From positions 1 to 45,877 of the IMG/VR virus record IMGVR_UViG_3300042906_001203: a DNA stretch of 45,877 nt; one strand, written 5' to 3'. The stretch is from a virus. The notes below the pieces were generated by a model. The model was not told the origin of the DNA. It was given only the letters and a program-made list of their open reading frames with translations, and ran no database searches. Of this stretch, positions 1 to 45,877 are shown in pieces (the first letter of the stretch is position 1; each line of letters starts with the position of its first letter). Both the position numbers and the translations under genes were made by a program.

Positions 1-3000
1 TCTTGATCAACATAATGGTAGATTTACAATAACTCCAGAATATCCTAATGGAGTATATGCATATTTTTCTACAATAGATGTTAACGCTTCAAATGAATCT
101 GTCCCAAGATATCCATATGTGGTTGGACCATATTTTTATAATAAACCAGTAAAAGAAAACTTTTTGCCATCATTTAATCAAAATTCTAATATTTTTGGTA
201 CTAATTTGACTAGAAATGTTGGTCCATATTATTTAAATAGATCTAATTCATATTATGAACTAATTGATAAAGTATTAGAAGAATATAAACAAGAATTTAC
301 TGTAACATCTATAAATTCTGGTAAAGTAGTGGATGTTTCTATATTTTCTTCTGGAGATAATTATAAAGTAAATGATCCTGTAGATTTGGATATAACTGAT
401 ACTGAGGGCATACAATCAAATATAGTTGTAAGTGAATTGGAAGGTAGGGAAATTGAAGATTTTAGTTTAGTTGAAGATAAAATAGAAAATTCAGAATTTT
501 TTATAAGAATTCCCAATACAATTGTAAAAACATCTTCTCCACATGGAATTACGAATGGTCAACCAGTTCTAATTAGTGGTATTTCTACAATTACTGCATC
601 TAATTTTGAAGGAATTCAATATGCTCAAGTTGAAGAAAAAGAATCTCAATTACTTGAGAACATTGATGATGAAGTTTCTACAGGCATATCTACTTTTATA
701 AAATTAAAAGATATTAACGGATTTAAAGTTAATGATTTTATAGGTATAGGAACAGAAATTTTATTGATTACTGATGTTGATTTCAAACGATCTGGATTTT
801 ATGTAAATAGACTTCAAAATACCGGAATTCATACAGTTGGTATTGATAATGTTGTGTTACTACCAAGGGAATTCAAAATACCAACGGGAGATGTAGGAGA
901 TCTTACCTTCCAAAACTATACTACATTTTTTGATCCAAAATTTTCTATAGGTATCGGCACAAGTGGTTCAACTCGTACTGTTGTTGGATTTGGAACTAGT
1001 TCCTTTGAAACCAGATTTATTCCACCTAGAAGTATATATTTACCTGGACACAAGTTTTATACCGGACAACCACTAATTTATAACTCTGGATCAGGATTTG
1101 CAGGAACATCTTTATATGTAAACAATGTTGGATCTGCTGTTTCTTTTAAATTAGAGGATAATCAATTAGTTTATGCGGTAAACTTGGGTGGGGATTATAT
1201 TGGGTTATCTACTATTGGATTTACAAGTTCTATAGGTATAGGTACTAATAATAACTCTTTAGAATTTTGGGATCAAGAAAAAGCTTATGGTGTAATTGGA
1301 GCTGCCCACTCACTAACTACATTAAATCCCAAAATTACTGGAACTTTACAAAAAACGATTGGAATAGTGACTACAACTTCCGATCATAATTTGGAAGTTG
1401 GTGATATTATAAAGTTTAATGTATCCACTGATTACAATGAAGTTATAAAAGTAATTTTTGATCCGGTAAATAGAAAAATTTTAATGAGAGAAATTGGGTT
1501 TTCTGATAGTGATGTGTCTATAATTAATAATTCAATAGATCTTTCTTCATATGATGGTAATATAGAAACGGGTGATAAAGTAGTTTATATTTCACAATCT
1601 CCAATTGGAGGATTGTCCAATTATGGAATTTATTATGTTTCAAAAACTAGTTTTAATTCAATAAAGTTATGTCAATATAGAAGTGATATAAATGAATCTA
1701 ATTTCATTGATTTTTCTTCTGTCGGCGGTTCCAATCAAAAATTATATTTCATTAATCCTCAAATTAGTTGCATAAGAACAACAAAGATAGAATTTGACTT
1801 ATCTGACTCAAGTTTATTAAATTTAAATTTACAATTTTATTATGATGTAAATTTCATTGAACGAATTAATGAAAGAACTGGGTTCTTTGTTAATAGAGAA
1901 GGAATTCCGGGAAATTCTGGAGCAAAAGTTATTCTAGACCTTTCTGAGCAGTTTTTCCCAATTTATTATAATTTCTTATCTCAAGGATCTTCAGAAGAAA
2001 GTAAAAGACAAATATCTACAGATTACGATGTGTTATCTAGTAACAAAATTTCAATAATAAATCATCAACTTAATGATAAATTTGTAGTAACAACTATCCC
2101 TTCTAATAAAACATTCATATTTGATAATACTAAAAAATTAAAAGAAATTGAAAAACAAATTATTAATGAGAATTTAACAAGTTTTTCTTATAAAACTACA
2201 TCTATTAATGCTTTAGGACCAATATCAAACTTAAAAATCAATTTTCCAGGTAGAGGGTATAAGAAATTACCAACAGTTAAGAAAGTTAAAAGTGATTATG
2301 GAACAAATGCGGTTATAAAGGTTATATCTCCAAATATTGGAAGAGTTGAAACTTTCAATAGGGTAAAAGATGGATTTGATTATCCTACCGATCCAACACT
2401 TTCGCCTTCTCTAAGTGTACCTACTATTGTTGGCGTAAAAGATATACGCACCATAGATTACATTGGAATAATTACTGGTGGTAAAAGATATAATACTCCA
2501 CCAAAGTTAATAATTAAAAATGATTCTAGTGGAATAGAATTAAGTTCTAATATAGCTGGAGGATCTATAGTTTCGGTAGAGGTCATTAAAAATTCTACTT
2601 CCATATCTAGTCCTCTTGAAATAGTTTCAATACATAATTCAAATGGATATGAAATTGATACTATCTCTGTAGCCGGAAACTTGGTAACATTAGAGTTGAC
2701 GAATAATCCAGCTTCAAATACTCCTTTTATATCCTCTGGATTTGGCCTTACTTCTTATGTTTATCCGTTTTCAGTTGGGGACAAAATTTTTATTGAAAAT
2801 TGTAGATTAACATCATCTACTTCCGGATTGGCAAATTATAATTCTTCCGCATATGATTATGTATTTTTCGATGTTGTAGGCATAAACACATCAAATAATA
2901 CCATAACCTATGACATGACCGGCATCTCAACGGGATCGTTTGGTGTATATGATGGAGATTTTTCATTAGGTGTAGTCATTAACAAGAACGATATGCCTGT

Positions 3001-6000
3001 TTTTGATATGATATTAAAAGATGATGTTAGTTATAAATCCAATGAAAAAATATCTTCAGCAACATTTTCTGGCGTAGTAATGGAAAATGGTTGGGATAAT
3101 AGACTCAATCAGATGAGATTAAAAAATATTTCTGGTGAAATAAATGTTGAGGATAAAATTTTTGGCGAAATATCTAAAGTTAATGGAACAGTCGAATATT
3201 TTGATAAATTTAACTTATATGCAACTTTAGGAGTTTCTCGTGATAAAACATCTTCTATAGATCTATCTTCCGGAATTTTAAATGATTATTCTCAAAGAAT
3301 ATCTGACAATTTTTACTATCAAAAATTCTCTTACTCAATTAGAGGAAACATTCCGTATAATGTCTGGAGAGAATCTGTAAGGTCGATTGTACACCCATCG
3401 GGATTCAAAGAATTTTCTGATTTAGAAATTTTTACTGAACCAACATTGAATGAGGTTAATGTCGGTATTTCTAAATCAACAAATATGAAGCCTAAATTAT
3501 TAGAGACTGATTCTTCTACATTTATTAATATTGATTCCATAGTACCATTAAATATAAGGAAAAATTTTGCTAGAGTTTATGAAGAGGAAGTTGGATTAGA
3601 TGGATCTACTCAAAATATATTTTTTGATGGAGGGATTGATTTAAGTCCTTATATAGTAAACAAAACAAATAAGGTTATTGAAATTGATGATATAAGTAAT
3701 CAATTTGATGGAACTTCGGAACAATATTTACGAGGTAGATTTGCAGATGCTTCTGATTTATTAGATTTAAATAGAGAATTTATTCAAGAGGAAGTTGTAG
3801 CTTTTGTTGAATATAATTATCCAAATATAGGGATAAGTACAACTTATGATCAGGCAAAGTGTAAGAGAGATGTTGGTTACATAGTTGATGCAATATCACA
3901 TGATATTAAATATAATTCTAATAATAAGTCTGTAGAGGCTGGTGTATATTATTGGAACGCAGGAGTTTCATATGTCAGTAATGAGACTGAAGAAACTTTA
4001 TTTGCATACAATTATGTTAAATTTATTAGTCAATATATTATAAACAATCAGAGTCCCCCAACTTTATATCAATCAACAGTTGATCAAGTATTTAATTTTA
4101 GCTTGATTCCGGATCCAACTAATCCAGATTCTAATAGATATAAAGATTCTAGAAATTTAATTCTTGCGAATAAAAATGAAATTTTGGACAAATCTTTAGC
4201 ATCCGTTGCTATCGGATTTTCAGATTTCTATTTCCCCGGAGATACTCAAACTAATGCAAGATCTAGATATTATGATGGATACAGATTGATTCAACAAAAT
4301 AAACAGGAAATCATTGATACTTCTTGGTCAAATACCCTCGCAATTTATCCTGGAATTTCTACTACAATTTCTAAATGTAAGAGAGATTTGGGATATTTTG
4401 TGGATGCTATTTCTATTGATGTTTTTACTGGAGGAAATAATTATTCCAGACAATTTATTCTTCAGTATTTTAACAATGGTATTCCAATTACCAATGGTTT
4501 AGTTGGGGAAGAAGCTGAATCGATTTATGCTTTCTGTCAAGCAAGAGATCTTATGAGATCTGCTGTTAGAAATGGACTTACAATAAAAGATGTCGGTATT
4601 AGTTCTGGTCCAACATATTATGGGATAGGAGTAACAGTTTCAAATACTAATACTGCAGCCTGCACTGATGTTCAACTTAATATTGTTAGTTTGGTGGGAA
4701 TTGTTACTGCAGTAATTTCTGCAGGATCTACATCTAGTTTGCCTGCAGTTAATGTTGGTAGTTATACTACAGGTGGAAACAAGTGTTATCGTGATTTGGG
4801 TTATATTGTTGATGCAATTGCTCAAGATTTGGCTTATGGAACAAATCAACATATTATATACTCAACTAAGAAATATTTTACTGGTGCCGGCGCAGCATTA
4901 ACAACTGGTCTTTTGGGCGAAGAATCCGAGTCAGTTTATGCTTTTGAAAATGCAAAAGGTTATATTAAAAAAGCGATAACAAATCAATTAAATGTTAAAG
5001 ATCTCACTATTACTGCAGATCCTTTAACGGGATTTAATACGGATCCATCTTCTTGTGCAGATGTACAAACTAATGTTGATACTTTAGTTGGCATCTTAAC
5101 AGTTGCGATAGGATCTAGTAGTTTGTCTGGAATACCAACAGAAAATTATGGAACTACAGATTGTGCTGATGTAAGATCTGCAATTGGTAACTATGTAGGA
5201 ATAATAACAACAATTATTGGATTGGGTACAGACTTTGCGCCAACAATTACATATCCATCATTAACTAGAGGTGGTTCTGTAGTTGGATTGACAACATTTA
5301 AGTTAACAAATAAAGGAACTTCTCTGTTCAAACATGAATTTTCTAGTAGTAGTATTGATATTGTTACAGATACATTTACAATTACAAATCATAATTTCCA
5401 ATCCGGACAAGAATTAATTTATACTTATAGTGGTGGAACACCAGTTGGTATTGCTACTACTTCATATGTTTCCGGAATTTCTTCCACTTTATTAAATGTT
5501 CATGACTTTGATGGAACCGCTGTACTTGAAAATGGTTATTCTGTAGCGATATCTACGACGATATCTGGTATATCTACGGTACTAAGTCCAGTTGGTCCAT
5601 CTACTAAACAATATGTTCAGTGTGTTGGATTAACCACTACAGGTACTGGAGCAGAGTTTACAGTATCAATAAATTACTCGGTAAGCACAGGACAACCAAT
5701 TTCAACATCAATATTACCCACTAAAGGTGGTAGTGCATATGTTGTTGGTCAAACGGTCTCTATTGCTGGAACTTACATTGGAGGTTCTTCCCCAACCAAC
5801 GATTTAACATTTGTAATTTCCAATACAGGGCCAACTGTAATTCTTGGACAAGCTAATCAAAGTTACTCTGAAATTCCTTCTAATGATTTGACTGGTGCAA
5901 CTTTTAATGTTTCTAGAGATTCTTCTGGTGCAATTAATTATGTTGAGGTTTTAAATGGTGGATCTGGATATAACTCTAACTCAGTAATATCAATAGCCGG

Positions 6001-9000
6001 TACTTATGTCGGAGGATCAACTTCGGATGACAATTTAACCTTTAAACCATTAGAACTTGGAACTAAAGTTTTACCAAATTCAGTTTTTGTATATAAATTA
6101 AATGATAATCAATTTAAACTTTCTGGACTATCAACTAGTGTATTTTTGGATTTAACTGGTGTTGGCACAGCGACACATTATCTTGAGTATAAAGAACCAA
6201 ACTCCAGTGTAATAATTACTATTGATGGAATAATACAAAAAGCTTTAACGAAAAAATCTTTAAATGTTTCTTTAGCGTCAAGTGTCTCTACGGCTTCAAC
6301 AACGATATTGAGTATTTCTTCTGGAATTTCTTCATTAAATACTCGTGATATTATTAATATTGATGATGAACTTGTTTCTATTAAAACTATTGGCGTATCT
6401 TCTGCAAATCAAATAGAAGTTATAAGAGGATACTTTGGTTCAGTCGCAACCTCACATACCATTGGAGTAGCCGCAACTGTTTTGAGTGGTAATTTTAATA
6501 TCGTTGGAGATGTGATGTATTTTGATACATCACCATACGGAAAAATTGGCCCAGTAGGACTTGAAACTGGATCTACATTTAGTGGTAGAGCTTTTAGTAG
6601 AAAATTTGATCCAAGTACTCCAAATGATAAAAATATATTACTTGACGATTTATCTTTATCCTTTACTGGAATTGCTGCAACCGAATTTACTGTAAAATCT
6701 AAGGAACAAACTACAAACACACTTTTCAATAATGTTAATAATATTACTGAAATTAGTAATAATCCTATTATTTTGATTAATAATGTTTTCCAAGATCCAG
6801 TTACTGATTTTACAATTGATGGTAGTTCAATAAATGTAATTAAATTCTTGTCTGGAGTTCCTAAAGCTGGAAAAATATCAAAAGTTGCCGTATCCACTAG
6901 TTATGGATATGTCCCAAGAATTGGTGCGGCCGCAACAGTTGTAGTGTCTGCAGCAGGAACAATCAGTAGTGTAGTTGTAACAGGTGGTGGATCTGGATAC
7001 AGGTCTTCTCCGACTGTTAGTATTGCATCGACAATTGGCGCAGGCGCCAGTATTACTGCAATTGTAAGTGCAGCTGGAACTATCAGCGGATTTACAATTG
7101 TAAATTCTGGAACTGGTTATACATCAACTTCACTTCCAAAAGTAGTTATTGGAATACCAACAGGGTATAGTAATTTAAGTCTTGGATATACTGGAGGTAC
7201 ATCTGGAGTAGGTCAAAATGCCAAACTTACAGTTGAAGTTGGTATGGGTTCTAGTATTATTTCTTATAAGTTTGATCAACCCGGAATAGGATATAAAGTT
7301 GGTGATAAACTTAAACCGATAGGAATCTTAACAACATCATCATTTAGTGAATTTGTTTTGACAGTTGAAGAAGTAGAAACTGATAGTTTTTCTGGATTTT
7401 ATCCTGGTCAATTTATAAAATTTGACGATATTTCGGAATTCTTTAATGGATTTAGGAAAAAATTCACTCTTTCTACAACTGTAAACGGAGTAAGACAAAT
7501 TTTAGGTCTAAGAGTTCCTGATGGAACAGATTTGGATATAACTAATAATATTTTTATATACATAAACGATGTATTACAAGTTCCTAATATATCATATACA
7601 TTCTCTGGAAGTAGGGTAATATTTACTGAAGCGCCTAAATCCGGATCTAAATGTTCTATTTTATATTATAGAGGATCATCAGTTGATGTTGAACTGGTAG
7701 TTCCACCACCAACAATAAAACCAGGAGATAAAGTAATAATTCAAGAAAATCCTCAAGATCCTTTTGATATTTCTCAATTTGATAGAGTGGTTAAAAAAAT
7801 AACTAGCTCTGATCAATTAGAGACATTTAATTATTATTCTGTTGGTATTATTACTGATCCAACAAAAATTAGACCTCTTACTTGGCAAAAACAAACTAAT
7901 GACACTGTTATTAGTGGTACACTTTATTCTAAATCTAGACCAAGTTTCCAGAGTAATGTGAGACCATCTGCAACGGTCATTAAAAAAATTGAACCAGAAG
8001 ATGAAGTTATATATGTTGACAATGCATATCCTTTATTTGCTGATATAGATGGTCTTTCTGAAGATGTAAGAGACATTCTTATATTGGAAAATAAATCAAT
8101 TGAACCATGTTTAGTTGAGTCTGTAGTTTCAACATCGTCAACTATTTCTTCAATCAATATAGTAAATGGTGGAGTTGGATATGCCAATACCCAATCACCA
8201 AAGGTTGTTATCTCGGAAACTGCTATCGTTACAAAAGATCCTATTTTTAACTGGGTAGGTGGGGTAGGATTATCCACTACATATGACTTAAAATCAATTA
8301 AATATAGAAACAGATTCGTTGCTGTTGGAAGTAGTTCTATATTCATTACAAGTTCTGATGGAATAAATTGGCAAGTTGGTACTGTTGGGTTTGGTCAAAC
8401 TTCAAACTTTAATTCAATTGAATCAGTTGGTGTAGGTACAAGTAATTTCTTACTTTCAGTCGGAAGTTTTGGTAAGATTATAAAAGCCACAGATTATGGA
8501 ACTACTATTTCTAGTTGGAATCAAATTCCAATACAGGAAGATATTGTAGTCCTTGGTGTTGGAGCTGTAGGAAGAGTAGGTAGTAGTTATACAGGAACAT
8601 TTAATCAAATCGCATATTCTAGCGTTGTAGATTCTTGGGTTGCTGTTGGAGCGGCAGGATCAATATTTGTTGGATCTGGAGTTGCTACGGATAGTTTTGT
8701 TAGTAGATATTCAGAAACTTTATCGGATTTAAACAGTGTCACTTTCGGTGCAGAATATTATGTTGCTGTTGGAAATAATGGTGTAATCAGAACTTCCAAT
8801 AATGGAACTATATGGGAATCCACACCATCTCCAGTAGTTATTAATTTGAATAAGGTCATTTATGCTAATGGCAAATTTGTTATAGTGGGTGATTCCGGTA
8901 CAGTTTTACAATCAATTGATAGAAATTCGTATCAAGTTGTTTCAAATAATCTTGGATCAGAAAATATAATAAACATTTATTATAACTATGGTTTTTATGT

Positions 9001-9931
9001 AGTAGTAACTTCATTGGGTGAAATATATTATTCATTTAATTTAAGTGACTGGATCTATAGAACCACATCACAATCAAAGGATATTAGTGATTTAATATTT
9101 GTGGAAAATGTTGGATCTAATGGTAGATATATCGCTATAGGAACAGGAGCTACTGCAATATATTCTGAACCAGTTTATAACAGAGCCACAGCTATTTCTA
9201 GTACATCTAATGGGGAAGTTACATCCATACAAATCATTAATCCTGGATTTGGGTATGATATTAACAATCCCCCACCAGTATTAGTAGAAATTGATACTTA
9301 CCAAACAGAATTAGTAAAATCATTTAAAGTTGAGGGAGATCACGGAATAATTATTGGAGTCACAACATATATTGCTGGAACTCCTGGTATTGGAACCACT
9401 TCTCCAAAAATTTCCTTTACTCTAAAATCAGAACAATATGATAACAATACTTTAGGTATAGGATATTCTTCATTAAATATCTTTGGTATTACTAATAGCC
9501 AATTATCAAAAGGAGATTATTTTGTCATTACTGACAGTAATGTCACAACAGGTGGAGATTTGGTTGGAATTACTACACTTCTTGGTGGTATGAGTAATTA
9601 TCCAAATTCAAAGATTGGAATAGCAAAATCTTTTATAGATGGCATTTACATTGTTGAAGATATCACATCACCATCTTCAGGTATAGTAACAGTTACATGT
9701 AACTTTGCTCCTATGGTGGATAATTATGTGAAAGTTTATAGTAGAGGATCTAGTAATACGGGAATTGGAACAAATAATTTCTATGGAAGATATAGTTGGG
9801 CTAAAATATATGATTATCAAAATAGAATTTTGGGAGATCCTCAAACTTTTGAAGTTTTTAATGATAATGGCATTTCGGGAATATCTTCTTCTCCAAAAAT
9901 TATAAGAACTAGAAGTGTAGTAAGCAAATAA
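1..9931 (+). CDS. Giant baseplate wedge protein in the gp7 position (5'-truncated by window edge)
   Basis: The reading frame is already open at nt 2 and runs 3309 codons to the stop, so the GTG at 119 is an internal valine and the real start lies left of the window. The first ~45 residues (DQHNGRF, TPEYPNG, YAYF, then RYPY and GPYF) look like the end of a YHYH-type domain known in marine T4-like phage structural proteins. Then come many beta-rich modules: repeated H-x(4-6)-GD segments, GGxGY motifs, three Cys-containing modules (nt 3860-5230) and an Asp-box-like propeller (about nt 8250-9175). The gene sits directly before gp8, where T4 has gene 7 (about 1032 aa), so it is at least three times longer than T4 gp7. 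The gp7 role is inferred from gene order. A different large baseplate or fibre-like protein is the alternative. Confidence 0.6.
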   Translation, partial: LDQHNGRFTITPEYPNGVYAYFSTIDVNASNESVPRYPYVVGPYFYNKPVKENFLPSFNQNSNIFGTNLTRNVGPYYLNRSNSYYELIDKVLEEYKQEFTVTSINSGKVVDVSIFSSGDNYKVNDPVDLDITDTEGIQSNIVVSELEGREIEDFSLVEDKIENSEFFIRIPNTIVKTSSPHGITNGQPVLISGISTITASNFEGIQYAQVEEKESQLLENIDDEVSTGISTFIKLKDINGFKVNDFIGIGTEILLITDVDFKRSGFYVNRLQNTGIHTVGIDNVVLLPREFKIPTGDVGDLTFQNYTTFFDPKFSIGIGTSGSTRTVVGFGTSSFETRFIPPRSIYLPGHKFYTGQPLIYNSGSGFAGTSLYVNNVGSAVSFKLEDNQLVYAVNLGGDYIGLSTIGFTSSIGIGTNNNSLEFWDQEKAYGVIGAAHSLTTLNPKITGTLQKTIGIVTTTSDHNLEVGDIIKFNVSTDYNEVIKVIFDPVNRKILMREIGFSDSDVSIINNSIDLSSYDGNIETGDKVVYISQSPIGGLSNYGIYYVSKTSFNSIKLCQYRSDINESNFIDFSSVGGSNQKLYFINPQISCIRTTKIEFDLSDSSLLNLNLQFYYDVNFIERINERTGFFVNREGIPGNSGAKVILDLSEQFFPIYYNFLSQGSSEESKRQISTDYDVLSSNKISIINHQLNDKFVVTTIPSNKTFIFDNTKKLKEIEKQIINENLTSFSYKTTSINALGPISNLKINFPGRGYKKLPTVKKVKSDYGTNAVIKVISPNIGRVETFNRVKDGFDYPTDPTLSPSLSVPTIVGVKDIRTIDYIGIITGGKRYNTPPKLIIKNDSSGIELSSNIAGGSIVSVEVIKNSTSISSPLEIVSIHNSNGYEIDTISVAGNLVTLELTNNPASNTPFISSGFGLTSYVYPFSVGDKIFIENCRLTSSTSGLANYNSSAYDYVFFDVVGINTSNNTITYDMTGISTGSFGVYDGDFSLGVVINKNDMPVFDMILKDDVSYKSNEKISSATFSGVVMENGWDNRLNQMRLKNISGEINVEDKIFGEISKVNGTVEYFDKFNLYATLGVSRDKTSSIDLSSGILNDYSQRISDNFYYQKFSYSIRGNIPYNVWRESVRSIVHPSGFKEFSDLEIFTEPTLNEVNVGISKSTNMKPKLLETDSSTFINIDSIVPLNIRKNFARVYEEEVGLDGSTQNIFFDGGIDLSPYIVNKTNKVIEIDDISNQFDGTSEQYLRGRFADASDLLDLNREFIQEEVVAFVEYNYPNIGISTTYDQAKCKRDVGYIVDAISHDIKYNSNNKSVEAGVYYWNAGVSYVSNETEETLFAYNYVKFISQYIINNQSPPTLYQSTVDQVFNFSLIPDPTNPDSNRYKDSRNLILANKNEILDKSLASVAIGFSDFYFPGDTQTNARSRYYDGYRLIQQNKQEIIDTSWSNTLAIYPGISTTISKCKRDLGYFVDAISIDVFTGGNNYSRQFILQYFNNGIPITNGLVGEEAESIYAFCQARDLMRSAVRNGLTIKDVGISSGPTYYGIGVTVSNTNTAACTDVQLNIVSLVGIVTAVISAGSTSSLPAVNVGSYTTGGNKCYRDLGYIVDAIAQDLAYGTNQHIIYSTKKYFTGAGAALTTGLLGEESESVYAFENAKGYIKKAITNQLNVKDLTITADPLTGFNTDPSSCADVQTNVDTLVGILTVAIGSSSLSGIPTENYGTTDCADVRSAIGNYVGIITTIIGLGTDFAPTITYPSLTRGGSVVGLTTFKLTNKGTSLFKHEFSSSSIDIVTDTFTITNHNFQSGQELIYTYSGGTPVGIATTSYVSGISSTLLNVHDFDGTAVLENGYSVAISTTISGISTVLSPVGPSTKQYVQCVGLTTTGTGAEFTVSINYSVSTGQPISTSILPTKGGSAYVVGQTVSIAGTYIGGSSPTNDLTFVISNTGPTVILGQANQSYSEIPSNDLTGATFNVSRDSSGAINYVEVLNGGSGYNSNSVISIAGTYVGGSTSDDNLTFKPLELGTKVLPNSVFVYKLNDNQFKLSGLSTSVFLDLTGVGTATHYLEYKEPNSSVIITIDGIIQKALTKKSLNVSLASSVSTASTTILSISSGISSLNTRDIINIDDELVSIKTIGVSSANQIEVIRGYFGSVATSHTIGVAATVLSGNFNIVGDVMYFDTSPYGKIGPVGLETGSTFSGRAFSRKFDPSTPNDKNILLDDLSLSFTGIAATEFTVKSKEQTTNTLFNNVNNITEISNNPIILINNVFQDPVTDFTIDGSSINVIKFLSGVPKAGKISKVAVSTSYGYVPRIGAAATVVVSAAGTISSVVVTGGGSGYRSSPTVSIASTIGAGASITAIVSAAGTISGFTIVNSGTGYTSTSLPKVVIGIPTGYSNLSLGYTGGTSGVGQNAKLTVEVGMGSSIISYKFDQPGIGYKVGDKLKPIGILTTSSFSEFVLTVEEVETDSFSGFYPGQFIKFDDISEFFNGFRKKFTLSTTVNGVRQILGLRVPDGTDLDITNNIFIYINDVLQVPNISYTFSGSRVIFTEAPKSGSKCSILYYRGSSVDVELVVPPPTIKPGDKVIIQENPQDPFDISQFDRVVKKITSSDQLETFNYYSVGIITDPTKIRPLTWQKQTNDTVISGTLYSKSRPSFQSNVRPSATVIKKIEPEDEVIYVDNAYPLFADIDGLSEDVRDILILENKSIEPCLVESVVSTSSTISSINIVNGGVGYANTQSPKVVISETAIVTKDPIFNWVGGVGLSTTYDLKSIKYRNRFVAVGSSSIFITSSDGINWQVGTVGFGQTSNFNSIESVGVGTSNFLLSVGSFGKIIKATDYGTTISSWNQIPIQEDIVVLGVGAVGRVGSSYTGTFNQIAYSSVVDSWVAVGAAGSIFVGSGVATDSFVSRYSETLSDLNSVTFGAEYYVAVGNNGVIRTSNNGTIWESTPSPVVINLNKVIYANGKFVIVGDSGTVLQSIDRNSYQVVSNNLGSENIINIYYNYGFYVVVTSLGEIYYSFNLSDWIYRTTSQSKDISDLIFVENVGSNGRYIAIGTGATAIYSEPVYNRATAISSTSNGEVTSIQIINPGFGYDINNPPPVLVEIDTYQTELVKSFKVEGDHGIIIGVTTYIAGTPGIGTTSPKISFTLKSEQYDNNTLGIGYSSLNIFGITNSQLSKGDYFVITDSNVTTGGDLVGITTLLGGMSNYPNSKIGIAKSFIDGIYIVEDITSPSSGIVTVTCNFAPMVDNYVKVYSRGSSNTGIGTNNFYGRYSWAKIYDYQNRILGDPQTFEVFNDNGISGISSSPKIIRTRSVVSK
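3860..5230 (+). repeat. Three-fold Cys-module repeat inside the giant gp7-position protein
   Basis: Protein-level repeats. The motif C-x-R-D-x-G-Y-x-V-D-A-I-x-x-D starts at nt 3860, 4376 and 4784. A second motif, C-[TA]-D-V followed by VGI-x-T, starts at nt 4661, 5054 and 5162. The copies are strongly diverged in DNA, so they are old duplications. I recall similar CKRD-type modules in cyanophage structural proteins, but their function is unknown to me. Confidence 0.7.
8250..9175 (+). other. Predicted Asp-box-like beta-propeller domain in the gp7-position protein
   Basis: About six successive units of roughly 45-55 residues repeat a pattern of xxVAVG-x(2-4)-GxIxxSxDGxxW. Clear copies include FVAVGSSS with SSDGINW, YYVAVGNNG with TSNNGTIW, KFVIVGDSG and YYSFNLSDW. 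The SxDGxxW-type turns resemble the Asp-box of BNR or sialidase-type propellers. Blade count and fold are inferred from pattern only. A propeller in a baseplate protein could bind glycan or hold a fibre. Confidence 0.55.
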
Positions 9932-9964
9932 AAGGTAACTAAATAAAAAAAAGTATGTTCTAAA

Positions 9965-11560
9965 ATGCCCGCTATAATATCAGATCAGTTTAGAATCATA
10001 AACGCAGAAAACTTTGTAAAAAGTGTTTCTGGCGTAGGTGATACATCAAATAAGTACTATACTTTTATAGGTTTACCAAATAGCACTAATCCTGCTTCTG
10101 GTGGATCTTCTACTTGGAGTTCAAATACACCCTCTCCTGTGGATGGATTTAAAGAGGAATATCAAGTCAAAGAAAGTATTATATCTTTAAAACAGATTAC
10201 AAGTCAGGATGTTAGAAGACTTGTTAGAAAAGTGACTTGGGTAGCGGGAAATACTTATGAAATGTATAGACATGATTATAATGTATATAATGTAACTCCA
10301 GTAACTTCTCAGACAGGATTATATGAAGCAAATTATTATGTAATAAATGAAGATTTGAGAGTTTATATATGTCTACAAAATGGATCTGATCCAGAAAACC
10401 CAAAAGGAAGACCGTCTTTCGATCAACCTACATTTATTGATTTAGAACCACGAGCTGCAGGATCTAGTGGTGATGGATATATTTGGAAATATTTGTATAC
10501 AATCAAACCTTCCGAGATTGTAAAGTTTGATTCTATTGAATATATTCCAGTCCCTGAAGATTGGGGAAATACCGGAGAATCAATTTCTACAAAAAATAAT
10601 GCTGTTGATGGCAAAATTGAAGTTATTCTTATTAATAATAGAGGATCTAATTATCAACCAATTTCCACATCATTTTCAAATGTTCCAATATTGGGGGATG
10701 GTACGGGAGGAAAAGCCACAATAACTATAGATTCTTTTGGTAAAGTTTCGGAAGTTTTTGTTACTGATGGGGGCAAAAATTATACTTATGGAACTATAGA
10801 ATTTTATCCAGGAGCTCCTGGGTCAGAAATAACGGGTCCATTAAAACAATTGAGTAATACTGGAATTGGTACAACTTCTATAGCTTCTTTCAATGTTATT
10901 ATTCCACCAAAAGGTGGTCATGGATATGATGTTTACAGAGAGTTGGGTGCATATAAAGTTTTATTATATTCTAGATATGAAACTTTAGAAAGTAATCCCG
11001 ATATTATTTTAGGTAATGATTTTGCTAGAGTTGGAATTATCAAAAATCCAACAATTATAGGAAGTGATGTTCAACTTTTGGATACATCTGTAGTTAGTGG
11101 ACTAAATGCTTTAAAATTAGCCGGAGTAACTACTAATACTACATATGCAGTTGATTCTGTTATAAAACAAACTGTAGGTTTGGGATCAACTGCTATTGGA
11201 TTTGTAGCTTCTTGGGATCCAATTACTGGAGTATTAAAATACTATCAACCTACTGGATTAGCCTCAAGTGAAACTGGATTTAAAATTATTCCATTCACTT
11301 CCAATCCAGATGTTGGATATGGATTAACAATTAATTGTTCCGCAATTGTCGGACCAACACTATCAATTAATTCAAGTTTTAGTGGTGTAACTACCACAAT
11401 AAATAATAGAATATATCAGTTAGGTCAGGAATTTGTAGCTGGCATTTCCTCTGCCGAGTACAATAAAAAATCTGGGGATATTATTTACTTAGATAATAGA
11501 CAACCCATTCCTAGATCAGCCAATCAGAAAGAAGACATTAAAATTGTATTGGAGTTCTAA
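9965..11560 (+). CDS. 8: Baseplate wedge subunit gp8
   Basis: A 531-residue protein. The opening (MPAIISDQFRI, then NAENFV) and the segment around WVAGNTYEMYRHDYN are typical of cyanophage-type gp8 as I recall it. T4 gp8 is 334 residues and forms a dimer in the baseplate wedge. Here the extra length comes partly from inserted beta-rich sequence, including a DGGKNY module near residue 265 of the kind also seen in the neighbouring giant protein. It begins 33 nt after the upstream stop and ends 5 nt before the next ATG, so it is probably cotranscribed with both. No strong Shine-Dalgarno sequence is seen; the leader is mostly A. Confidence 0.85.
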   Translation: MPAIISDQFRIINAENFVKSVSGVGDTSNKYYTFIGLPNSTNPASGGSSTWSSNTPSPVDGFKEEYQVKESIISLKQITSQDVRRLVRKVTWVAGNTYEMYRHDYNVYNVTPVTSQTGLYEANYYVINEDLRVYICLQNGSDPENPKGRPSFDQPTFIDLEPRAAGSSGDGYIWKYLYTIKPSEIVKFDSIEYIPVPEDWGNTGESISTKNNAVDGKIEVILINNRGSNYQPISTSFSNVPILGDGTGGKATITIDSFGKVSEVFVTDGGKNYTYGTIEFYPGAPGSEITGPLKQLSNTGIGTTSIASFNVIIPPKGGHGYDVYRELGAYKVLLYSRYETLESNPDIILGNDFARVGIIKNPTIIGSDVQLLDTSVVSGLNALKLAGVTTNTTYAVDSVIKQTVGLGSTAIGFVASWDPITGVLKYYQPTGLASSETGFKIIPFTSNPDVGYGLTINCSAIVGPTLSINSSFSGVTTTINNRIYQLGQEFVAGISSAEYNKKSGDIIYLDNRQPIPRSANQKEDIKIVLEF

Positions 11561-11565
11561 TAAAA

Positions 11566-14500
11566 ATGGCACAAAATACCAACCTAAACACTTCTCCATA
11601 CTTTGATGATTTTGATCCAACAAAAAATTATCAAAGAGTTTTATTTAAGCCAGGAACTCCAATTCAAGCAAGAGAATTAACAACACTTCAGTCAATTTTA
11701 CAAAATCAAGTTGAGAAGTTTGGTAAACATTTTTTCAAAGAAGGTCAAGTAGTAATACCTGGAAATATTGCATACGATTCTGAATATACTTGTGTTCAAA
11801 TTGATCCAACTCATCTTGGGATACCAGTATCGGTGTATCTACAATACTTGGTGGGTAAAAAAATAAAAGGAGAGATTAGTGGAGTTTTCGCTAAAATTGA
11901 AAGATATATTACTAGTGAAGAGTCTGAAAATGAAAATAATACTTTATACATAAAATATCAAAGTTCCAGTGAAACTGATTTTACAAACAGTAAGTTTGTG
12001 GATGGGGAAAATCTTCTTGTATTGGAAAATATAGATTATGGTTCCGGAGTTATTAGATTAGAGTCTTCATTTGCTACTACTATCATCTCAAATTCTACAG
12101 CTACGGGATCCGCTATTAAAATAGAAGAAGGCGTCTATTTTATAAGAGGATTTTTCGTAGATGTTTTCCCACAGACAGTAATATTAGATCAATATAGTAA
12201 TTTACCTTCTTATAGAATTGGACTATCTGTTTTTGAAGATATTGCCGTACCATCACAATCAAATGTAGATTTGTTTGATAATGCAAGAGGATTTTCAAAC
12301 TTTGCAGCTCCTGGTGCAGATAGACTTAGAATTGTAGCTACTTTAATAAAAAAATCTTTAAATGATTTTAATGATGAAAATTTTGTTGAATTATTAAGAA
12401 TTGAAAATGGAATTATTAAAAAAGTTCCTAAAAAACAAGATACACCTTCTTTAATAAATGATGAATTGGCAAGAAGAACTAGTGATGAGTCTGGAGATTA
12501 TTATGTAAAACCATTTAGTGTAATTGCAAAAGAATCATTAAATAATAAAATTGGAAATAATGGAGTTTACAATCCTGGACAATTAACAAAACAAGGAAAT
12601 ACTCCTTCTGATAATTTATTGACTTTACAAATTTCACCAGGAAAGGCGTATGTTAAAGGATATGAGGTAGAAACTCTCATAACAGTAAATGCAGATTTAG
12701 AAAAACCAAGAACAACGGAAACTGTTAAAGATATTACGGTTCCTTTTAGTTTAGGTAATCAAGTAGAACTTAATAATGTTTATGGAACTATTCCTGTTGG
12801 ATTTGGTACAACTAGTCAAGTAACTTTATATTCACAAAGAACTGTAACTCCAGGTCTTCCAGCCGGAATTCCAATAGGTGTAGGTAGAGTTTATGATTTA
12901 AAATTAAAAAATGCTGGATATGTAAATGCCACTACTGTTTTTGAAGCCTCAGCTTATGATTTACAAACATATACTTATTTGCAATTAAATGCAACAATCA
13001 CTCTATCTAGACCAGCTTTTGTTGAAGGGAAAAATAGTTCAGCTTCTGGATTTTTAGCCGTAAGTGCAACAAACAGTAATCAATTAGTGCTGTATCAGAC
13101 TGTTGGTACTTTTACTGTTGGCGAACAATTAAAAGTTGATGGTCAAGATATTTCCAGAACAGTAACAAATGTTAGAGATTATAATTTAGGAGATGTTAGA
13201 CAAGTAGTTGGATATGTTGGAATTACTACAACATTTACTGCCGATACTCTAATATCACAACCAATTCCTCTCGCTCCACAGGGTACTAGTTTTACTATTT
13301 CTGCGGGATCTGGAGGAATAAGTACAGTAACAACATCATCTTCAACATTTGGAGTTGGAATTAACACAGGAGACATTTTTGTTTATACAAAATCTGGACA
13401 AACTGTTCCAACTTATAATAGGGTAACTTCAGTAAATACTTCTGCAAAATCTATCACTATTGAAGCCACTACAAGCGTTACCGGAGTTAATAGTGGTGGA
13501 TTGCCAACAAGTTCTATAACATTAAATGATATATTAAAGGGATCTTCTGCATTATTAAATCCCAGAGATTCATTTTTCTTTGCCGAACTGCAAAATACTA
13601 ATATTTCAAATGTTGATATTTCAGACGGTGAAATAGTTTATAGAAAATCTTATTCGGTTACTGTTGCTTCTAATGGATTGACTGCAACTTTAGAAAGTGA
13701 TACCAATATTAGTTTAGAGCCTTTTGATGAGGAAGATTACTCATTGGTATTTAATGATGGTACTATTGAACCATTAACCTCTGGTCAATTTACAATTACT
13801 TCCGCAAGAACTTTAACTTTGGTAAATTTGAGTAAAAATGGTGATGCCACATTAATAGCTACTTTAAGAAAAAGAAGATTAAAAGCTAGAAAGAAAATTT
13901 ATAATAGATGTGGAGTCTTAGATGTTAGAAATTCTAGCAGTTCTTCCTCTGGAATTGGCAGTACAACTCTTAATGATGGTTTAACATATAGTCCATATTA
14001 TGGAACAAGAGTTCAAGATGAAAGAATTTCATTGAATATTCCTGATGTAATTTTTGTTTCTGGAGTTTTTGAATCTTCAGATTCAAATGATGCCGATCTA
14101 CCAAAATTAGAACTAGTTAATTTAAATGCAAATATTTTAAATGCTATTAAAGGTGAAATGATTTATGGTGAAACAAGTAATGCAATGGCAATGTTTGTTG
14201 CAACTAATGGAACAAATCAAATAGAATTTGTCTATACTAATGAAAATACATTTATTAAAGGCGAAAAAATTCTTTTTGGCGAATCAAATGTTACTGCAGA
14301 AATAAATTTATTAATAGAAGGTGATAGAAATATAGTATCAGACTTTGCTTTTGATAGTGGTCAAACTTTAGAAATAGCTAATTATTCATCAATAAAAAGA
14401 AAATCTGGAGTTACTGCACCAACAAAAAGATTAAAAATAGTATATAATAGTTATTATATAGACTCAAATGATGATGGTGACTTTGTAACTGTTAATTCAT

Positions 14501-17500
14501 ATGATCGTGAAAGATATTCTACTGAATTGCCATTAATTTCTTTTTATAGAGCAAGTGATATCATTGATTTAAGACCAAGAGTTAGTCCCTATAATAGTTC
14601 TATAAGCCCCTATTCTCCTTTTGAATTTGAATCTAGAAAGTTTTTACCTGCAACGAACTCAACTCCGTATAATTTTGCTAAAGACAAAGATTTATTTTTA
14701 ACTTACTCTTATTATCTTGCAAGAATTGATAAATTATACCTCAATAGATATGGAGAATTTTTTGTTTCTAAAGGAGTATCAGCATTAAATCCAATTACTC
14801 CACCTATCATTGATAACGCTCTAGAAGTAGCTACGGTTACAATGAAACCGTATGTTTATAATATAGGAGATGTTACAGTACAACTATCTCCACATAAACG
14901 ATATAGAATGCAAGATATTGCTAGACTTGAAGATAGAATAAGAAATATTGAATATTATACTTCATTATCACTCTTAGAAACTGATACTAAAAATTTAACA
15001 CTGAGAGATTCTCAAACACAATTAGATAGATTTAAGTGTGGATTCCTTGTAGACAATTTTAAATCAGTAAGTTCTGGTTCTCTAGGTGATCCACAACATA
15101 AATGTAGCATTGATACAAAAGAAGGATTACTTAGACCTCAACACTATACTACCTCACTAGATCTCCTTTTAGGTTCAGAAGCTGTAATAGGAACATCTAA
15201 TCTTTCAAATCCAGATGCAGATTTGAGATTTGTAAAGGATTTGGGAAATCCAAACACAGTTAAAGTTGGTGATGTTGTTTGTTTAAAATATACTGATGTA
15301 GAATTCCTCAAAAACTCTTTTGCAACTAGAATTGAAAATGTTAATCCATTTGCTGTTGTAAACTGGATTGGAGCTATTGAATTAAACCCAGCAACAGATA
15401 CTTGGATTGAAACAAGAGGAACAAAGAGAACAGTTGATCAAGAAGGTAATTATTCGACAACTATACAACAATTGGGTGTTGATACAAATACTGGATTATC
15501 TCCAATTGATTGGGGCTCATGGGAAACGACCTGGACTGGTACAAAAGAAATTGCCAGACAGAATATGGGAAGTATATATGTTGGAAGTAAAGAGACTTCT
15601 AGAAGTGTTCATAGAGGTGGTTTCCAAAAAGGTAGAGGTATTCCAGAAACAACAACAATAAATTACAGAGATCAATATACTAATTTTACAAATGTAACTA
15701 CATTAACTACCACAAAACAAGCCAGACAAGGTATTCAATATAAAGTATCCGAAAGATATGACAGTGTAAATTTGGGATCATTTGTGATATCTACAGAAGT
15801 CATCCATGTAATGAGATCTAGAAATATTGAATTTATCGCAAGAAGGTTAAAACCAAAAACCCAATTATATGCGTTTTTTGATAATGTTGATATGAACAAG
15901 TATATTGTTCCAAAACTTATTGAAATTCAAATGGAGAGTGGTACTTTTAATGTTGGAGAAACAGTAACGGGTACAGTAGGAACTACTTCGATTAGATTTA
16001 GATTATCTACTCCCAATCATAAGTATGGTCCATATAATCAACCAGAACAAGTTTATACATCCAATCCATACTCTCCAACTCAATCAATACCTACATCATA
16101 TTCAACAACCTCAACTATTTTAAATGTTGATACAGCTTCATTGGAGTTACAATCTGCAGCTGGATTTTATGGACATATTGTTACAAACATGCAACTACGA
16201 GGTGAAACTTCTAATGCTATTGCGAAAATAACGAATGTTAGATTAATTACGGATGCAGCTGGTACTTTGATAGGATCGTTATACATTCCAAATTCAAAAT
16301 TACAGTCAACCCCTACATTTGAAACTGGAACAAAAACTTTTGTTCTTACAACTAGTTCTACTAATTCTACAATTGTTGGATCTACAGATAGTACAGCTGA
16401 TGCAAAGTTTACATCTTCAGGACTTTTAAACAATACTGAAGAAGTTACTCTAAGAACTAGAAATGCAAATGTTGAGAGAATTAACAGAACTGAAGAAAGA
16501 ACCCTTACAAACCAAGAAACTACACTTCAAGCAGGTACTTCTTTTGTAAATCGTACTGTATCACAAACGAGGTGGGTTGATCCCCTTGCACAATCTTTTG
16601 AAGTTCCGGATGAAAATGGAGTATTCATTACTAAATGTGATGTATTCTTCAAATCCAAGGATACTAATAGTTTACCAATAACCATGCAAATCAGAACTAT
16701 GCAAACTGGTTTGCCTACAACAACTATCATTCCATTTGGTGAAGTTGTTTTGGATCCAAGTCAAGTAAATATATCCAACGATGGTAAAATTCCAACTACA
16801 TTCACATTCCCATCACCAGTTTACCTTGAAAGTGGAAATTCCTATTGTGTAGTATTACTTTCCGCATCAAATGAATATACAGTATGGGTTTCCAGAATGG
16901 GTGAAGAAGATGTAACGACATTGAACTTACCAGAATCACAAAAAATAGTTGTTTCGCAACAACCTCTACTGGGTTCTCTCTTTAAGTCGCAAAATGGTTC
17001 AACATGGGATCCTAGCCAATTAGAAGATTTGAAACTAACTCTTTATAGAGCAAAATTTGTTACAGGATCTTCTACAGTTAGGTTCTATAATCCCAAATTA
17101 GATGTTGGTAATAATCAAGTTGTAACATTAAGACCAAATCCATTAGATTGTATATCCAAATCAACCTTGATTGGATTAGGGAAGAGTTTGACTTCATCTG
17201 AAGTTAGTGGATTGACCCCTGGAAGTCCTATATTGCAGAGTAATAATTCGACATTTAGATCAAACTTAAAGAGTGTTGTGGGATCGGTTGGAATTGGTAG
17301 TACTTTAACAATAACTTCTGCTGGAATTGGATTTACATCTACATTTAAAACTTATTCCAATGTCAATTTGGTTTCCATAACTGGTAATGGTTTTGGCGCA
17401 AAGGTAAACCTAAGTGTTGAAAATGGAGTTGCTATTGCCGCTACAGTTTCCATTGGTGGAACTGGATATGTTTATGGTGATTCATTAGAAGTTAATTATT

Positions 17501-19080
17501 CTCAAACAGATGGACTTGGAAATAATCTAATTCTTACTATTCCAAATAATGTAGGAGTAATTTCTTCTTTCAACTCCTTACTAGTAGATAGAGTACAGGG
17601 AACTCTCAATCAAAACTCCGTTGATAGTTTATTCTATGTTGGTTCTGCAGGAACTACTCTCCTATCTGGAGCATCTGTAACTACTATAAATGATTTAACT
17701 GATGGATTACACTTTAAAGTAAGTCACAATAATCATGGAATGTATTCTTTAGTTGATAAAGTCACACTTTCTGGTATAGAACCAGACCAAAAACCAGAAA
17801 CTTTAAAAGCCTCATATAATTCAACATCTACAAGTAGTATAACAGTAAGTTCTGTTGGAATATTTACTAGTTTTGAAAATCTTCCGGTTTCCACTATAAA
17901 TCCTGGATATATTTTAATAGATAGTGAAGTTATTTCGTATACGGGAATTGTTACTTCTACTAATAGTTTAACTGGAATAACCAGAAATATTGATAATACT
18001 ATTTCTGGAAGTTATGGATTAGAATTCCCAGTATTTAAATATGAATTAAACGGAATATCTTTAAGAAGAATCAATAAAACTCATAATTTCTCTGATACTG
18101 ATTTAATAACTTATCCAACAGATCTTGATTACTATTATGTTAAAGTTGGAATGAGTAGTAGAGGTCTCGATAGAACGCCAGGGAATGGTCTTGGATATCC
18201 TTCTCTATACTTTAATGATGATAAGTCATGTGGATCTTATGATACGGTTCCATTAATGGGATCTCCAAAAGGACCTAAGGCTACTCAAAATATACCTTTT
18301 AATGTTATTAGACCTAATTTCCAAACATTATTACCACAAAAAACATCAATATCAGCAAAGGCAAGAACTTTTAGTGGATCTTCTCCAGATAGCAATTTGA
18401 CCGCATTTTTAGATCAAGGATTTGTTGATATATCTCTAAATTCAAATAATGAATTTGGGTCTCCTAGAATTATTTCTTCTCATATTAATGAGGAAACATA
18501 TCTTTCAAGTTTCCCCGGCAAAAAATCTTTTACAATGGAATTAACATTAAGTAGTGAAGATGAAAAAGTTTCTCCGATGATTGATTTAGATAGAGTAAAT
18601 CTGATTACAATTTCTAACAGAATTAACTCCAAAATTACAGATTATGCTGAAGATTCAAGAGTCAACTCTTTAACTGATGATCCAACAGCTGCAACTTATT
18701 TAAGTAACATTGTTACTTTGGATAAGGTTGCTGACAACCTAAAAGTATTTTTTGATGCTTTTAGACATTCTACAAATGATATTCGAGTATGTTACAGAAT
18801 TTTTAGATCCGATGCTCCTACGACATCTCAACTTTGGCAGTTATTCCCTGGATATGATAATTTGGATTCAAATTCACAAGTTGTTAATGCATCTAAAAAT
18901 AATGGAAGACCTGATAAAAATGTGGCTAGTTCAACATTGGAAGATGATTTCAAATCATATGAATTCACTGCGTCTAATTTACCACAATTTAATGGATTTC
19001 AAATAAAGATTTTGATGTCTGGTACAAATTCAGCATTTGTTCCAAAGATTAGAGATTTTAGAGTTATCGCAACTATTTAA
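11566..19080 (+). CDS. DUF4815-type giant virion structural protein
   Basis: A 2504-residue protein. The first ~70 residues (SPYFDDFDP, PIQARELTTLQS, QNQVEKFGKHFFKEG, VVIPGN) are the hallmark of the DUF4815 family found in marine T4-like phages. The central part around residues 1660-1780 (DPLAQSFEVPDENGVFI, then CDVFFKSKD, SPVYLESGNSYCVVLLSAS) is a further conserved block of these proteins. The C-terminal third holds a GGTGY beta module and ends in a conserved-looking region (FRIYFRS-like and LPQFNGFQIKILMSG). By position after gp8 it could replace T4 gp9/gp10/gp11 in linking the baseplate to fibres, but that is inference. The start ATG is only 5 nt after the gp8 stop. Confidence 0.8.
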   Translation: MAQNTNLNTSPYFDDFDPTKNYQRVLFKPGTPIQARELTTLQSILQNQVEKFGKHFFKEGQVVIPGNIAYDSEYTCVQIDPTHLGIPVSVYLQYLVGKKIKGEISGVFAKIERYITSEESENENNTLYIKYQSSSETDFTNSKFVDGENLLVLENIDYGSGVIRLESSFATTIISNSTATGSAIKIEEGVYFIRGFFVDVFPQTVILDQYSNLPSYRIGLSVFEDIAVPSQSNVDLFDNARGFSNFAAPGADRLRIVATLIKKSLNDFNDENFVELLRIENGIIKKVPKKQDTPSLINDELARRTSDESGDYYVKPFSVIAKESLNNKIGNNGVYNPGQLTKQGNTPSDNLLTLQISPGKAYVKGYEVETLITVNADLEKPRTTETVKDITVPFSLGNQVELNNVYGTIPVGFGTTSQVTLYSQRTVTPGLPAGIPIGVGRVYDLKLKNAGYVNATTVFEASAYDLQTYTYLQLNATITLSRPAFVEGKNSSASGFLAVSATNSNQLVLYQTVGTFTVGEQLKVDGQDISRTVTNVRDYNLGDVRQVVGYVGITTTFTADTLISQPIPLAPQGTSFTISAGSGGISTVTTSSSTFGVGINTGDIFVYTKSGQTVPTYNRVTSVNTSAKSITIEATTSVTGVNSGGLPTSSITLNDILKGSSALLNPRDSFFFAELQNTNISNVDISDGEIVYRKSYSVTVASNGLTATLESDTNISLEPFDEEDYSLVFNDGTIEPLTSGQFTITSARTLTLVNLSKNGDATLIATLRKRRLKARKKIYNRCGVLDVRNSSSSSSGIGSTTLNDGLTYSPYYGTRVQDERISLNIPDVIFVSGVFESSDSNDADLPKLELVNLNANILNAIKGEMIYGETSNAMAMFVATNGTNQIEFVYTNENTFIKGEKILFGESNVTAEINLLIEGDRNIVSDFAFDSGQTLEIANYSSIKRKSGVTAPTKRLKIVYNSYYIDSNDDGDFVTVNSYDRERYSTELPLISFYRASDIIDLRPRVSPYNSSISPYSPFEFESRKFLPATNSTPYNFAKDKDLFLTYSYYLARIDKLYLNRYGEFFVSKGVSALNPITPPIIDNALEVATVTMKPYVYNIGDVTVQLSPHKRYRMQDIARLEDRIRNIEYYTSLSLLETDTKNLTLRDSQTQLDRFKCGFLVDNFKSVSSGSLGDPQHKCSIDTKEGLLRPQHYTTSLDLLLGSEAVIGTSNLSNPDADLRFVKDLGNPNTVKVGDVVCLKYTDVEFLKNSFATRIENVNPFAVVNWIGAIELNPATDTWIETRGTKRTVDQEGNYSTTIQQLGVDTNTGLSPIDWGSWETTWTGTKEIARQNMGSIYVGSKETSRSVHRGGFQKGRGIPETTTINYRDQYTNFTNVTTLTTTKQARQGIQYKVSERYDSVNLGSFVISTEVIHVMRSRNIEFIARRLKPKTQLYAFFDNVDMNKYIVPKLIEIQMESGTFNVGETVTGTVGTTSIRFRLSTPNHKYGPYNQPEQVYTSNPYSPTQSIPTSYSTTSTILNVDTASLELQSAAGFYGHIVTNMQLRGETSNAIAKITNVRLITDAAGTLIGSLYIPNSKLQSTPTFETGTKTFVLTTSSTNSTIVGSTDSTADAKFTSSGLLNNTEEVTLRTRNANVERINRTEERTLTNQETTLQAGTSFVNRTVSQTRWVDPLAQSFEVPDENGVFITKCDVFFKSKDTNSLPITMQIRTMQTGLPTTTIIPFGEVVLDPSQVNISNDGKIPTTFTFPSPVYLESGNSYCVVLLSASNEYTVWVSRMGEEDVTTLNLPESQKIVVSQQPLLGSLFKSQNGSTWDPSQLEDLKLTLYRAKFVTGSSTVRFYNPKLDVGNNQVVTLRPNPLDCISKSTLIGLGKSLTSSEVSGLTPGSPILQSNNSTFRSNLKSVVGSVGIGSTLTITSAGIGFTSTFKTYSNVNLVSITGNGFGAKVNLSVENGVAIAATVSIGGTGYVYGDSLEVNYSQTDGLGNNLILTIPNNVGVISSFNSLLVDRVQGTLNQNSVDSLFYVGSAGTTLLSGASVTTINDLTDGLHFKVSHNNHGMYSLVDKVTLSGIEPDQKPETLKASYNSTSTSSITVSSVGIFTSFENLPVSTINPGYILIDSEVISYTGIVTSTNSLTGITRNIDNTISGSYGLEFPVFKYELNGISLRRINKTHNFSDTDLITYPTDLDYYYVKVGMSSRGLDRTPGNGLGYPSLYFNDDKSCGSYDTVPLMGSPKGPKATQNIPFNVIRPNFQTLLPQKTSISAKARTFSGSSPDSNLTAFLDQGFVDISLNSNNEFGSPRIISSHINEETYLSSFPGKKSFTMELTLSSEDEKVSPMIDLDRVNLITISNRINSKITDYAEDSRVNSLTDDPTAATYLSNIVTLDKVADNLKVFFDAFRHSTNDIRVCYRIFRSDAPTTSQLWQLFPGYDNLDSNSQVVNASKNNGRPDKNVASSTLEDDFKSYEFTASNLPQFNGFQIKILMSGTNSAFVPKIRDFRVIATI

Positions 19081-19084
19081 AATT

Positions 19085-19327
19085 ATGTTAATACCAGTAG
19101 AAGGAAATAGGGGTTTATTTAGAGATGGAAATACTAGTGCTATTTTGAATTGTTCTGATTCTGATTATCAAAAATATTTGGAAGTGAAAAATACAAAAAT
19201 AAAAGAAGTTGCTCAGATGAATGAAATGACTGAAAAAATTAATGAAATTGATCAATTAAAATCTGATGTTAGTGAAATGAAAGATATGATGAAATTAATT
19301 CTTTCTAAATTAGACTCCAACTCATAA
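19085..19327 (+). CDS. Small coiled-coil protein, phage hypothetical
   Basis: An 80-residue protein starting MLIPVEGNRGLFRD. I choose the ATG at 19085, 4 nt after the upstream stop, instead of the upstream in-frame start at 19037, because the longer form would overlap the end of the DUF4815 gene by 44 nt and its extra residues look like antisense-frame noise. Residues 25-78 are highly charged with a heptad-like pattern (EMTEKINEIDQL, then DVSEMKDMMKLILSKL), predicting a coiled coil. Similar short proteins occur between tail genes in cyanophages. A trimerising connector or assembly helper is possible, but no function is established here. Confidence 0.75.
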   Translation: MLIPVEGNRGLFRDGNTSAILNCSDSDYQKYLEVKNTKIKEVAQMNEMTEKINEIDQLKSDVSEMKDMMKLILSKLDSNS

Positions 19328-19330
19328 ATA
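19323..19330 (+). promoter_or_regulatory. Late promoter box, variant CATAAATA
   Basis: One mismatch to the T4 late box TATAAATA. It overlaps the stop of the coiled-coil gene and ends 20 nt before the next ATG at 19351, the usual spacing for these boxes. Confidence 0.45.
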
Positions 19331-19350
19331 CTTAAAAACGGGTTCCAATA

Positions 19351-19683
19351 ATGGCGGCAAGGAATGTAAACTTAGTTCTTGAACAAGGGGTTGACTTTCA
19401 AGCCACCTTTACAATCAGGAATACTAATAATGCACCGTTAAATTTAACTGGATACACGGGGATTTCTTCAATTAGAAAACACCCAACATCTTCTAGTGCA
19501 TATCCATTAACTTTAACATTTGTAGATAGATTAAATGGAAAGATTGCTGTTTCTATGGGGTATACTGCAACCGACTCCATTGAAGGTGGTAGGTATGTTT
19601 ATGATGTTATTCTTATTTCTCCTAATTCTTATAGATCCAGAGCTGTTCAAGGAAATGTTTTGGTAACTCCAGGAGTATCATAA
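19351..19683 (+). CDS. Small baseplate or fibre-connector protein with BppU-N-like pattern
   Basis: A 110-residue protein. The pattern (LVLEQGVDFQATFTIRN, NLTGYTG, then GRYVYDVILISPN and VQGNVLVTPGVS) is the strand plan of the small immunoglobulin-like domain seen at the N-terminus of phage upper baseplate (BppU-type) proteins and in many stand-alone phage virion proteins. The length fits a single such domain with nothing attached. Its stop overlaps the next start by one base (TAATG), which implies translational coupling with the 225-residue gene. The role as a baseplate or fibre connector is inferred from fold pattern and position. Confidence 0.6.
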   Translation: MAARNVNLVLEQGVDFQATFTIRNTNNAPLNLTGYTGISSIRKHPTSSSAYPLTLTFVDRLNGKIAVSMGYTATDSIEGGRYVYDVILISPNSYRSRAVQGNVLVTPGVS

Positions 19684-20360
19684 TGACGGATTACTTAGTA
19701 ACATTAAACGAACCTGGTCCTTATAGAATAGGTGTTGATTATGAGATTCCCACCAAATCTATTCAATATGGAAATATAATCCTTGATAATATTAACTCAC
19801 AATTTACTGGAGTTGCTCATACTTTTGGATTGAATGCAAGTGGAAATTCTTATGTTCCTATTAACGATCAACAGTTAATTGTTGTCAAGAACAATCTGGT
19901 AATGGAACCAATTGAGGACTATACAACCTCAACAAATAATATTATTTTTACAGTTGCACCCAATCTAGGGGATGATGTTTTTATAATTGCTCTTGCAACA
20001 ACAGCAGATTTAACTAGAACTATTAATTATGTAATTGATAGCGGATCTATCGCAATGCTTGCTGGGAATAAAGGTTCGGTAACTTTAGATGTAAGTGGAG
20101 TAATAGAATCTTTGGTAATTCTTGCAGATCAACAAGGAGATTTGACTTTAGACATTAAAAAGTCAAATTATATCAATTTCCCAACTTTTACATCAATAGT
20201 AGGTGGAGTTTACCCACAAATGACAAATTCTAGAAAAATTCGTGATGATAACCTAAATAATTGGGATACGACTATTGTTGCTGGTGATATATTGACATTT
20301 GATGTCATCGCAGTCAATAATATGAATCGATTTCTAATCTCTTTAAAATTAAAATTATAA
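19683..20360 (+). CDS. Virion structural protein with phage fibre-type C-terminal domain
   Basis: A 225-residue protein. Residues ~60-110 (DQQLIVVKNNLVMEPIEDY, then NIIFTVAPNLGDDVFIIAL) follow the phage-fibre pattern of an expected-value hairpin module. The C-terminal half (GVIESLVILADQQGDLTLDI, FPTF, NNWDTTIVAGDILTFDV, then RFLISLKLKL) matches a jelly-roll-like domain common at the ends of phage tail proteins, where the usual form is WKDTYANxPP, GWTTxIAAGDxLxFxV and TLSLKV. It is translationally coupled to the preceding gene. A minor tail or adhesin-support protein is the likely role. Confidence 0.65.
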   Translation: MTDYLVTLNEPGPYRIGVDYEIPTKSIQYGNIILDNINSQFTGVAHTFGLNASGNSYVPINDQQLIVVKNNLVMEPIEDYTTSTNNIIFTVAPNLGDDVFIIALATTADLTRTINYVIDSGSIAMLAGNKGSVTLDVSGVIESLVILADQQGDLTLDIKKSNYINFPTFTSIVGGVYPQMTNSRKIRDDNLNNWDTTIVAGDILTFDVIAVNNMNRFLISLKLKL

Positions 20361-20363
20361 ATA
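20356..20363 (+). promoter_or_regulatory. Late promoter box TATAAATA
   Basis: An exact T4-type late box overlapping the preceding stop, 43 nt before the ATG at 20407. A GGAG ribosome binding site lies about 10 nt before that ATG. Confidence 0.65.
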
Positions 20364-20406
20364 AAGATAGTTATCAAAAGTTACCAAGTTGTACGGAGTT
20401 GTTTAA

Positions 20407-21414
20407 ATGGCACTATTAGTTCCCAATATTGGAGAAATTGAATCACTAAGGTATTTGATTGCTCAGAATAATCATACCGCATCTTTGGCTGATCAATCTC
20501 CCAGAAACCTTGTTCTCAAACTCTTCACTAGTAACACGACTCCAGCGGAATCGGATGTTCCTTCACCAACCGCTTATTTTGAACCATATGGAGTTGGTAA
20601 TACTAATGCTTATGGATATGCACCATCAACTGGTTATCCATATTGTGTAAATAATAGATCGGATCAAGCTTATACATCACAAACAGGTATTCTTCTAAAC
20701 GGATCTCGTTGGAGAATTAACAATGTAGGTTCTGGAACTACTGCTACTTATCCAGAACAGACATTTACATTTACTGGAGACGCTGGTGATGTTTATGGTT
20801 ATTATGTAACCCGTGCAAATAACATGCCTGTTTCAGTTCAAGGTGTTAGACACTTTGCAACTGTAGGTGTTGGAACCACAGTATCTAAAGGAGATAACAC
20901 TGATCCAGTTATCGGAGTTGTTGGAAACCAATACATCACAATTGATCCAGATCAAAGTGTTGATGACTTAACTCTAGGAATGATTGTTGGCGGTAATGCT
21001 GGTGTCCAAACAGGAACTCAAGTCATTGGTATTGATAGAGCTCTAAAAGTTGTATACTTGGATAAAGCCCTTATCGATAACATTCAGGTTGCTACAGATC
21101 CAAGTGTTACCTTTAGTTTTGGTAAGATTAGTGCAGTAGGTCACCAATTAGTTGCTGGTGATGTTCTATATGTTGCATCAGGCACAGGTAATACTACTAC
21201 TGCTTCTGGAACTTACACAGTATTCAGTGTTCCAAATGCAAATGAGTTCTACACTACTCCATCACTTTCTCCAACAATGAATGCAACTGTTGGACTTAAT
21301 ACTGCAACTCTTTATAGTTCAATCATGTATGCTGAAAGATTCACAAATGGTCCTTACAGCATTCAGAATAATGGAGACCAAATTAAGATTACCCTTAATG
21401 TTGCTCTTGACTGA
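20407..21414 (+). CDS. Virion structural protein (marine T4-like phage family)
   Basis: A 335-residue protein opening MALLVPNIGEIESLRYLI and continuing with PRNLVLKLFTSN and TPAESD, a pattern I recognise from cyanophage virion structural proteins of unknown exact location. The middle (residues ~170-250) carries HxLVAGDVLYV and GMIVGGN beta modules, and the C-terminus ends YAERFTNGPY and DQIKITLNVALD. It has its own exact late promoter, a clear GGAG site and a strong terminator 30 nt after the stop. It also uses more C-ending codons than its neighbours. Together these suggest a separately and highly expressed, abundant virion protein. Confidence 0.7.
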   Translation: MALLVPNIGEIESLRYLIAQNNHTASLADQSPRNLVLKLFTSNTTPAESDVPSPTAYFEPYGVGNTNAYGYAPSTGYPYCVNNRSDQAYTSQTGILLNGSRWRINNVGSGTTATYPEQTFTFTGDAGDVYGYYVTRANNMPVSVQGVRHFATVGVGTTVSKGDNTDPVIGVVGNQYITIDPDQSVDDLTLGMIVGGNAGVQTGTQVIGIDRALKVVYLDKALIDNIQVATDPSVTFSFGKISAVGHQLVAGDVLYVASGTGNTTTASGTYTVFSVPNANEFYTTPSLSPTMNATVGLNTATLYSSIMYAERFTNGPYSIQNNGDQIKITLNVALD

Positions 21415-21416
21415 TT

Positions 21417-21424
21417 CATAAATA
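21417..21424 (+). promoter_or_regulatory. Weak late-like box CATAAATA upstream of terminator
   Basis: One mismatch to TATAAATA, but it lies before a strong terminator and 80 nt from the next ATG, so its use as a promoter for the downstream gene is doubtful. Confidence 0.2.
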
Positions 21425-21443
21425 AATATGTAATTGAGATTTT

Positions 21444-21474
21444 GGGGATTGTAATGAACACAGTCCCCTTTTTT
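21444..21474 (+). terminator. Strong Rho-independent terminator
   Basis: A nine-pair stem (GGGGATTGT pairing with ACAGTCCCC, one G-U pair) with a 7-nt loop, followed directly by six T. It ends the transcript of the 335-residue structural gene. Confidence 0.85.
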
Positions 21475-21503
21475 ATTAGAAGATCTTTTATTGTTGTGAT
21501 AGG

Positions 21504-21875
21504 ATGAATATTTACGAGTATAATTCATCTACTATTAATGAATATTCTCAAGAAGATTTTGGTCTTTTATCAAATTCTTCTTGGGAAACGGATGATTGTG
21601 GAAACTTATACCAGGAGGTTGAATTCTGTACCGATTTGTACATGATAAATTGTACAGAAACTTTAGTGCCTTTTGGAAAATTAAAAATATTTAATAAAAC
21701 AACTGAGTATCATAAAAAATCTTCAATATTTGAAAAATATTTTGATCTTAATTTCAAATCAATTATTTTTAGTGGTATAATTATTCGTTGGATTGGATTT
21801 AGTATCATTTTTCAACTTTCCAATGATTTGCAAAGAAAAGTAATACCAGATGTATCTGGGGGAGGTTATAAATGA
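21504..21875 (+). CDS. Small protein related to one repeat unit of the following large protein
   Basis: A 123-residue protein of no known family. Residues ~10-60 (EDFGLL, then a spacer, then TLVPFGKLKIFN) match the repeat core of the downstream 1465-residue protein (DYGLIxE, then TLIPFGSLTLSG). So it looks like one diverged stand-alone copy of that repeat. The C-terminus holds a hydrophobic stretch (SIIFSGIIIRWIGFSIIFQL) that could be a membrane segment or buried strands. The start codon has only AGG immediately before it, so initiation looks weak. Its stop overlaps the next ATG in an ATGA, implying coupling. A degenerate remnant is the alternative. Confidence 0.55.
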   Translation: MNIYEYNSSTINEYSQEDFGLLSNSSWETDDCGNLYQEVEFCTDLYMINCTETLVPFGKLKIFNKTTEYHKKSSIFEKYFDLNFKSIIFSGIIIRWIGFSIIFQLSNDLQRKVIPDVSGGGYK

Positions 21876-24800
21876 CATCCCCAGTAAATATCGGTCAACC
21901 AAATCCAGAGATATGGAGTGGAGGTGTTGAAGGAGGCCCACTTATCATTAGTTCTGGATCTGACTATTCAGAAAAAAAATTATATAACTACGATTTAAAT
22001 GTATCTCCTGGATCTTCAACAGGAGTAATATCATTTTCTAATATTTCTGCAAATTATTTAATAAAGAATTATAAAAATAGCCTTTATATTTCTTTATCTA
22101 ATAGTGGGACGGAAGGAGTAACATATGTTCCGACTATTAATGATAATGTAGAAGAGACCAATATAACAATAAGTGGCACAGCTGAAAGTAAATTAGTTGT
22201 TAATACTTTTAAACCTGAACTACCAGTATTAACATCGGATATTTCAGTATTTTCTACGGAAAGAGTTGGATTTTCTTATAACGAAGATTCTTCAAAATCA
22301 TTTATATCTGAAGATTTTTCATCAATATCCAATCCTTCCACATCTTCTATAGATTATGGACAATTAACTGAAAGTCCTAGTCAGGGTAATGAAGATTACA
22401 GCTTTATTTTTAATGTTGATCAAATAGATCCTTTTGGTACACTTAATATTTCTGGATCGGCGTTAGTAATAGATCCACCAAATATAAAAACTTATAATAC
22501 TGGAGCAAACTATAGAGTTGTATATAATCCACCAGAAAATACTGCAACTTTATTAAATATTGGTCAAAAAGAAGAATCTATTACTTATGACTATAATGAA
22601 TTTTCTTTTGTACCTTTTGTCATTGAAGATTCTCAATCTATTACAAGTTCAACAACATCGATTCTAGATTATGGATTAGTTTCCGAATCTTTTTCTGGCC
22701 AAGAAGATAGTGGAAGTATTGAATTTAGTAACTTAAGTACATTTGGTTCTTTAACTTTAAGTGGATCAGCGGAAACTGAATACTTCAATCTCAATTTCTA
22801 TCCAATATCTGCAGAATATAAAGTTACCTATAGCCCAGATGATACTTCAGGTACTTTATTTGGATTTGGAGAAAAACTTGAAACTGTTACTTATGATTAT
22901 AATGAGTCTTCATCCGTAATAACAATTGTTGAAGATTCTGGATCTATCACAAGTCCAGTAACTTCAACAATTGATTATGGATTAATCACAGAAATTTATT
23001 CTGGAGAAGAAGATAATGGAAGTGTAGAGTTCGGTACTCTAATTCCATTTGGATCACTAACATTAAGTGGTTCAGCTGATGTTGTCTATACAAATAAAAA
23101 CTTCTCTGGATCTGCAGAATGCAAAGTTACCTATAGTCCAGATGATACTTTAGGTACTTTATTTGGATTTGGACAAAAAGTTGAGTCCTTTACTTATGAT
23201 TATAATGAGTCTTCCGGTATCTCTGTTGTTACCGAAGATTCCGGATCTATTTCAAGTCCAGTAACTTCAACTATTGATTATGGATTGATTACTGAATTAT
23301 ATTCCGCTGAAGAAGATAGTGGAAATATACAGTTTGGTACTGTAATTCCATTTGGATCACTAACATTAAGTGGTTCGGCTGATGTTGCCTATACAAATAA
23401 AAACTTCTCTGGATCTGCAGAATGTAAAGTCACTTATAGTCCTGATGATACTTCAGGTACACTATTTGGATTTGGAGAAAAAGTTGAGTCCTTTACTTAT
23501 GATTATAATGAGTCTTCAATATTATCTTATTCTTCTGAAGATTTCTTACTAGTTACTGGAATAATATCAGAAATCATTGATTATGGTTTTGCAAGTGAAC
23601 CTTATGGAGAATCTATTGATTATGGATTGGATACTGGATTAGGTGAAAATCAAACAATAAATCCATTTGGAACTATTAGTATTTCTGGATCTTCTGGAAA
23701 TATTCCACTTACTTATGGTAATGATAGTACAACACTATTTGTTATTTCTGGAGAACTTGTTGCTCCAAATATTGATTATACTCCATCTGTTTCTGGTAAT
23801 GGAACAATTAATATTTCTGGAATTTCTAATGTTTCCTTCATCAGTAATAGTGTTGTTGATATACCAACAATCATACTATCTGAAACAGGTTTAGAATCTA
23901 GAACTCATTCATATAATGAATCTTCAACCTTTACTGATATTACTCCAAGTTTCGGATTCATATCATCAGGATTATCAGAAACATCTGATGATTATGGATT
24001 TGTAACTATACTTGGTGGTGAAACGGAAGATTATGGTTCAACTTCCTCAGAAGTACAAGCATTATATCCATATGGGCAAATAACTTTATCTGGAACTACT
24101 TTAGTTTATCCAGATGTTGATTATACCCCATCTCCAGATGGTAGTGGAACAATCAACATTATTGGATCTGCTACTTATAGTGAAACTGATTCCTTTGGTT
24201 TTGGTAGACGCCGTGGTGGAACAATTAATATTACTGGCATTTCCACTCATAGTGAAACGGATATTTATATTGGTCTCGGAACGATATTCCTAGATCAACA
24301 GGCAGAAGTAGTTGCTGCTGTACTCTCCAGAACTAAATCTTATGTTGGTATTGAAACTGTCATTCTTTCCGATACCGGATTAGAATCCAGTACTGTCTTT
24401 ATTCCTACTTCTGGAATTGGAACTGGATTTATCGGCGGTACAATTAATATTCTCGGTAATGCTATAGAATCTTTTGGTGCAAATACACCAGAAAATACAC
24501 AACTCTTTACATTCTCTGGGGAACTTATCCATCCCCAAATTGATTATACACCACATTATGGTATTGAGAAAAATATTGGTATTGGAACAACTGGAATTCA
24601 AATTTCTGGTGCTGCTGATAAATCTGAAATTGATTCTTATGTTTCTTCTGGGTCAATTAATATTGTCAATGGATTCAGTCCTCAAGATACTGAAGCTTAT
24701 CCTGGAGGTCCATCTGTCGGTAAATCTTGGAGTTACACAAGAACAACTTATATTGCAGAACCAGTATCACTCAATATATCTAGTGGAATTGCTCAAACTC

Positions 24801-26269
24801 ATTATTATTCTCCAATATATCCAAGAAATGCTCTTATCACTGATCCAAGTTCCGGTATCGGAACCATTAGAATTAATGATGATAAACAACTAACATTCTA
24901 CAGAGCAACTTTACCGATATTTGCTAAGGGTACAATTTATATTCTTGGTATTGGTACTACAGCAAATGGTGATCTTGATGGTGTTGAGATTGGTGCTACT
25001 GAAAGCTTTACCCCAGCAACCGAAATTGGAACTGGACTCTTTACAATTTCTGGAATTTCTTCCAACAGAGAAATAAATGTATATCAAGGTTATCAAACAG
25101 AAGGTTTAATTACAATTTCTCAAGAGACCACTCCTATTATTGAGAAATATACATCATCTTATCTTGGTATTGGAACTATATTTGTTTCTGAAACACTTAT
25201 TGAAAGAAATACCGAATCATATGTTGGATTTGGAACAATACTTTCTCTATCTGGAGATTCTGAATCATATTCTGCACAGACTCCAGAAGAAACTATTACA
25301 TTAACTGTTTCTGGTAGTGCTCAAGAATCATTTATTGCTCAAACTCCAGAAAATACCATTCTATATCAATTTTCTGGTGCTGCAACTGATGAAAAACTTG
25401 TTAAGTCATATGTTGGTTCTGGATCAATTGAAATTAGTAGTTCTGCAGTTGTAACTTCATCTCCAGCATATCCAGCAAGTGGAATTGTTAGATTTGAAAA
25501 TACACATCATGTTGATAATCTTTATGATACTTGCGATTCTGTAGATATTACCTCAGATGAACAGAATTCTGCATATGTAAGTTTCACTGCAAATCCACAA
25601 GAAACTACAGTTCTATTCGATATTGATGGAAATGCAATTACTTCGGAGACTGCTCTATACACTGAATTTGTAGTAGGACTTTACACAGTATCTGGAACAT
25701 ATCAAAGCGTTAAACTTACTCATTCAGAATCTGGAATTGGTACAGTATTCATTACAGAAACTTCCTCTGAAAGTGAGAGAGATGTTTACATTGGATCTGG
25801 AAATCTGTTTGGTTTATCTGGCGCAACAGAATACTACTCCGCACAAACTCCGGAATCTACAATTCTTCTTCAAATTTCTGGATCTGCAACTACCTCTATA
25901 GAATCGGATTATCCAGTTGTAGGTATTGGATTATTTACATTCAGTGGAACTGGAATTACTTCAAAGATTACATCATATACACAAGTTGGTTCTGGAATTA
26001 TATCACTCTCGGGACAACTTCTATATCCAGATGTAATCTTTATCCCTTCACCAGATGGTTCTGGTACAATTAATATTCTTGGATCCTCTGATGATTCTCT
26101 TACGAAGATATATTATACTTCTGGAAGTCTCTTTGAATTCTCTTCCGGACTCGAATCATTTACAAAATCTACTTATATTGGAATTGGAACGGTTTATATT
26201 CAAGAACTTTCTGGATCAACTATCAACAATCCATTCCAGATACCAAGAACTTATGTCTGTATCATTTAA
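21872..26269 (+). CDS. 1465-residue repeat-rich tail or fibre protein
   Basis: Almost the whole protein is built of beta-repeats. Residues ~151-559 contain four units of about 101-105 residues, each with DYGLI, GSLTLSG, VTYSPDD, GTLFGFG and TYDYNESS. Residues ~630-1465 carry a second, looser set with blocks such as IDYTPSxxGSGTINIxG, SYVGxGTI and ESYxAQTPExT, nearly all ending in a short IxISG-type strand. No enzyme motif, signal peptide or membrane helix is seen. Similar DYG-repeat proteins occur in the tail regions of marine T4-like phages. An elongated fibre or whisker is the best guess. The recent 303-bp repeats suggest that length can change by recombination. Confidence 0.65.
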   Translation: MTSPVNIGQPNPEIWSGGVEGGPLIISSGSDYSEKKLYNYDLNVSPGSSTGVISFSNISANYLIKNYKNSLYISLSNSGTEGVTYVPTINDNVEETNITISGTAESKLVVNTFKPELPVLTSDISVFSTERVGFSYNEDSSKSFISEDFSSISNPSTSSIDYGQLTESPSQGNEDYSFIFNVDQIDPFGTLNISGSALVIDPPNIKTYNTGANYRVVYNPPENTATLLNIGQKEESITYDYNEFSFVPFVIEDSQSITSSTTSILDYGLVSESFSGQEDSGSIEFSNLSTFGSLTLSGSAETEYFNLNFYPISAEYKVTYSPDDTSGTLFGFGEKLETVTYDYNESSSVITIVEDSGSITSPVTSTIDYGLITEIYSGEEDNGSVEFGTLIPFGSLTLSGSADVVYTNKNFSGSAECKVTYSPDDTLGTLFGFGQKVESFTYDYNESSGISVVTEDSGSISSPVTSTIDYGLITELYSAEEDSGNIQFGTVIPFGSLTLSGSADVAYTNKNFSGSAECKVTYSPDDTSGTLFGFGEKVESFTYDYNESSILSYSSEDFLLVTGIISEIIDYGFASEPYGESIDYGLDTGLGENQTINPFGTISISGSSGNIPLTYGNDSTTLFVISGELVAPNIDYTPSVSGNGTINISGISNVSFISNSVVDIPTIILSETGLESRTHSYNESSTFTDITPSFGFISSGLSETSDDYGFVTILGGETEDYGSTSSEVQALYPYGQITLSGTTLVYPDVDYTPSPDGSGTINIIGSATYSETDSFGFGRRRGGTINITGISTHSETDIYIGLGTIFLDQQAEVVAAVLSRTKSYVGIETVILSDTGLESSTVFIPTSGIGTGFIGGTINILGNAIESFGANTPENTQLFTFSGELIHPQIDYTPHYGIEKNIGIGTTGIQISGAADKSEIDSYVSSGSINIVNGFSPQDTEAYPGGPSVGKSWSYTRTTYIAEPVSLNISSGIAQTHYYSPIYPRNALITDPSSGIGTIRINDDKQLTFYRATLPIFAKGTIYILGIGTTANGDLDGVEIGATESFTPATEIGTGLFTISGISSNREINVYQGYQTEGLITISQETTPIIEKYTSSYLGIGTIFVSETLIERNTESYVGFGTILSLSGDSESYSAQTPEETITLTVSGSAQESFIAQTPENTILYQFSGAATDEKLVKSYVGSGSIEISSSAVVTSSPAYPASGIVRFENTHHVDNLYDTCDSVDITSDEQNSAYVSFTANPQETTVLFDIDGNAITSETALYTEFVVGLYTVSGTYQSVKLTHSESGIGTVFITETSSESERDVYIGSGNLFGLSGATEYYSAQTPESTILLQISGSATTSIESDYPVVGIGLFTFSGTGITSKITSYTQVGSGIISLSGQLLYPDVIFIPSPDGSGTINILGSSDDSLTKIYYTSGSLFEFSSGLESFTKSTYIGIGTVYIQELSGSTINNPFQIPRTYVCII
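22322..23548 (+). repeat. Four tandem ~303-315 bp coding repeats
   Basis: Units begin at about nt 22322, 22637, 22943 and 23246 (spacing 315, 306, 303). The last two units are nearly identical in DNA over long stretches, for example the blocks at 23123-23230 and 23426-23520, while the first is diverged. This is a gradient of age within one array. Confidence 0.85.
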
Positions 26270-26271
26270 AG

Positions 26272-26279
26272 TATAAATA
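26272..26279 (+). promoter_or_regulatory. Late promoter box TATAAATA
   Basis: An exact late box 33 nt before the tail fibre ATG at 26313, just after the stop of the repeat protein. Confidence 0.7.
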
Positions 26280-26312
26280 AATGAAGAAGATAAACCGTCA
26301 TTAAGTATTTCC

Positions 26313-29300
26313 ATGACTAAGCAGGTACAGATAAGAAGGGGTACTACCGCTCAACATGCAGTTTTTACTGGAGCGATTGCAGAAGTTACTTATGACACCG
26401 ACAAAAAGACTTTAATAGCCCACGATGGAAGTACTGTTGGTGGTATTGAATTAGCTAGAAAAGATTTTGCTAATGTAAGAAAAGCAGAGTTTCCAGAAAC
26501 TCTTCAAGTTGGATTCAATACAGATCCCAATTACCAAACAGGACTTACTGGTAATTTAAATGTAGCTGGTATTTCGACATTTGCTGGAATTGTAACAAGT
26601 GGAATGAGTTCCACTTCCAGTATGTCTTCTTGGGATGTTAGAATTGGATATGGAAATACTGCTTTTATTGTTAATGGCGATCAATTAGTAACTGGAATTT
26701 CTACTTTAGCAACTACTAGAGGTACTACGGCCACATTTAATAATTTTAATGTAACTGGCTATGGTACTACTACATTTACTCTCAATACCTATGTAACGGA
26801 ACCTTCCGGAATTGGAAATACTATTGTAGCTGTAGCTTCAACACAAGGAGTTGCAGTAGGGGATTTCGTAAGTATTGGAACTAATTTTAGTAATGTGGTT
26901 ATTACTGGATTTGGTCAAAGTGTTACATCTACATCATTTAATAAAGAGTTAACAAATACTTCCATCTCCACTTCAATAAGTATTGGATCTACTATTATTT
27001 CCGTTGCAAGCACAACTGGTGTTTCTATTGGAAACTCATTTAGTATTTCTGGAATTGCTACAAATATTCCTATTGTTGGATTTACTACAGTAGCTTTACC
27101 TATACTTAATGTCGATGTTACATTTACCAATGTAACTGCAGTTGCAAGTATTGGAGCTACAATCGTAGCCGTTGGTGATACTGGTGGAGTTTCTATTGGA
27201 AGTTCATTAAGTACCACAACAGAAAGCGTTAGGGATGGAATTATAACCAATGCAGTAATTGTTGGACTAACAACTGCAACAAGACCTGCATATAACTCTG
27301 AAATTTTAGCTACAACAACTACTTCAAATGTCGGAGTTGGTGTAACTATTATTCCAATTTCTTCAGTTTCTGGAGTTTCGATAGGAAATTCTATAACCGT
27401 TGGTAATTTTTCTGGTGTTTATATCACTAATGCTCCTATTGTTGGAGTCAACACCAATTCAGTTTTGATTCCTGTCGGATCAGCTTCTACAATTTTAATA
27501 ACCACAAGTGCATCAGCATCTATTAGTACAGTTAGAACTGATTCTCCCGCAATTGTTCTTCAATCCCCACTTGGCGTCGGATTGACAATTGGAAAGGGTA
27601 TTTTAGTAAGTAATCCAACTTTCCCCGTAACACCTGCATTCTTAATTGGTGTTGGGAATACATTTGCTGTTGGACTTTCTTCTGGAACAACTGTTGCTGT
27701 TTCTACGGTAACCAATAATTCTCCAGCTATTACTGTTGGATATAGTTCAGTTAGTGAGTATACAATACCATATAATGAGTCAGTAACGATCAGAAGAATC
27801 TTAAATGATCAGAGTAGAATTAATATTAATCAAGGTTCATTTAAGAATTTTGAAGTAGTTGGTATCGCTACAATTAATGGACTCACCTTCCCAACTGAAG
27901 ACGGTTTAGATGGTCAAGTTCTTATTACTGATGGCCAAGGTAATATTGGATTTGCAACTGGCGGTGGTGGTTCCGGTTCTAGAGTTTTAGTAAAAGTTTC
28001 TCAAGCGACAGGCAGTGATTCAAATGATGGAAGAACAAAACCAGTCCAAACTATTAAAAAGGCTGCTCAAATTGCTTCTTTCTTGGGATATTTCTTCAAT
28101 ACTGGTGCAACCATTCTCGTTGAATCTGGAGATTATATTGAAGACAACCCAATTATTCTCTATGATAATGTTAATATCATTGCTGATTCATTGAGAAATG
28201 TCGTTGTAAGACCACTAAATGCAGGCATCGACTTCTTCAAGGTAAGAAATGGTAACTATATCACAGGACTAACCTTTACCGATTTTATCGATGTAAATAC
28301 AAAAATTCCACAACATACTTGGAATTATACAATTTCTTTTGACGAACCATTCAACCCAGCTTTAGTTAGAACTGGATATGCTTGTACCGGTACTATTGAT
28401 ATTATTAATGCCACTTATGATGGAGCAACAGGTGTTACCACCATTACAACAGCACAACCACACGAATTATATCCAACTAACACTGTAAGACTTTCAGGAC
28501 TTGGATGGACTTGTGGATATGATGAAACTGGTATCGCAAGTATTAGATATAATAATGTCGTCGGTATTTCTACACTTACTCTTCGTTCAGCTCCAAATAG
28601 AACTGAGAATGGAGACCCATATGTAATTGGCGAAAAACTATTCTTATATAACTTCCCATTTGCATGTACTTCTGAACATGCTGGAGTAACTACGACAATC
28701 TTCCCATATGATGGATTGGATACTCAGGGTTATGGTGCAATTTACCCAATTATTGGAGTTAATACTGCCGCTAAGACTATCACAATTCAGGGTGGAATTA
28801 GTACAATTCCTCATACTTATGTCGGTTGGCAAAAGTTAGGTATTAGTACATTTGTTTATAATAACACAAGTGGTATTTCTACTGCTACAACAAGAGAGGC
28901 TCACGGCTATCAAGTAAATGATAAGATTACTTTAAGAGATCTTCCATTCTCTTGTCTATCTGGAGCTGGAACAACCACAATCTTCCCAGATGGAACAATT
29001 ACCTCTACCAATGTTGATGGATATACATTTACTGTTACTGGAGTAACTACAAATACATTTACATTTAATGCAGGTATTTCAACAATTGCACATACCTATG
29101 AAGGATATGGTGCAGTTGGAGTTTCTACATTCATTTATACAAATTCAACTGGTGTTGCTACTTGCGTAGTCTCTTCCAATCATGGATTAACTGCAGGAGA
29201 TTATGTAACCCTCACTGGGTTAGCATTTACTTGCCCTGGAGGATCTGGCATTACAACTACCATCTTCCCAGATGGAACTAGCCCTTATGGATACACATTT

Positions 29301-32300
29301 AGAGTTTCCAATGTAGATAACGCAACTACATTTACTGTTAATGTTGGTGTTTCTACAATTGTTCACTCTTATGTAAGTGGTGGTACTGCTAAAAAAGTTC
29401 CAGTTGTAGAAAAAGTACCAACAATTCAAAAAATTCAATTCTATCCCGATCAACACCAAAGTGGTGTAAGAGACTTCGGTGTTATTTCCGCCGCATCTAC
29501 TACGACATTTTCAATTCGTGGAGAAAAGATAACCACTATTCCACACTACTATGTCGCTGGTGTAGGAGGAACTGCGGTTCTCAGTAAACCACAAATCTTC
29601 AAGTCTCCATATATTCAAAACTGTACGATTCTTTCCAGTCTTGGCGGTAATGGTATTCTTGTTGACGGTGATAAAGTAATTTCGCCGAATGTCCCTGCAG
29701 TCCAATTGCTTGCAGAGAATCCTCCTAGTGGAGCGATTCCAGAGTTTGGTAAGTCAATGGTTGCTGCAACCTTTACTATGATTTCCTTTGATGGTATTGG
29801 TTGGCGTGTAATCAACGATGGATATTCTCAGGTTGTTTCTTGTTTCCAAATCTTCTGCCGTTATGGATCTCTTGCACAGTCTGGTGGATATCTATCTATT
29901 ACAAACTCTGCAACAAACTTCGGATCTATCGCTCTAAGGGCAACTGGATTCTCTCCAAACGCATTCTCCTTCGATAAAGGTCGTGTTGCTGCTACTGGTA
30001 CTTCTGGTGGACTTCAGACACTCAAAGTTATTGGTGTAGGTAGAACAGAGCAAGATCTATATGTTCTGAGATTCTTAGATAACGCTGGCGTTGATAGAAC
30101 AAGTCTATTCAAACCAATTGTACAAGAATCAACTGTAAACCCAGCTGTAGGTGTTAATACCAACAGTGATGTAATTTCTATCGCTGGTCACCCATTTGCT
30201 GATGGAGACAGCATTGTTTATATCGGAAATGAACAGGCTGAACCAGCAATTGTTATTGATGGACTTGTAAACGGAAACACATACTATGTACAGTATATTG
30301 ATTCTGGTTCATTCAAGTTATTTGAAGATGACTCATTCAGAAGACCTACAGATTTGAGGTCTGCTCCTACTGGTATTAATACCTTCCAGAAGAATAATCA
30401 AGAATTTATTGTTGATGAGATCATTGATTCTCACGCACAATATCAGAGATTAACTCTCGCAAGTGCTGGATCTACAGCAATATTTAATTCTGGTCAAGAA
30501 ATTACTCAAACAGTAACTGGTGGAACTGCTACTGGATATGCATTAACATATCATAGTGGTACAAGAGAACTTGTTGTTTCAGTTGAAGAAGTTGGTGGTA
30601 CAAGAAGATTCTTTGCTACCTCCGGTGGAAACATTGTTGATCACGGACCATCTCCTATTGCTATTGGAGTTACTGCAGTTGTTGGAGTCACTACATTTAG
30701 AACAATCGAATTTAAAGTAGATTCAACATCTGTAGGAAATGTTATTCAGGGTATTGGTAATCTTCCAGTTACATATAGATGTAATCTACACAGACCTTCT
30801 ATTGTTAACTCCTCTTCACATACTTGGGAGTTCTCTGGATCTGGAACAGACTACAACGCACTTCCACAAAATAATGGTAAGGCTGATCCTGCAACTGAAC
30901 AGGTATCTGAACTTGGTGGTCGTGTATACGCTTCCGGTACTAATGAACTTGGTGACTTTAAGATTGGTGATCAAATCACTGCATTTAATAGAACTGGAAA
31001 CATTATCTTTAACAACAAAGTATCCATTGGAGAACTAGATTCTATTCGTCTGTCCCTGTCTGGTGGTGTTGCTGTTGAGGAATTCTCAACTGATACAAAC
31101 CTAGGCGAAGGAGAACTCGGAGGTCCACTCAACAAGAGAGTTTCAACTCAGTTAGCGGTTAGAAGTTTCATGTCGAACAGACTTGGAACTTTCATTGATA
31201 AGACAGTATCACAAAACGCAGTTCCAAACGCTGTTGTTCAGTTAAACTCTTCTGGTCAAATCAACGCAGACCTTATTCCACCAAAAGTTGTTAATTACAC
31301 CAAGACTAATGTATCTACTGGTAGAACAGTTCTCGTAAACCAAATTCCAGCAATTAATATTGCAAATGGTGATACAGTTGTTGAACCAGAACTATCATAT
31401 GTTCTTATTCAAGATGTTTTTGGTCAATATCTAATTCTTGATACTCCTACTGCAAGTTATAACTTTAATAATGGAGACACTGTAACTAGTGCTCTTGCAG
31501 CGGCTGCAATTGGTGTCGTTACAACTCCTCCAACCGGAATTGGAATTGGAACAACTATTTCTCCATATGTTGGATATGGTAACACTGGATTAGTCAAAGG
31601 TGTACTAAAACAAGTTACCATTCAAAATGGCGGATCTGGATATAGTGCAGCTGGTCTCTATACCTGTTTCTTACAGTCTACAACTGGTATTGGTACTTCA
31701 GCACTTGCAGAGGTTACAGTTGGTGCTTCTGGTACTGTAACTAGTGTTTCACTCAAAACTGGTGGTCGTTACTATGCATCTGGAAATGTTCTAACTGCTA
31801 TTGATTCTCAAGTTGGCGGTAGAAGTGGAGGCGCACAATTCACAGTAACTGCAACTGCCGTAGAAACAAGACTATACCTCAAGTTAACAAATCAACAAAA
31901 ATTCGCTGGTAGCGTATCACTTCCAGATTACATCGCTGATGGAAATGCAGTTGGAATTTCCACAACTCTAAACCTTGATGTTTCTTATAATATTGATCCA
32001 ACCACAATTGAAACTGGTGGAGCCGTTGACTTCCCGAATGATAGGGTTGTATTGGGTATTGGTCACACATTCCAAGATGGAGATCCAATCAAGTATGTAA
32101 CTAATGGTGGAACAAATATCACTGGATTAATTGAAAATACTACTTATTATGCAAAGAGAGTTGGTGTTTCTTCTGTAGAACTTCACTCAACTTATGCCCT
32201 CGTTTCCAGACAAGATCTTTCTGGTAGTGGAATTGGAACTCATTCCTTCATTAGATGTGGCGTATCCTCAATTAAAGATACAATTGTTTTCAAGAATCAT

Positions 32301-33659
32301 GGATTTATAACTGGAGATCCAGTAAGAGTTACAGGAAATACTCCTCTTGGAATTGACACAAGTGCATTCTATTATACGGGTTCAATAACCCAAAATGGAT
32401 TTACCCTACATGAAACTCAGAGTGATGCAACTGCTTCTGCTAGTGGTGTTTCATTCAACGCTGTTGGAATTGCAGATACTGGATCCGGAACAATAACATT
32501 TACAAAACAAAATGTTAGATATCAGTATACGGTAAATACATCTTCAACAGATCCTGATAACTGGTCACTCTTAGCAAGTGCGGACATTGATGCTGCTAAC
32601 ATCGTTAGTGGTACAGTTTCTCCATCTAGACTTGGTTCGGGAACTGCAAACTCTGATACATTCTTGAATGGTAATTCATCCTATCAGAAAGTAGTTACAA
32701 GTGTAGGTATTGCATCTACAACTCCTTTTGGAATTACCGCTTCAAGTTCCGACTTTGGCGTTGGATTTGCTACTCATTATGGTCAAGTTAGAATTACTGC
32801 AAATAGAGTTGCTGCTTCTTTAGATCTTTATTCCTCAACTGGTGTTGCTAAATTTAAGACATCCACCTTTGATATTGGATCTGATGGTGCGGTAAGTATT
32901 AAGAACTCTTCAACTGGTGATGTTGATGCCTCAACTCTTGGTACTCAAAACGGTGCATATTATCTAAACTCTGCAAACCACACTGGAACCATTCCGATTG
33001 CTAGAGGTGGTACTGGTCAAACAGGTCTACCTGCTAATGGTGCAATTCTGATTGGTAATGGATCTGCATTCAACCTCACGACAACTCCAATATTCCAAGC
33101 ATCTGTAACCTTTGCTGGAGTATCCAATTCTATCAATATCACTGCTGGTGGTGATATTATTGGTGGATATGGAGCCTGGACTGGCGAAAAGGCAGGTAAG
33201 ATTCAATTCCACTCAAGTAATCTCTACATGCAATTTACCACAGAATTTATTGCAAGAGATTCTGCAGGAAACAATAGAATGACATTGAATTCCAGTGGTA
33301 ATGTAACATTCCAAGGGACTGGTACATTTAACTCTGACATCAGAATCAAAAAGAACATCTTCACAATTGAAAATGCTCTTGAAAAGACTCTGAAGTTACG
33401 AGGTGTTGAATATGATAGAATTGACAATGGTGATCACCAACTTGGTTTAATCGCACAAGAAGTTGAATTAGTTGTTCCAGATTTAGTATATGAACTTGAT
33501 GCACCTTCTGAAGGTTCTATTGATTATGGTAAGGAATCTATGAAGTCGGTTGCATATCAAAATCTAACCGCACTACTCATTGAGGCCATCAAGGAACAAC
33601 AGAAACAAATTGAAGATCTCAAAACTGACATTGAAAATCTCAAAGGAAGACTAAAATAA
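26313..33659 (+). CDS. Giant tail fibre with Mtd-like N-terminus and S74 intramolecular chaperone
   Basis: A 2448-residue protein. Residues 1-50 (QIRRGTTAQHAVFTGA, VTYDTDKKTLIAHDGS) match the small N-terminal domain of major-tropism-determinant-type fibre proteins. Four loose repeats of 56-63 residues follow (from nt 26808, 26979, 27147, 27336). A glycine linker precedes a pectin-lyase-like segment at ~560-665 (SNDGRTKPVQTIKKAA, then ILVESGDYIEDNP). Three or four HTY-ending repeats lie at about nt 28390-29370. Near residue 2230 is the collar-type motif ARGGTGQT. The last ~107 residues are a peptidase S74 chaperone: NSDIRIKKNI with candidate Ser2341, QLGLIAQEVE, and a C-terminal coiled coil. 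Such tails trimerise fibres and cut themselves off, leaving about 2340 residues in the virion. Confidence 0.85.
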   Translation: MTKQVQIRRGTTAQHAVFTGAIAEVTYDTDKKTLIAHDGSTVGGIELARKDFANVRKAEFPETLQVGFNTDPNYQTGLTGNLNVAGISTFAGIVTSGMSSTSSMSSWDVRIGYGNTAFIVNGDQLVTGISTLATTRGTTATFNNFNVTGYGTTTFTLNTYVTEPSGIGNTIVAVASTQGVAVGDFVSIGTNFSNVVITGFGQSVTSTSFNKELTNTSISTSISIGSTIISVASTTGVSIGNSFSISGIATNIPIVGFTTVALPILNVDVTFTNVTAVASIGATIVAVGDTGGVSIGSSLSTTTESVRDGIITNAVIVGLTTATRPAYNSEILATTTTSNVGVGVTIIPISSVSGVSIGNSITVGNFSGVYITNAPIVGVNTNSVLIPVGSASTILITTSASASISTVRTDSPAIVLQSPLGVGLTIGKGILVSNPTFPVTPAFLIGVGNTFAVGLSSGTTVAVSTVTNNSPAITVGYSSVSEYTIPYNESVTIRRILNDQSRININQGSFKNFEVVGIATINGLTFPTEDGLDGQVLITDGQGNIGFATGGGGSGSRVLVKVSQATGSDSNDGRTKPVQTIKKAAQIASFLGYFFNTGATILVESGDYIEDNPIILYDNVNIIADSLRNVVVRPLNAGIDFFKVRNGNYITGLTFTDFIDVNTKIPQHTWNYTISFDEPFNPALVRTGYACTGTIDIINATYDGATGVTTITTAQPHELYPTNTVRLSGLGWTCGYDETGIASIRYNNVVGISTLTLRSAPNRTENGDPYVIGEKLFLYNFPFACTSEHAGVTTTIFPYDGLDTQGYGAIYPIIGVNTAAKTITIQGGISTIPHTYVGWQKLGISTFVYNNTSGISTATTREAHGYQVNDKITLRDLPFSCLSGAGTTTIFPDGTITSTNVDGYTFTVTGVTTNTFTFNAGISTIAHTYEGYGAVGVSTFIYTNSTGVATCVVSSNHGLTAGDYVTLTGLAFTCPGGSGITTTIFPDGTSPYGYTFRVSNVDNATTFTVNVGVSTIVHSYVSGGTAKKVPVVEKVPTIQKIQFYPDQHQSGVRDFGVISAASTTTFSIRGEKITTIPHYYVAGVGGTAVLSKPQIFKSPYIQNCTILSSLGGNGILVDGDKVISPNVPAVQLLAENPPSGAIPEFGKSMVAATFTMISFDGIGWRVINDGYSQVVSCFQIFCRYGSLAQSGGYLSITNSATNFGSIALRATGFSPNAFSFDKGRVAATGTSGGLQTLKVIGVGRTEQDLYVLRFLDNAGVDRTSLFKPIVQESTVNPAVGVNTNSDVISIAGHPFADGDSIVYIGNEQAEPAIVIDGLVNGNTYYVQYIDSGSFKLFEDDSFRRPTDLRSAPTGINTFQKNNQEFIVDEIIDSHAQYQRLTLASAGSTAIFNSGQEITQTVTGGTATGYALTYHSGTRELVVSVEEVGGTRRFFATSGGNIVDHGPSPIAIGVTAVVGVTTFRTIEFKVDSTSVGNVIQGIGNLPVTYRCNLHRPSIVNSSSHTWEFSGSGTDYNALPQNNGKADPATEQVSELGGRVYASGTNELGDFKIGDQITAFNRTGNIIFNNKVSIGELDSIRLSLSGGVAVEEFSTDTNLGEGELGGPLNKRVSTQLAVRSFMSNRLGTFIDKTVSQNAVPNAVVQLNSSGQINADLIPPKVVNYTKTNVSTGRTVLVNQIPAINIANGDTVVEPELSYVLIQDVFGQYLILDTPTASYNFNNGDTVTSALAAAAIGVVTTPPTGIGIGTTISPYVGYGNTGLVKGVLKQVTIQNGGSGYSAAGLYTCFLQSTTGIGTSALAEVTVGASGTVTSVSLKTGGRYYASGNVLTAIDSQVGGRSGGAQFTVTATAVETRLYLKLTNQQKFAGSVSLPDYIADGNAVGISTTLNLDVSYNIDPTTIETGGAVDFPNDRVVLGIGHTFQDGDPIKYVTNGGTNITGLIENTTYYAKRVGVSSVELHSTYALVSRQDLSGSGIGTHSFIRCGVSSIKDTIVFKNHGFITGDPVRVTGNTPLGIDTSAFYYTGSITQNGFTLHETQSDATASASGVSFNAVGIADTGSGTITFTKQNVRYQYTVNTSSTDPDNWSLLASADIDAANIVSGTVSPSRLGSGTANSDTFLNGNSSYQKVVTSVGIASTTPFGITASSSDFGVGFATHYGQVRITANRVAASLDLYSSTGVAKFKTSTFDIGSDGAVSIKNSSTGDVDASTLGTQNGAYYLNSANHTGTIPIARGGTGQTGLPANGAILIGNGSAFNLTTTPIFQASVTFAGVSNSINITAGGDIIGGYGAWTGEKAGKIQFHSSNLYMQFTTEFIARDSAGNNRMTLNSSGNVTFQGTGTFNSDIRIKKNIFTIENALEKTLKLRGVEYDRIDNGDHQLGLIAQEVELVVPDLVYELDAPSEGSIDYGKESMKSVAYQNLTALLIEAIKEQQKQIEDLKTDIENLKGRLK
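26808..27510 (+). repeat. Four imperfect 56-63 residue repeats in the tail fibre
   Basis: Units start at nt 26808, 26979, 27147 and 27336, each with [GS]-[IV]-G-x-T-I-[IV]-x-[VI] and then GV-[AS]-[VI]-G-[ND]. They are conserved at protein level, with only weak DNA identity. Confidence 0.65.
28390..29370 (+). repeat. HTY-ending tandem repeats in the tail fibre
   Basis: Units of about 85 residues each carry a GD or N-D-x-[IV]-T-L turn, an [FW]-[ST]-C strand, TTTIFP-DG and a closing GISTI-[AP]-H-[TS]-Y. The closings lie near nt 28800, 29085 and 29350. Confidence 0.65.
33330..33659 (+). other. Peptidase S74 autoproteolytic chaperone domain
   Basis: Encodes the C-terminal ~110 residues of the fibre: N-S-D-I-R-I-K-K-N-I, the GLIAQEVE strand and a terminal coiled coil with KEQQKQIEDLK. 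In characterised S74 domains a Ser-Lys pair in this opening motif performs cleavage just before the serine. Both residues are present. Confidence 0.8.
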
Positions 33660-34258
33660 TGCCTGTATCAATTGCTGGAACTGGAATAAAATATTCCAAT
33701 ATTGCTTATAACCCTTATGGTTCCGAGTCCAATCCAACGCAGACAAGATGTAGTCCTATTGTAAAAATAAGATCTACGAGTGCAAGCACCATCAATCAAA
33801 CTACTGGTGGTGCTAGCCATACTTTTGTTAATGGAACTGAGATTGATATGGGAGTTCCGACTAAATCAACTAATTGGTATAGATGTTGTTATCAAACAAT
33901 CGTCGATGATTTGGATGGAAATTATGGTGGGATTGGATTTTCTATTTGGAGATATACTGCAAGTAGTGGATGGAATAGAGTTTTAGATATGGGAAGACAT
34001 GCATCATATGATGCTAACATGGGTGACTGGTATAGAAACCCAATGATCTTTGGTTATGTACCTGTCCACCAATCTTTCCCAACTCAACAACACTATTTTA
34101 GAATCTATGTTACAAACTATTATGGTACAAGTAATGTAAGAATTAATTGTGGTATTGGTAATGATTTATTGAGAAATGGTTGGATTAATAATATTTTTGA
34201 AGTATGGGAAATAGATGGTGATGGTATACATACAACTGGAACAATGTCGAGGTATTAA
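33659..34258 (+). CDS. Small adhesin-like protein, set A copy 1
   Basis: A 199-residue protein and the first of three tandem paralogues. It opens with a short tag (MPVSIAGTGIKY) of the kind that precedes distal domains in phage fibres. The body carries the set A signature: EIDMGVPTKSTNWY, RYTASSGWNRVLDMG-HA-Y, GD, HYFRIY, then RINCGIGNDLLRNGW and a final SRY. It is rich in Trp, Tyr, Asn and Gly. The start overlaps the tail fibre stop by one base (TAATG), so it is coupled to the fibre gene. This suggests a fibre-tip or receptor-binding accessory, but the family is not one I can name. Confidence 0.65.
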   Translation: MPVSIAGTGIKYSNIAYNPYGSESNPTQTRCSPIVKIRSTSASTINQTTGGASHTFVNGTEIDMGVPTKSTNWYRCCYQTIVDDLDGNYGGIGFSIWRYTASSGWNRVLDMGRHASYDANMGDWYRNPMIFGYVPVHQSFPTQQHYFRIYVTNYYGTSNVRINCGIGNDLLRNGWINNIFEVWEIDGDGIHTTGTMSRY

Positions 34259-34261
34259 TTC

Positions 34262-34819
34262 ATGCCAGTAACGATAGGTCCAAATAGCATAACATTTAAT
34301 AATGGATCTGTTCAATCAGTTCCTTCTGGATTTATTAAGTATAATAGTTGTTCTGCAACAACAACAGACCAATCTATTCAATCTGGTAACTGGGATTTTA
34401 TTAATGGAACTGAATTGAATATGGGAGTTCCAACTAAATCATCAAATTGGTATAGAGTTTCTTTTTATTCCTGTTCTGATGACTGGGGTGGTGCAAACGG
34501 TGGAGTTGGCATGGCTTTATGGAGATGGACGCCATCAACAGGTTGGAACAGAATTCTTGACCAGGGTTGGCACGCTCACTATGATAATAACTGTGGGGAT
34601 TTTTACACCAGCACACATGGAATATGGTATGTTCCAGTTCTAAATGCATCTGAACAACATGCATTTAGATTATATTGCAGAAGACATCCAGATGTTGCTA
34701 TGAGAATTAATTGTTCCATTGGTGCTGATCTCAGAAGAAATGGATGGAATAATAATATGTTTGAAATTTATGAAATAGATGGTGATTTAATTAACACAGG
34801 TAATCTTAGTAGATTTTGA
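34262..34819 (+). CDS. Small adhesin-like protein, set A copy 2
   Basis: A 185-residue paralogue of the genes on both sides. The tag is MPVTIGPNSITFNNGSVQS, which includes the I-x-F-x-x-G-S-x-Q pattern common just before fibre-tip domains. The signature residues are kept: ELNMGVPTKSSNWY, WRWTPSTGWNRILDQG, HAHY, GDFY, HAFRLY, RINCSIGADLRRNGW, SRF. It starts 3 nt after the preceding stop. Its first 11 residues are almost identical to those of the set B gene at 39314, although the rest of the two proteins is unrelated. Confidence 0.65.
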   Translation: MPVTIGPNSITFNNGSVQSVPSGFIKYNSCSATTTDQSIQSGNWDFINGTELNMGVPTKSSNWYRVSFYSCSDDWGGANGGVGMALWRWTPSTGWNRILDQGWHAHYDNNCGDFYTSTHGIWYVPVLNASEQHAFRLYCRRHPDVAMRINCSIGADLRRNGWNNNMFEIYEIDGDLINTGNLSRF

Positions 34820-34829
34820 GGAAAAATTT

Positions 34830-35393
34830 ATGGCAATAACTATAACTGGAAATGGAATACAATATCCAAGTGGACCTTCGCAAAATTATGTTCCTGGAAT
34901 TGTAAAAGTAGCTTTTACTTCATCTAGTGGAGTAAATCATAATAGTGGAACTGGTTTGGGTGGAGGTTGGCAACTTCCTGCGAACCTTGAAATTAATATG
35001 GGAGTTCCAGAAAAAGCAAGTAATTGGTATAAAGTTACTTGGTGGACAATTGCAGATGATCAAGGCGGTGGAGCTCAAGGAACCGGCGCTTCATTATATC
35101 GTTGGACGCCATCAACTGGATGGAACCGAATTCTAGATCAAGGTCACCATGCAACATTGGAAAATGATGTAGGAGATTTGTATTGGGGTGTAATTTGTCA
35201 TTATTGGGCTCCCGCAATTAACAATACCGAGGCACATGCTTTCAGGATTTACCATTCAAATTGGAATGGTCCAACAAGAATTAATTGTTCTATCGATACC
35301 GATTTAAGAAGAAATGGTTGGAATAATAACCAATTAGAAATTTGGGAGATGGATACAGCTTCCATAAATCCAAATAATTTAAGTAGGTATTAA
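34830..35393 (+). CDS. Small adhesin-like protein, set A copy 3
   Basis: A 187-residue third paralogue. The tag is MAITITGNGIQYPSG; the signature is EINMGVPEKASNWY, YRWTPSTGWNRILDQGHHA, GDLYW, HAFRIY, RINCSIDTDLRRNGW, SRY. It has a good GAGG ribosome binding site and starts 10 nt after the previous stop. Copies 2 and 3 are closer to each other than to copy 1 in the RINC region. Three different copies in one virion could give a heterotrimer or a choice of receptors; this is inference. Confidence 0.65.
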   Translation: MAITITGNGIQYPSGPSQNYVPGIVKVAFTSSSGVNHNSGTGLGGGWQLPANLEINMGVPEKASNWYKVTWWTIADDQGGGAQGTGASLYRWTPSTGWNRILDQGHHATLENDVGDLYWGVICHYWAPAINNTEAHAFRIYHSNWNGPTRINCSIDTDLRRNGWNNNQLEIWEMDTASINPNNLSRY

Positions 35394-35396
35394 ATA

Positions 35397-35404
35397 GATA
35401 AATA
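35397..35404 (+). promoter_or_regulatory. Late promoter box, variant GATAAATA
   Basis: One mismatch to TATAAATA, 23 nt before the ATG at 35428. A GGAG site lies between box and ATG. Confidence 0.4.
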
Positions 35405-35427
35405 TTCAAATATAGGAGTAACTAGAG

Positions 35428-35877
35428 ATGACATTAGATCCTTCTTTAAAATTTGACTCATTACGATTGCCAGTAATGGGTCATGCTCTTAACGAATTGA
35501 TTAAAGATTCAGATTATGATTGGAGTGGATGTTCAACTTTTGAGACTGAAGAGGAATATAAACAACTAAAGTGGGCTATGAAAAATGCTCCTCCAGAAAA
35601 ACAAGGAATTGATAAGTGGACTGGAGAACCATTGAATAGAGTTAGTGCTGAAGAAGCAGGTGCTCCATCTTTTGAAGAGATAAAATCAAAACATGATGAG
35701 TACATGGAGGAATATAATTTAGCCGCAGGAAAGAGAGAAAGAGTTAGACATTATCCAGAAATAAAAGAACAACTTGATATGTTATATCACGACATAGATA
35801 ATGGATTGTTAGGGGATCAAGCAAAAGAAAGTAATTTTTATACAACTATAAAGGAAATTAAAGATACTTATCAATAA
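35428..35877 (+). CDS. Small tail-fibre-assembly-type protein
   Basis: A 149-residue mostly helical protein. The C-terminal part (RVRHYPEIKEQLDMLYHDID, then a short acidic linker, then FYTTIKEIKDTYQ) matches a motif frequent in small proteins next to phage fibre genes, usually written YPSIGDQLDxLYHAxD and FYxxIKxVKxxYP. The N-terminal half has WSGCSTFETEEEY and KWAMKNAPPEKQG. Such proteins are often annotated as fibre-assembly helpers or minor tail proteins, but the function is not proven. It follows the set A adhesins and has its own late-like box and ribosome binding site. Confidence 0.6.
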   Translation: MTLDPSLKFDSLRLPVMGHALNELIKDSDYDWSGCSTFETEEEYKQLKWAMKNAPPEKQGIDKWTGEPLNRVSAEEAGAPSFEEIKSKHDEYMEEYNLAAGKRERVRHYPEIKEQLDMLYHDIDNGLLGDQAKESNFYTTIKEIKDTYQ

Positions 35878-35879
35878 TT

Positions 35880-36491
35880 ATGAATTGTTTTTTTGATTTA
35901 TTTTCGTTATCTTTTTATTATGAAAATAATAAAAGTTTATCCGAAGAACTTTTACCCATTTCAAAAAAAATATTGGGAGATAATTCCCTATTAACAAATG
36001 AATGGGGATATAAGAATACATATTCTCTAGATGAGGGACTATCAAAATTACCCGAGTTAAAGTTTTTTGTTGATATTATTTTAGACAGAAGTGCAATTTT
36101 ATATAAGAATTCTGGATATAAAATGAAAGATTCTTACAAGTTATGGACTTCAATTTTTACGAGTTCTATGAAGTCCGGCGATAAACACGATGCACACTCA
36201 CATCCTGGTGCGATATATTCGGGATTAATTTACTTACAAGTACCAAAAGGATCTTCACCACTACAATTTCAGGGAACAAAAGATTCTATTTTTAATACGG
36301 TATTTGAGAAAGAAATAAAAAAAGAAAATATTTTTAATTATGAGGAAGATGGTTCGATAACAATATATCCACATGAAGGAATGTTTTTAATGTGGGACTC
36401 TTGGGCCTTACATAGAGTTCCACAAAATAATATAGATACAGATGAAGAAAGAATTACTATGGTTTTCAATGTAGGTGTAGAAAAAAAATGA
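35880..36491 (+). CDS. 2OG-Fe(II) oxygenase, TIGR02466/PF13759-like (copy 1)
   Basis: A 203-residue protein. The double-stranded beta-helix core shows HDAHSHPGAIYSGLIYLQ with candidate iron ligands His106 and His108, a second ligand His178 in SWALHRV, and Arg191 in ERITMVFNVG for 2-oxoglutarate binding. The H-x-H-P-G-A and SGxxYL pattern is that of the putative 2OG-Fe(II) oxygenases common in marine phages and bacteria. The substrate is unknown. It starts 2 nt after the previous stop and its stop overlaps the next ATG (ATGA), so it is coupled to the second oxygenase. Confidence 0.75.
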   Translation: MNCFFDLFSLSFYYENNKSLSEELLPISKKILGDNSLLTNEWGYKNTYSLDEGLSKLPELKFFVDIILDRSAILYKNSGYKMKDSYKLWTSIFTSSMKSGDKHDAHSHPGAIYSGLIYLQVPKGSSPLQFQGTKDSIFNTVFEKEIKKENIFNYEEDGSITIYPHEGMFLMWDSWALHRVPQNNIDTDEERITMVFNVGVEKK

Positions 36492-37186
36492 AATTTAATA
36501 AAGATTATATATTTGAAGTGGAAGGACTTATTCCTACTTGGATGCAAGAATATTGGGATGAAATAATTTTAAATTGTGATAGGTGGAAATATGGATTGAG
36601 AGGATCACCAAATGATATTGAAAAATTTTTTGCAGTATGGATAAGTAGACCAGGAGAAAAACCATTTATAAATGACATTTCAAATATTGGTAGAACATTT
36701 AATGAAATGTGGCGTAGGGAGGGATTAAACTCTATTATTAAAGATGCTGTTATAGAACAAGTGCATAGAGTTCATGTAAATGGTACTATCCCATCAGATT
36801 CTTTTTTATCAGTTCATCAAGATTGGGAACCTCCAAATTTTTGGACCATGATATATTATGTTGGTGGTTATGATGGAGACACTGTTTTTTATGATGAACC
36901 AGATATTAATAAAGGGGAGATTGATTTTATAGAAAAATACAGAATACCCTTCAAACAGGGGAAAATTGTGTTTTTCCCCTCGTGCATTTGGCATAGAGCT
37001 GAATTGCCTTCTACAGGTCTTAGATCAACTTTATCGATTAATTATATTTTAAATGATTGTGATATAAACTTAAAAATTCAGGAAGAACGAGGAATTAAAA
37101 GAAATAATAAATTACCAGATGTTCCTGAGGAACTTAGAAAATTTGAAAATATTACTTTTGGTTTTGGTTCACTAAATCGACATTAA
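36488..37186 (+). CDS. 2OG-Fe(II) oxygenase with H-x-D motif (copy 2)
   Basis: A 232-residue protein of a different subfamily from the preceding one. It carries a textbook facial triad: His110 and Asp112 in SVHQDWEPP, His169 in SCIWHRAELP, plus Arg179 in LRSTLSINY for 2-oxoglutarate. The segment YYVGGYDGDTVFYDEP resembles small prolyl-hydroxylase-like enzymes. Translation is coupled to copy 1 through an ATGA overlap. Its last 35 nt overlap the 3' end of the minus-strand oxygenase. The substrate could be a protein side chain or a small metabolite. Confidence 0.75.
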   Translation: MKFNKDYIFEVEGLIPTWMQEYWDEIILNCDRWKYGLRGSPNDIEKFFAVWISRPGEKPFINDISNIGRTFNEMWRREGLNSIIKDAVIEQVHRVHVNGTIPSDSFLSVHQDWEPPNFWTMIYYVGGYDGDTVFYDEPDINKGEIDFIEKYRIPFKQGKIVFFPSCIWHRAELPSTGLRSTLSINYILNDCDINLKIQEERGIKRNNKLPDVPEELRKFENITFGFGSLNRH

Positions 37187-37820
37187 AAGCAACACTAACT
37201 CGGTCTTCATCTGTAGTATTTTTAACAGTACTATGAGCTAACCACGCTGGAAATAATATTATATCTCCATCTCTCGGTATAATTTCTATTGATTGTGGAC
37301 TTCTGGGGCCTTCTGGGAAGTAACAATTTTCCAACATAATATTGGGGTTTCTAAATTGTATTCCTCCCTGATCTGCATTTACTCTGAAATAGTAAACTCC
37401 AGATATTGTATATTGGGGATGAACATGGTAATCATGGAAAACACCCTTCTCTGCGATGTTGATCCATGAATTTTTTATTTCGAATGTCGCATCATTTATA
37501 GAATTTAATATTGGAGAAGAATTTAATGCTGACCATTGTGTAAGTTTAATGTAATGATCTACAGCTTCATATATTCGTTTTTCCAAGTTTCTTAAATTAT
37601 ACTTTTCTATTAATTGGTCAGAAACAAAATATCCACTTTCTGGTCTATTTCTTTTTCTTTCTCCAGCATCTTTGTAGATATATGATACACATTCTAAATC
37701 ATCTTCTTCTAAAATTTTGTTTAGACAATCACGAATTTCTATTTGCGTGATATCGTAATTATCAACTGTAGCTGGTTGTTTATAAACTGGAGTGGGAAAT
37801 AAATTAATCAAACCATACAT
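37152..37820 (-). CDS. 2OG-Fe(II) oxygenase, TIGR02466-like (copy 3, minus strand)
   Basis: A 222-residue protein on the opposite strand to the structural genes. The opening MYGLINLFPTPVY is the typical start of the TIGR02466 family. The core has SWINIAEKGVFHDYHVHP with candidate ligands His132 and His134, then SGVYYF, ILFPAWLAHSTV with His196, and DRVSVAFNV with Arg207. The family is common in marine T4-like phages; the substrate is unknown. Upstream it has an ACTATATAAT box of its own, shared with the other minus-strand oxygenase. It converges with copy 2 with a 35-bp overlap. Confidence 0.8.
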   Translation of the reverse strand: MYGLINLFPTPVYKQPATVDNYDITQIEIRDCLNKILEEDDLECVSYIYKDAGERKRNRPESGYFVSDQLIEKYNLRNLEKRIYEAVDHYIKLTQWSALNSSPILNSINDATFEIKNSWINIAEKGVFHDYHVHPQYTISGVYYFRVNADQGGIQFRNPNIMLENCYFPEGPRSPQSIEIIPRDGDIILFPAWLAHSTVKNTTDEDRVSVAFNVDLVNQNQK

Positions 37821-37832
37821 TGAAGTTCACCC

Positions 37833-37840
37833 TATAAATA
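37833..37840 (+). promoter_or_regulatory. Late promoter box TATAAATA
   Basis: An exact late box in the 60-nt divergent gap, pointing to the plus-strand gene at 37881 (40 nt to its ATG). Confidence 0.6.
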
Positions 37841-37856
37841 ATTTTAATTACACTTT

Positions 37857-37866
37857 ATTATATAGT
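37857..37866 (-). promoter_or_regulatory. Sigma-70-like -10 box ACTATATAAT for minus-strand oxygenase
   Basis: On the minus strand this reads ACTATATAAT and includes a perfect TATAAT, 37-46 nt before the start at 37820. I see no clear -35. The same ten bases occur before the other minus-strand oxygenase at 41510-41519. Confidence 0.5.
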
Positions 37867-37880
37867 TTTAAATTTGAATC

Positions 37881-38666
37881 ATGAGAACCATTTACTATGC
37901 TCCAAAAATTGAAAACTCTGGACCAAAGGGTTTTGAACACCCACTTCTAGAAGATGAAATTTTTATTCCAATAAAGCCATATCTATCATATTATAAAGAA
38001 CATCACGAAAAACATGTTTATTGGGAATGCCCTGCATGGAAAAAATACTATAAAAATTCTTTTGTAATATTTTCTCAATCAAATATAGAGGTTAAGTTTT
38101 CAAAAGATGATGGAGTTGTAGATCCCGAAACTTATGTCCATATGAATATTGATGAGGGATTTGCCATAAATGATATGAATTTATTTGGTAGAAGTATGTT
38201 GGGAGAAGATCCGACTACTACAGGGGTTATACATAACCCATTAAGGCCTCCGTATCATGGATTAATTATTGGACAACTTCATCAACATTATTTTTTCTGG
38301 ACAGAACCACAAGTTAAAACTTTATGGATTGAAATATTGCCGACAACTATTCCTATTCCTGGAGCCGAATTAGTTAGTGCAGAATATCCTGTTGGTAGGT
38401 GGATGAGGCCAACAATTTGCGCTTACAAATTTAATGAACCAACTATAATAAAAAGAGGAGATCCTATCGGCATTCTTAGATTTAGGAATTCTAAAAAATA
38501 TGATGAAAATTTCAAACTAGAAAGAAAACAAATTCCTCAAAATGTAATGAGAAAAGCATATAACCATAGCATATTAAAGAAATTTTTACCTAAAAAATCT
38601 TGGGATTTTATTAAAGATGAACCAAAAGAATCTAAATGTCCTTTTAGTAAACTTCGTTTGTGGTAA
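37881..38666 (+). CDS. Phage protein of unknown function, DUF6065-like (copy A)
   Basis: A 261-residue protein with no enzyme motif that I can identify. It has a beta-rich middle with FFWTEPQVKTLWIEILP, then WMRPTICAYKF and a closing TIIKRGDPIGILRFRN. This is the same strand plan as the 275-residue protein at 41551, where the closing reads VVLKDTPLMLIIPFRR. A SKCPFSKLRLW segment ends the protein; the other copy carries SKCPFAP near its N-terminus. The resemblance to DUF6065 is from memory and tentative. Both copies lie beside oxygenases, so a role linked to them is plausible. The start is 40 nt after a late promoter box. Confidence 0.5.
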   Translation: MRTIYYAPKIENSGPKGFEHPLLEDEIFIPIKPYLSYYKEHHEKHVYWECPAWKKYYKNSFVIFSQSNIEVKFSKDDGVVDPETYVHMNIDEGFAINDMNLFGRSMLGEDPTTTGVIHNPLRPPYHGLIIGQLHQHYFFWTEPQVKTLWIEILPTTIPIPGAELVSAEYPVGRWMRPTICAYKFNEPTIIKRGDPIGILRFRNSKKYDENFKLERKQIPQNVMRKAYNHSILKKFLPKKSWDFIKDEPKESKCPFSKLRLW

Positions 38667-38683
38667 AGTTTATAACCAATTGT

Positions 38684-38691
38684 AATAAATA
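38684..38691 (+). promoter_or_regulatory. Late promoter box, variant AATAAATA
   Basis: One mismatch to TATAAATA, 24 nt before the ATG at 38716. Confidence 0.4.
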
Positions 38692-38715
38692 ATATTACAA
38701 TAATAAATCGAATAT

Positions 38716-39309
38716 ATGGCTATTATATTGGGCGAAAGCTCAAATAGAATAAGATGTGATGGAAACATGACTATGAATGTTTCCACTAGCACTAATGTGG
38801 AAACATTCTTAAATAGTTTTGCTAGTGGAAATCCAAATCAACCTGCGTTCCAAGCTGCTGGAGCTGCCGATTCTTGGAGATATCTTGTTGCAAATACTTG
38901 GAACGAATTGGGAGTTACAGTTAATTTTAACTGGACTTGGTATCAAAGAGGTGCTAGTGGTGGTGGGATGAACTCTAACGGTAGATATTTTGCACCCAAA
39001 AGTGGATATTATTATTTTCATGCTGACATGTATCAACTTCAAGATACTAATAATACCGCAAACTATACTCATTTACTATTTGGGATTAATGGTAATGTGA
39101 GTTGGAATAATGGAAGAGTTCCCTATACAATATATGGTCATGGAAATTCTCAAGGAGTTGGAGGAGCTTACGCACATGGACCCAATATTTCCGCTATTAT
39201 GTTTTTAAGTGAAGGTCAATATTGTAGTCCATATATGTATAAGGGTAACTCTGGTAATACTAGAATTTATACAGGACATAGTTTCTTTTGTGGACACCTA
39301 ATTAGTTAG
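38716..39309 (+). CDS. C1q-like small adhesin, set B copy 1
   Basis: A 197-residue protein and first of three tandem paralogues. After a short tag (MAIILGESSNRIRC) the body fits a C1q/TNF-like jelly roll: PAFQAAG, WYQRGASGGGMNSNGRYFAPKSGYYYFHADMY, SAIMFLSEGQYCSPYM and a closing IYTGHSFFCGHLIS, which corresponds to the usual SxFSGxLL end of C1q domains. Such domains trimerise and often form receptor-binding tips. The GASGGGM stretch is glycine-rich. It is likely a fibre-tip protein or free adhesin of the virion. Confidence 0.65.
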   Translation: MAIILGESSNRIRCDGNMTMNVSTSTNVETFLNSFASGNPNQPAFQAAGAADSWRYLVANTWNELGVTVNFNWTWYQRGASGGGMNSNGRYFAPKSGYYYFHADMYQLQDTNNTANYTHLLFGINGNVSWNNGRVPYTIYGHGNSQGVGGAYAHGPNISAIMFLSEGQYCSPYMYKGNSGNTRIYTGHSFFCGHLIS

Positions 39310-39313
39310 AATC

Positions 39314-39883
39314 ATGCCTATTACAATCGGACCAAATAGTATTACAAGTAATGTAGATTTGGACATTAGACCAAATAATATCAGAAGTCTTTATTATTTT
39401 ACTACAGGACAAAGAATTTCTGATAGGACTCCTGCGTTTACGGCTATTGGAACCGTTGACTGGAGATATAGGGACCAATTTGGTCAAGGAGCTAACCCAG
39501 AAATTAACGGAACTATAGGTTGGACTTGGAATCAACAAGGAGCCGGATCATTTGGAATGAACTCTAATGGCAGATATTTTGCTCCTGTAACTGGAAGATA
39601 TTATTTTTATTTTTCCGCATATGCATATAATGATAATAATAGTACATCTAGTTATATGCATTTACATGTGACTAAAAATTCTGGTTATGGTTGGAATAAT
39701 GGAAGGCAACCCCACAATATATACATGCACGCAACCCCATATAATCATGAAGATGGAATCGTAACATCATGTAATATGCAATTAAATCAGGGAGAATATT
39801 GTGTTATAAGGCCTTATTGGAATGCAAATAGTTCTAGAATTTATGGAGCACATACCATGTTTGCTGGAGCACTCATTGGTTAA
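39314..39883 (+). CDS. C1q-like small adhesin, set B copy 2
   Basis: A 189-residue paralogue starting 4 nt after the preceding stop. The tag is MPITIGPNSITSNVDLDI, nearly the same as in the set A gene at 34262. The body has PAFTAIGTVDWRY, QQGAGSFGMNSNGRYFAPVTGRYYFYFSAY, LNQGEYCVIRPYW and a closing IYGAHTMFAGALIG. The pattern GRYFAPVTG-x-YYF is the conserved C1q-type strand pair. The three set B copies agree in strand order but differ in loops, as expected for receptor-binding variants. Confidence 0.65.
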   Translation: MPITIGPNSITSNVDLDIRPNNIRSLYYFTTGQRISDRTPAFTAIGTVDWRYRDQFGQGANPEINGTIGWTWNQQGAGSFGMNSNGRYFAPVTGRYYFYFSAYAYNDNNSTSSYMHLHVTKNSGYGWNNGRQPHNIYMHATPYNHEDGIVTSCNMQLNQGEYCVIRPYWNANSSRIYGAHTMFAGALIG

Positions 39884-39889
39884 TAAATA
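39882..39889 (+). promoter_or_regulatory. Late promoter box, variant AATAAATA
   Basis: One mismatch to TATAAATA. It overlaps the preceding stop and ends 25 nt before the ATG at 39915; a GGAG site follows. Confidence 0.4.
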
Positions 39890-39914
39890 TAACTAATAGG
39901 AGTTTTTTTCTGCC

Positions 39915-40502
39915 ATGGCTATCATAATTGGTTCCAATGAAATAAGATCCGATACTACAGAAATCCAATTTTTTGCAAATAATAATTATGTGCAATCAGT
40001 AAATCAGACTACTGGTAGAAGAACGGAATATCCTTCTTTTCATGCATCCTGCAATTTAGATGAATGGAGATATGCTGGTCAAATTGGATGTGGCCAGTGG
40101 AGAGAAATGGGTAACTGGGGATTTTCTACTGGAGGCCGATGGACAGTAAACCAAAGAGGTGCTGGTAGTTTTGGATTTGATACAACAAATGGTAGATATT
40201 TTGTTCCTGTAACTGGATACTATCAATTCGGAATGACAATGTATTACCTGGATGATGGTAATACATATCACTATACTCATTCTAATTTTGGTGTTAATGG
40301 GGGATTAAATTATAACAATGGTCGTCACGGACATTCAATCTTTAATCACCCCTCACATGGCAATTATGCTAAAGGTATAAATACAGAAAATATGATGTCC
40401 TTAACTCAAGGTCAATATGTATCTCCGCAACCATATACGAACTGCGGAAATCAAAGAATTTATATGGGACACTTCCATTTTTATGGTCAACTTTGCCCAT
40501 AA
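39915..40502 (+). CDS. C1q-like small adhesin, set B copy 3
   Basis: A 195-residue paralogue. The tag is MAIIIGSNEIRSDTTEI. The body has PSFHASCNLDEWRYAGQIG, NQRGAGSFGFDTTNGRYFVPVTGYYQFGMTMY, SLTQGQYVSPQPY and a closing IYMGHFHFYGQLCP. It keeps the C1q-like ending with Tyr-Gly in place of Ser-Gly. A clear GGAG site precedes the ATG, and a late box lies before that. It is likely the third member of a tip set with the two preceding genes. Confidence 0.65.
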   Translation: MAIIIGSNEIRSDTTEIQFFANNNYVQSVNQTTGRRTEYPSFHASCNLDEWRYAGQIGCGQWREMGNWGFSTGGRWTVNQRGAGSFGFDTTNGRYFVPVTGYYQFGMTMYYLDDGNTYHYTHSNFGVNGGLNYNNGRHGHSIFNHPSHGNYAKGINTENMMSLTQGQYVSPQPYTNCGNQRIYMGHFHFYGQLCP

Positions 40503-40505
40503 GCT

Positions 40506-40513
40506 TATAAATA
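40506..40513 (+). promoter_or_regulatory. Late promoter box TATAAATA
   Basis: An exact late box 25 nt before the ATG at 40539. Confidence 0.65.
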
Positions 40514-40538
40514 TTATCAAAACTAATAATTAAAGACA

Positions 40539-40880
40539 ATGGTAACTTTAAGTGTAGAACTAACTGATTTAGAATATGCTGCTTTAGCTCATATTGCAGT
40601 AGATCCCCATGATTGGTTCAGTGATATGGTAAAACTTCGTTGCAGAAATACCATTCATGAAGTAGCGGATTTGAAAATTAAAGAAATGATTGCAGATCCC
40701 TCTGTAGCTTCTATTCCTGCAGATAAAGAAGTAATTTTTGAAACTTTAGTAAATGATGGAGTTATCAAACCTGCCAGTCAAATGATGGAAGAGGAAGTTG
40801 AGAGAACTAAGATGTTGGTAAGTACTACTCAAGATTTAATTCCAGAAACTCCTGCACTTGATGGAACTAGACCTGTTTGA
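40539..40880 (+). CDS. Small tail-region protein, phage hypothetical
   Basis: A 113-residue protein. It opens with a short beta segment (MVTLSVELTDLEYAALAHIA) followed by DPHDWFSDMVKLRCRNTIHEVADL, then long helices with many acidic residues. Short proteins with this start, with a DEQY-type turn and a DWxxxxVxxRxR helix, are common next to phage fibre genes, but I know no proven function. It has its own exact late promoter. Its last 52 nt overlap the 3' end of the minus-strand oxygenase at 40829. Confidence 0.6.
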   Translation: MVTLSVELTDLEYAALAHIAVDPHDWFSDMVKLRCRNTIHEVADLKIKEMIADPSVASIPADKEVIFETLVNDGVIKPASQMMEEEVERTKMLVSTTQDLIPETPALDGTRPV

Positions 40881-41479
40881 TAATCAAAAAGTAAATTAAA
40901 GGATATAGTTATTCTATCTTTTATACACTTATTTACGGAGTGTATTAACTCGGAAGGAAAAAATATTATATTTCCTTCTTCAATATGTGATGTTGAGAAA
41001 ACACTTCCAACATCACATATTTTATACTTGTATCCAGAGTGGTTATTAAAAAACATAGTAGTATTTGGTTCATCCAATTCCAATAAATAAATTCCAGACA
41101 AACTAGCTCCACTGTGAGCATGGAGTTCTTGGGAATATCCAGGTTTATATACATTAAACCAAATTTCTGGTATGATTATATTATCCGGTTTATTCGGGAA
41201 TAAATTTTTATTTTCAAATAATTCATTCAAAGGATTTTCTATGATGGATGTAATTATTTTTTCGGTAAAAATTTTTTTTATATTTTCTTGGTGAAAATAA
41301 CTAGTAATAACTTCACAGTTCCATTTATTTTCTGTTATTTTTCTTTCATTCAATGGAGAATTATAATACTTAAAGTTTTTACTTTCTTCTAAAATTTTAT
41401 TTTTCAATTCTTTTTTTATTTCATGATGATCTTTTACTTCAGTCCAAAAAATAAAAGGAGAGGGCCAAGTTACTAACAT
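40829..41479 (-). CDS. 2OG-Fe(II) oxygenase, TIGR02466-like (copy 4, minus strand)
   Basis: A 216-residue protein. The opening MLVTWPSPFIFW is the family-type N-terminus. The core shows IWFNVYKPGYSQELHAHSGASLSGIYLLE with candidate ligands His120 and His122, then IIFFPSELIHSV with His180, and DRITISFNL with Arg189. It is more diverged from copy 3 than from typical marine-phage members, so it is not a fresh duplicate. A minus-strand ACTATATAAT box lies 31-40 nt upstream. The C-terminal ~17 residues are encoded opposite the end of the preceding plus-strand gene. Confidence 0.8.
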   Translation of the reverse strand: MLVTWPSPFIFWTEVKDHHEIKKELKNKILEESKNFKYYNSPLNERKITENKWNCEVITSYFHQENIKKIFTEKIITSIIENPLNELFENKNLFPNKPDNIIIPEIWFNVYKPGYSQELHAHSGASLSGIYLLELDEPNTTMFFNNHSGYKYKICDVGSVFSTSHIEEGNIIFFPSELIHSVNKCIKDRITISFNLLFDYQTGLVPSSAGVSGIKS

Positions 41480-41509
41480 AAATTAATAAGGGTATATATT
41501 AACAATTAA

Positions 41510-41519
41510 ATTATATAGT
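41510..41519 (-). promoter_or_regulatory. Sigma-70-like -10 box ACTATATAAT for minus-strand oxygenase
   Basis: A perfect TATAAT on the minus strand within ACTATATAAT, 31-40 nt before the start at 41479. It is identical over ten bases to the box at 37857-37866, and no clear -35 is seen. Confidence 0.5.
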
Positions 41520-41550
41520 GACAATCTAAAATTATCATTTCGGTGAATTT

Positions 41551-42378
41551 ATGTTCAAAAAGAAAAATATTATTCAATTTTGTGCTTCAGATCAAGCAAA
41601 AGGCATTCCCAACATTTATCCGGCATACAAACAATTTCCAGAGTGGTTTTTAAAAAGTAAAAAACCTTCTTCAGAAAAATCTAAATGCCCTTTTGCTCCA
41701 ATAATGAATTTCAATCCTCTTGGGAGTAGAAGTTCATTAGCTGCAGGAGAAAATCCATACACTCTGATGAAAGACAGTACTGTACATCATTGTCCAGGAA
41801 TTGTTGACTATCTAAAAACGGGATACATATTACCGGCTTGGAGTGATATGTGTTTTAGGATGATTAATGGAGAAATGAAATTTGAATCGGCTTTAGAAAC
41901 GCCGGAGTTAAATTATAATATTCATAGATTTAACCAATTTCAAGGAATGACTTATGATCAAAAACCAAAGATGGGAATGTTTCATAAGGTATCTAGTCCT
42001 TGGTGGATTAAAACAAGTCCAGGTGTATCTGTTTTAATTACTGATCCATATTGGAATAGAAATAAAAATTTTACATCAGTATCAGCAGTTGTTCATCCTG
42101 ATATTACCCCAATTCATTTGAAGTGGTTTTTTGAATTTAATTATTCAATTCAAGAATCTCCGGAAATTTATGATCAGAAAAAACAGGTAGTATTGAAGGA
42201 TACTCCTCTCATGTTAATTATTCCTTTTAGGAGGACATCTTTTGATCATGAAATTAATTTTTTATCTAAAGAAAAATTATCTGAGATACATAGAGATAAT
42301 TACTACGGATCAATTTCTTGGTTTACTGATACCATTTATAATAAGTTCAGAAAGCGTTTAAACAATTTTTATAAGTAA
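41551..42378 (+). CDS. Phage protein of unknown function, DUF6065-like (copy B)
   Basis: A 275-residue protein. It has IIQFCASDQ near the start, a SKCPFAP segment, HHCPGIVDYLKTGYILPAWSDMCFRM, then FHKVSSPWWIKTSPGVSVLITDPYWNR, LKWFFEFNY and VVLKDTPLMLIIPFRR. This order (substrate-like pocket strands, a P-W-x-I-x-T-x-P-G turn, a final IPF strand) is familiar from a phage family annotated DUF6065 or similar; that assignment is from memory. It is placed 12 nt before the halogenase ATG, so the two are probably one operon. It may be a partner or a substrate carrier of the halogenase, but that is only inference. Confidence 0.5.
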   Translation: MFKKKNIIQFCASDQAKGIPNIYPAYKQFPEWFLKSKKPSSEKSKCPFAPIMNFNPLGSRSSLAAGENPYTLMKDSTVHHCPGIVDYLKTGYILPAWSDMCFRMINGEMKFESALETPELNYNIHRFNQFQGMTYDQKPKMGMFHKVSSPWWIKTSPGVSVLITDPYWNRNKNFTSVSAVVHPDITPIHLKWFFEFNYSIQESPEIYDQKKQVVLKDTPLMLIIPFRRTSFDHEINFLSKEKLSEIHRDNYYGSISWFTDTIYNKFRKRLNNFYK

Positions 42379-42390
42379 TTGGAGATTATT

Positions 42391-43947
42391 ATGAGAATTA
42401 ATAAAATTGTCATTGTTGGTGGTGGTAGTTCTGGTTGGATGACAGCTGCTGCTTTATGTAAGAATTTTCCAGATATGGATGTAACTCTTATTGAATCCAA
42501 AGATATTAAGACAATGGGAGTTGGTGAATCGACATTAGGTCAATTTAACAATTACTTGCAGTTAATTGGATTAACTGATGATAGTAGTTGGATGAAGGAA
42601 TGTGATGCAACTTATAAAGTTTCCATTAAATTTACAGATTTTAGAGAAACTGATACTGTTTTCCAATATCCATTTGGAATTCATGGCGCAGACCGTATGC
42701 AAAGAGGTTTGGATGCATGGCCAATTTTAAGACAGATTGATCCAGAATATCATACATTGGATAAATTTGCTAAATTTTATAATCCCATTTCATACTTATC
42801 TGAAAAAAATAAATTAACAAAAAATGAAGATGGTGGTATTCCAAACTTTTTCTTTGAAAAGGATACTGCATATCATCTAGATGCAACAAAATTTGGAATT
42901 TATTTGAAAAATAACATTTGTTTACCTTCTGGTATGACTCATATTGTTGAAGATGTTGTTGATGTTTGTCAAAAAGAAGATGGAGAAGTTGATTATATAC
43001 TTACGGAATCTGGACAAAAATTAACTGCTGATCTTTTCATTGATTGTACCGGATTTAAATCTTTATTACTAGAAGAAAAGATGGGATCAAAATTCATTTC
43101 TTTTGGTGATACATTATTAAATGATCGAGCTCTTGCTACTAAAATTCCATATTCAGATCCAAATGAAGAAATGGAAAATACCACCAATTGTACAGCAATT
43201 GAAAATGGGTGGGTTTGGAATATTCCACTGTGGAGTAGAATTGGTTCTGGATATGTTTATTCTAGTAAGTTTGTTTCTAGAGATCAAGCTGAAATTGAGT
43301 TTCGCAACCATCTGAAAAAAACAAAGAAAAATATTCCAGATGACTTAGAAATGAAAGAAATTTTTATTCGTCATGGTAAAAGAGAGAAAGCCTGGGTAAA
43401 AAATGTTTTAGGAATAGGACTTTCATATGGTTTTATTGAACCTTTGGAATCTACTGGATTATTAACCACACATGATAATATTTTCAGATTGGTTAAAACT
43501 TTAACTAGAAGGAATAGATTTGTTTCGGGTATTGATAAATCTATTTTTAATACATATCTTGATTATACTATGGATGGCGTAAGATCATTTATTGAAACTC
43601 ATTATGGACTATCAATGAGAGGAGATACTGATTATTGGAAACATGTAACTTCCATTGAATATCATAATGAGTATGATGTCCAACAACTTGAAATTAATAT
43701 TTTTAGACAATCAAACTTTAATGGATTGATTGGTGGTATGCCTTATATTGCTGCTGGTATGGGATACTTACCAACATATAAAGTGGGCAGAGGTTTGCCG
43801 GGATCAGGAGAACTTCCTTATGAAGAAATTGAACAATTTAAAAATATCAATAGAGAGTTTAAAATGTTTCATGATACTATGGTTTCTTATGTTAATGGAT
43901 TACCTACACATTATCAATTCTTAAAAGAAACAATTTATCAAGATTGA
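42391..43947 (+). CDS. Flavin-dependent halogenase (tryptophan halogenase family)
   Basis: A 518-residue protein from the ATG at 42391, which has a GGAG site 6 nt before it; a longer TTG start at 42379 would hide that site. Motifs are intact: the FAD-binding GGGSSGW at 10-16, the TMGVGEST loop at 41-48, Lys76 in ECDATYKVSIKF (equivalent to the catalytic lysine 79 of PrnA), WVWNIP at 274-279 (the WxWxIP signature), and FIEPLESTG at 348-356 with the conserved glutamates. Family enzymes use FADH2 from a reductase, oxygen and halide to form a bound haloamine at the lysine. A related enzyme from cyanophage Syn10 (VirX1) was described as preferring iodide. No flavin reductase is seen here, so host FADH2 is probably used. 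The substrate is unknown. Confidence 0.9.
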   Translation: MRINKIVIVGGGSSGWMTAAALCKNFPDMDVTLIESKDIKTMGVGESTLGQFNNYLQLIGLTDDSSWMKECDATYKVSIKFTDFRETDTVFQYPFGIHGADRMQRGLDAWPILRQIDPEYHTLDKFAKFYNPISYLSEKNKLTKNEDGGIPNFFFEKDTAYHLDATKFGIYLKNNICLPSGMTHIVEDVVDVCQKEDGEVDYILTESGQKLTADLFIDCTGFKSLLLEEKMGSKFISFGDTLLNDRALATKIPYSDPNEEMENTTNCTAIENGWVWNIPLWSRIGSGYVYSSKFVSRDQAEIEFRNHLKKTKKNIPDDLEMKEIFIRHGKREKAWVKNVLGIGLSYGFIEPLESTGLLTTHDNIFRLVKTLTRRNRFVSGIDKSIFNTYLDYTMDGVRSFIETHYGLSMRGDTDYWKHVTSIEYHNEYDVQQLEINIFRQSNFNGLIGGMPYIAAGMGYLPTYKVGRGLPGSGELPYEEIEQFKNINREFKMFHDTMVSYVNGLPTHYQFLKETIYQD

Positions 43948-43948
43948 T

Positions 43949-44638
43949 ATGAAAAATGATTACTTAATCGTAAAATTTTTGGATGAGGAAGATCTAAAAA
44001 ATGTTCAAAAATTTTTAGATCTTTCTGTTGATACTGATTGGGATACGGGATTAAAAACATACTATGGAGATCCAACTACAAAAAACAATCAAGAACTGGT
44101 AAATTATTACATAAAAGAAAAAATTTCAAAGCCGATTTATGAATCAATTGACACCAATAAAAAATTTGTAAATTTTTGCTTTCCTAAAAAAATAGAAGAT
44201 ACTTTAGTTACCAGAACTAAAGAAGGTGGGTATTATAATACTCATGTGGATATAGGATTTAATGGTCATTTTAGTGTAACTGTGTTTCTTTCGGATCCAT
44301 CCACTTACGAAGGTGGAGAACTTTGTTTTTTCATGAATGATGAAGAAGTTAAGATAAAATTAGAACCTGGATTTGGTATTGTTTATCCAACTGGTATACC
44401 ACATAGAGTCAACAAAGTAACCAAGGGTCACAGAGATGTTTGTGTATTTTGGGTAAAATCTCTTATTAAAGATCCATTCATAAGAGAAATATGTTATGAG
44501 TTGAATGAATTAAATCTTGATGAGGAAACTTCAAATACTGTAAAAACAGATGAAGATTTTAAAAAGGTTATAAGTCAAGCAGGATTCAAAGTTAATGATA
44601 TATTTCATAGGTTAATACGAAGATACGCGGACATCTAA
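43949..44638 (+). CDS. PKHD-type 2OG-Fe(II) hydroxylase (PiuC/YbiX-like)
   Basis: A 229-residue protein. The core shows GGYYNTHVDIG with His99 and Asp101, TVFLSDPSTYEGGELCF, PTGIPHRVNKVTKGHRDVCVFWVKSLIKDP with His152 and Arg162, then a helical tail with REICYELNEL. These are the family signatures of PKHD hydroxylases, whose bacterial members often lie by iron-uptake genes. The length fits the family (about 220-230). The start is 1 nt after the halogenase stop, so the pair is almost certainly cotranslated. The two oxidative enzymes may act on the same substrate. Confidence 0.85.
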   Translation: MKNDYLIVKFLDEEDLKNVQKFLDLSVDTDWDTGLKTYYGDPTTKNNQELVNYYIKEKISKPIYESIDTNKKFVNFCFPKKIEDTLVTRTKEGGYYNTHVDIGFNGHFSVTVFLSDPSTYEGGELCFFMNDEEVKIKLEPGFGIVYPTGIPHRVNKVTKGHRDVCVFWVKSLIKDPFIREICYELNELNLDEETSNTVKTDEDFKKVISQAGFKVNDIFHRLIRRYADI

Positions 44639-44640
44639 AT

Positions 44641-44648
44641 TATAAATA
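44641..44648 (+). promoter_or_regulatory. Late promoter box TATAAATA for gp13, overlapping a terminator stem
   Basis: An exact late box 26 nt before the gp13 ATG. Its last three bases are the first three of the hairpin at 44646-44669, so the expected start point (about 6-8 nt after the box) falls inside the hairpin's 5' arm or loop. Confidence 0.7.
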
Positions 44649-44674
44649 CCTCTAGGAAACTAGGGGTATTTTTT
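44646..44674 (+). terminator. Intrinsic terminator hairpin that also holds the gp13 ribosome binding site
   Basis: A ten-pair stem (ATACCTCTAG with CTAGGGGTAT, one G-U pair), a GAAA tetraloop and a run of T through 44674, directly before the gp13 ATG at 44675. The AGGGG of the 3' arm (44662-44666) is the only Shine-Dalgarno-like sequence before that ATG. Confidence 0.8.
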
Positions 44675-45505
44675 ATGGCGCAACCATCTAGTAGAGCGGA
44701 GTTGAAAGATTACTGCCTCAAACAATTAGGAAAGCCCGTTTTAGAAATAAATGTAGATGACGATCAGATCGATAATTTAATTGATGATGCAATTCAATAT
44801 TATCATGAACGCCATTTTGATGGTATTGATCGTGTATTTTTAAAACACAAACTTACCCCTGCAACTAAAACAACATTAGCTCAACCAGGGCCAGTAGGTT
44901 CTGCATCTACTTCAGGTAGCGTCGTTGGAGCTGGATTGACTTCACTTACTTATGTTGAAGGAGTCAATTACTTGCCTCTTCCAGATAGTATTATTGGTGT
45001 AAATAATATTCTTAAGATCAATTCCAGTACAATTTCAGACGGTCTTTTTAATATTAAATATCAGTTATTCTTAAATGATGTTTACTATTATGGTGCATTA
45101 GATCTTCTTAATTATGCAATGGTCAAAAGGTATCTTGAAGATTTGGATTTTCTTTTGAATCCTCATGCACAAATCAGATTCAATAAGAAGAATCATAAAT
45201 TATATCTTGACATTGATTGGTCTCAAGTTGGCGAGAATGAATATGTTATTATTGATTGTTATAGAGTTCTAGATCCATCAGATGCACCAAAACTCTACAA
45301 CGATTGGTGGTTAAAAAAATACCTCACTGCTCTCATCAAAAAACAGTGGGGACAGAACATGATTAAATTCAATGGAGTCTTACTTCCAGGTGGAGTTCAG
45401 TTGAATGGAAGACAGATCTATGATGATGGAGTTGCCGAAGTAGAAAAATTGGAACAACAACTTAAGGATGAATACGAATTACCACCACTTGATCTCATAG
45501 GTTGA
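44675..45505 (+). CDS. 13: Neck protein gp13 (head completion)
   Basis: A 276-residue protein. The opening (RAELKDYCLKQLGKPVLEINVDDDQIDNLIDDAIQYYHERHFDG) is a well-conserved signature of cyanophage-type gp13, and YYYGALDLLNYAMVKRYLEDLDFLLNP and WWLKKYLTALIKKQWGQNM are further conserved blocks. T4 gp13 is 309 residues and joins the portal to the neck after DNA packaging, together with gp14. The next gene is gp14 with the start 1 nt after this stop, keeping the T4 order 13-14. Expression is likely set by the overlapping promoter and hairpin just before it. Confidence 0.92.
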   Translation: MAQPSSRAELKDYCLKQLGKPVLEINVDDDQIDNLIDDAIQYYHERHFDGIDRVFLKHKLTPATKTTLAQPGPVGSASTSGSVVGAGLTSLTYVEGVNYLPLPDSIIGVNNILKINSSTISDGLFNIKYQLFLNDVYYYGALDLLNYAMVKRYLEDLDFLLNPHAQIRFNKKNHKLYLDIDWSQVGENEYVIIDCYRVLDPSDAPKLYNDWWLKKYLTALIKKQWGQNMIKFNGVLLPGGVQLNGRQIYDDGVAEVEKLEQQLKDEYELPPLDLIG

Positions 45506-45506
45506 T

Positions 45507-45877
45507 ATGTCACCACTCAATTCTTATTTTCTTCAAGGATCTCCGAGTGAGCAAAGGCTTATTCAAGATCTAATTAACGAACAACTTAAAATGTATGGAC
45601 AAGATGTTCTATACATGCCTAGAAGAATCATTGGAGAAAATACAGTTATTAAAGAAGTAACCGCATCCAAATTTGATGATAGTTTTCGTATTGAAGCCTA
45701 TCTAATGAATTTTGAGGGATTTAGTGGTAATGGAGATTTACTAAGTAAATTTGGTGTCAGAAGTAATGATGAAATTAATCTTGTCATCTCAAAAGAAAGA
45801 TACGATGATTTTATCTCACCATTATTAAAATTATGGCCAGAAAATGAAAGAAAAGTTGCATATAGACCTCAAGAAGG
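45507..45877 (+). CDS. 14: Neck protein gp14 (3'-truncated by window edge)
   Basis: The first 123 codons of a reading frame open to the window end. The start MSPLNSYFLQGSPSEQRLIQDLINEQ and the following YGQDVLYMPRRIIGENTVIKEV are typical of gp14 in marine T4-like phages; LMNFEGFSGNGDLLSKFG and DEINLVISKERYDD continue the match. T4 gp14 (256 residues) completes the neck with gp13. It starts 1 nt after the gp13 stop (TGATATG), so the two are translationally coupled. Confidence 0.9.
   Translation, partial: MSPLNSYFLQGSPSEQRLIQDLINEQLKMYGQDVLYMPRRIIGENTVIKEVTASKFDDSFRIEAYLMNFEGFSGNGDLLSKFGVRSNDEINLVISKERYDDFISPLLKLWPENERKVAYRPQE

Follow-up and report, generated by a model that had tools for sequence, protein, structure and literature searches.

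The stretch of DNA analyzed here (the window, 45,877 nucleotides) derives from a marine virus of bacteria and carries, upstream of the gp13 gene, an island (35880–44638) that, together with its neighboring adhesin genes, we interpret with moderate confidence as a phage adhesin-tailoring module present in duplicate, whose enzymes would halogenate and hydroxylate the tail-tip adhesins. In related phages, the module genes follow a conserved order, in which an adhesin trio leads to a small cap gene and then to a halogenase, a DUF6065 protein, and 2OG-Fe(II) oxygenases (2OG enzymes), and within S-RIM44, a cyanophage species, the enzymes are exchanged together with the adhesins. Since adhesin genes travel with the halogenase, the hydroxylases, and DUF6065, the virus probably modifies its own gripping proteins.

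The phage is T4-like (Kyanoviridae-type), with the neck genes gp13 and gp14 in T4 order, and a whole-genome DNA search retrieved S-SCSM2R as the closest named record (78%), with a match confined to the neck genes. The region is bounded upstream by a giant fibre-like structural gene (26313..33659, plus strand; a 2448-aa ORF), similarly placed in most relatives whose sequence reaches far enough, and downstream by the head–tail adaptor gene gp13 (44675..45505, plus strand; phrog_211, 1e-46). The interval 35880–44638 encodes the enzymes that the original prediction had proposed, namely five proteins of the 2OG-Fe(II) oxygenase type, a flavin halogenase (here assigned to the VirX1 type), and a pair of related proteins of the DUF6065 type, and a sequence check found all of the island genes open, intact, and correctly positioned; two oxygenase genes (37152 and 40829) are on the minus strand. 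The six small adhesins were also present, but their supposed alternation with the enzymes inside this interval was not upheld: they form two blocks of three, the first of which (33659–35393) precedes the interval, and the layout is thus one of two cassettes rather than of gene-by-gene alternation. The high enzyme density, earlier considered remarkable in itself, was dropped as an argument because islands of isolated cyanophages match or exceed it, that of S-CREM1, of the same kind, having eight annotated 2OG genes plus JmjC. Late-promoter-like sites occur at the adhesin, cap, and gp13 genes of the module, and the late-promoter-like TATAAATA (37833–37840) stands ahead of the first DUF6065 gene, D1 (37881..38666).

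Each copy comprises an adhesin trio (small, presumably receptor-binding tail proteins encoded in tandem), a single small cap gene, which is P8886 in one cassette and U113 in the other, and oxidative enzymes. The trio of cassette A (ADH1; 33659–34258, 34262–34819, and 34830–35393, plus strand; phrog_8195, E 1e-56 to 1e-65) is directly downstream of the fibre gene, and P8886 (35428..35877, plus strand; phrog_8886, 2e-26) lies between it and the enzymes, namely three 2OG oxygenases and one DUF6065 protein. The same combination of ADH1 trio, P8886, and enzymes was found in L092, L093, and L289, the last with ten 2OG-type genes and DUF6065. Cassette B harbors a second trio (38716–39309, 39314–39883, and 39915–40502, plus strand; phrog_15750), followed by U113 (40539..40880, plus strand; a family of its own), a 2OG oxygenase, a DUF6065 protein, the halogenase, and a PKHD oxygenase. 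The AlphaFold model of the 39314–39883 product (pTM 0.69) retrieved EDA-A1 and C1q domains from the PDB with Foldseek (E 8e-7 to 1e-6), which assigns the cassette B adhesins a predicted C1q/TNF jelly-roll fold, and the match to Pfam C1q was below the cut-off (E 0.019). U113 also adjoins C1q adhesins in L204–L258, mostly facing halogenase/2OG genes, and both cap genes probably encode a chaperone or adaptor. As a separate observation, adhesin 2 has a conserved His180, present in 98% of C1q adhesins with the module versus 33% and 14% among non-module C1q adhesins, and the His content is 5.2% versus 2.6%, respectively (6.1% in TF863, another adhesin family with no match among PDB sequences); as relatedness is confounded with module content, this pattern is a lead only.

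The FAD halogenase anticipated from the sequence was recovered at 42379..43947 (plus strand), where the product matches Trp_halogenase (PF04820; 4e-104, 350 bits) and aligns over residues 5–520 with VirX1 (PDB 6QGM; 479 bits, ~47% identity). The alignment displays the FDH motifs GGGSSG (GxGxxG), WVWNIP (WxWxIP), TYK (Lys), and LEST (Glu), and by full-length similarity and motifs this protein is an intact VirX1-type flavin-dependent halogenase. To our knowledge, VirX1 is the only characterized viral halogenase. It corresponds to CPUG_00131 of cyanophage Syn10, a gene that follows tail-fibre genes and immediately precedes a DUF6065 gene in an island carrying this module. VirX1 has been published as a broad-scope small-molecule iodinase with an open active site, which halogenates many small aromatics in vitro and for which the review names no natural substrate (PMC8407142). 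Flavin halogenases working on ribosomal peptides and fused proteins also exist, among them SrpI and MibH, which act on side chains of ribosomal peptides/proteins (PMC10286304, PMC10858898). Their substrates are leader-guided small peptides, whereas those proposed here would be folded trimeric phage adhesins, in which no leader was identified.

Four of the oxygenases had been described as TIGR02466-like or H-x-D proteins. The protein at 37152..37820 (minus strand; PF13759 2e-21, 77 bits) alone passes the curated TIGR02466 cut-off of 62.5 bits (87 bits), and the divergent 2OG-Fe(II) oxygenase-like protein at 36488..37186 (plus strand; phrog_274 3e-19, phrog_81 3e-10) exhibits HQD...H...R, with a PF13640 score (5e-4) below the cut-off, no match to the TIGR02466 profile, and the PF13759 cut-off likewise missed. 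The proteins at 35880..36491 (plus strand; PF13759 7e-18, 65 bits) and 40829..41479 (minus strand, convergent with U113; PF13759 1e-11, 45 bits) are above the PF13759 cut-off, below that of TIGR02466, and carry HxH, the former with a readable H-x-H...H...R. At the putative iron-binding facial triad, all three PF13759 proteins have HxH...H in place of HxD...H, a variant also seen in other phage members. The presumed PKHD hydroxylase at 43949..44638 (plus strand; phrog_61 1e-38) passes PF13640 (2e-9, 39 bits) and narrowly misses the NF003974 equivalog cut-off (PRK05467/YbiX; 3e-40, 138.3 versus 143 bits), and is hence classed as PKHD-like only. Across 18 related phage genomes, 63 oxygenases were counted no more than 8 kb from a full-length halogenase, compared with an expectation of 22.3, and none of 4000 random placements reached this number; 2OG genes are plentiful elsewhere too (7–22 per genome). 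The islands of Syn9 and Sf-FP1 further contain proteins of the JmjC_2 family, which includes protein hydroxylases. Collagen hydroxylation was rejected as a candidate, with (Gly-X-Y)6+ repeats absent from the window and the cyanophage islands. Cyanophage 2OG-Fe(II) oxygenases of these same families (TIGR02466/PF13759, PF13640, and JmjC_2) have long been listed (PMC3037559), with ten in S-CREM1 (PMC9964418) and 24 in S-SCSM1 (PMC9602691); these three papers treat them as host-metabolism genes and leave a linkage to adhesins undescribed, and the 2022 paper states that the roles of viral 2OG genes were never specifically investigated (PMC9602691). Some of the oxygenases could act on host targets instead.

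The two DUF6065-like proteins, D1 (plus strand; phrog_17480, 6e-9) and D2 (41551..42378, plus strand; phrog_7084, 2e-32), proved to be mutually homologous, as predicted (hhalign P 99.7, E 1e-25, with two intermediate sequences common to both input sets). Neither matched Pfam PF19541 directly, and 11 of the 40 aligned homologues of their family did (best 5e-34), which probably places both in DUF6065 through intermediates. The AlphaFold model of D2 (pTM 0.71), built from input without rows from isolate records, retrieved exclusively dUTPase/dCTP deaminase as top PDB matches with Foldseek (best 4xjc, E 4e-4; target TM 0.4–0.6), and the query TM of ~0.3 implies that this predicted dUTPase-like fold, new from this analysis, covers the core only; sequence comparison with the PDB gave no significant match. 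These matches would also suit a nucleotide or DNA hypermodification pathway, in which a dUTPase-fold protein, 2OG enzymes, and the halogenase produce a modified pyrimidine. We hold this to be very improbable: the dUTPase catalytic motifs 1 (AGYD) and 2 (PRSS) are absent from the DUF6065 consensus, the modules contain no thymidylate synthase- or kinase-like genes, and the context is late and structural. For want of those two motifs DUF6065 was not filed as a dUTPase, motif-3/4-like stretches persisting in some members. A search of bacterial genomes with one query sequence confirmed no DUF6065 member, and S-RIM4 carries DUF6065 alone; the linkage of the family to halogenases and adhesins is new from this analysis.

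An enzyme-blind scan with TF863, which is unrelated to the window adhesins, revealed a halogenase (up to six genes away), DUF6065, and then 2OG genes in 25/25 groups (contigs dereplicated, groups at 90% identity, and counts not fully independent owing to shared ancestry). In all 25, DUF6065 was immediately 3' of the last halogenase and P8886 was followed by a halogenase, immediately in 20 and within three genes in five, and 23 groups had exactly three adhesins. An equally enzyme-blind scan with the window C1q adhesins detected a halogenase in 11/12 close and 0/14 distant groups (Fisher 1.6e-6), with the enzymes mostly on the strand opposite to the adhesins, and so the module is not one frozen operon. 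Thus, rather than being randomly placed relative to the adhesins, which had earlier been set as the refuting outcome, the enzymes form a fixed package beside three unrelated adhesin families (TF863, C1q, and ADH1). A recombination hot-spot upstream of gp13 that gathers cargo, making the linkage functionally meaningless, would be in keeping with the variable number and type of enzymes and with their presence at 8/55 gp13-anchored loci; however, cargo would not retain the order of three adhesins, cap, halogenase, and DUF6065 in every TF863 group, and the unit recurs in T4-like phages whose enzymes are on the other strand of a stretch lacking gp13, which renders this explanation improbable. The enzymes are of known kinds; no description of the module or mention of DUF6065 was found in the literature searched, which leaves out most subscription journals.

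Within S-RIM44, the same five records hold the VirX1-type halogenase, TF863, and DUF6065, and in two other isolates the slot contains a different adhesin, a cap, and one 2OG gene beside a 95% identical gp13 flank. S-RIM44 Np_42_0711 carries the module, as do Syn9, Syn10, and S-CREM1, and S-RIM44 Np_05_0604 lacks the VirX1-type halogenase. The proposal of a joint system is supported by the fixed package and its exchange, which also favor virion tips over a host surface or signal molecule as its target, the decoration itself being conjectural. The same exchange speaks against reading the enzymes as products of auxiliary metabolic genes, inserted by chance into a late operon near adhesins, that would synthesize or alter a small molecule such as a halogenated indole, an antibiotic, or a signal, or would turn over 2-oxoglutarate for NtcA control. 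That explanation draws on the in vitro activity of VirX1 on many small aromatics (PMC8407142), on the halogenase being published as the first step of pyrrolnitrin synthesis (PMC9964418, PMC2984593), and on 2OG enzymes being published as NtcA- or DNA repair-related (PMC3037559); we consider it unlikely, given that order and neighbors are constant across the three adhesin families and both strand arrangements and that other pathway genes are absent beside the enzymes. Action on the host surface (O-antigen or an envelope protein), blocking superinfection or aiding release, with adhesin and enzymes matching one receptor, would likewise account for the co-exchange, and the S-SSM7 island with carbamoyltransferases and heptose genes and the L215 type with glycosyltransferases are compatible with it. 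It is nevertheless also rather unlikely, as the PF13759, JmjC_2, and PKHD enzymes look cytoplasmic, with no export signals noticed by reading the sequences, and the late-promoter-like sites fit virion assembly better than surface remodeling.

Modification of the adhesins themselves is favored by the module order in all TF863 groups, the C1q split, the S-RIM44 co-exchange, the oxygenase clustering, JmjC_2 in islands, and the known peptide/protein flavin halogenases, as well as by the slot of C1q adhesins without a halogenase (L215–L219), which holds decorating-type enzymes (glycosyltransferases, a methyltransferase, and radical SAM/SPASM). Against it, gene proximity is not catalysis, distant C1q adhesins manage without the enzymes, VirX1-like halogenases occur without adhesins (L095–L098 and S-H35), DUF6065 can stand alone, and 2OG genes are common elsewhere. 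Under adhesin modification, the halogenase would act late in infection on aromatic residues (Trp, His, or Tyr) of folded or folding adhesins, and the 2OG enzymes would add hydroxyl groups to different side chains, all of this before the adhesins join the fibre or as they do so. DUF6065, as a catalytically degenerate dUTPase-like fold, might serve as a partner or substrate adaptor rather than as a nucleotide hydrolase, and the modified tip would differ in its affinity for the receptor, in its stability, or in how well it withstands changes of the receptor.

In T-even phages, gp37/gp38-type cassettes pair a variable adhesin with an adjacent small assembly gene, and the two are swapped together. 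The module shares the variable adhesin, the neighboring small gene, and their joint exchange, but unlike those cassettes, it has three adhesins per cassette and an oxidative enzyme set. Whether this represents a widespread, undescribed class of tail-tip maturation, in which a halogenase/DUF6065/2OG set inherited together with adhesin trios halogenates and hydroxylates them, across three or more unrelated adhesin families, is in our judgment evenly balanced. If so, the physiological substrate of VirX1 would be found, many cyanophage oxygenase genes would acquire a role, and the slot would be filled in related phages by sets of glycosyltransferases, methyltransferases, and radical-SAM enzymes. 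For about twenty years, the halogenases and 2OG oxygenases of cyanophages have been catalogued as metabolic genes whose job is not known, and the linkage to adhesin trios offers a concrete, testable substrate for them. It also ties VirX1 to virion assembly and gives DUF6065 a predicted fold and a context, and it raises the possibility of non-standard chemistry on receptor-binding proteins, invisible to sequence-based host prediction.

The window, a 45.9-kb viral record of a T4-like phage, carries giant fibre-like genes followed by gp13 and gp14. All the genes named in the original prediction, which had listed five 2OG-Fe(II) oxygenases, a halogenase and two DUF6065-like proteins among adhesins, were found with open reading frames between the fibre-like giants and gp13/gp14. 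Family searches identified three PF13759 oxygenases (35880; 37152 and 40829, both minus strand), a divergent 2OG protein (36488), a PKHD-like oxygenase (43949), a Trp_halogenase (42379) and two proteins that match no Pfam model themselves (37881 and 41551). These genes sort into two parallel cassettes. In cassette A, a tandem adhesin trio (33659-35393, phrog_8195) is followed by a cap gene encoding 149 aa (35428), then by three 2OG genes and a DUF6065 gene (37881). Cassette B starts with a tandem trio of C1q-like adhesins (38716-40502) and a cap gene encoding 113 aa (40539), continues with one 2OG gene and DUF6065 (41551), and closes with the halogenase and the PKHD gene, after which gp13 begins. 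The late-promoter-like motif ATAAATA was located 15-50 nt upstream of the start in 9 of 14 plus-strand cases (p 5e-13), preceding the cap genes, the first DUF6065 gene, two adhesins and gp13, among others. Two minus-strand oxygenase genes, both within the late plus-strand operon, overlap the 3' ends of their plus-strand neighbours by 35 bp (37152-37186) and 52 bp (40829-40880).

The closest PDB entry to the window halogenase is VirX1, the flavin halogenase of cyanophage Syn10 (479 bits), and the GxGxxG, WxWxIP, TYK lysine and LEST features are retained. A 40-residue segment from the N-terminal region placed VirX1 at Syn10 CPUG_00131 (L186:9004-10596), with tail-fibre genes and a homolog of the cassette A cap gene (P8886) upstream, and with DUF6065 immediately downstream, accompanied by a series of 2OG genes. 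The natural substrate of VirX1 is not listed in the reviewed literature (PMC8407142), and this gene neighborhood suggests one. The PF13759 oxygenases (35880-36491, 37152-37820 and 40829-41479), like other phage members of the family, exhibit HxH...H, possibly a three-histidine iron site, whereas most 2OG oxygenases have HxD...H. The PHROG name of phrog_274, "DNA endonuclease V", is misleading, as this family matches 2OG oxygenases (36488-37186 and relatives), and the "ferrochelatase" families phrog_2954/3531 probably do likewise; the Syn9 and Sf-FP1 islands are therefore under-annotated.

The proteins encoded at 37881 and 41551 are mutually homologous and belong to DUF6065 via intermediates. 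An AlphaFold model of the latter (41551-42378; pTM 0.71, pLDDT 74) best matched dUTPases and dCTP deaminases in the PDB (best E 4e-4, probability 1.0), and DUF6065-type phage proteins and dUTPases in a viral library. Two family members weakly matched the Pfam dUTPase model (best 0.014), and stretches resembling motifs 3 and 4 (G-I-I-D-T-D; G-T-P-[LI]-A-Q-I-I-P-F-K-R) are readable in some; the family consensus lacks motifs 1 and 2. DUF6065 therefore looks like a protein of predicted dUTPase fold in which the known active site has been lost; it has an invariant Cys. In a further set of phages (L174-L185), two DUF6065 genes of the 37881 type stand in tandem between 2OG genes, with no adhesins or halogenase nearby.

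Across the genomes of 18 related named phages, 63 oxygenases are situated no more than 8 kb from a full-length halogenase against 22.3 expected, a value not reached in any of 4000 random placements. Of these, 43 belong to VirX1-type halogenases, for which about 11 were expected (table rows summed). Eight named phages carry DUF6065, and in six of them (Sf-FP1, Syn9, S-RIM44, S-CREM1, Sf-FR1 and P-TIM40) it comes immediately after the halogenase. A survey of 55 loci anchored on gp13, each with 3 kb or more of upstream sequence, showed co-occurrence of halogenase and oxygenase (Fisher 3.5e-5), and neither was found downstream of gp13 in any locus. Only 8 of the 55 have either enzyme, and the module is therefore optional.

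Scans were also seeded with adhesins, so that loci were not picked for their enzymes. With TF863, the small tail-fibre adhesin family of S-RIM44, whose sequence is unrelated to either window adhesin, 78 loci were obtained, which fell into 25 groups when clustered at 90% identity (best between-group identities down to 44%). Every one of the 25 groups has a halogenase no more than six genes away, DUF6065 immediately behind the final halogenase, and 2OG genes; 23 have exactly three adhesins. The scan with the window C1q adhesin recovered a halogenase in 11 of the 12 close groups that extend 2 kb or more downstream, versus none of 14 distant groups. In most of these C1q loci the enzymes are encoded on the other strand and face the cap gene, commonly in the order halogenase, 2OG and three DUF6065 genes; some contigs carry gp23, and psbA was absent from all 25 records tested. 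A more distant relative from the cassette A adhesin scan (L289) has the adhesin trio, the P8886 cap gene, a single DUF6065 and ten genes of 2OG type, which are mostly minus-strand. Common ancestry among these contigs, and the restriction of each scan to a single adhesin lineage, limit the weight of all three scans.

The VirX1-type halogenase, TF863 and DUF6065 occur together in five S-RIM44 records (NC_047734 is apparently the RefSeq version of KX349294), and the other S-RIM44 records lack all three, with only a distant halogenase elsewhere. In two isolates, Np_05_0604 and W2_10_0709, three genes occupy the slot before gp13, namely one putative adhesin of another kind, a cap gene and one further gene; in Np_05_0604, the cap is a P8886 homolog (E 4e-6), the further gene a PF13759-type oxygenase (E 5e-28), and the gp13 flank is 95% identical to the other S-RIM44 strain type. 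Adhesin and enzymes were thus swapped jointly, and the small version is still adhesin, cap and oxygenase. Close C1q adhesins without a halogenase were found in L215-L219, whose alternative enzyme set, read from the L215 contig (9083-16455), follows the adhesins with a methyltransferase, a GT2-like protein, two family-7 glycosyltransferases with LamG and a radical SAM/SPASM protein, as an adhesin-decorating enzyme slot would be expected to look. The halogenase/2OG island before gp13 in S-SSM7 (L198, 99.5-116.7 kb) also includes two carbamoyltransferases, genes for heptose synthesis, a nucleotide-sugar epimerase and a cysteine dioxygenase.

The AlphaFold model of one cassette B adhesin (39314-39883; pTM 0.69) matched C1q/TNF domains (best E 8e-7) as well as the knob domain of a phage spike. 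Histidine reaches 5-6% in module adhesins (38716-40502; TF863) versus 0.8% in the giant fibres, and an exploratory residue analysis of the C1q adhesins, confounded by relatedness, singles out histidines and tryptophans.

Each enzyme family of the module is already known in cyanophages, the function given being antibiotic, NtcA-related, DNA repair or unknown (PMC3037559, PMC9964418, PMC9602691). In the literature searched, outside which most subscription journals lay, we found no mention of DUF6065 and no published description of the adhesin, cap, halogenase, DUF6065 and 2OG module, of which an earlier mention is possible. The enzymes are intact and their linkage fixed, exchange with the adhesins is joint and late-promoter-like sites are present; the most likely reading is that these enzymes modify the adhesins while late genes are being expressed. 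The adhesins would serve as substrates, presumably on particular residues, the DUF6065 and cap gene products may act as adaptors, and the modification would alter receptor binding.

Follow-up and report, generated by a model that had tools for sequence, protein, structure and literature searches.

Here, we have analysed a stretch of viral DNA of 45,877 nucleotides (the window) and propose a tail-tip maturation module in the island at positions 35880-44638. The island holds five 2OG-Fe(II) oxygenases, one VirX1-type FAD halogenase and two DUF6065-like proteins, and its late enzymes would hydroxylate and halogenate the receptor-binding tips during virion assembly. We give this reading a chance of about 50%. 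The oxygenases, the halogenase and the DUF6065-like pair had been pointed out in an earlier note, and profile or family matches found all of them where it had placed them. Six small adhesins had also been counted in the island. Six do exist, as two triads flanking enzymes, but only one triad (38716, 39314, 39915) lies inside; the other three genes (33659-35393) are just upstream and of another family. The interleaving of enzymes and adhesins described in the note is only apparent, as the order is a tip triad, one small gene (35428 or 40539) and enzymes, twice. The features are as follows.

26313-33659, plus strand: long tail fibre, 2448 aa (open reading frame), with a C-terminus that we take, from a sequence motif, to be an S74-type intramolecular chaperone
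33659-34258, plus strand: tip triad 1, slot 1, FIB (phrog_8195)
34262-34819, plus strand: tip triad 1, slot 2, FIB (phrog_8195)
34830-35393, plus strand: tip triad 1, slot 3, FIB (phrog_8195)
35428-35877, plus strand: small tip-associated gene, probable tip chaperone (phrog_8886)
35880-36491, plus strand: 2OG-Fe(II) oxygenase A (PF13759, 6.8e-18)
36488-37186, plus strand: 2OG-Fe(II) oxygenase B (PF13640, 4.7e-4; phrog_274, 2.6e-19; HQD...H...R motif)
37152-37820, minus strand: 2OG-Fe(II) oxygenase C (PF13759, 2.1e-21; TIGR02466 above cut-off)
37881-38666, plus strand: DUF6065-like protein 1 (family membership)
38716-39309, plus strand: tip triad 2, slot 1, C1q-like (phrog_15750)
39314-39883, plus strand: tip triad 2, slot 2 (C1q/TNF fold model)
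39915-40502, plus strand: tip triad 2, slot 3, C1q-like (family)
40539-40880, plus strand: second small gene, p113 (position after triad 2)
40829-41479, minus strand: 2OG-Fe(II) oxygenase D (PF13759, 1.4e-11)
41551-42378, plus strand: DUF6065-like protein 2 (family membership; dUTPase-like fold model)
42391-43947, plus strand: predicted VirX1-type FADH2-dependent halogenase (PF04820, 3.5e-104; VirX1, 2.6e-142)
43949-44638, plus strand: 2OG-Fe(II) oxygenase E, PKHD/YbiX type (PF13640, 1.8e-9; PKHD/YbiX-type NCBIfam, 2.5e-40)
44675-45505, plus strand: gp13, neck protein (flank, outside the module)

All five oxygenases are matched by family profiles (Pfam, phrog, NCBIfam). The Pfam match of oxygenase B is weak (21.5 bits, under the 27-bit cut-off); DNA endonuclease V, the label of phrog_274, was dropped for this protein because it carries a 2OG oxygenase motif. 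When the facial triad (HxD/E...H) and the arginine were looked for, HxD...H...R was found in oxygenases B and E, and H-x-H...H...R in all three PF13759 members, like their solved relatives. The product of 42391-43947 is predicted to be a flavin-dependent halogenase (PF04820/VirX1). Its full-length alignment to VirX1 (PDB 6qgm; residues 2-516, E = 2.6e-142) contains IVGGGSSGW, GWVWNIP, TYKVSIKF and IEPLESTGL, which we take to be the FAD GxGxxG motif, WxWxIP, the catalytic lysine (YKxxIxF) and the EPLEST glutamate. VirX1 reportedly halogenates free small aromatics.

The two DUF6065-like proteins belong to one shared family. Neither matches Pfam DUF6065 (PF19541) directly, but 7 of the 33 family members do (best 5.3e-34), so that the label is a fair one. 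For the protein at 41551-42378, the top Foldseek matches of the model (pLDDT 73.7) are all dUTPase or dCTP deaminase (best E 2.3e-3), and comparison with a dUTPase-type structure gives Z = 10.1 (119 aligned, rmsd 2.7), pointing to a predicted dUTPase superfamily fold. By sequence, the family had no convincing match to solved structures. In an alignment inspected by eye, the consensus shows only PGxxDxD- and GTPLxxxIPF-like stretches of the dUTPase catalytic motifs, the former without its DxD in the window protein. As the catalytic motifs are missing, we reject true dUTPase activity and class the protein as a fold relative.

Fibre comparison showed that the long fibre lacks the receptor-tip insert that precedes S74 in enzyme-free relatives. 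In one such relative, L010, whose backbone is near-identical (gp13 99%), the fibre is a single piece that includes a tip insert of its own, and the enzymes are absent. In the window, the receptor-binding tips would be made as separate small proteins from two triads, one FIB and one C1q-like, each of exactly three tandem paralogues; this number is only suggestive of a hetero-trimer of three chains. The model of the slot 2 tip of triad 2 (pLDDT 70.3) matched the C1q domain of Caprin-2 in Foldseek (2e-6) and the C1q/TNF type with Z = 14.5 over 134 residues (rmsd 2.5); we predict a jelly-roll of C1q/TNF type. Homologues of the C1q-like tips were not found in isolated phages by tblastn, and the Gly-rich tips of other phages gave no convincing match to solved structures by sequence. 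Since the tree of the triads did not resolve slot-wise orthology across distant phages, and the Gly-rich triads look triplicated within lineages, a single ancient A/B/C tip set is unsupported.

In every isolate examined, a small gene of the type at 35428-35877 stands behind a tip gene, and p113 follows C1q-like triads in L089, L091, L092, L107, L108 and L109. For two small genes that occupy this position in other phages, the search of solved structures gave no match.

That enzyme blocks are linked to tip genes across phages came from a survey of 88 non-redundant (dereplicated) phage halogenase loci, which are not phylogenetically independent. A recognisable tip gene lies within eight genes of the halogenase at 42 of the 88 loci; many of the other 46 are short contigs, and some are real exceptions. 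The tip genes within this distance are transcribed toward the enzymes in 61 of 64 cases (61:3), and exactly one small gene separates the last tip from the first enzyme in 48 of the 64. Counted per non-redundant locus, blocks lie downstream of, or converge with, tips and one small gene in 40 cases, against 2 with the opposite arrangement (binomial 2e-10). Random placement of the enzymes relative to the tips, which the earlier note had named as evidence against its proposal, is therefore not what we found, and its idea of a joint system aimed at virion tips is partly supported by this linkage. Proximity to tips alone is a modest signal (near, 64/367; far, 9/108). Loci collected afterwards replicated the orientation, with Gly-rich tips upstream in 8/268 and downstream in 0/235 (p = 0.006).

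The order of tip, small gene and enzymes is found in cyanomyoviruses and in unrelated tailed phages, and accompanies tips whose folds are unrelated: Gly-rich (phrog_863 tail fibre, PF21722), C1q-like, FIB and the L011/L015 type. Syn10-type Gly-rich tips occur in 12 records, every one of them a phage with a VirX1-like halogenase. Against the tip reading, some cyanophages have tips and the small gene with no enzyme block behind. Carbamoyltransferases occur in some blocks, and that of Sf-FP1 has a member of JmjC_2, a family known for ribosomal-protein hydroxylases. In isolate genomes, 2OG genes lie close to the tip marker more often than expected (32/87 within 8 kb, 7.6 expected); the same genomes also have 2OG genes far away from the tips, a point against the tip reading. 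The island is also more than chance: among the 55 gp13-centred relatives in which 3 kb or more of upstream sequence was available, tips and enzymes were both missing from that region in 47. In this gp13 sample (n = 55) the association of tips with enzymes, on few positives and with L015 as a missed triad, gave Fisher p = 0.019. When the whole island was searched against isolates for near DNA matches, gp13 alone matched (77%).

T4-type late-promoter motifs (ATAAATA) stand upstream of the tips and of the first enzyme operon, as follows.

35398-35404, plus strand: ATAAATA, 24 b upstream of the gene at 35428
37834-37840, plus strand: ATAAATA
38685-38691, plus strand: ATAAATA
39883-39889, plus strand: ATAAATA
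40507-40513, plus strand: ATAAATA
44642-44648, plus strand: ATAAATA, before gp13

A scan for sigma-70 promoters gave no excess over shuffled sequences. The order is conserved in the relatives L091 and L092, and dN/dS of 0.03-0.15 for nearly all enzymes shows that they are under strong purifying selection. In L091, unk8-HAL-pkhd has dS of 0.75-0.87 compared with at most 0.33 around it, and was exchanged as one unit.

Could the tip region simply be a recombination hot spot that collects unrelated auxiliary metabolic genes for 2OG turnover, nitrogen signalling or DNA repair? Cyanophage 2OG genes have been published as nitrogen-status or DNA-repair functions (PMC3037559; PMC9146016) and as host reprogramming (PMC9602691), and many lie elsewhere in the genome. 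However, the surveyed blocks are almost purely of modification-type enzymes (200 OX, 63 HAL, 19 DUF6065-like and 32 further oxygenase, carbamoyl- or glycosyltransferase genes, with only 24 others), without the usual psbA/hli/talC cargo; moreover, order and orientation are fixed relative to the tips, and unk8-HAL-pkhd moved together. We consider a hot spot of unrelated cargo unlikely.

Somewhat less likely still, the enzymes could tailor LPS or other surface sugars of the host, e.g. for superinfection exclusion or receptor masking. The earlier note had offered a host surface or signal molecule as other targets, and this survives to the extent that a pelagiphage-type variant has halogenase and oxygenases within a sugar/carbamoyl cassette, joined with ADP-heptose-type genes, an epimerase and a carbamoyltransferase; in all 30 cases counted, the carbamoyltransferase lies at most five genes from the halogenase. 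Sugar genes are, however, absent from the window and from most tip-linked blocks, the coupling with tip genes is tight, and the motifs indicate late expression, which would be late for host-surface remodelling. A small-molecule pathway to a halogenated, hydroxylated metabolite (chlorotryptophan, pyrrolnitrin-like) acting as toxin, signal or protectant is improbable: a title in the reference list of PMC10452541 has VirX1 act on free aromatics, which also counts against tips as substrate, and a PrnA-type role was proposed for S-CREM1 (PMC9964418), but carrier protein, synthetase, transporter and flavin reductase are all absent from the window block, and blocks hold 1 to 16 enzymes with no constant pathway set and a consistent tip linkage.

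We therefore favour tail-tip maturation. The small gene after each triad would probably provide a tip chaperone, and the tailoring enzymes behind it a co-expressed set. The 2OG-Fe(II) oxygenases would hydroxylate side chains, the VirX1-type halogenase would put halogen on aromatic side chains with reduced flavin supplied by the host, and the DUF6065-like protein with its predicted dUTPase-type fold may be an accessory. The tips would be modified during virion assembly, most likely on exposed loops, and this could change how they bind the receptor, how stable they are or how well they withstand counter-adaptation by the host. With slightly less confidence, a little short of even, we suggest that covalent modification of tips (Gly-rich or C1q-like, often of three paralogues) in assembly is a widespread phage system and the native role of VirX1 and many cyanophage 2OG oxygenases; its parts would be a halogenase, at most about a dozen 2OG hydroxylases, DUF6065 and sometimes carbamoyl- or glycosyltransferases.

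Several 2OG oxygenases are common in cyanophages (up to 24 per genome) and a halogenase is found in many. If tips are the substrate, host range would rest on chemical modification of the adhesin as well as on its sequence, and virion proteins that carry halogen or hydroxyl groups would add a new class to the modifications of viruses. As the proteins to examine are now named in cultured isolates, namely the tip genes that lie upstream of the enzymes, one small gene away, the question is directly testable by mass spectrometry.

The window halogenase resembles VirX1 of cyanophage Syn10 over its full length. In Syn10, a halogenase pair is at the equivalent place, after Gly-rich tips and a p149-type gene, and is followed by DUF6065-like and 2OG genes. 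VirX1 differs in that it was studied as an isolated biocatalyst; neither a native substrate nor a link to tips was found in the literature searched, which did not include its original description. Cyanophages S-SCSM1 and S-CREM1 have 24 and 10 2OG oxygenases (PMC9602691, PMC9964418), of the same families (PF13759, PF13640, TIGR02466) as in the window. These were published as metabolic or DNA-repair auxiliary genes, whereas the tip-linked block architecture is described here; in the literature searched, such enzymes appear as auxiliary metabolic genes and no link to tail tips was found. There is also a likeness to Pam3, whose trimeric fibre gp24 binds its receptor through TNF-like and glycine-rich domains and has a small chaperone of its own, gp25; in the part of the Pam3 report considered here, there is a single fibre gene and no modification enzymes are described (PMC9608196). 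As to gp25, the small genes compared from this position matched none of the solved structures by sequence. Mycobacteriophages encode glycosyltransferases that glycosylate their own virion proteins. Such virion glycosylation is noted for Maravista (PMC11256854). The shared principle, and the only level of comparison, is that a phage modifies its own virion proteins; there, sugars rather than hydroxyl or halogen are added, mainly to capsid and tail bodies and not to receptor tips. MibH and SrpI of RiPP pathways are flavin-dependent halogenases that act on ribosomal peptides. Although they belong to bacterial natural-product pathways and not to virion assembly, they are a precedent for peptide halogenation.

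Tail-tip adhesins, a small gene and a block of oxidative enzymes stand in a conserved order. The window, an IMG/VR virus record of 45.9 kb, comes from a T4-like myovirus; it codes for a baseplate wedge, the neck proteins gp13 and gp14, and a tail fibre of 2448 aa. The closest isolate by DNA to the island region, Synechococcus phage S-SCSM2R, matches it only at gp13 (77%). The stretch from fibre to gp13 holds five genes for 2OG-Fe(II) oxygenases, a halogenase gene and a pair of genes from one DUF6065-like family, along with two adhesin triads, each followed by a single small gene (starting at 35428 and 40539):

ends 33659: tail fibre, upstream border of the tip/enzyme region
33659-35393: FIB triad of small paralogous adhesins (phrog_8195)
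38716-40502: TIP triad of small paralogous adhesins (phrog_15750)
starts 44675: gp13, downstream border of the tip/enzyme region

Profile and family matches bear out the earlier note's gene list of oxygenases, halogenase, DUF6065-like pair and adhesins; it had placed all six adhesins among the enzymes at 35880-44638, where only three lie, the six being present in the window.

In the isolates Syn10, S-RIM44, Sf-FP1, S-WAM1, P-RSM6 and S-CREM1, the fibre is followed by Gly-rich tips (2 or 3 copies), a small gene of the kind found at 35428 (p149-type), and then one or two halogenases with a 2OG block, to which most of these phages add a DUF6065-like gene. Two small genes and then gp13 come after the block in S-RIM44 and Sf-FP1, the same genome position as in the window. 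A VirX1-like halogenase is carried by all 12 phage records having the Syn10-type Gly-rich tip. S-CREM1 has two Gly-rich tip genes, of which the first is apparently truncated, its 122-aa ORF stopping inside the Gly-rich region (L174:9832-10511).

The order was also counted in 88 halogenase loci, left from 210 after dereplication at 80% identity. With tips defined as proteins of 180-560 aa with >19% Gly and GGG, or by a TIP/FIB profile match, a tip lies within eight genes of the halogenase in 42 of the 88 loci, and points toward the enzymes in 40 of these and only away in two (per gene, 61 toward versus 3 away). In 48 of 64 cases the tip and the first enzyme have exactly one small gene between them, and the blocks of the 40 loci hold 314 modification-type genes versus 24 others. 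Loci collected once this rule had been settled have Gly-rich tips at 8 of 268 upstream positions versus 0 of 235 downstream ones (p=0.006). In 11 cyanophage genomes, 32 of 87 phrog_81 oxygenase matches lie within 8 kb of a tip marker (7.6 expected; reached in 0 of 20000 rotations), and in the five genomes found via p149 or tip, not halogenase, 12 of 34 do so (about 3.1 expected). All these statistics use tip positions taken manually from annotation tables, and they draw on loci with common ancestry and on many short contigs. Some blocks have far-end tip genes pointing inward, so that the enzymes lie between convergent tip modules (L204, L216, L219, L107, L109, L111, L118).

Sequence comparison suggests that the window enzymes are intact. 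The alignment of the halogenase with VirX1 of cyanophage Syn10 is full-length (2.6e-142), and its FAD, WxWxIP, Lys and Glu motifs are present; the five oxygenases all retain the distal His and Arg, two with the classic HxD and three with HxH, as in solved PF13759 relatives. Two related loci, L091 and L092, keep the gene order in full, and against them dN/dS is 0.03-0.15 for nearly all enzyme genes, oxygenases A (35880) and D (40829) having too few changes against L091 for judgement. Since dS against L091 is 0.75-0.87 across the second DUF6065-like gene (41551), the halogenase (42391) and the PKHD-type oxygenase E (43949) versus ≤0.33 in surrounding genes, this trio was probably swapped as one unit; it apparently was replaced by recombination at L091:9161-12245, in a phage otherwise near-identical to the window here. 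Another relative, L010, with gp13 99% identical to that of the window, has a single 3242-aa fibre with a ~300-aa insert before its S74 domain and lacks both tips and enzymes, whereas the window fibre lacks the insert. This contrast is suggestive only, because L011 has a triad and one oxygenase yet also has an insert.

ATAAATA, the core of the T4-type late promoter, has 15 copies (14 of them on the coding strand) versus 33.9 expected by chance; nine of these end 21-44 b ahead of a gene start. Genes so preceded include the fibre, the first DUF6065-like gene, two tips, the first small gene with the first two oxygenases following it, the second small gene, and gp13; none stands directly before the trio. 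The motifs shortly before these starts point to expression at the time of virion assembly.

In previous studies, 2OG genes were interpreted as having roles in nitrogen status, DNA repair or general host reprogramming (PMC3037559, PMC9146016, PMC9964418, PMC9602691), and the halogenase as possibly catalysing a step towards an antibiotic (PMC9964418). The literature searched gave no link of these enzymes to tail tips, so the tip - small gene - enzyme block syntax appears undescribed there. The earlier note had proposed, as one of several options, that the enzymes decorate virion tips; the conserved arrangement strengthens this idea, and among the mechanisms considered, action on the tips has the best support, with odds near even. 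That they modify the host surface or glycans instead is unlikely, and is kept alive by a pelagiphage-type variant in which halogenase and oxygenases lie within a sugar cassette adjoining gp13. This ADP-heptose-like cassette, directly upstream of gp13 (L038:1351-9963, L026, L030, L037, L040, L046, L047), comprises nucleotidyltransferase, PfkB kinase, epimerase, carbamoyltransferase and heptosyltransferase-like genes, in several of these loci together with halogenase and oxygenases. Production of a small molecule is more doubtful still.

Other blocks carry further enzymes. Carbamoyltransferases with both Pfam domains lie within five genes of the halogenase in 30 of 30 cases; hydroxylation followed by carbamoylation would be chemically coherent. 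The Sf-FP1 block has a protein (1.2e-19) of the JmjC_2 family, known for ribosomal-protein hydroxylases. The blocks also hold further divergent oxygenase-like families without a Pfam name (L007:14980-15744, L204:9236-9880; one weakly DUF6445), so the numbers of 2OG genes in print are probably underestimates. A 558-561 aa gene adjoining the halogenase (L212:2481-4166, L221) matches Pfam only in its C-terminal methyltransferase; its N-terminal half resembles a U32-type Fe-S protein by eye. The DUF6065-like protein would be accessory. Its model (41551-42378, pLDDT 73.7) has top fold matches only to dUTPase/dCTP deaminase, and the family alignment shows that dUTPase motifs are not retained. The family is also present in haloarchaeal tailed viruses, e.g. 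Halorubrum phage HF2 (L177).

The predicted model of the second TIP protein adopts the C1q/TNF fold (Z 14.5 over 134 residues; Z 14.2 for the C1q B head). This fold assembles into trimers, among them the A/B/C hetero-trimer of C1q itself, and a tip of three chains may reasonably be guessed. Tandem tip runs comprise two or three genes and never more in several unrelated families (both window triads, L006, L007, L011, L105, L107, L109, L111, L118), which suggests that hetero-trimeric tips have arisen repeatedly; the Gly-rich triads look separately triplicated in several lineages. Pam3 provides a solved precedent for such tips: its fibre is a trimer whose receptor domains are TNF-like and glycine-rich, and it is served by a small chaperone, itself trimeric (PMC9608196).
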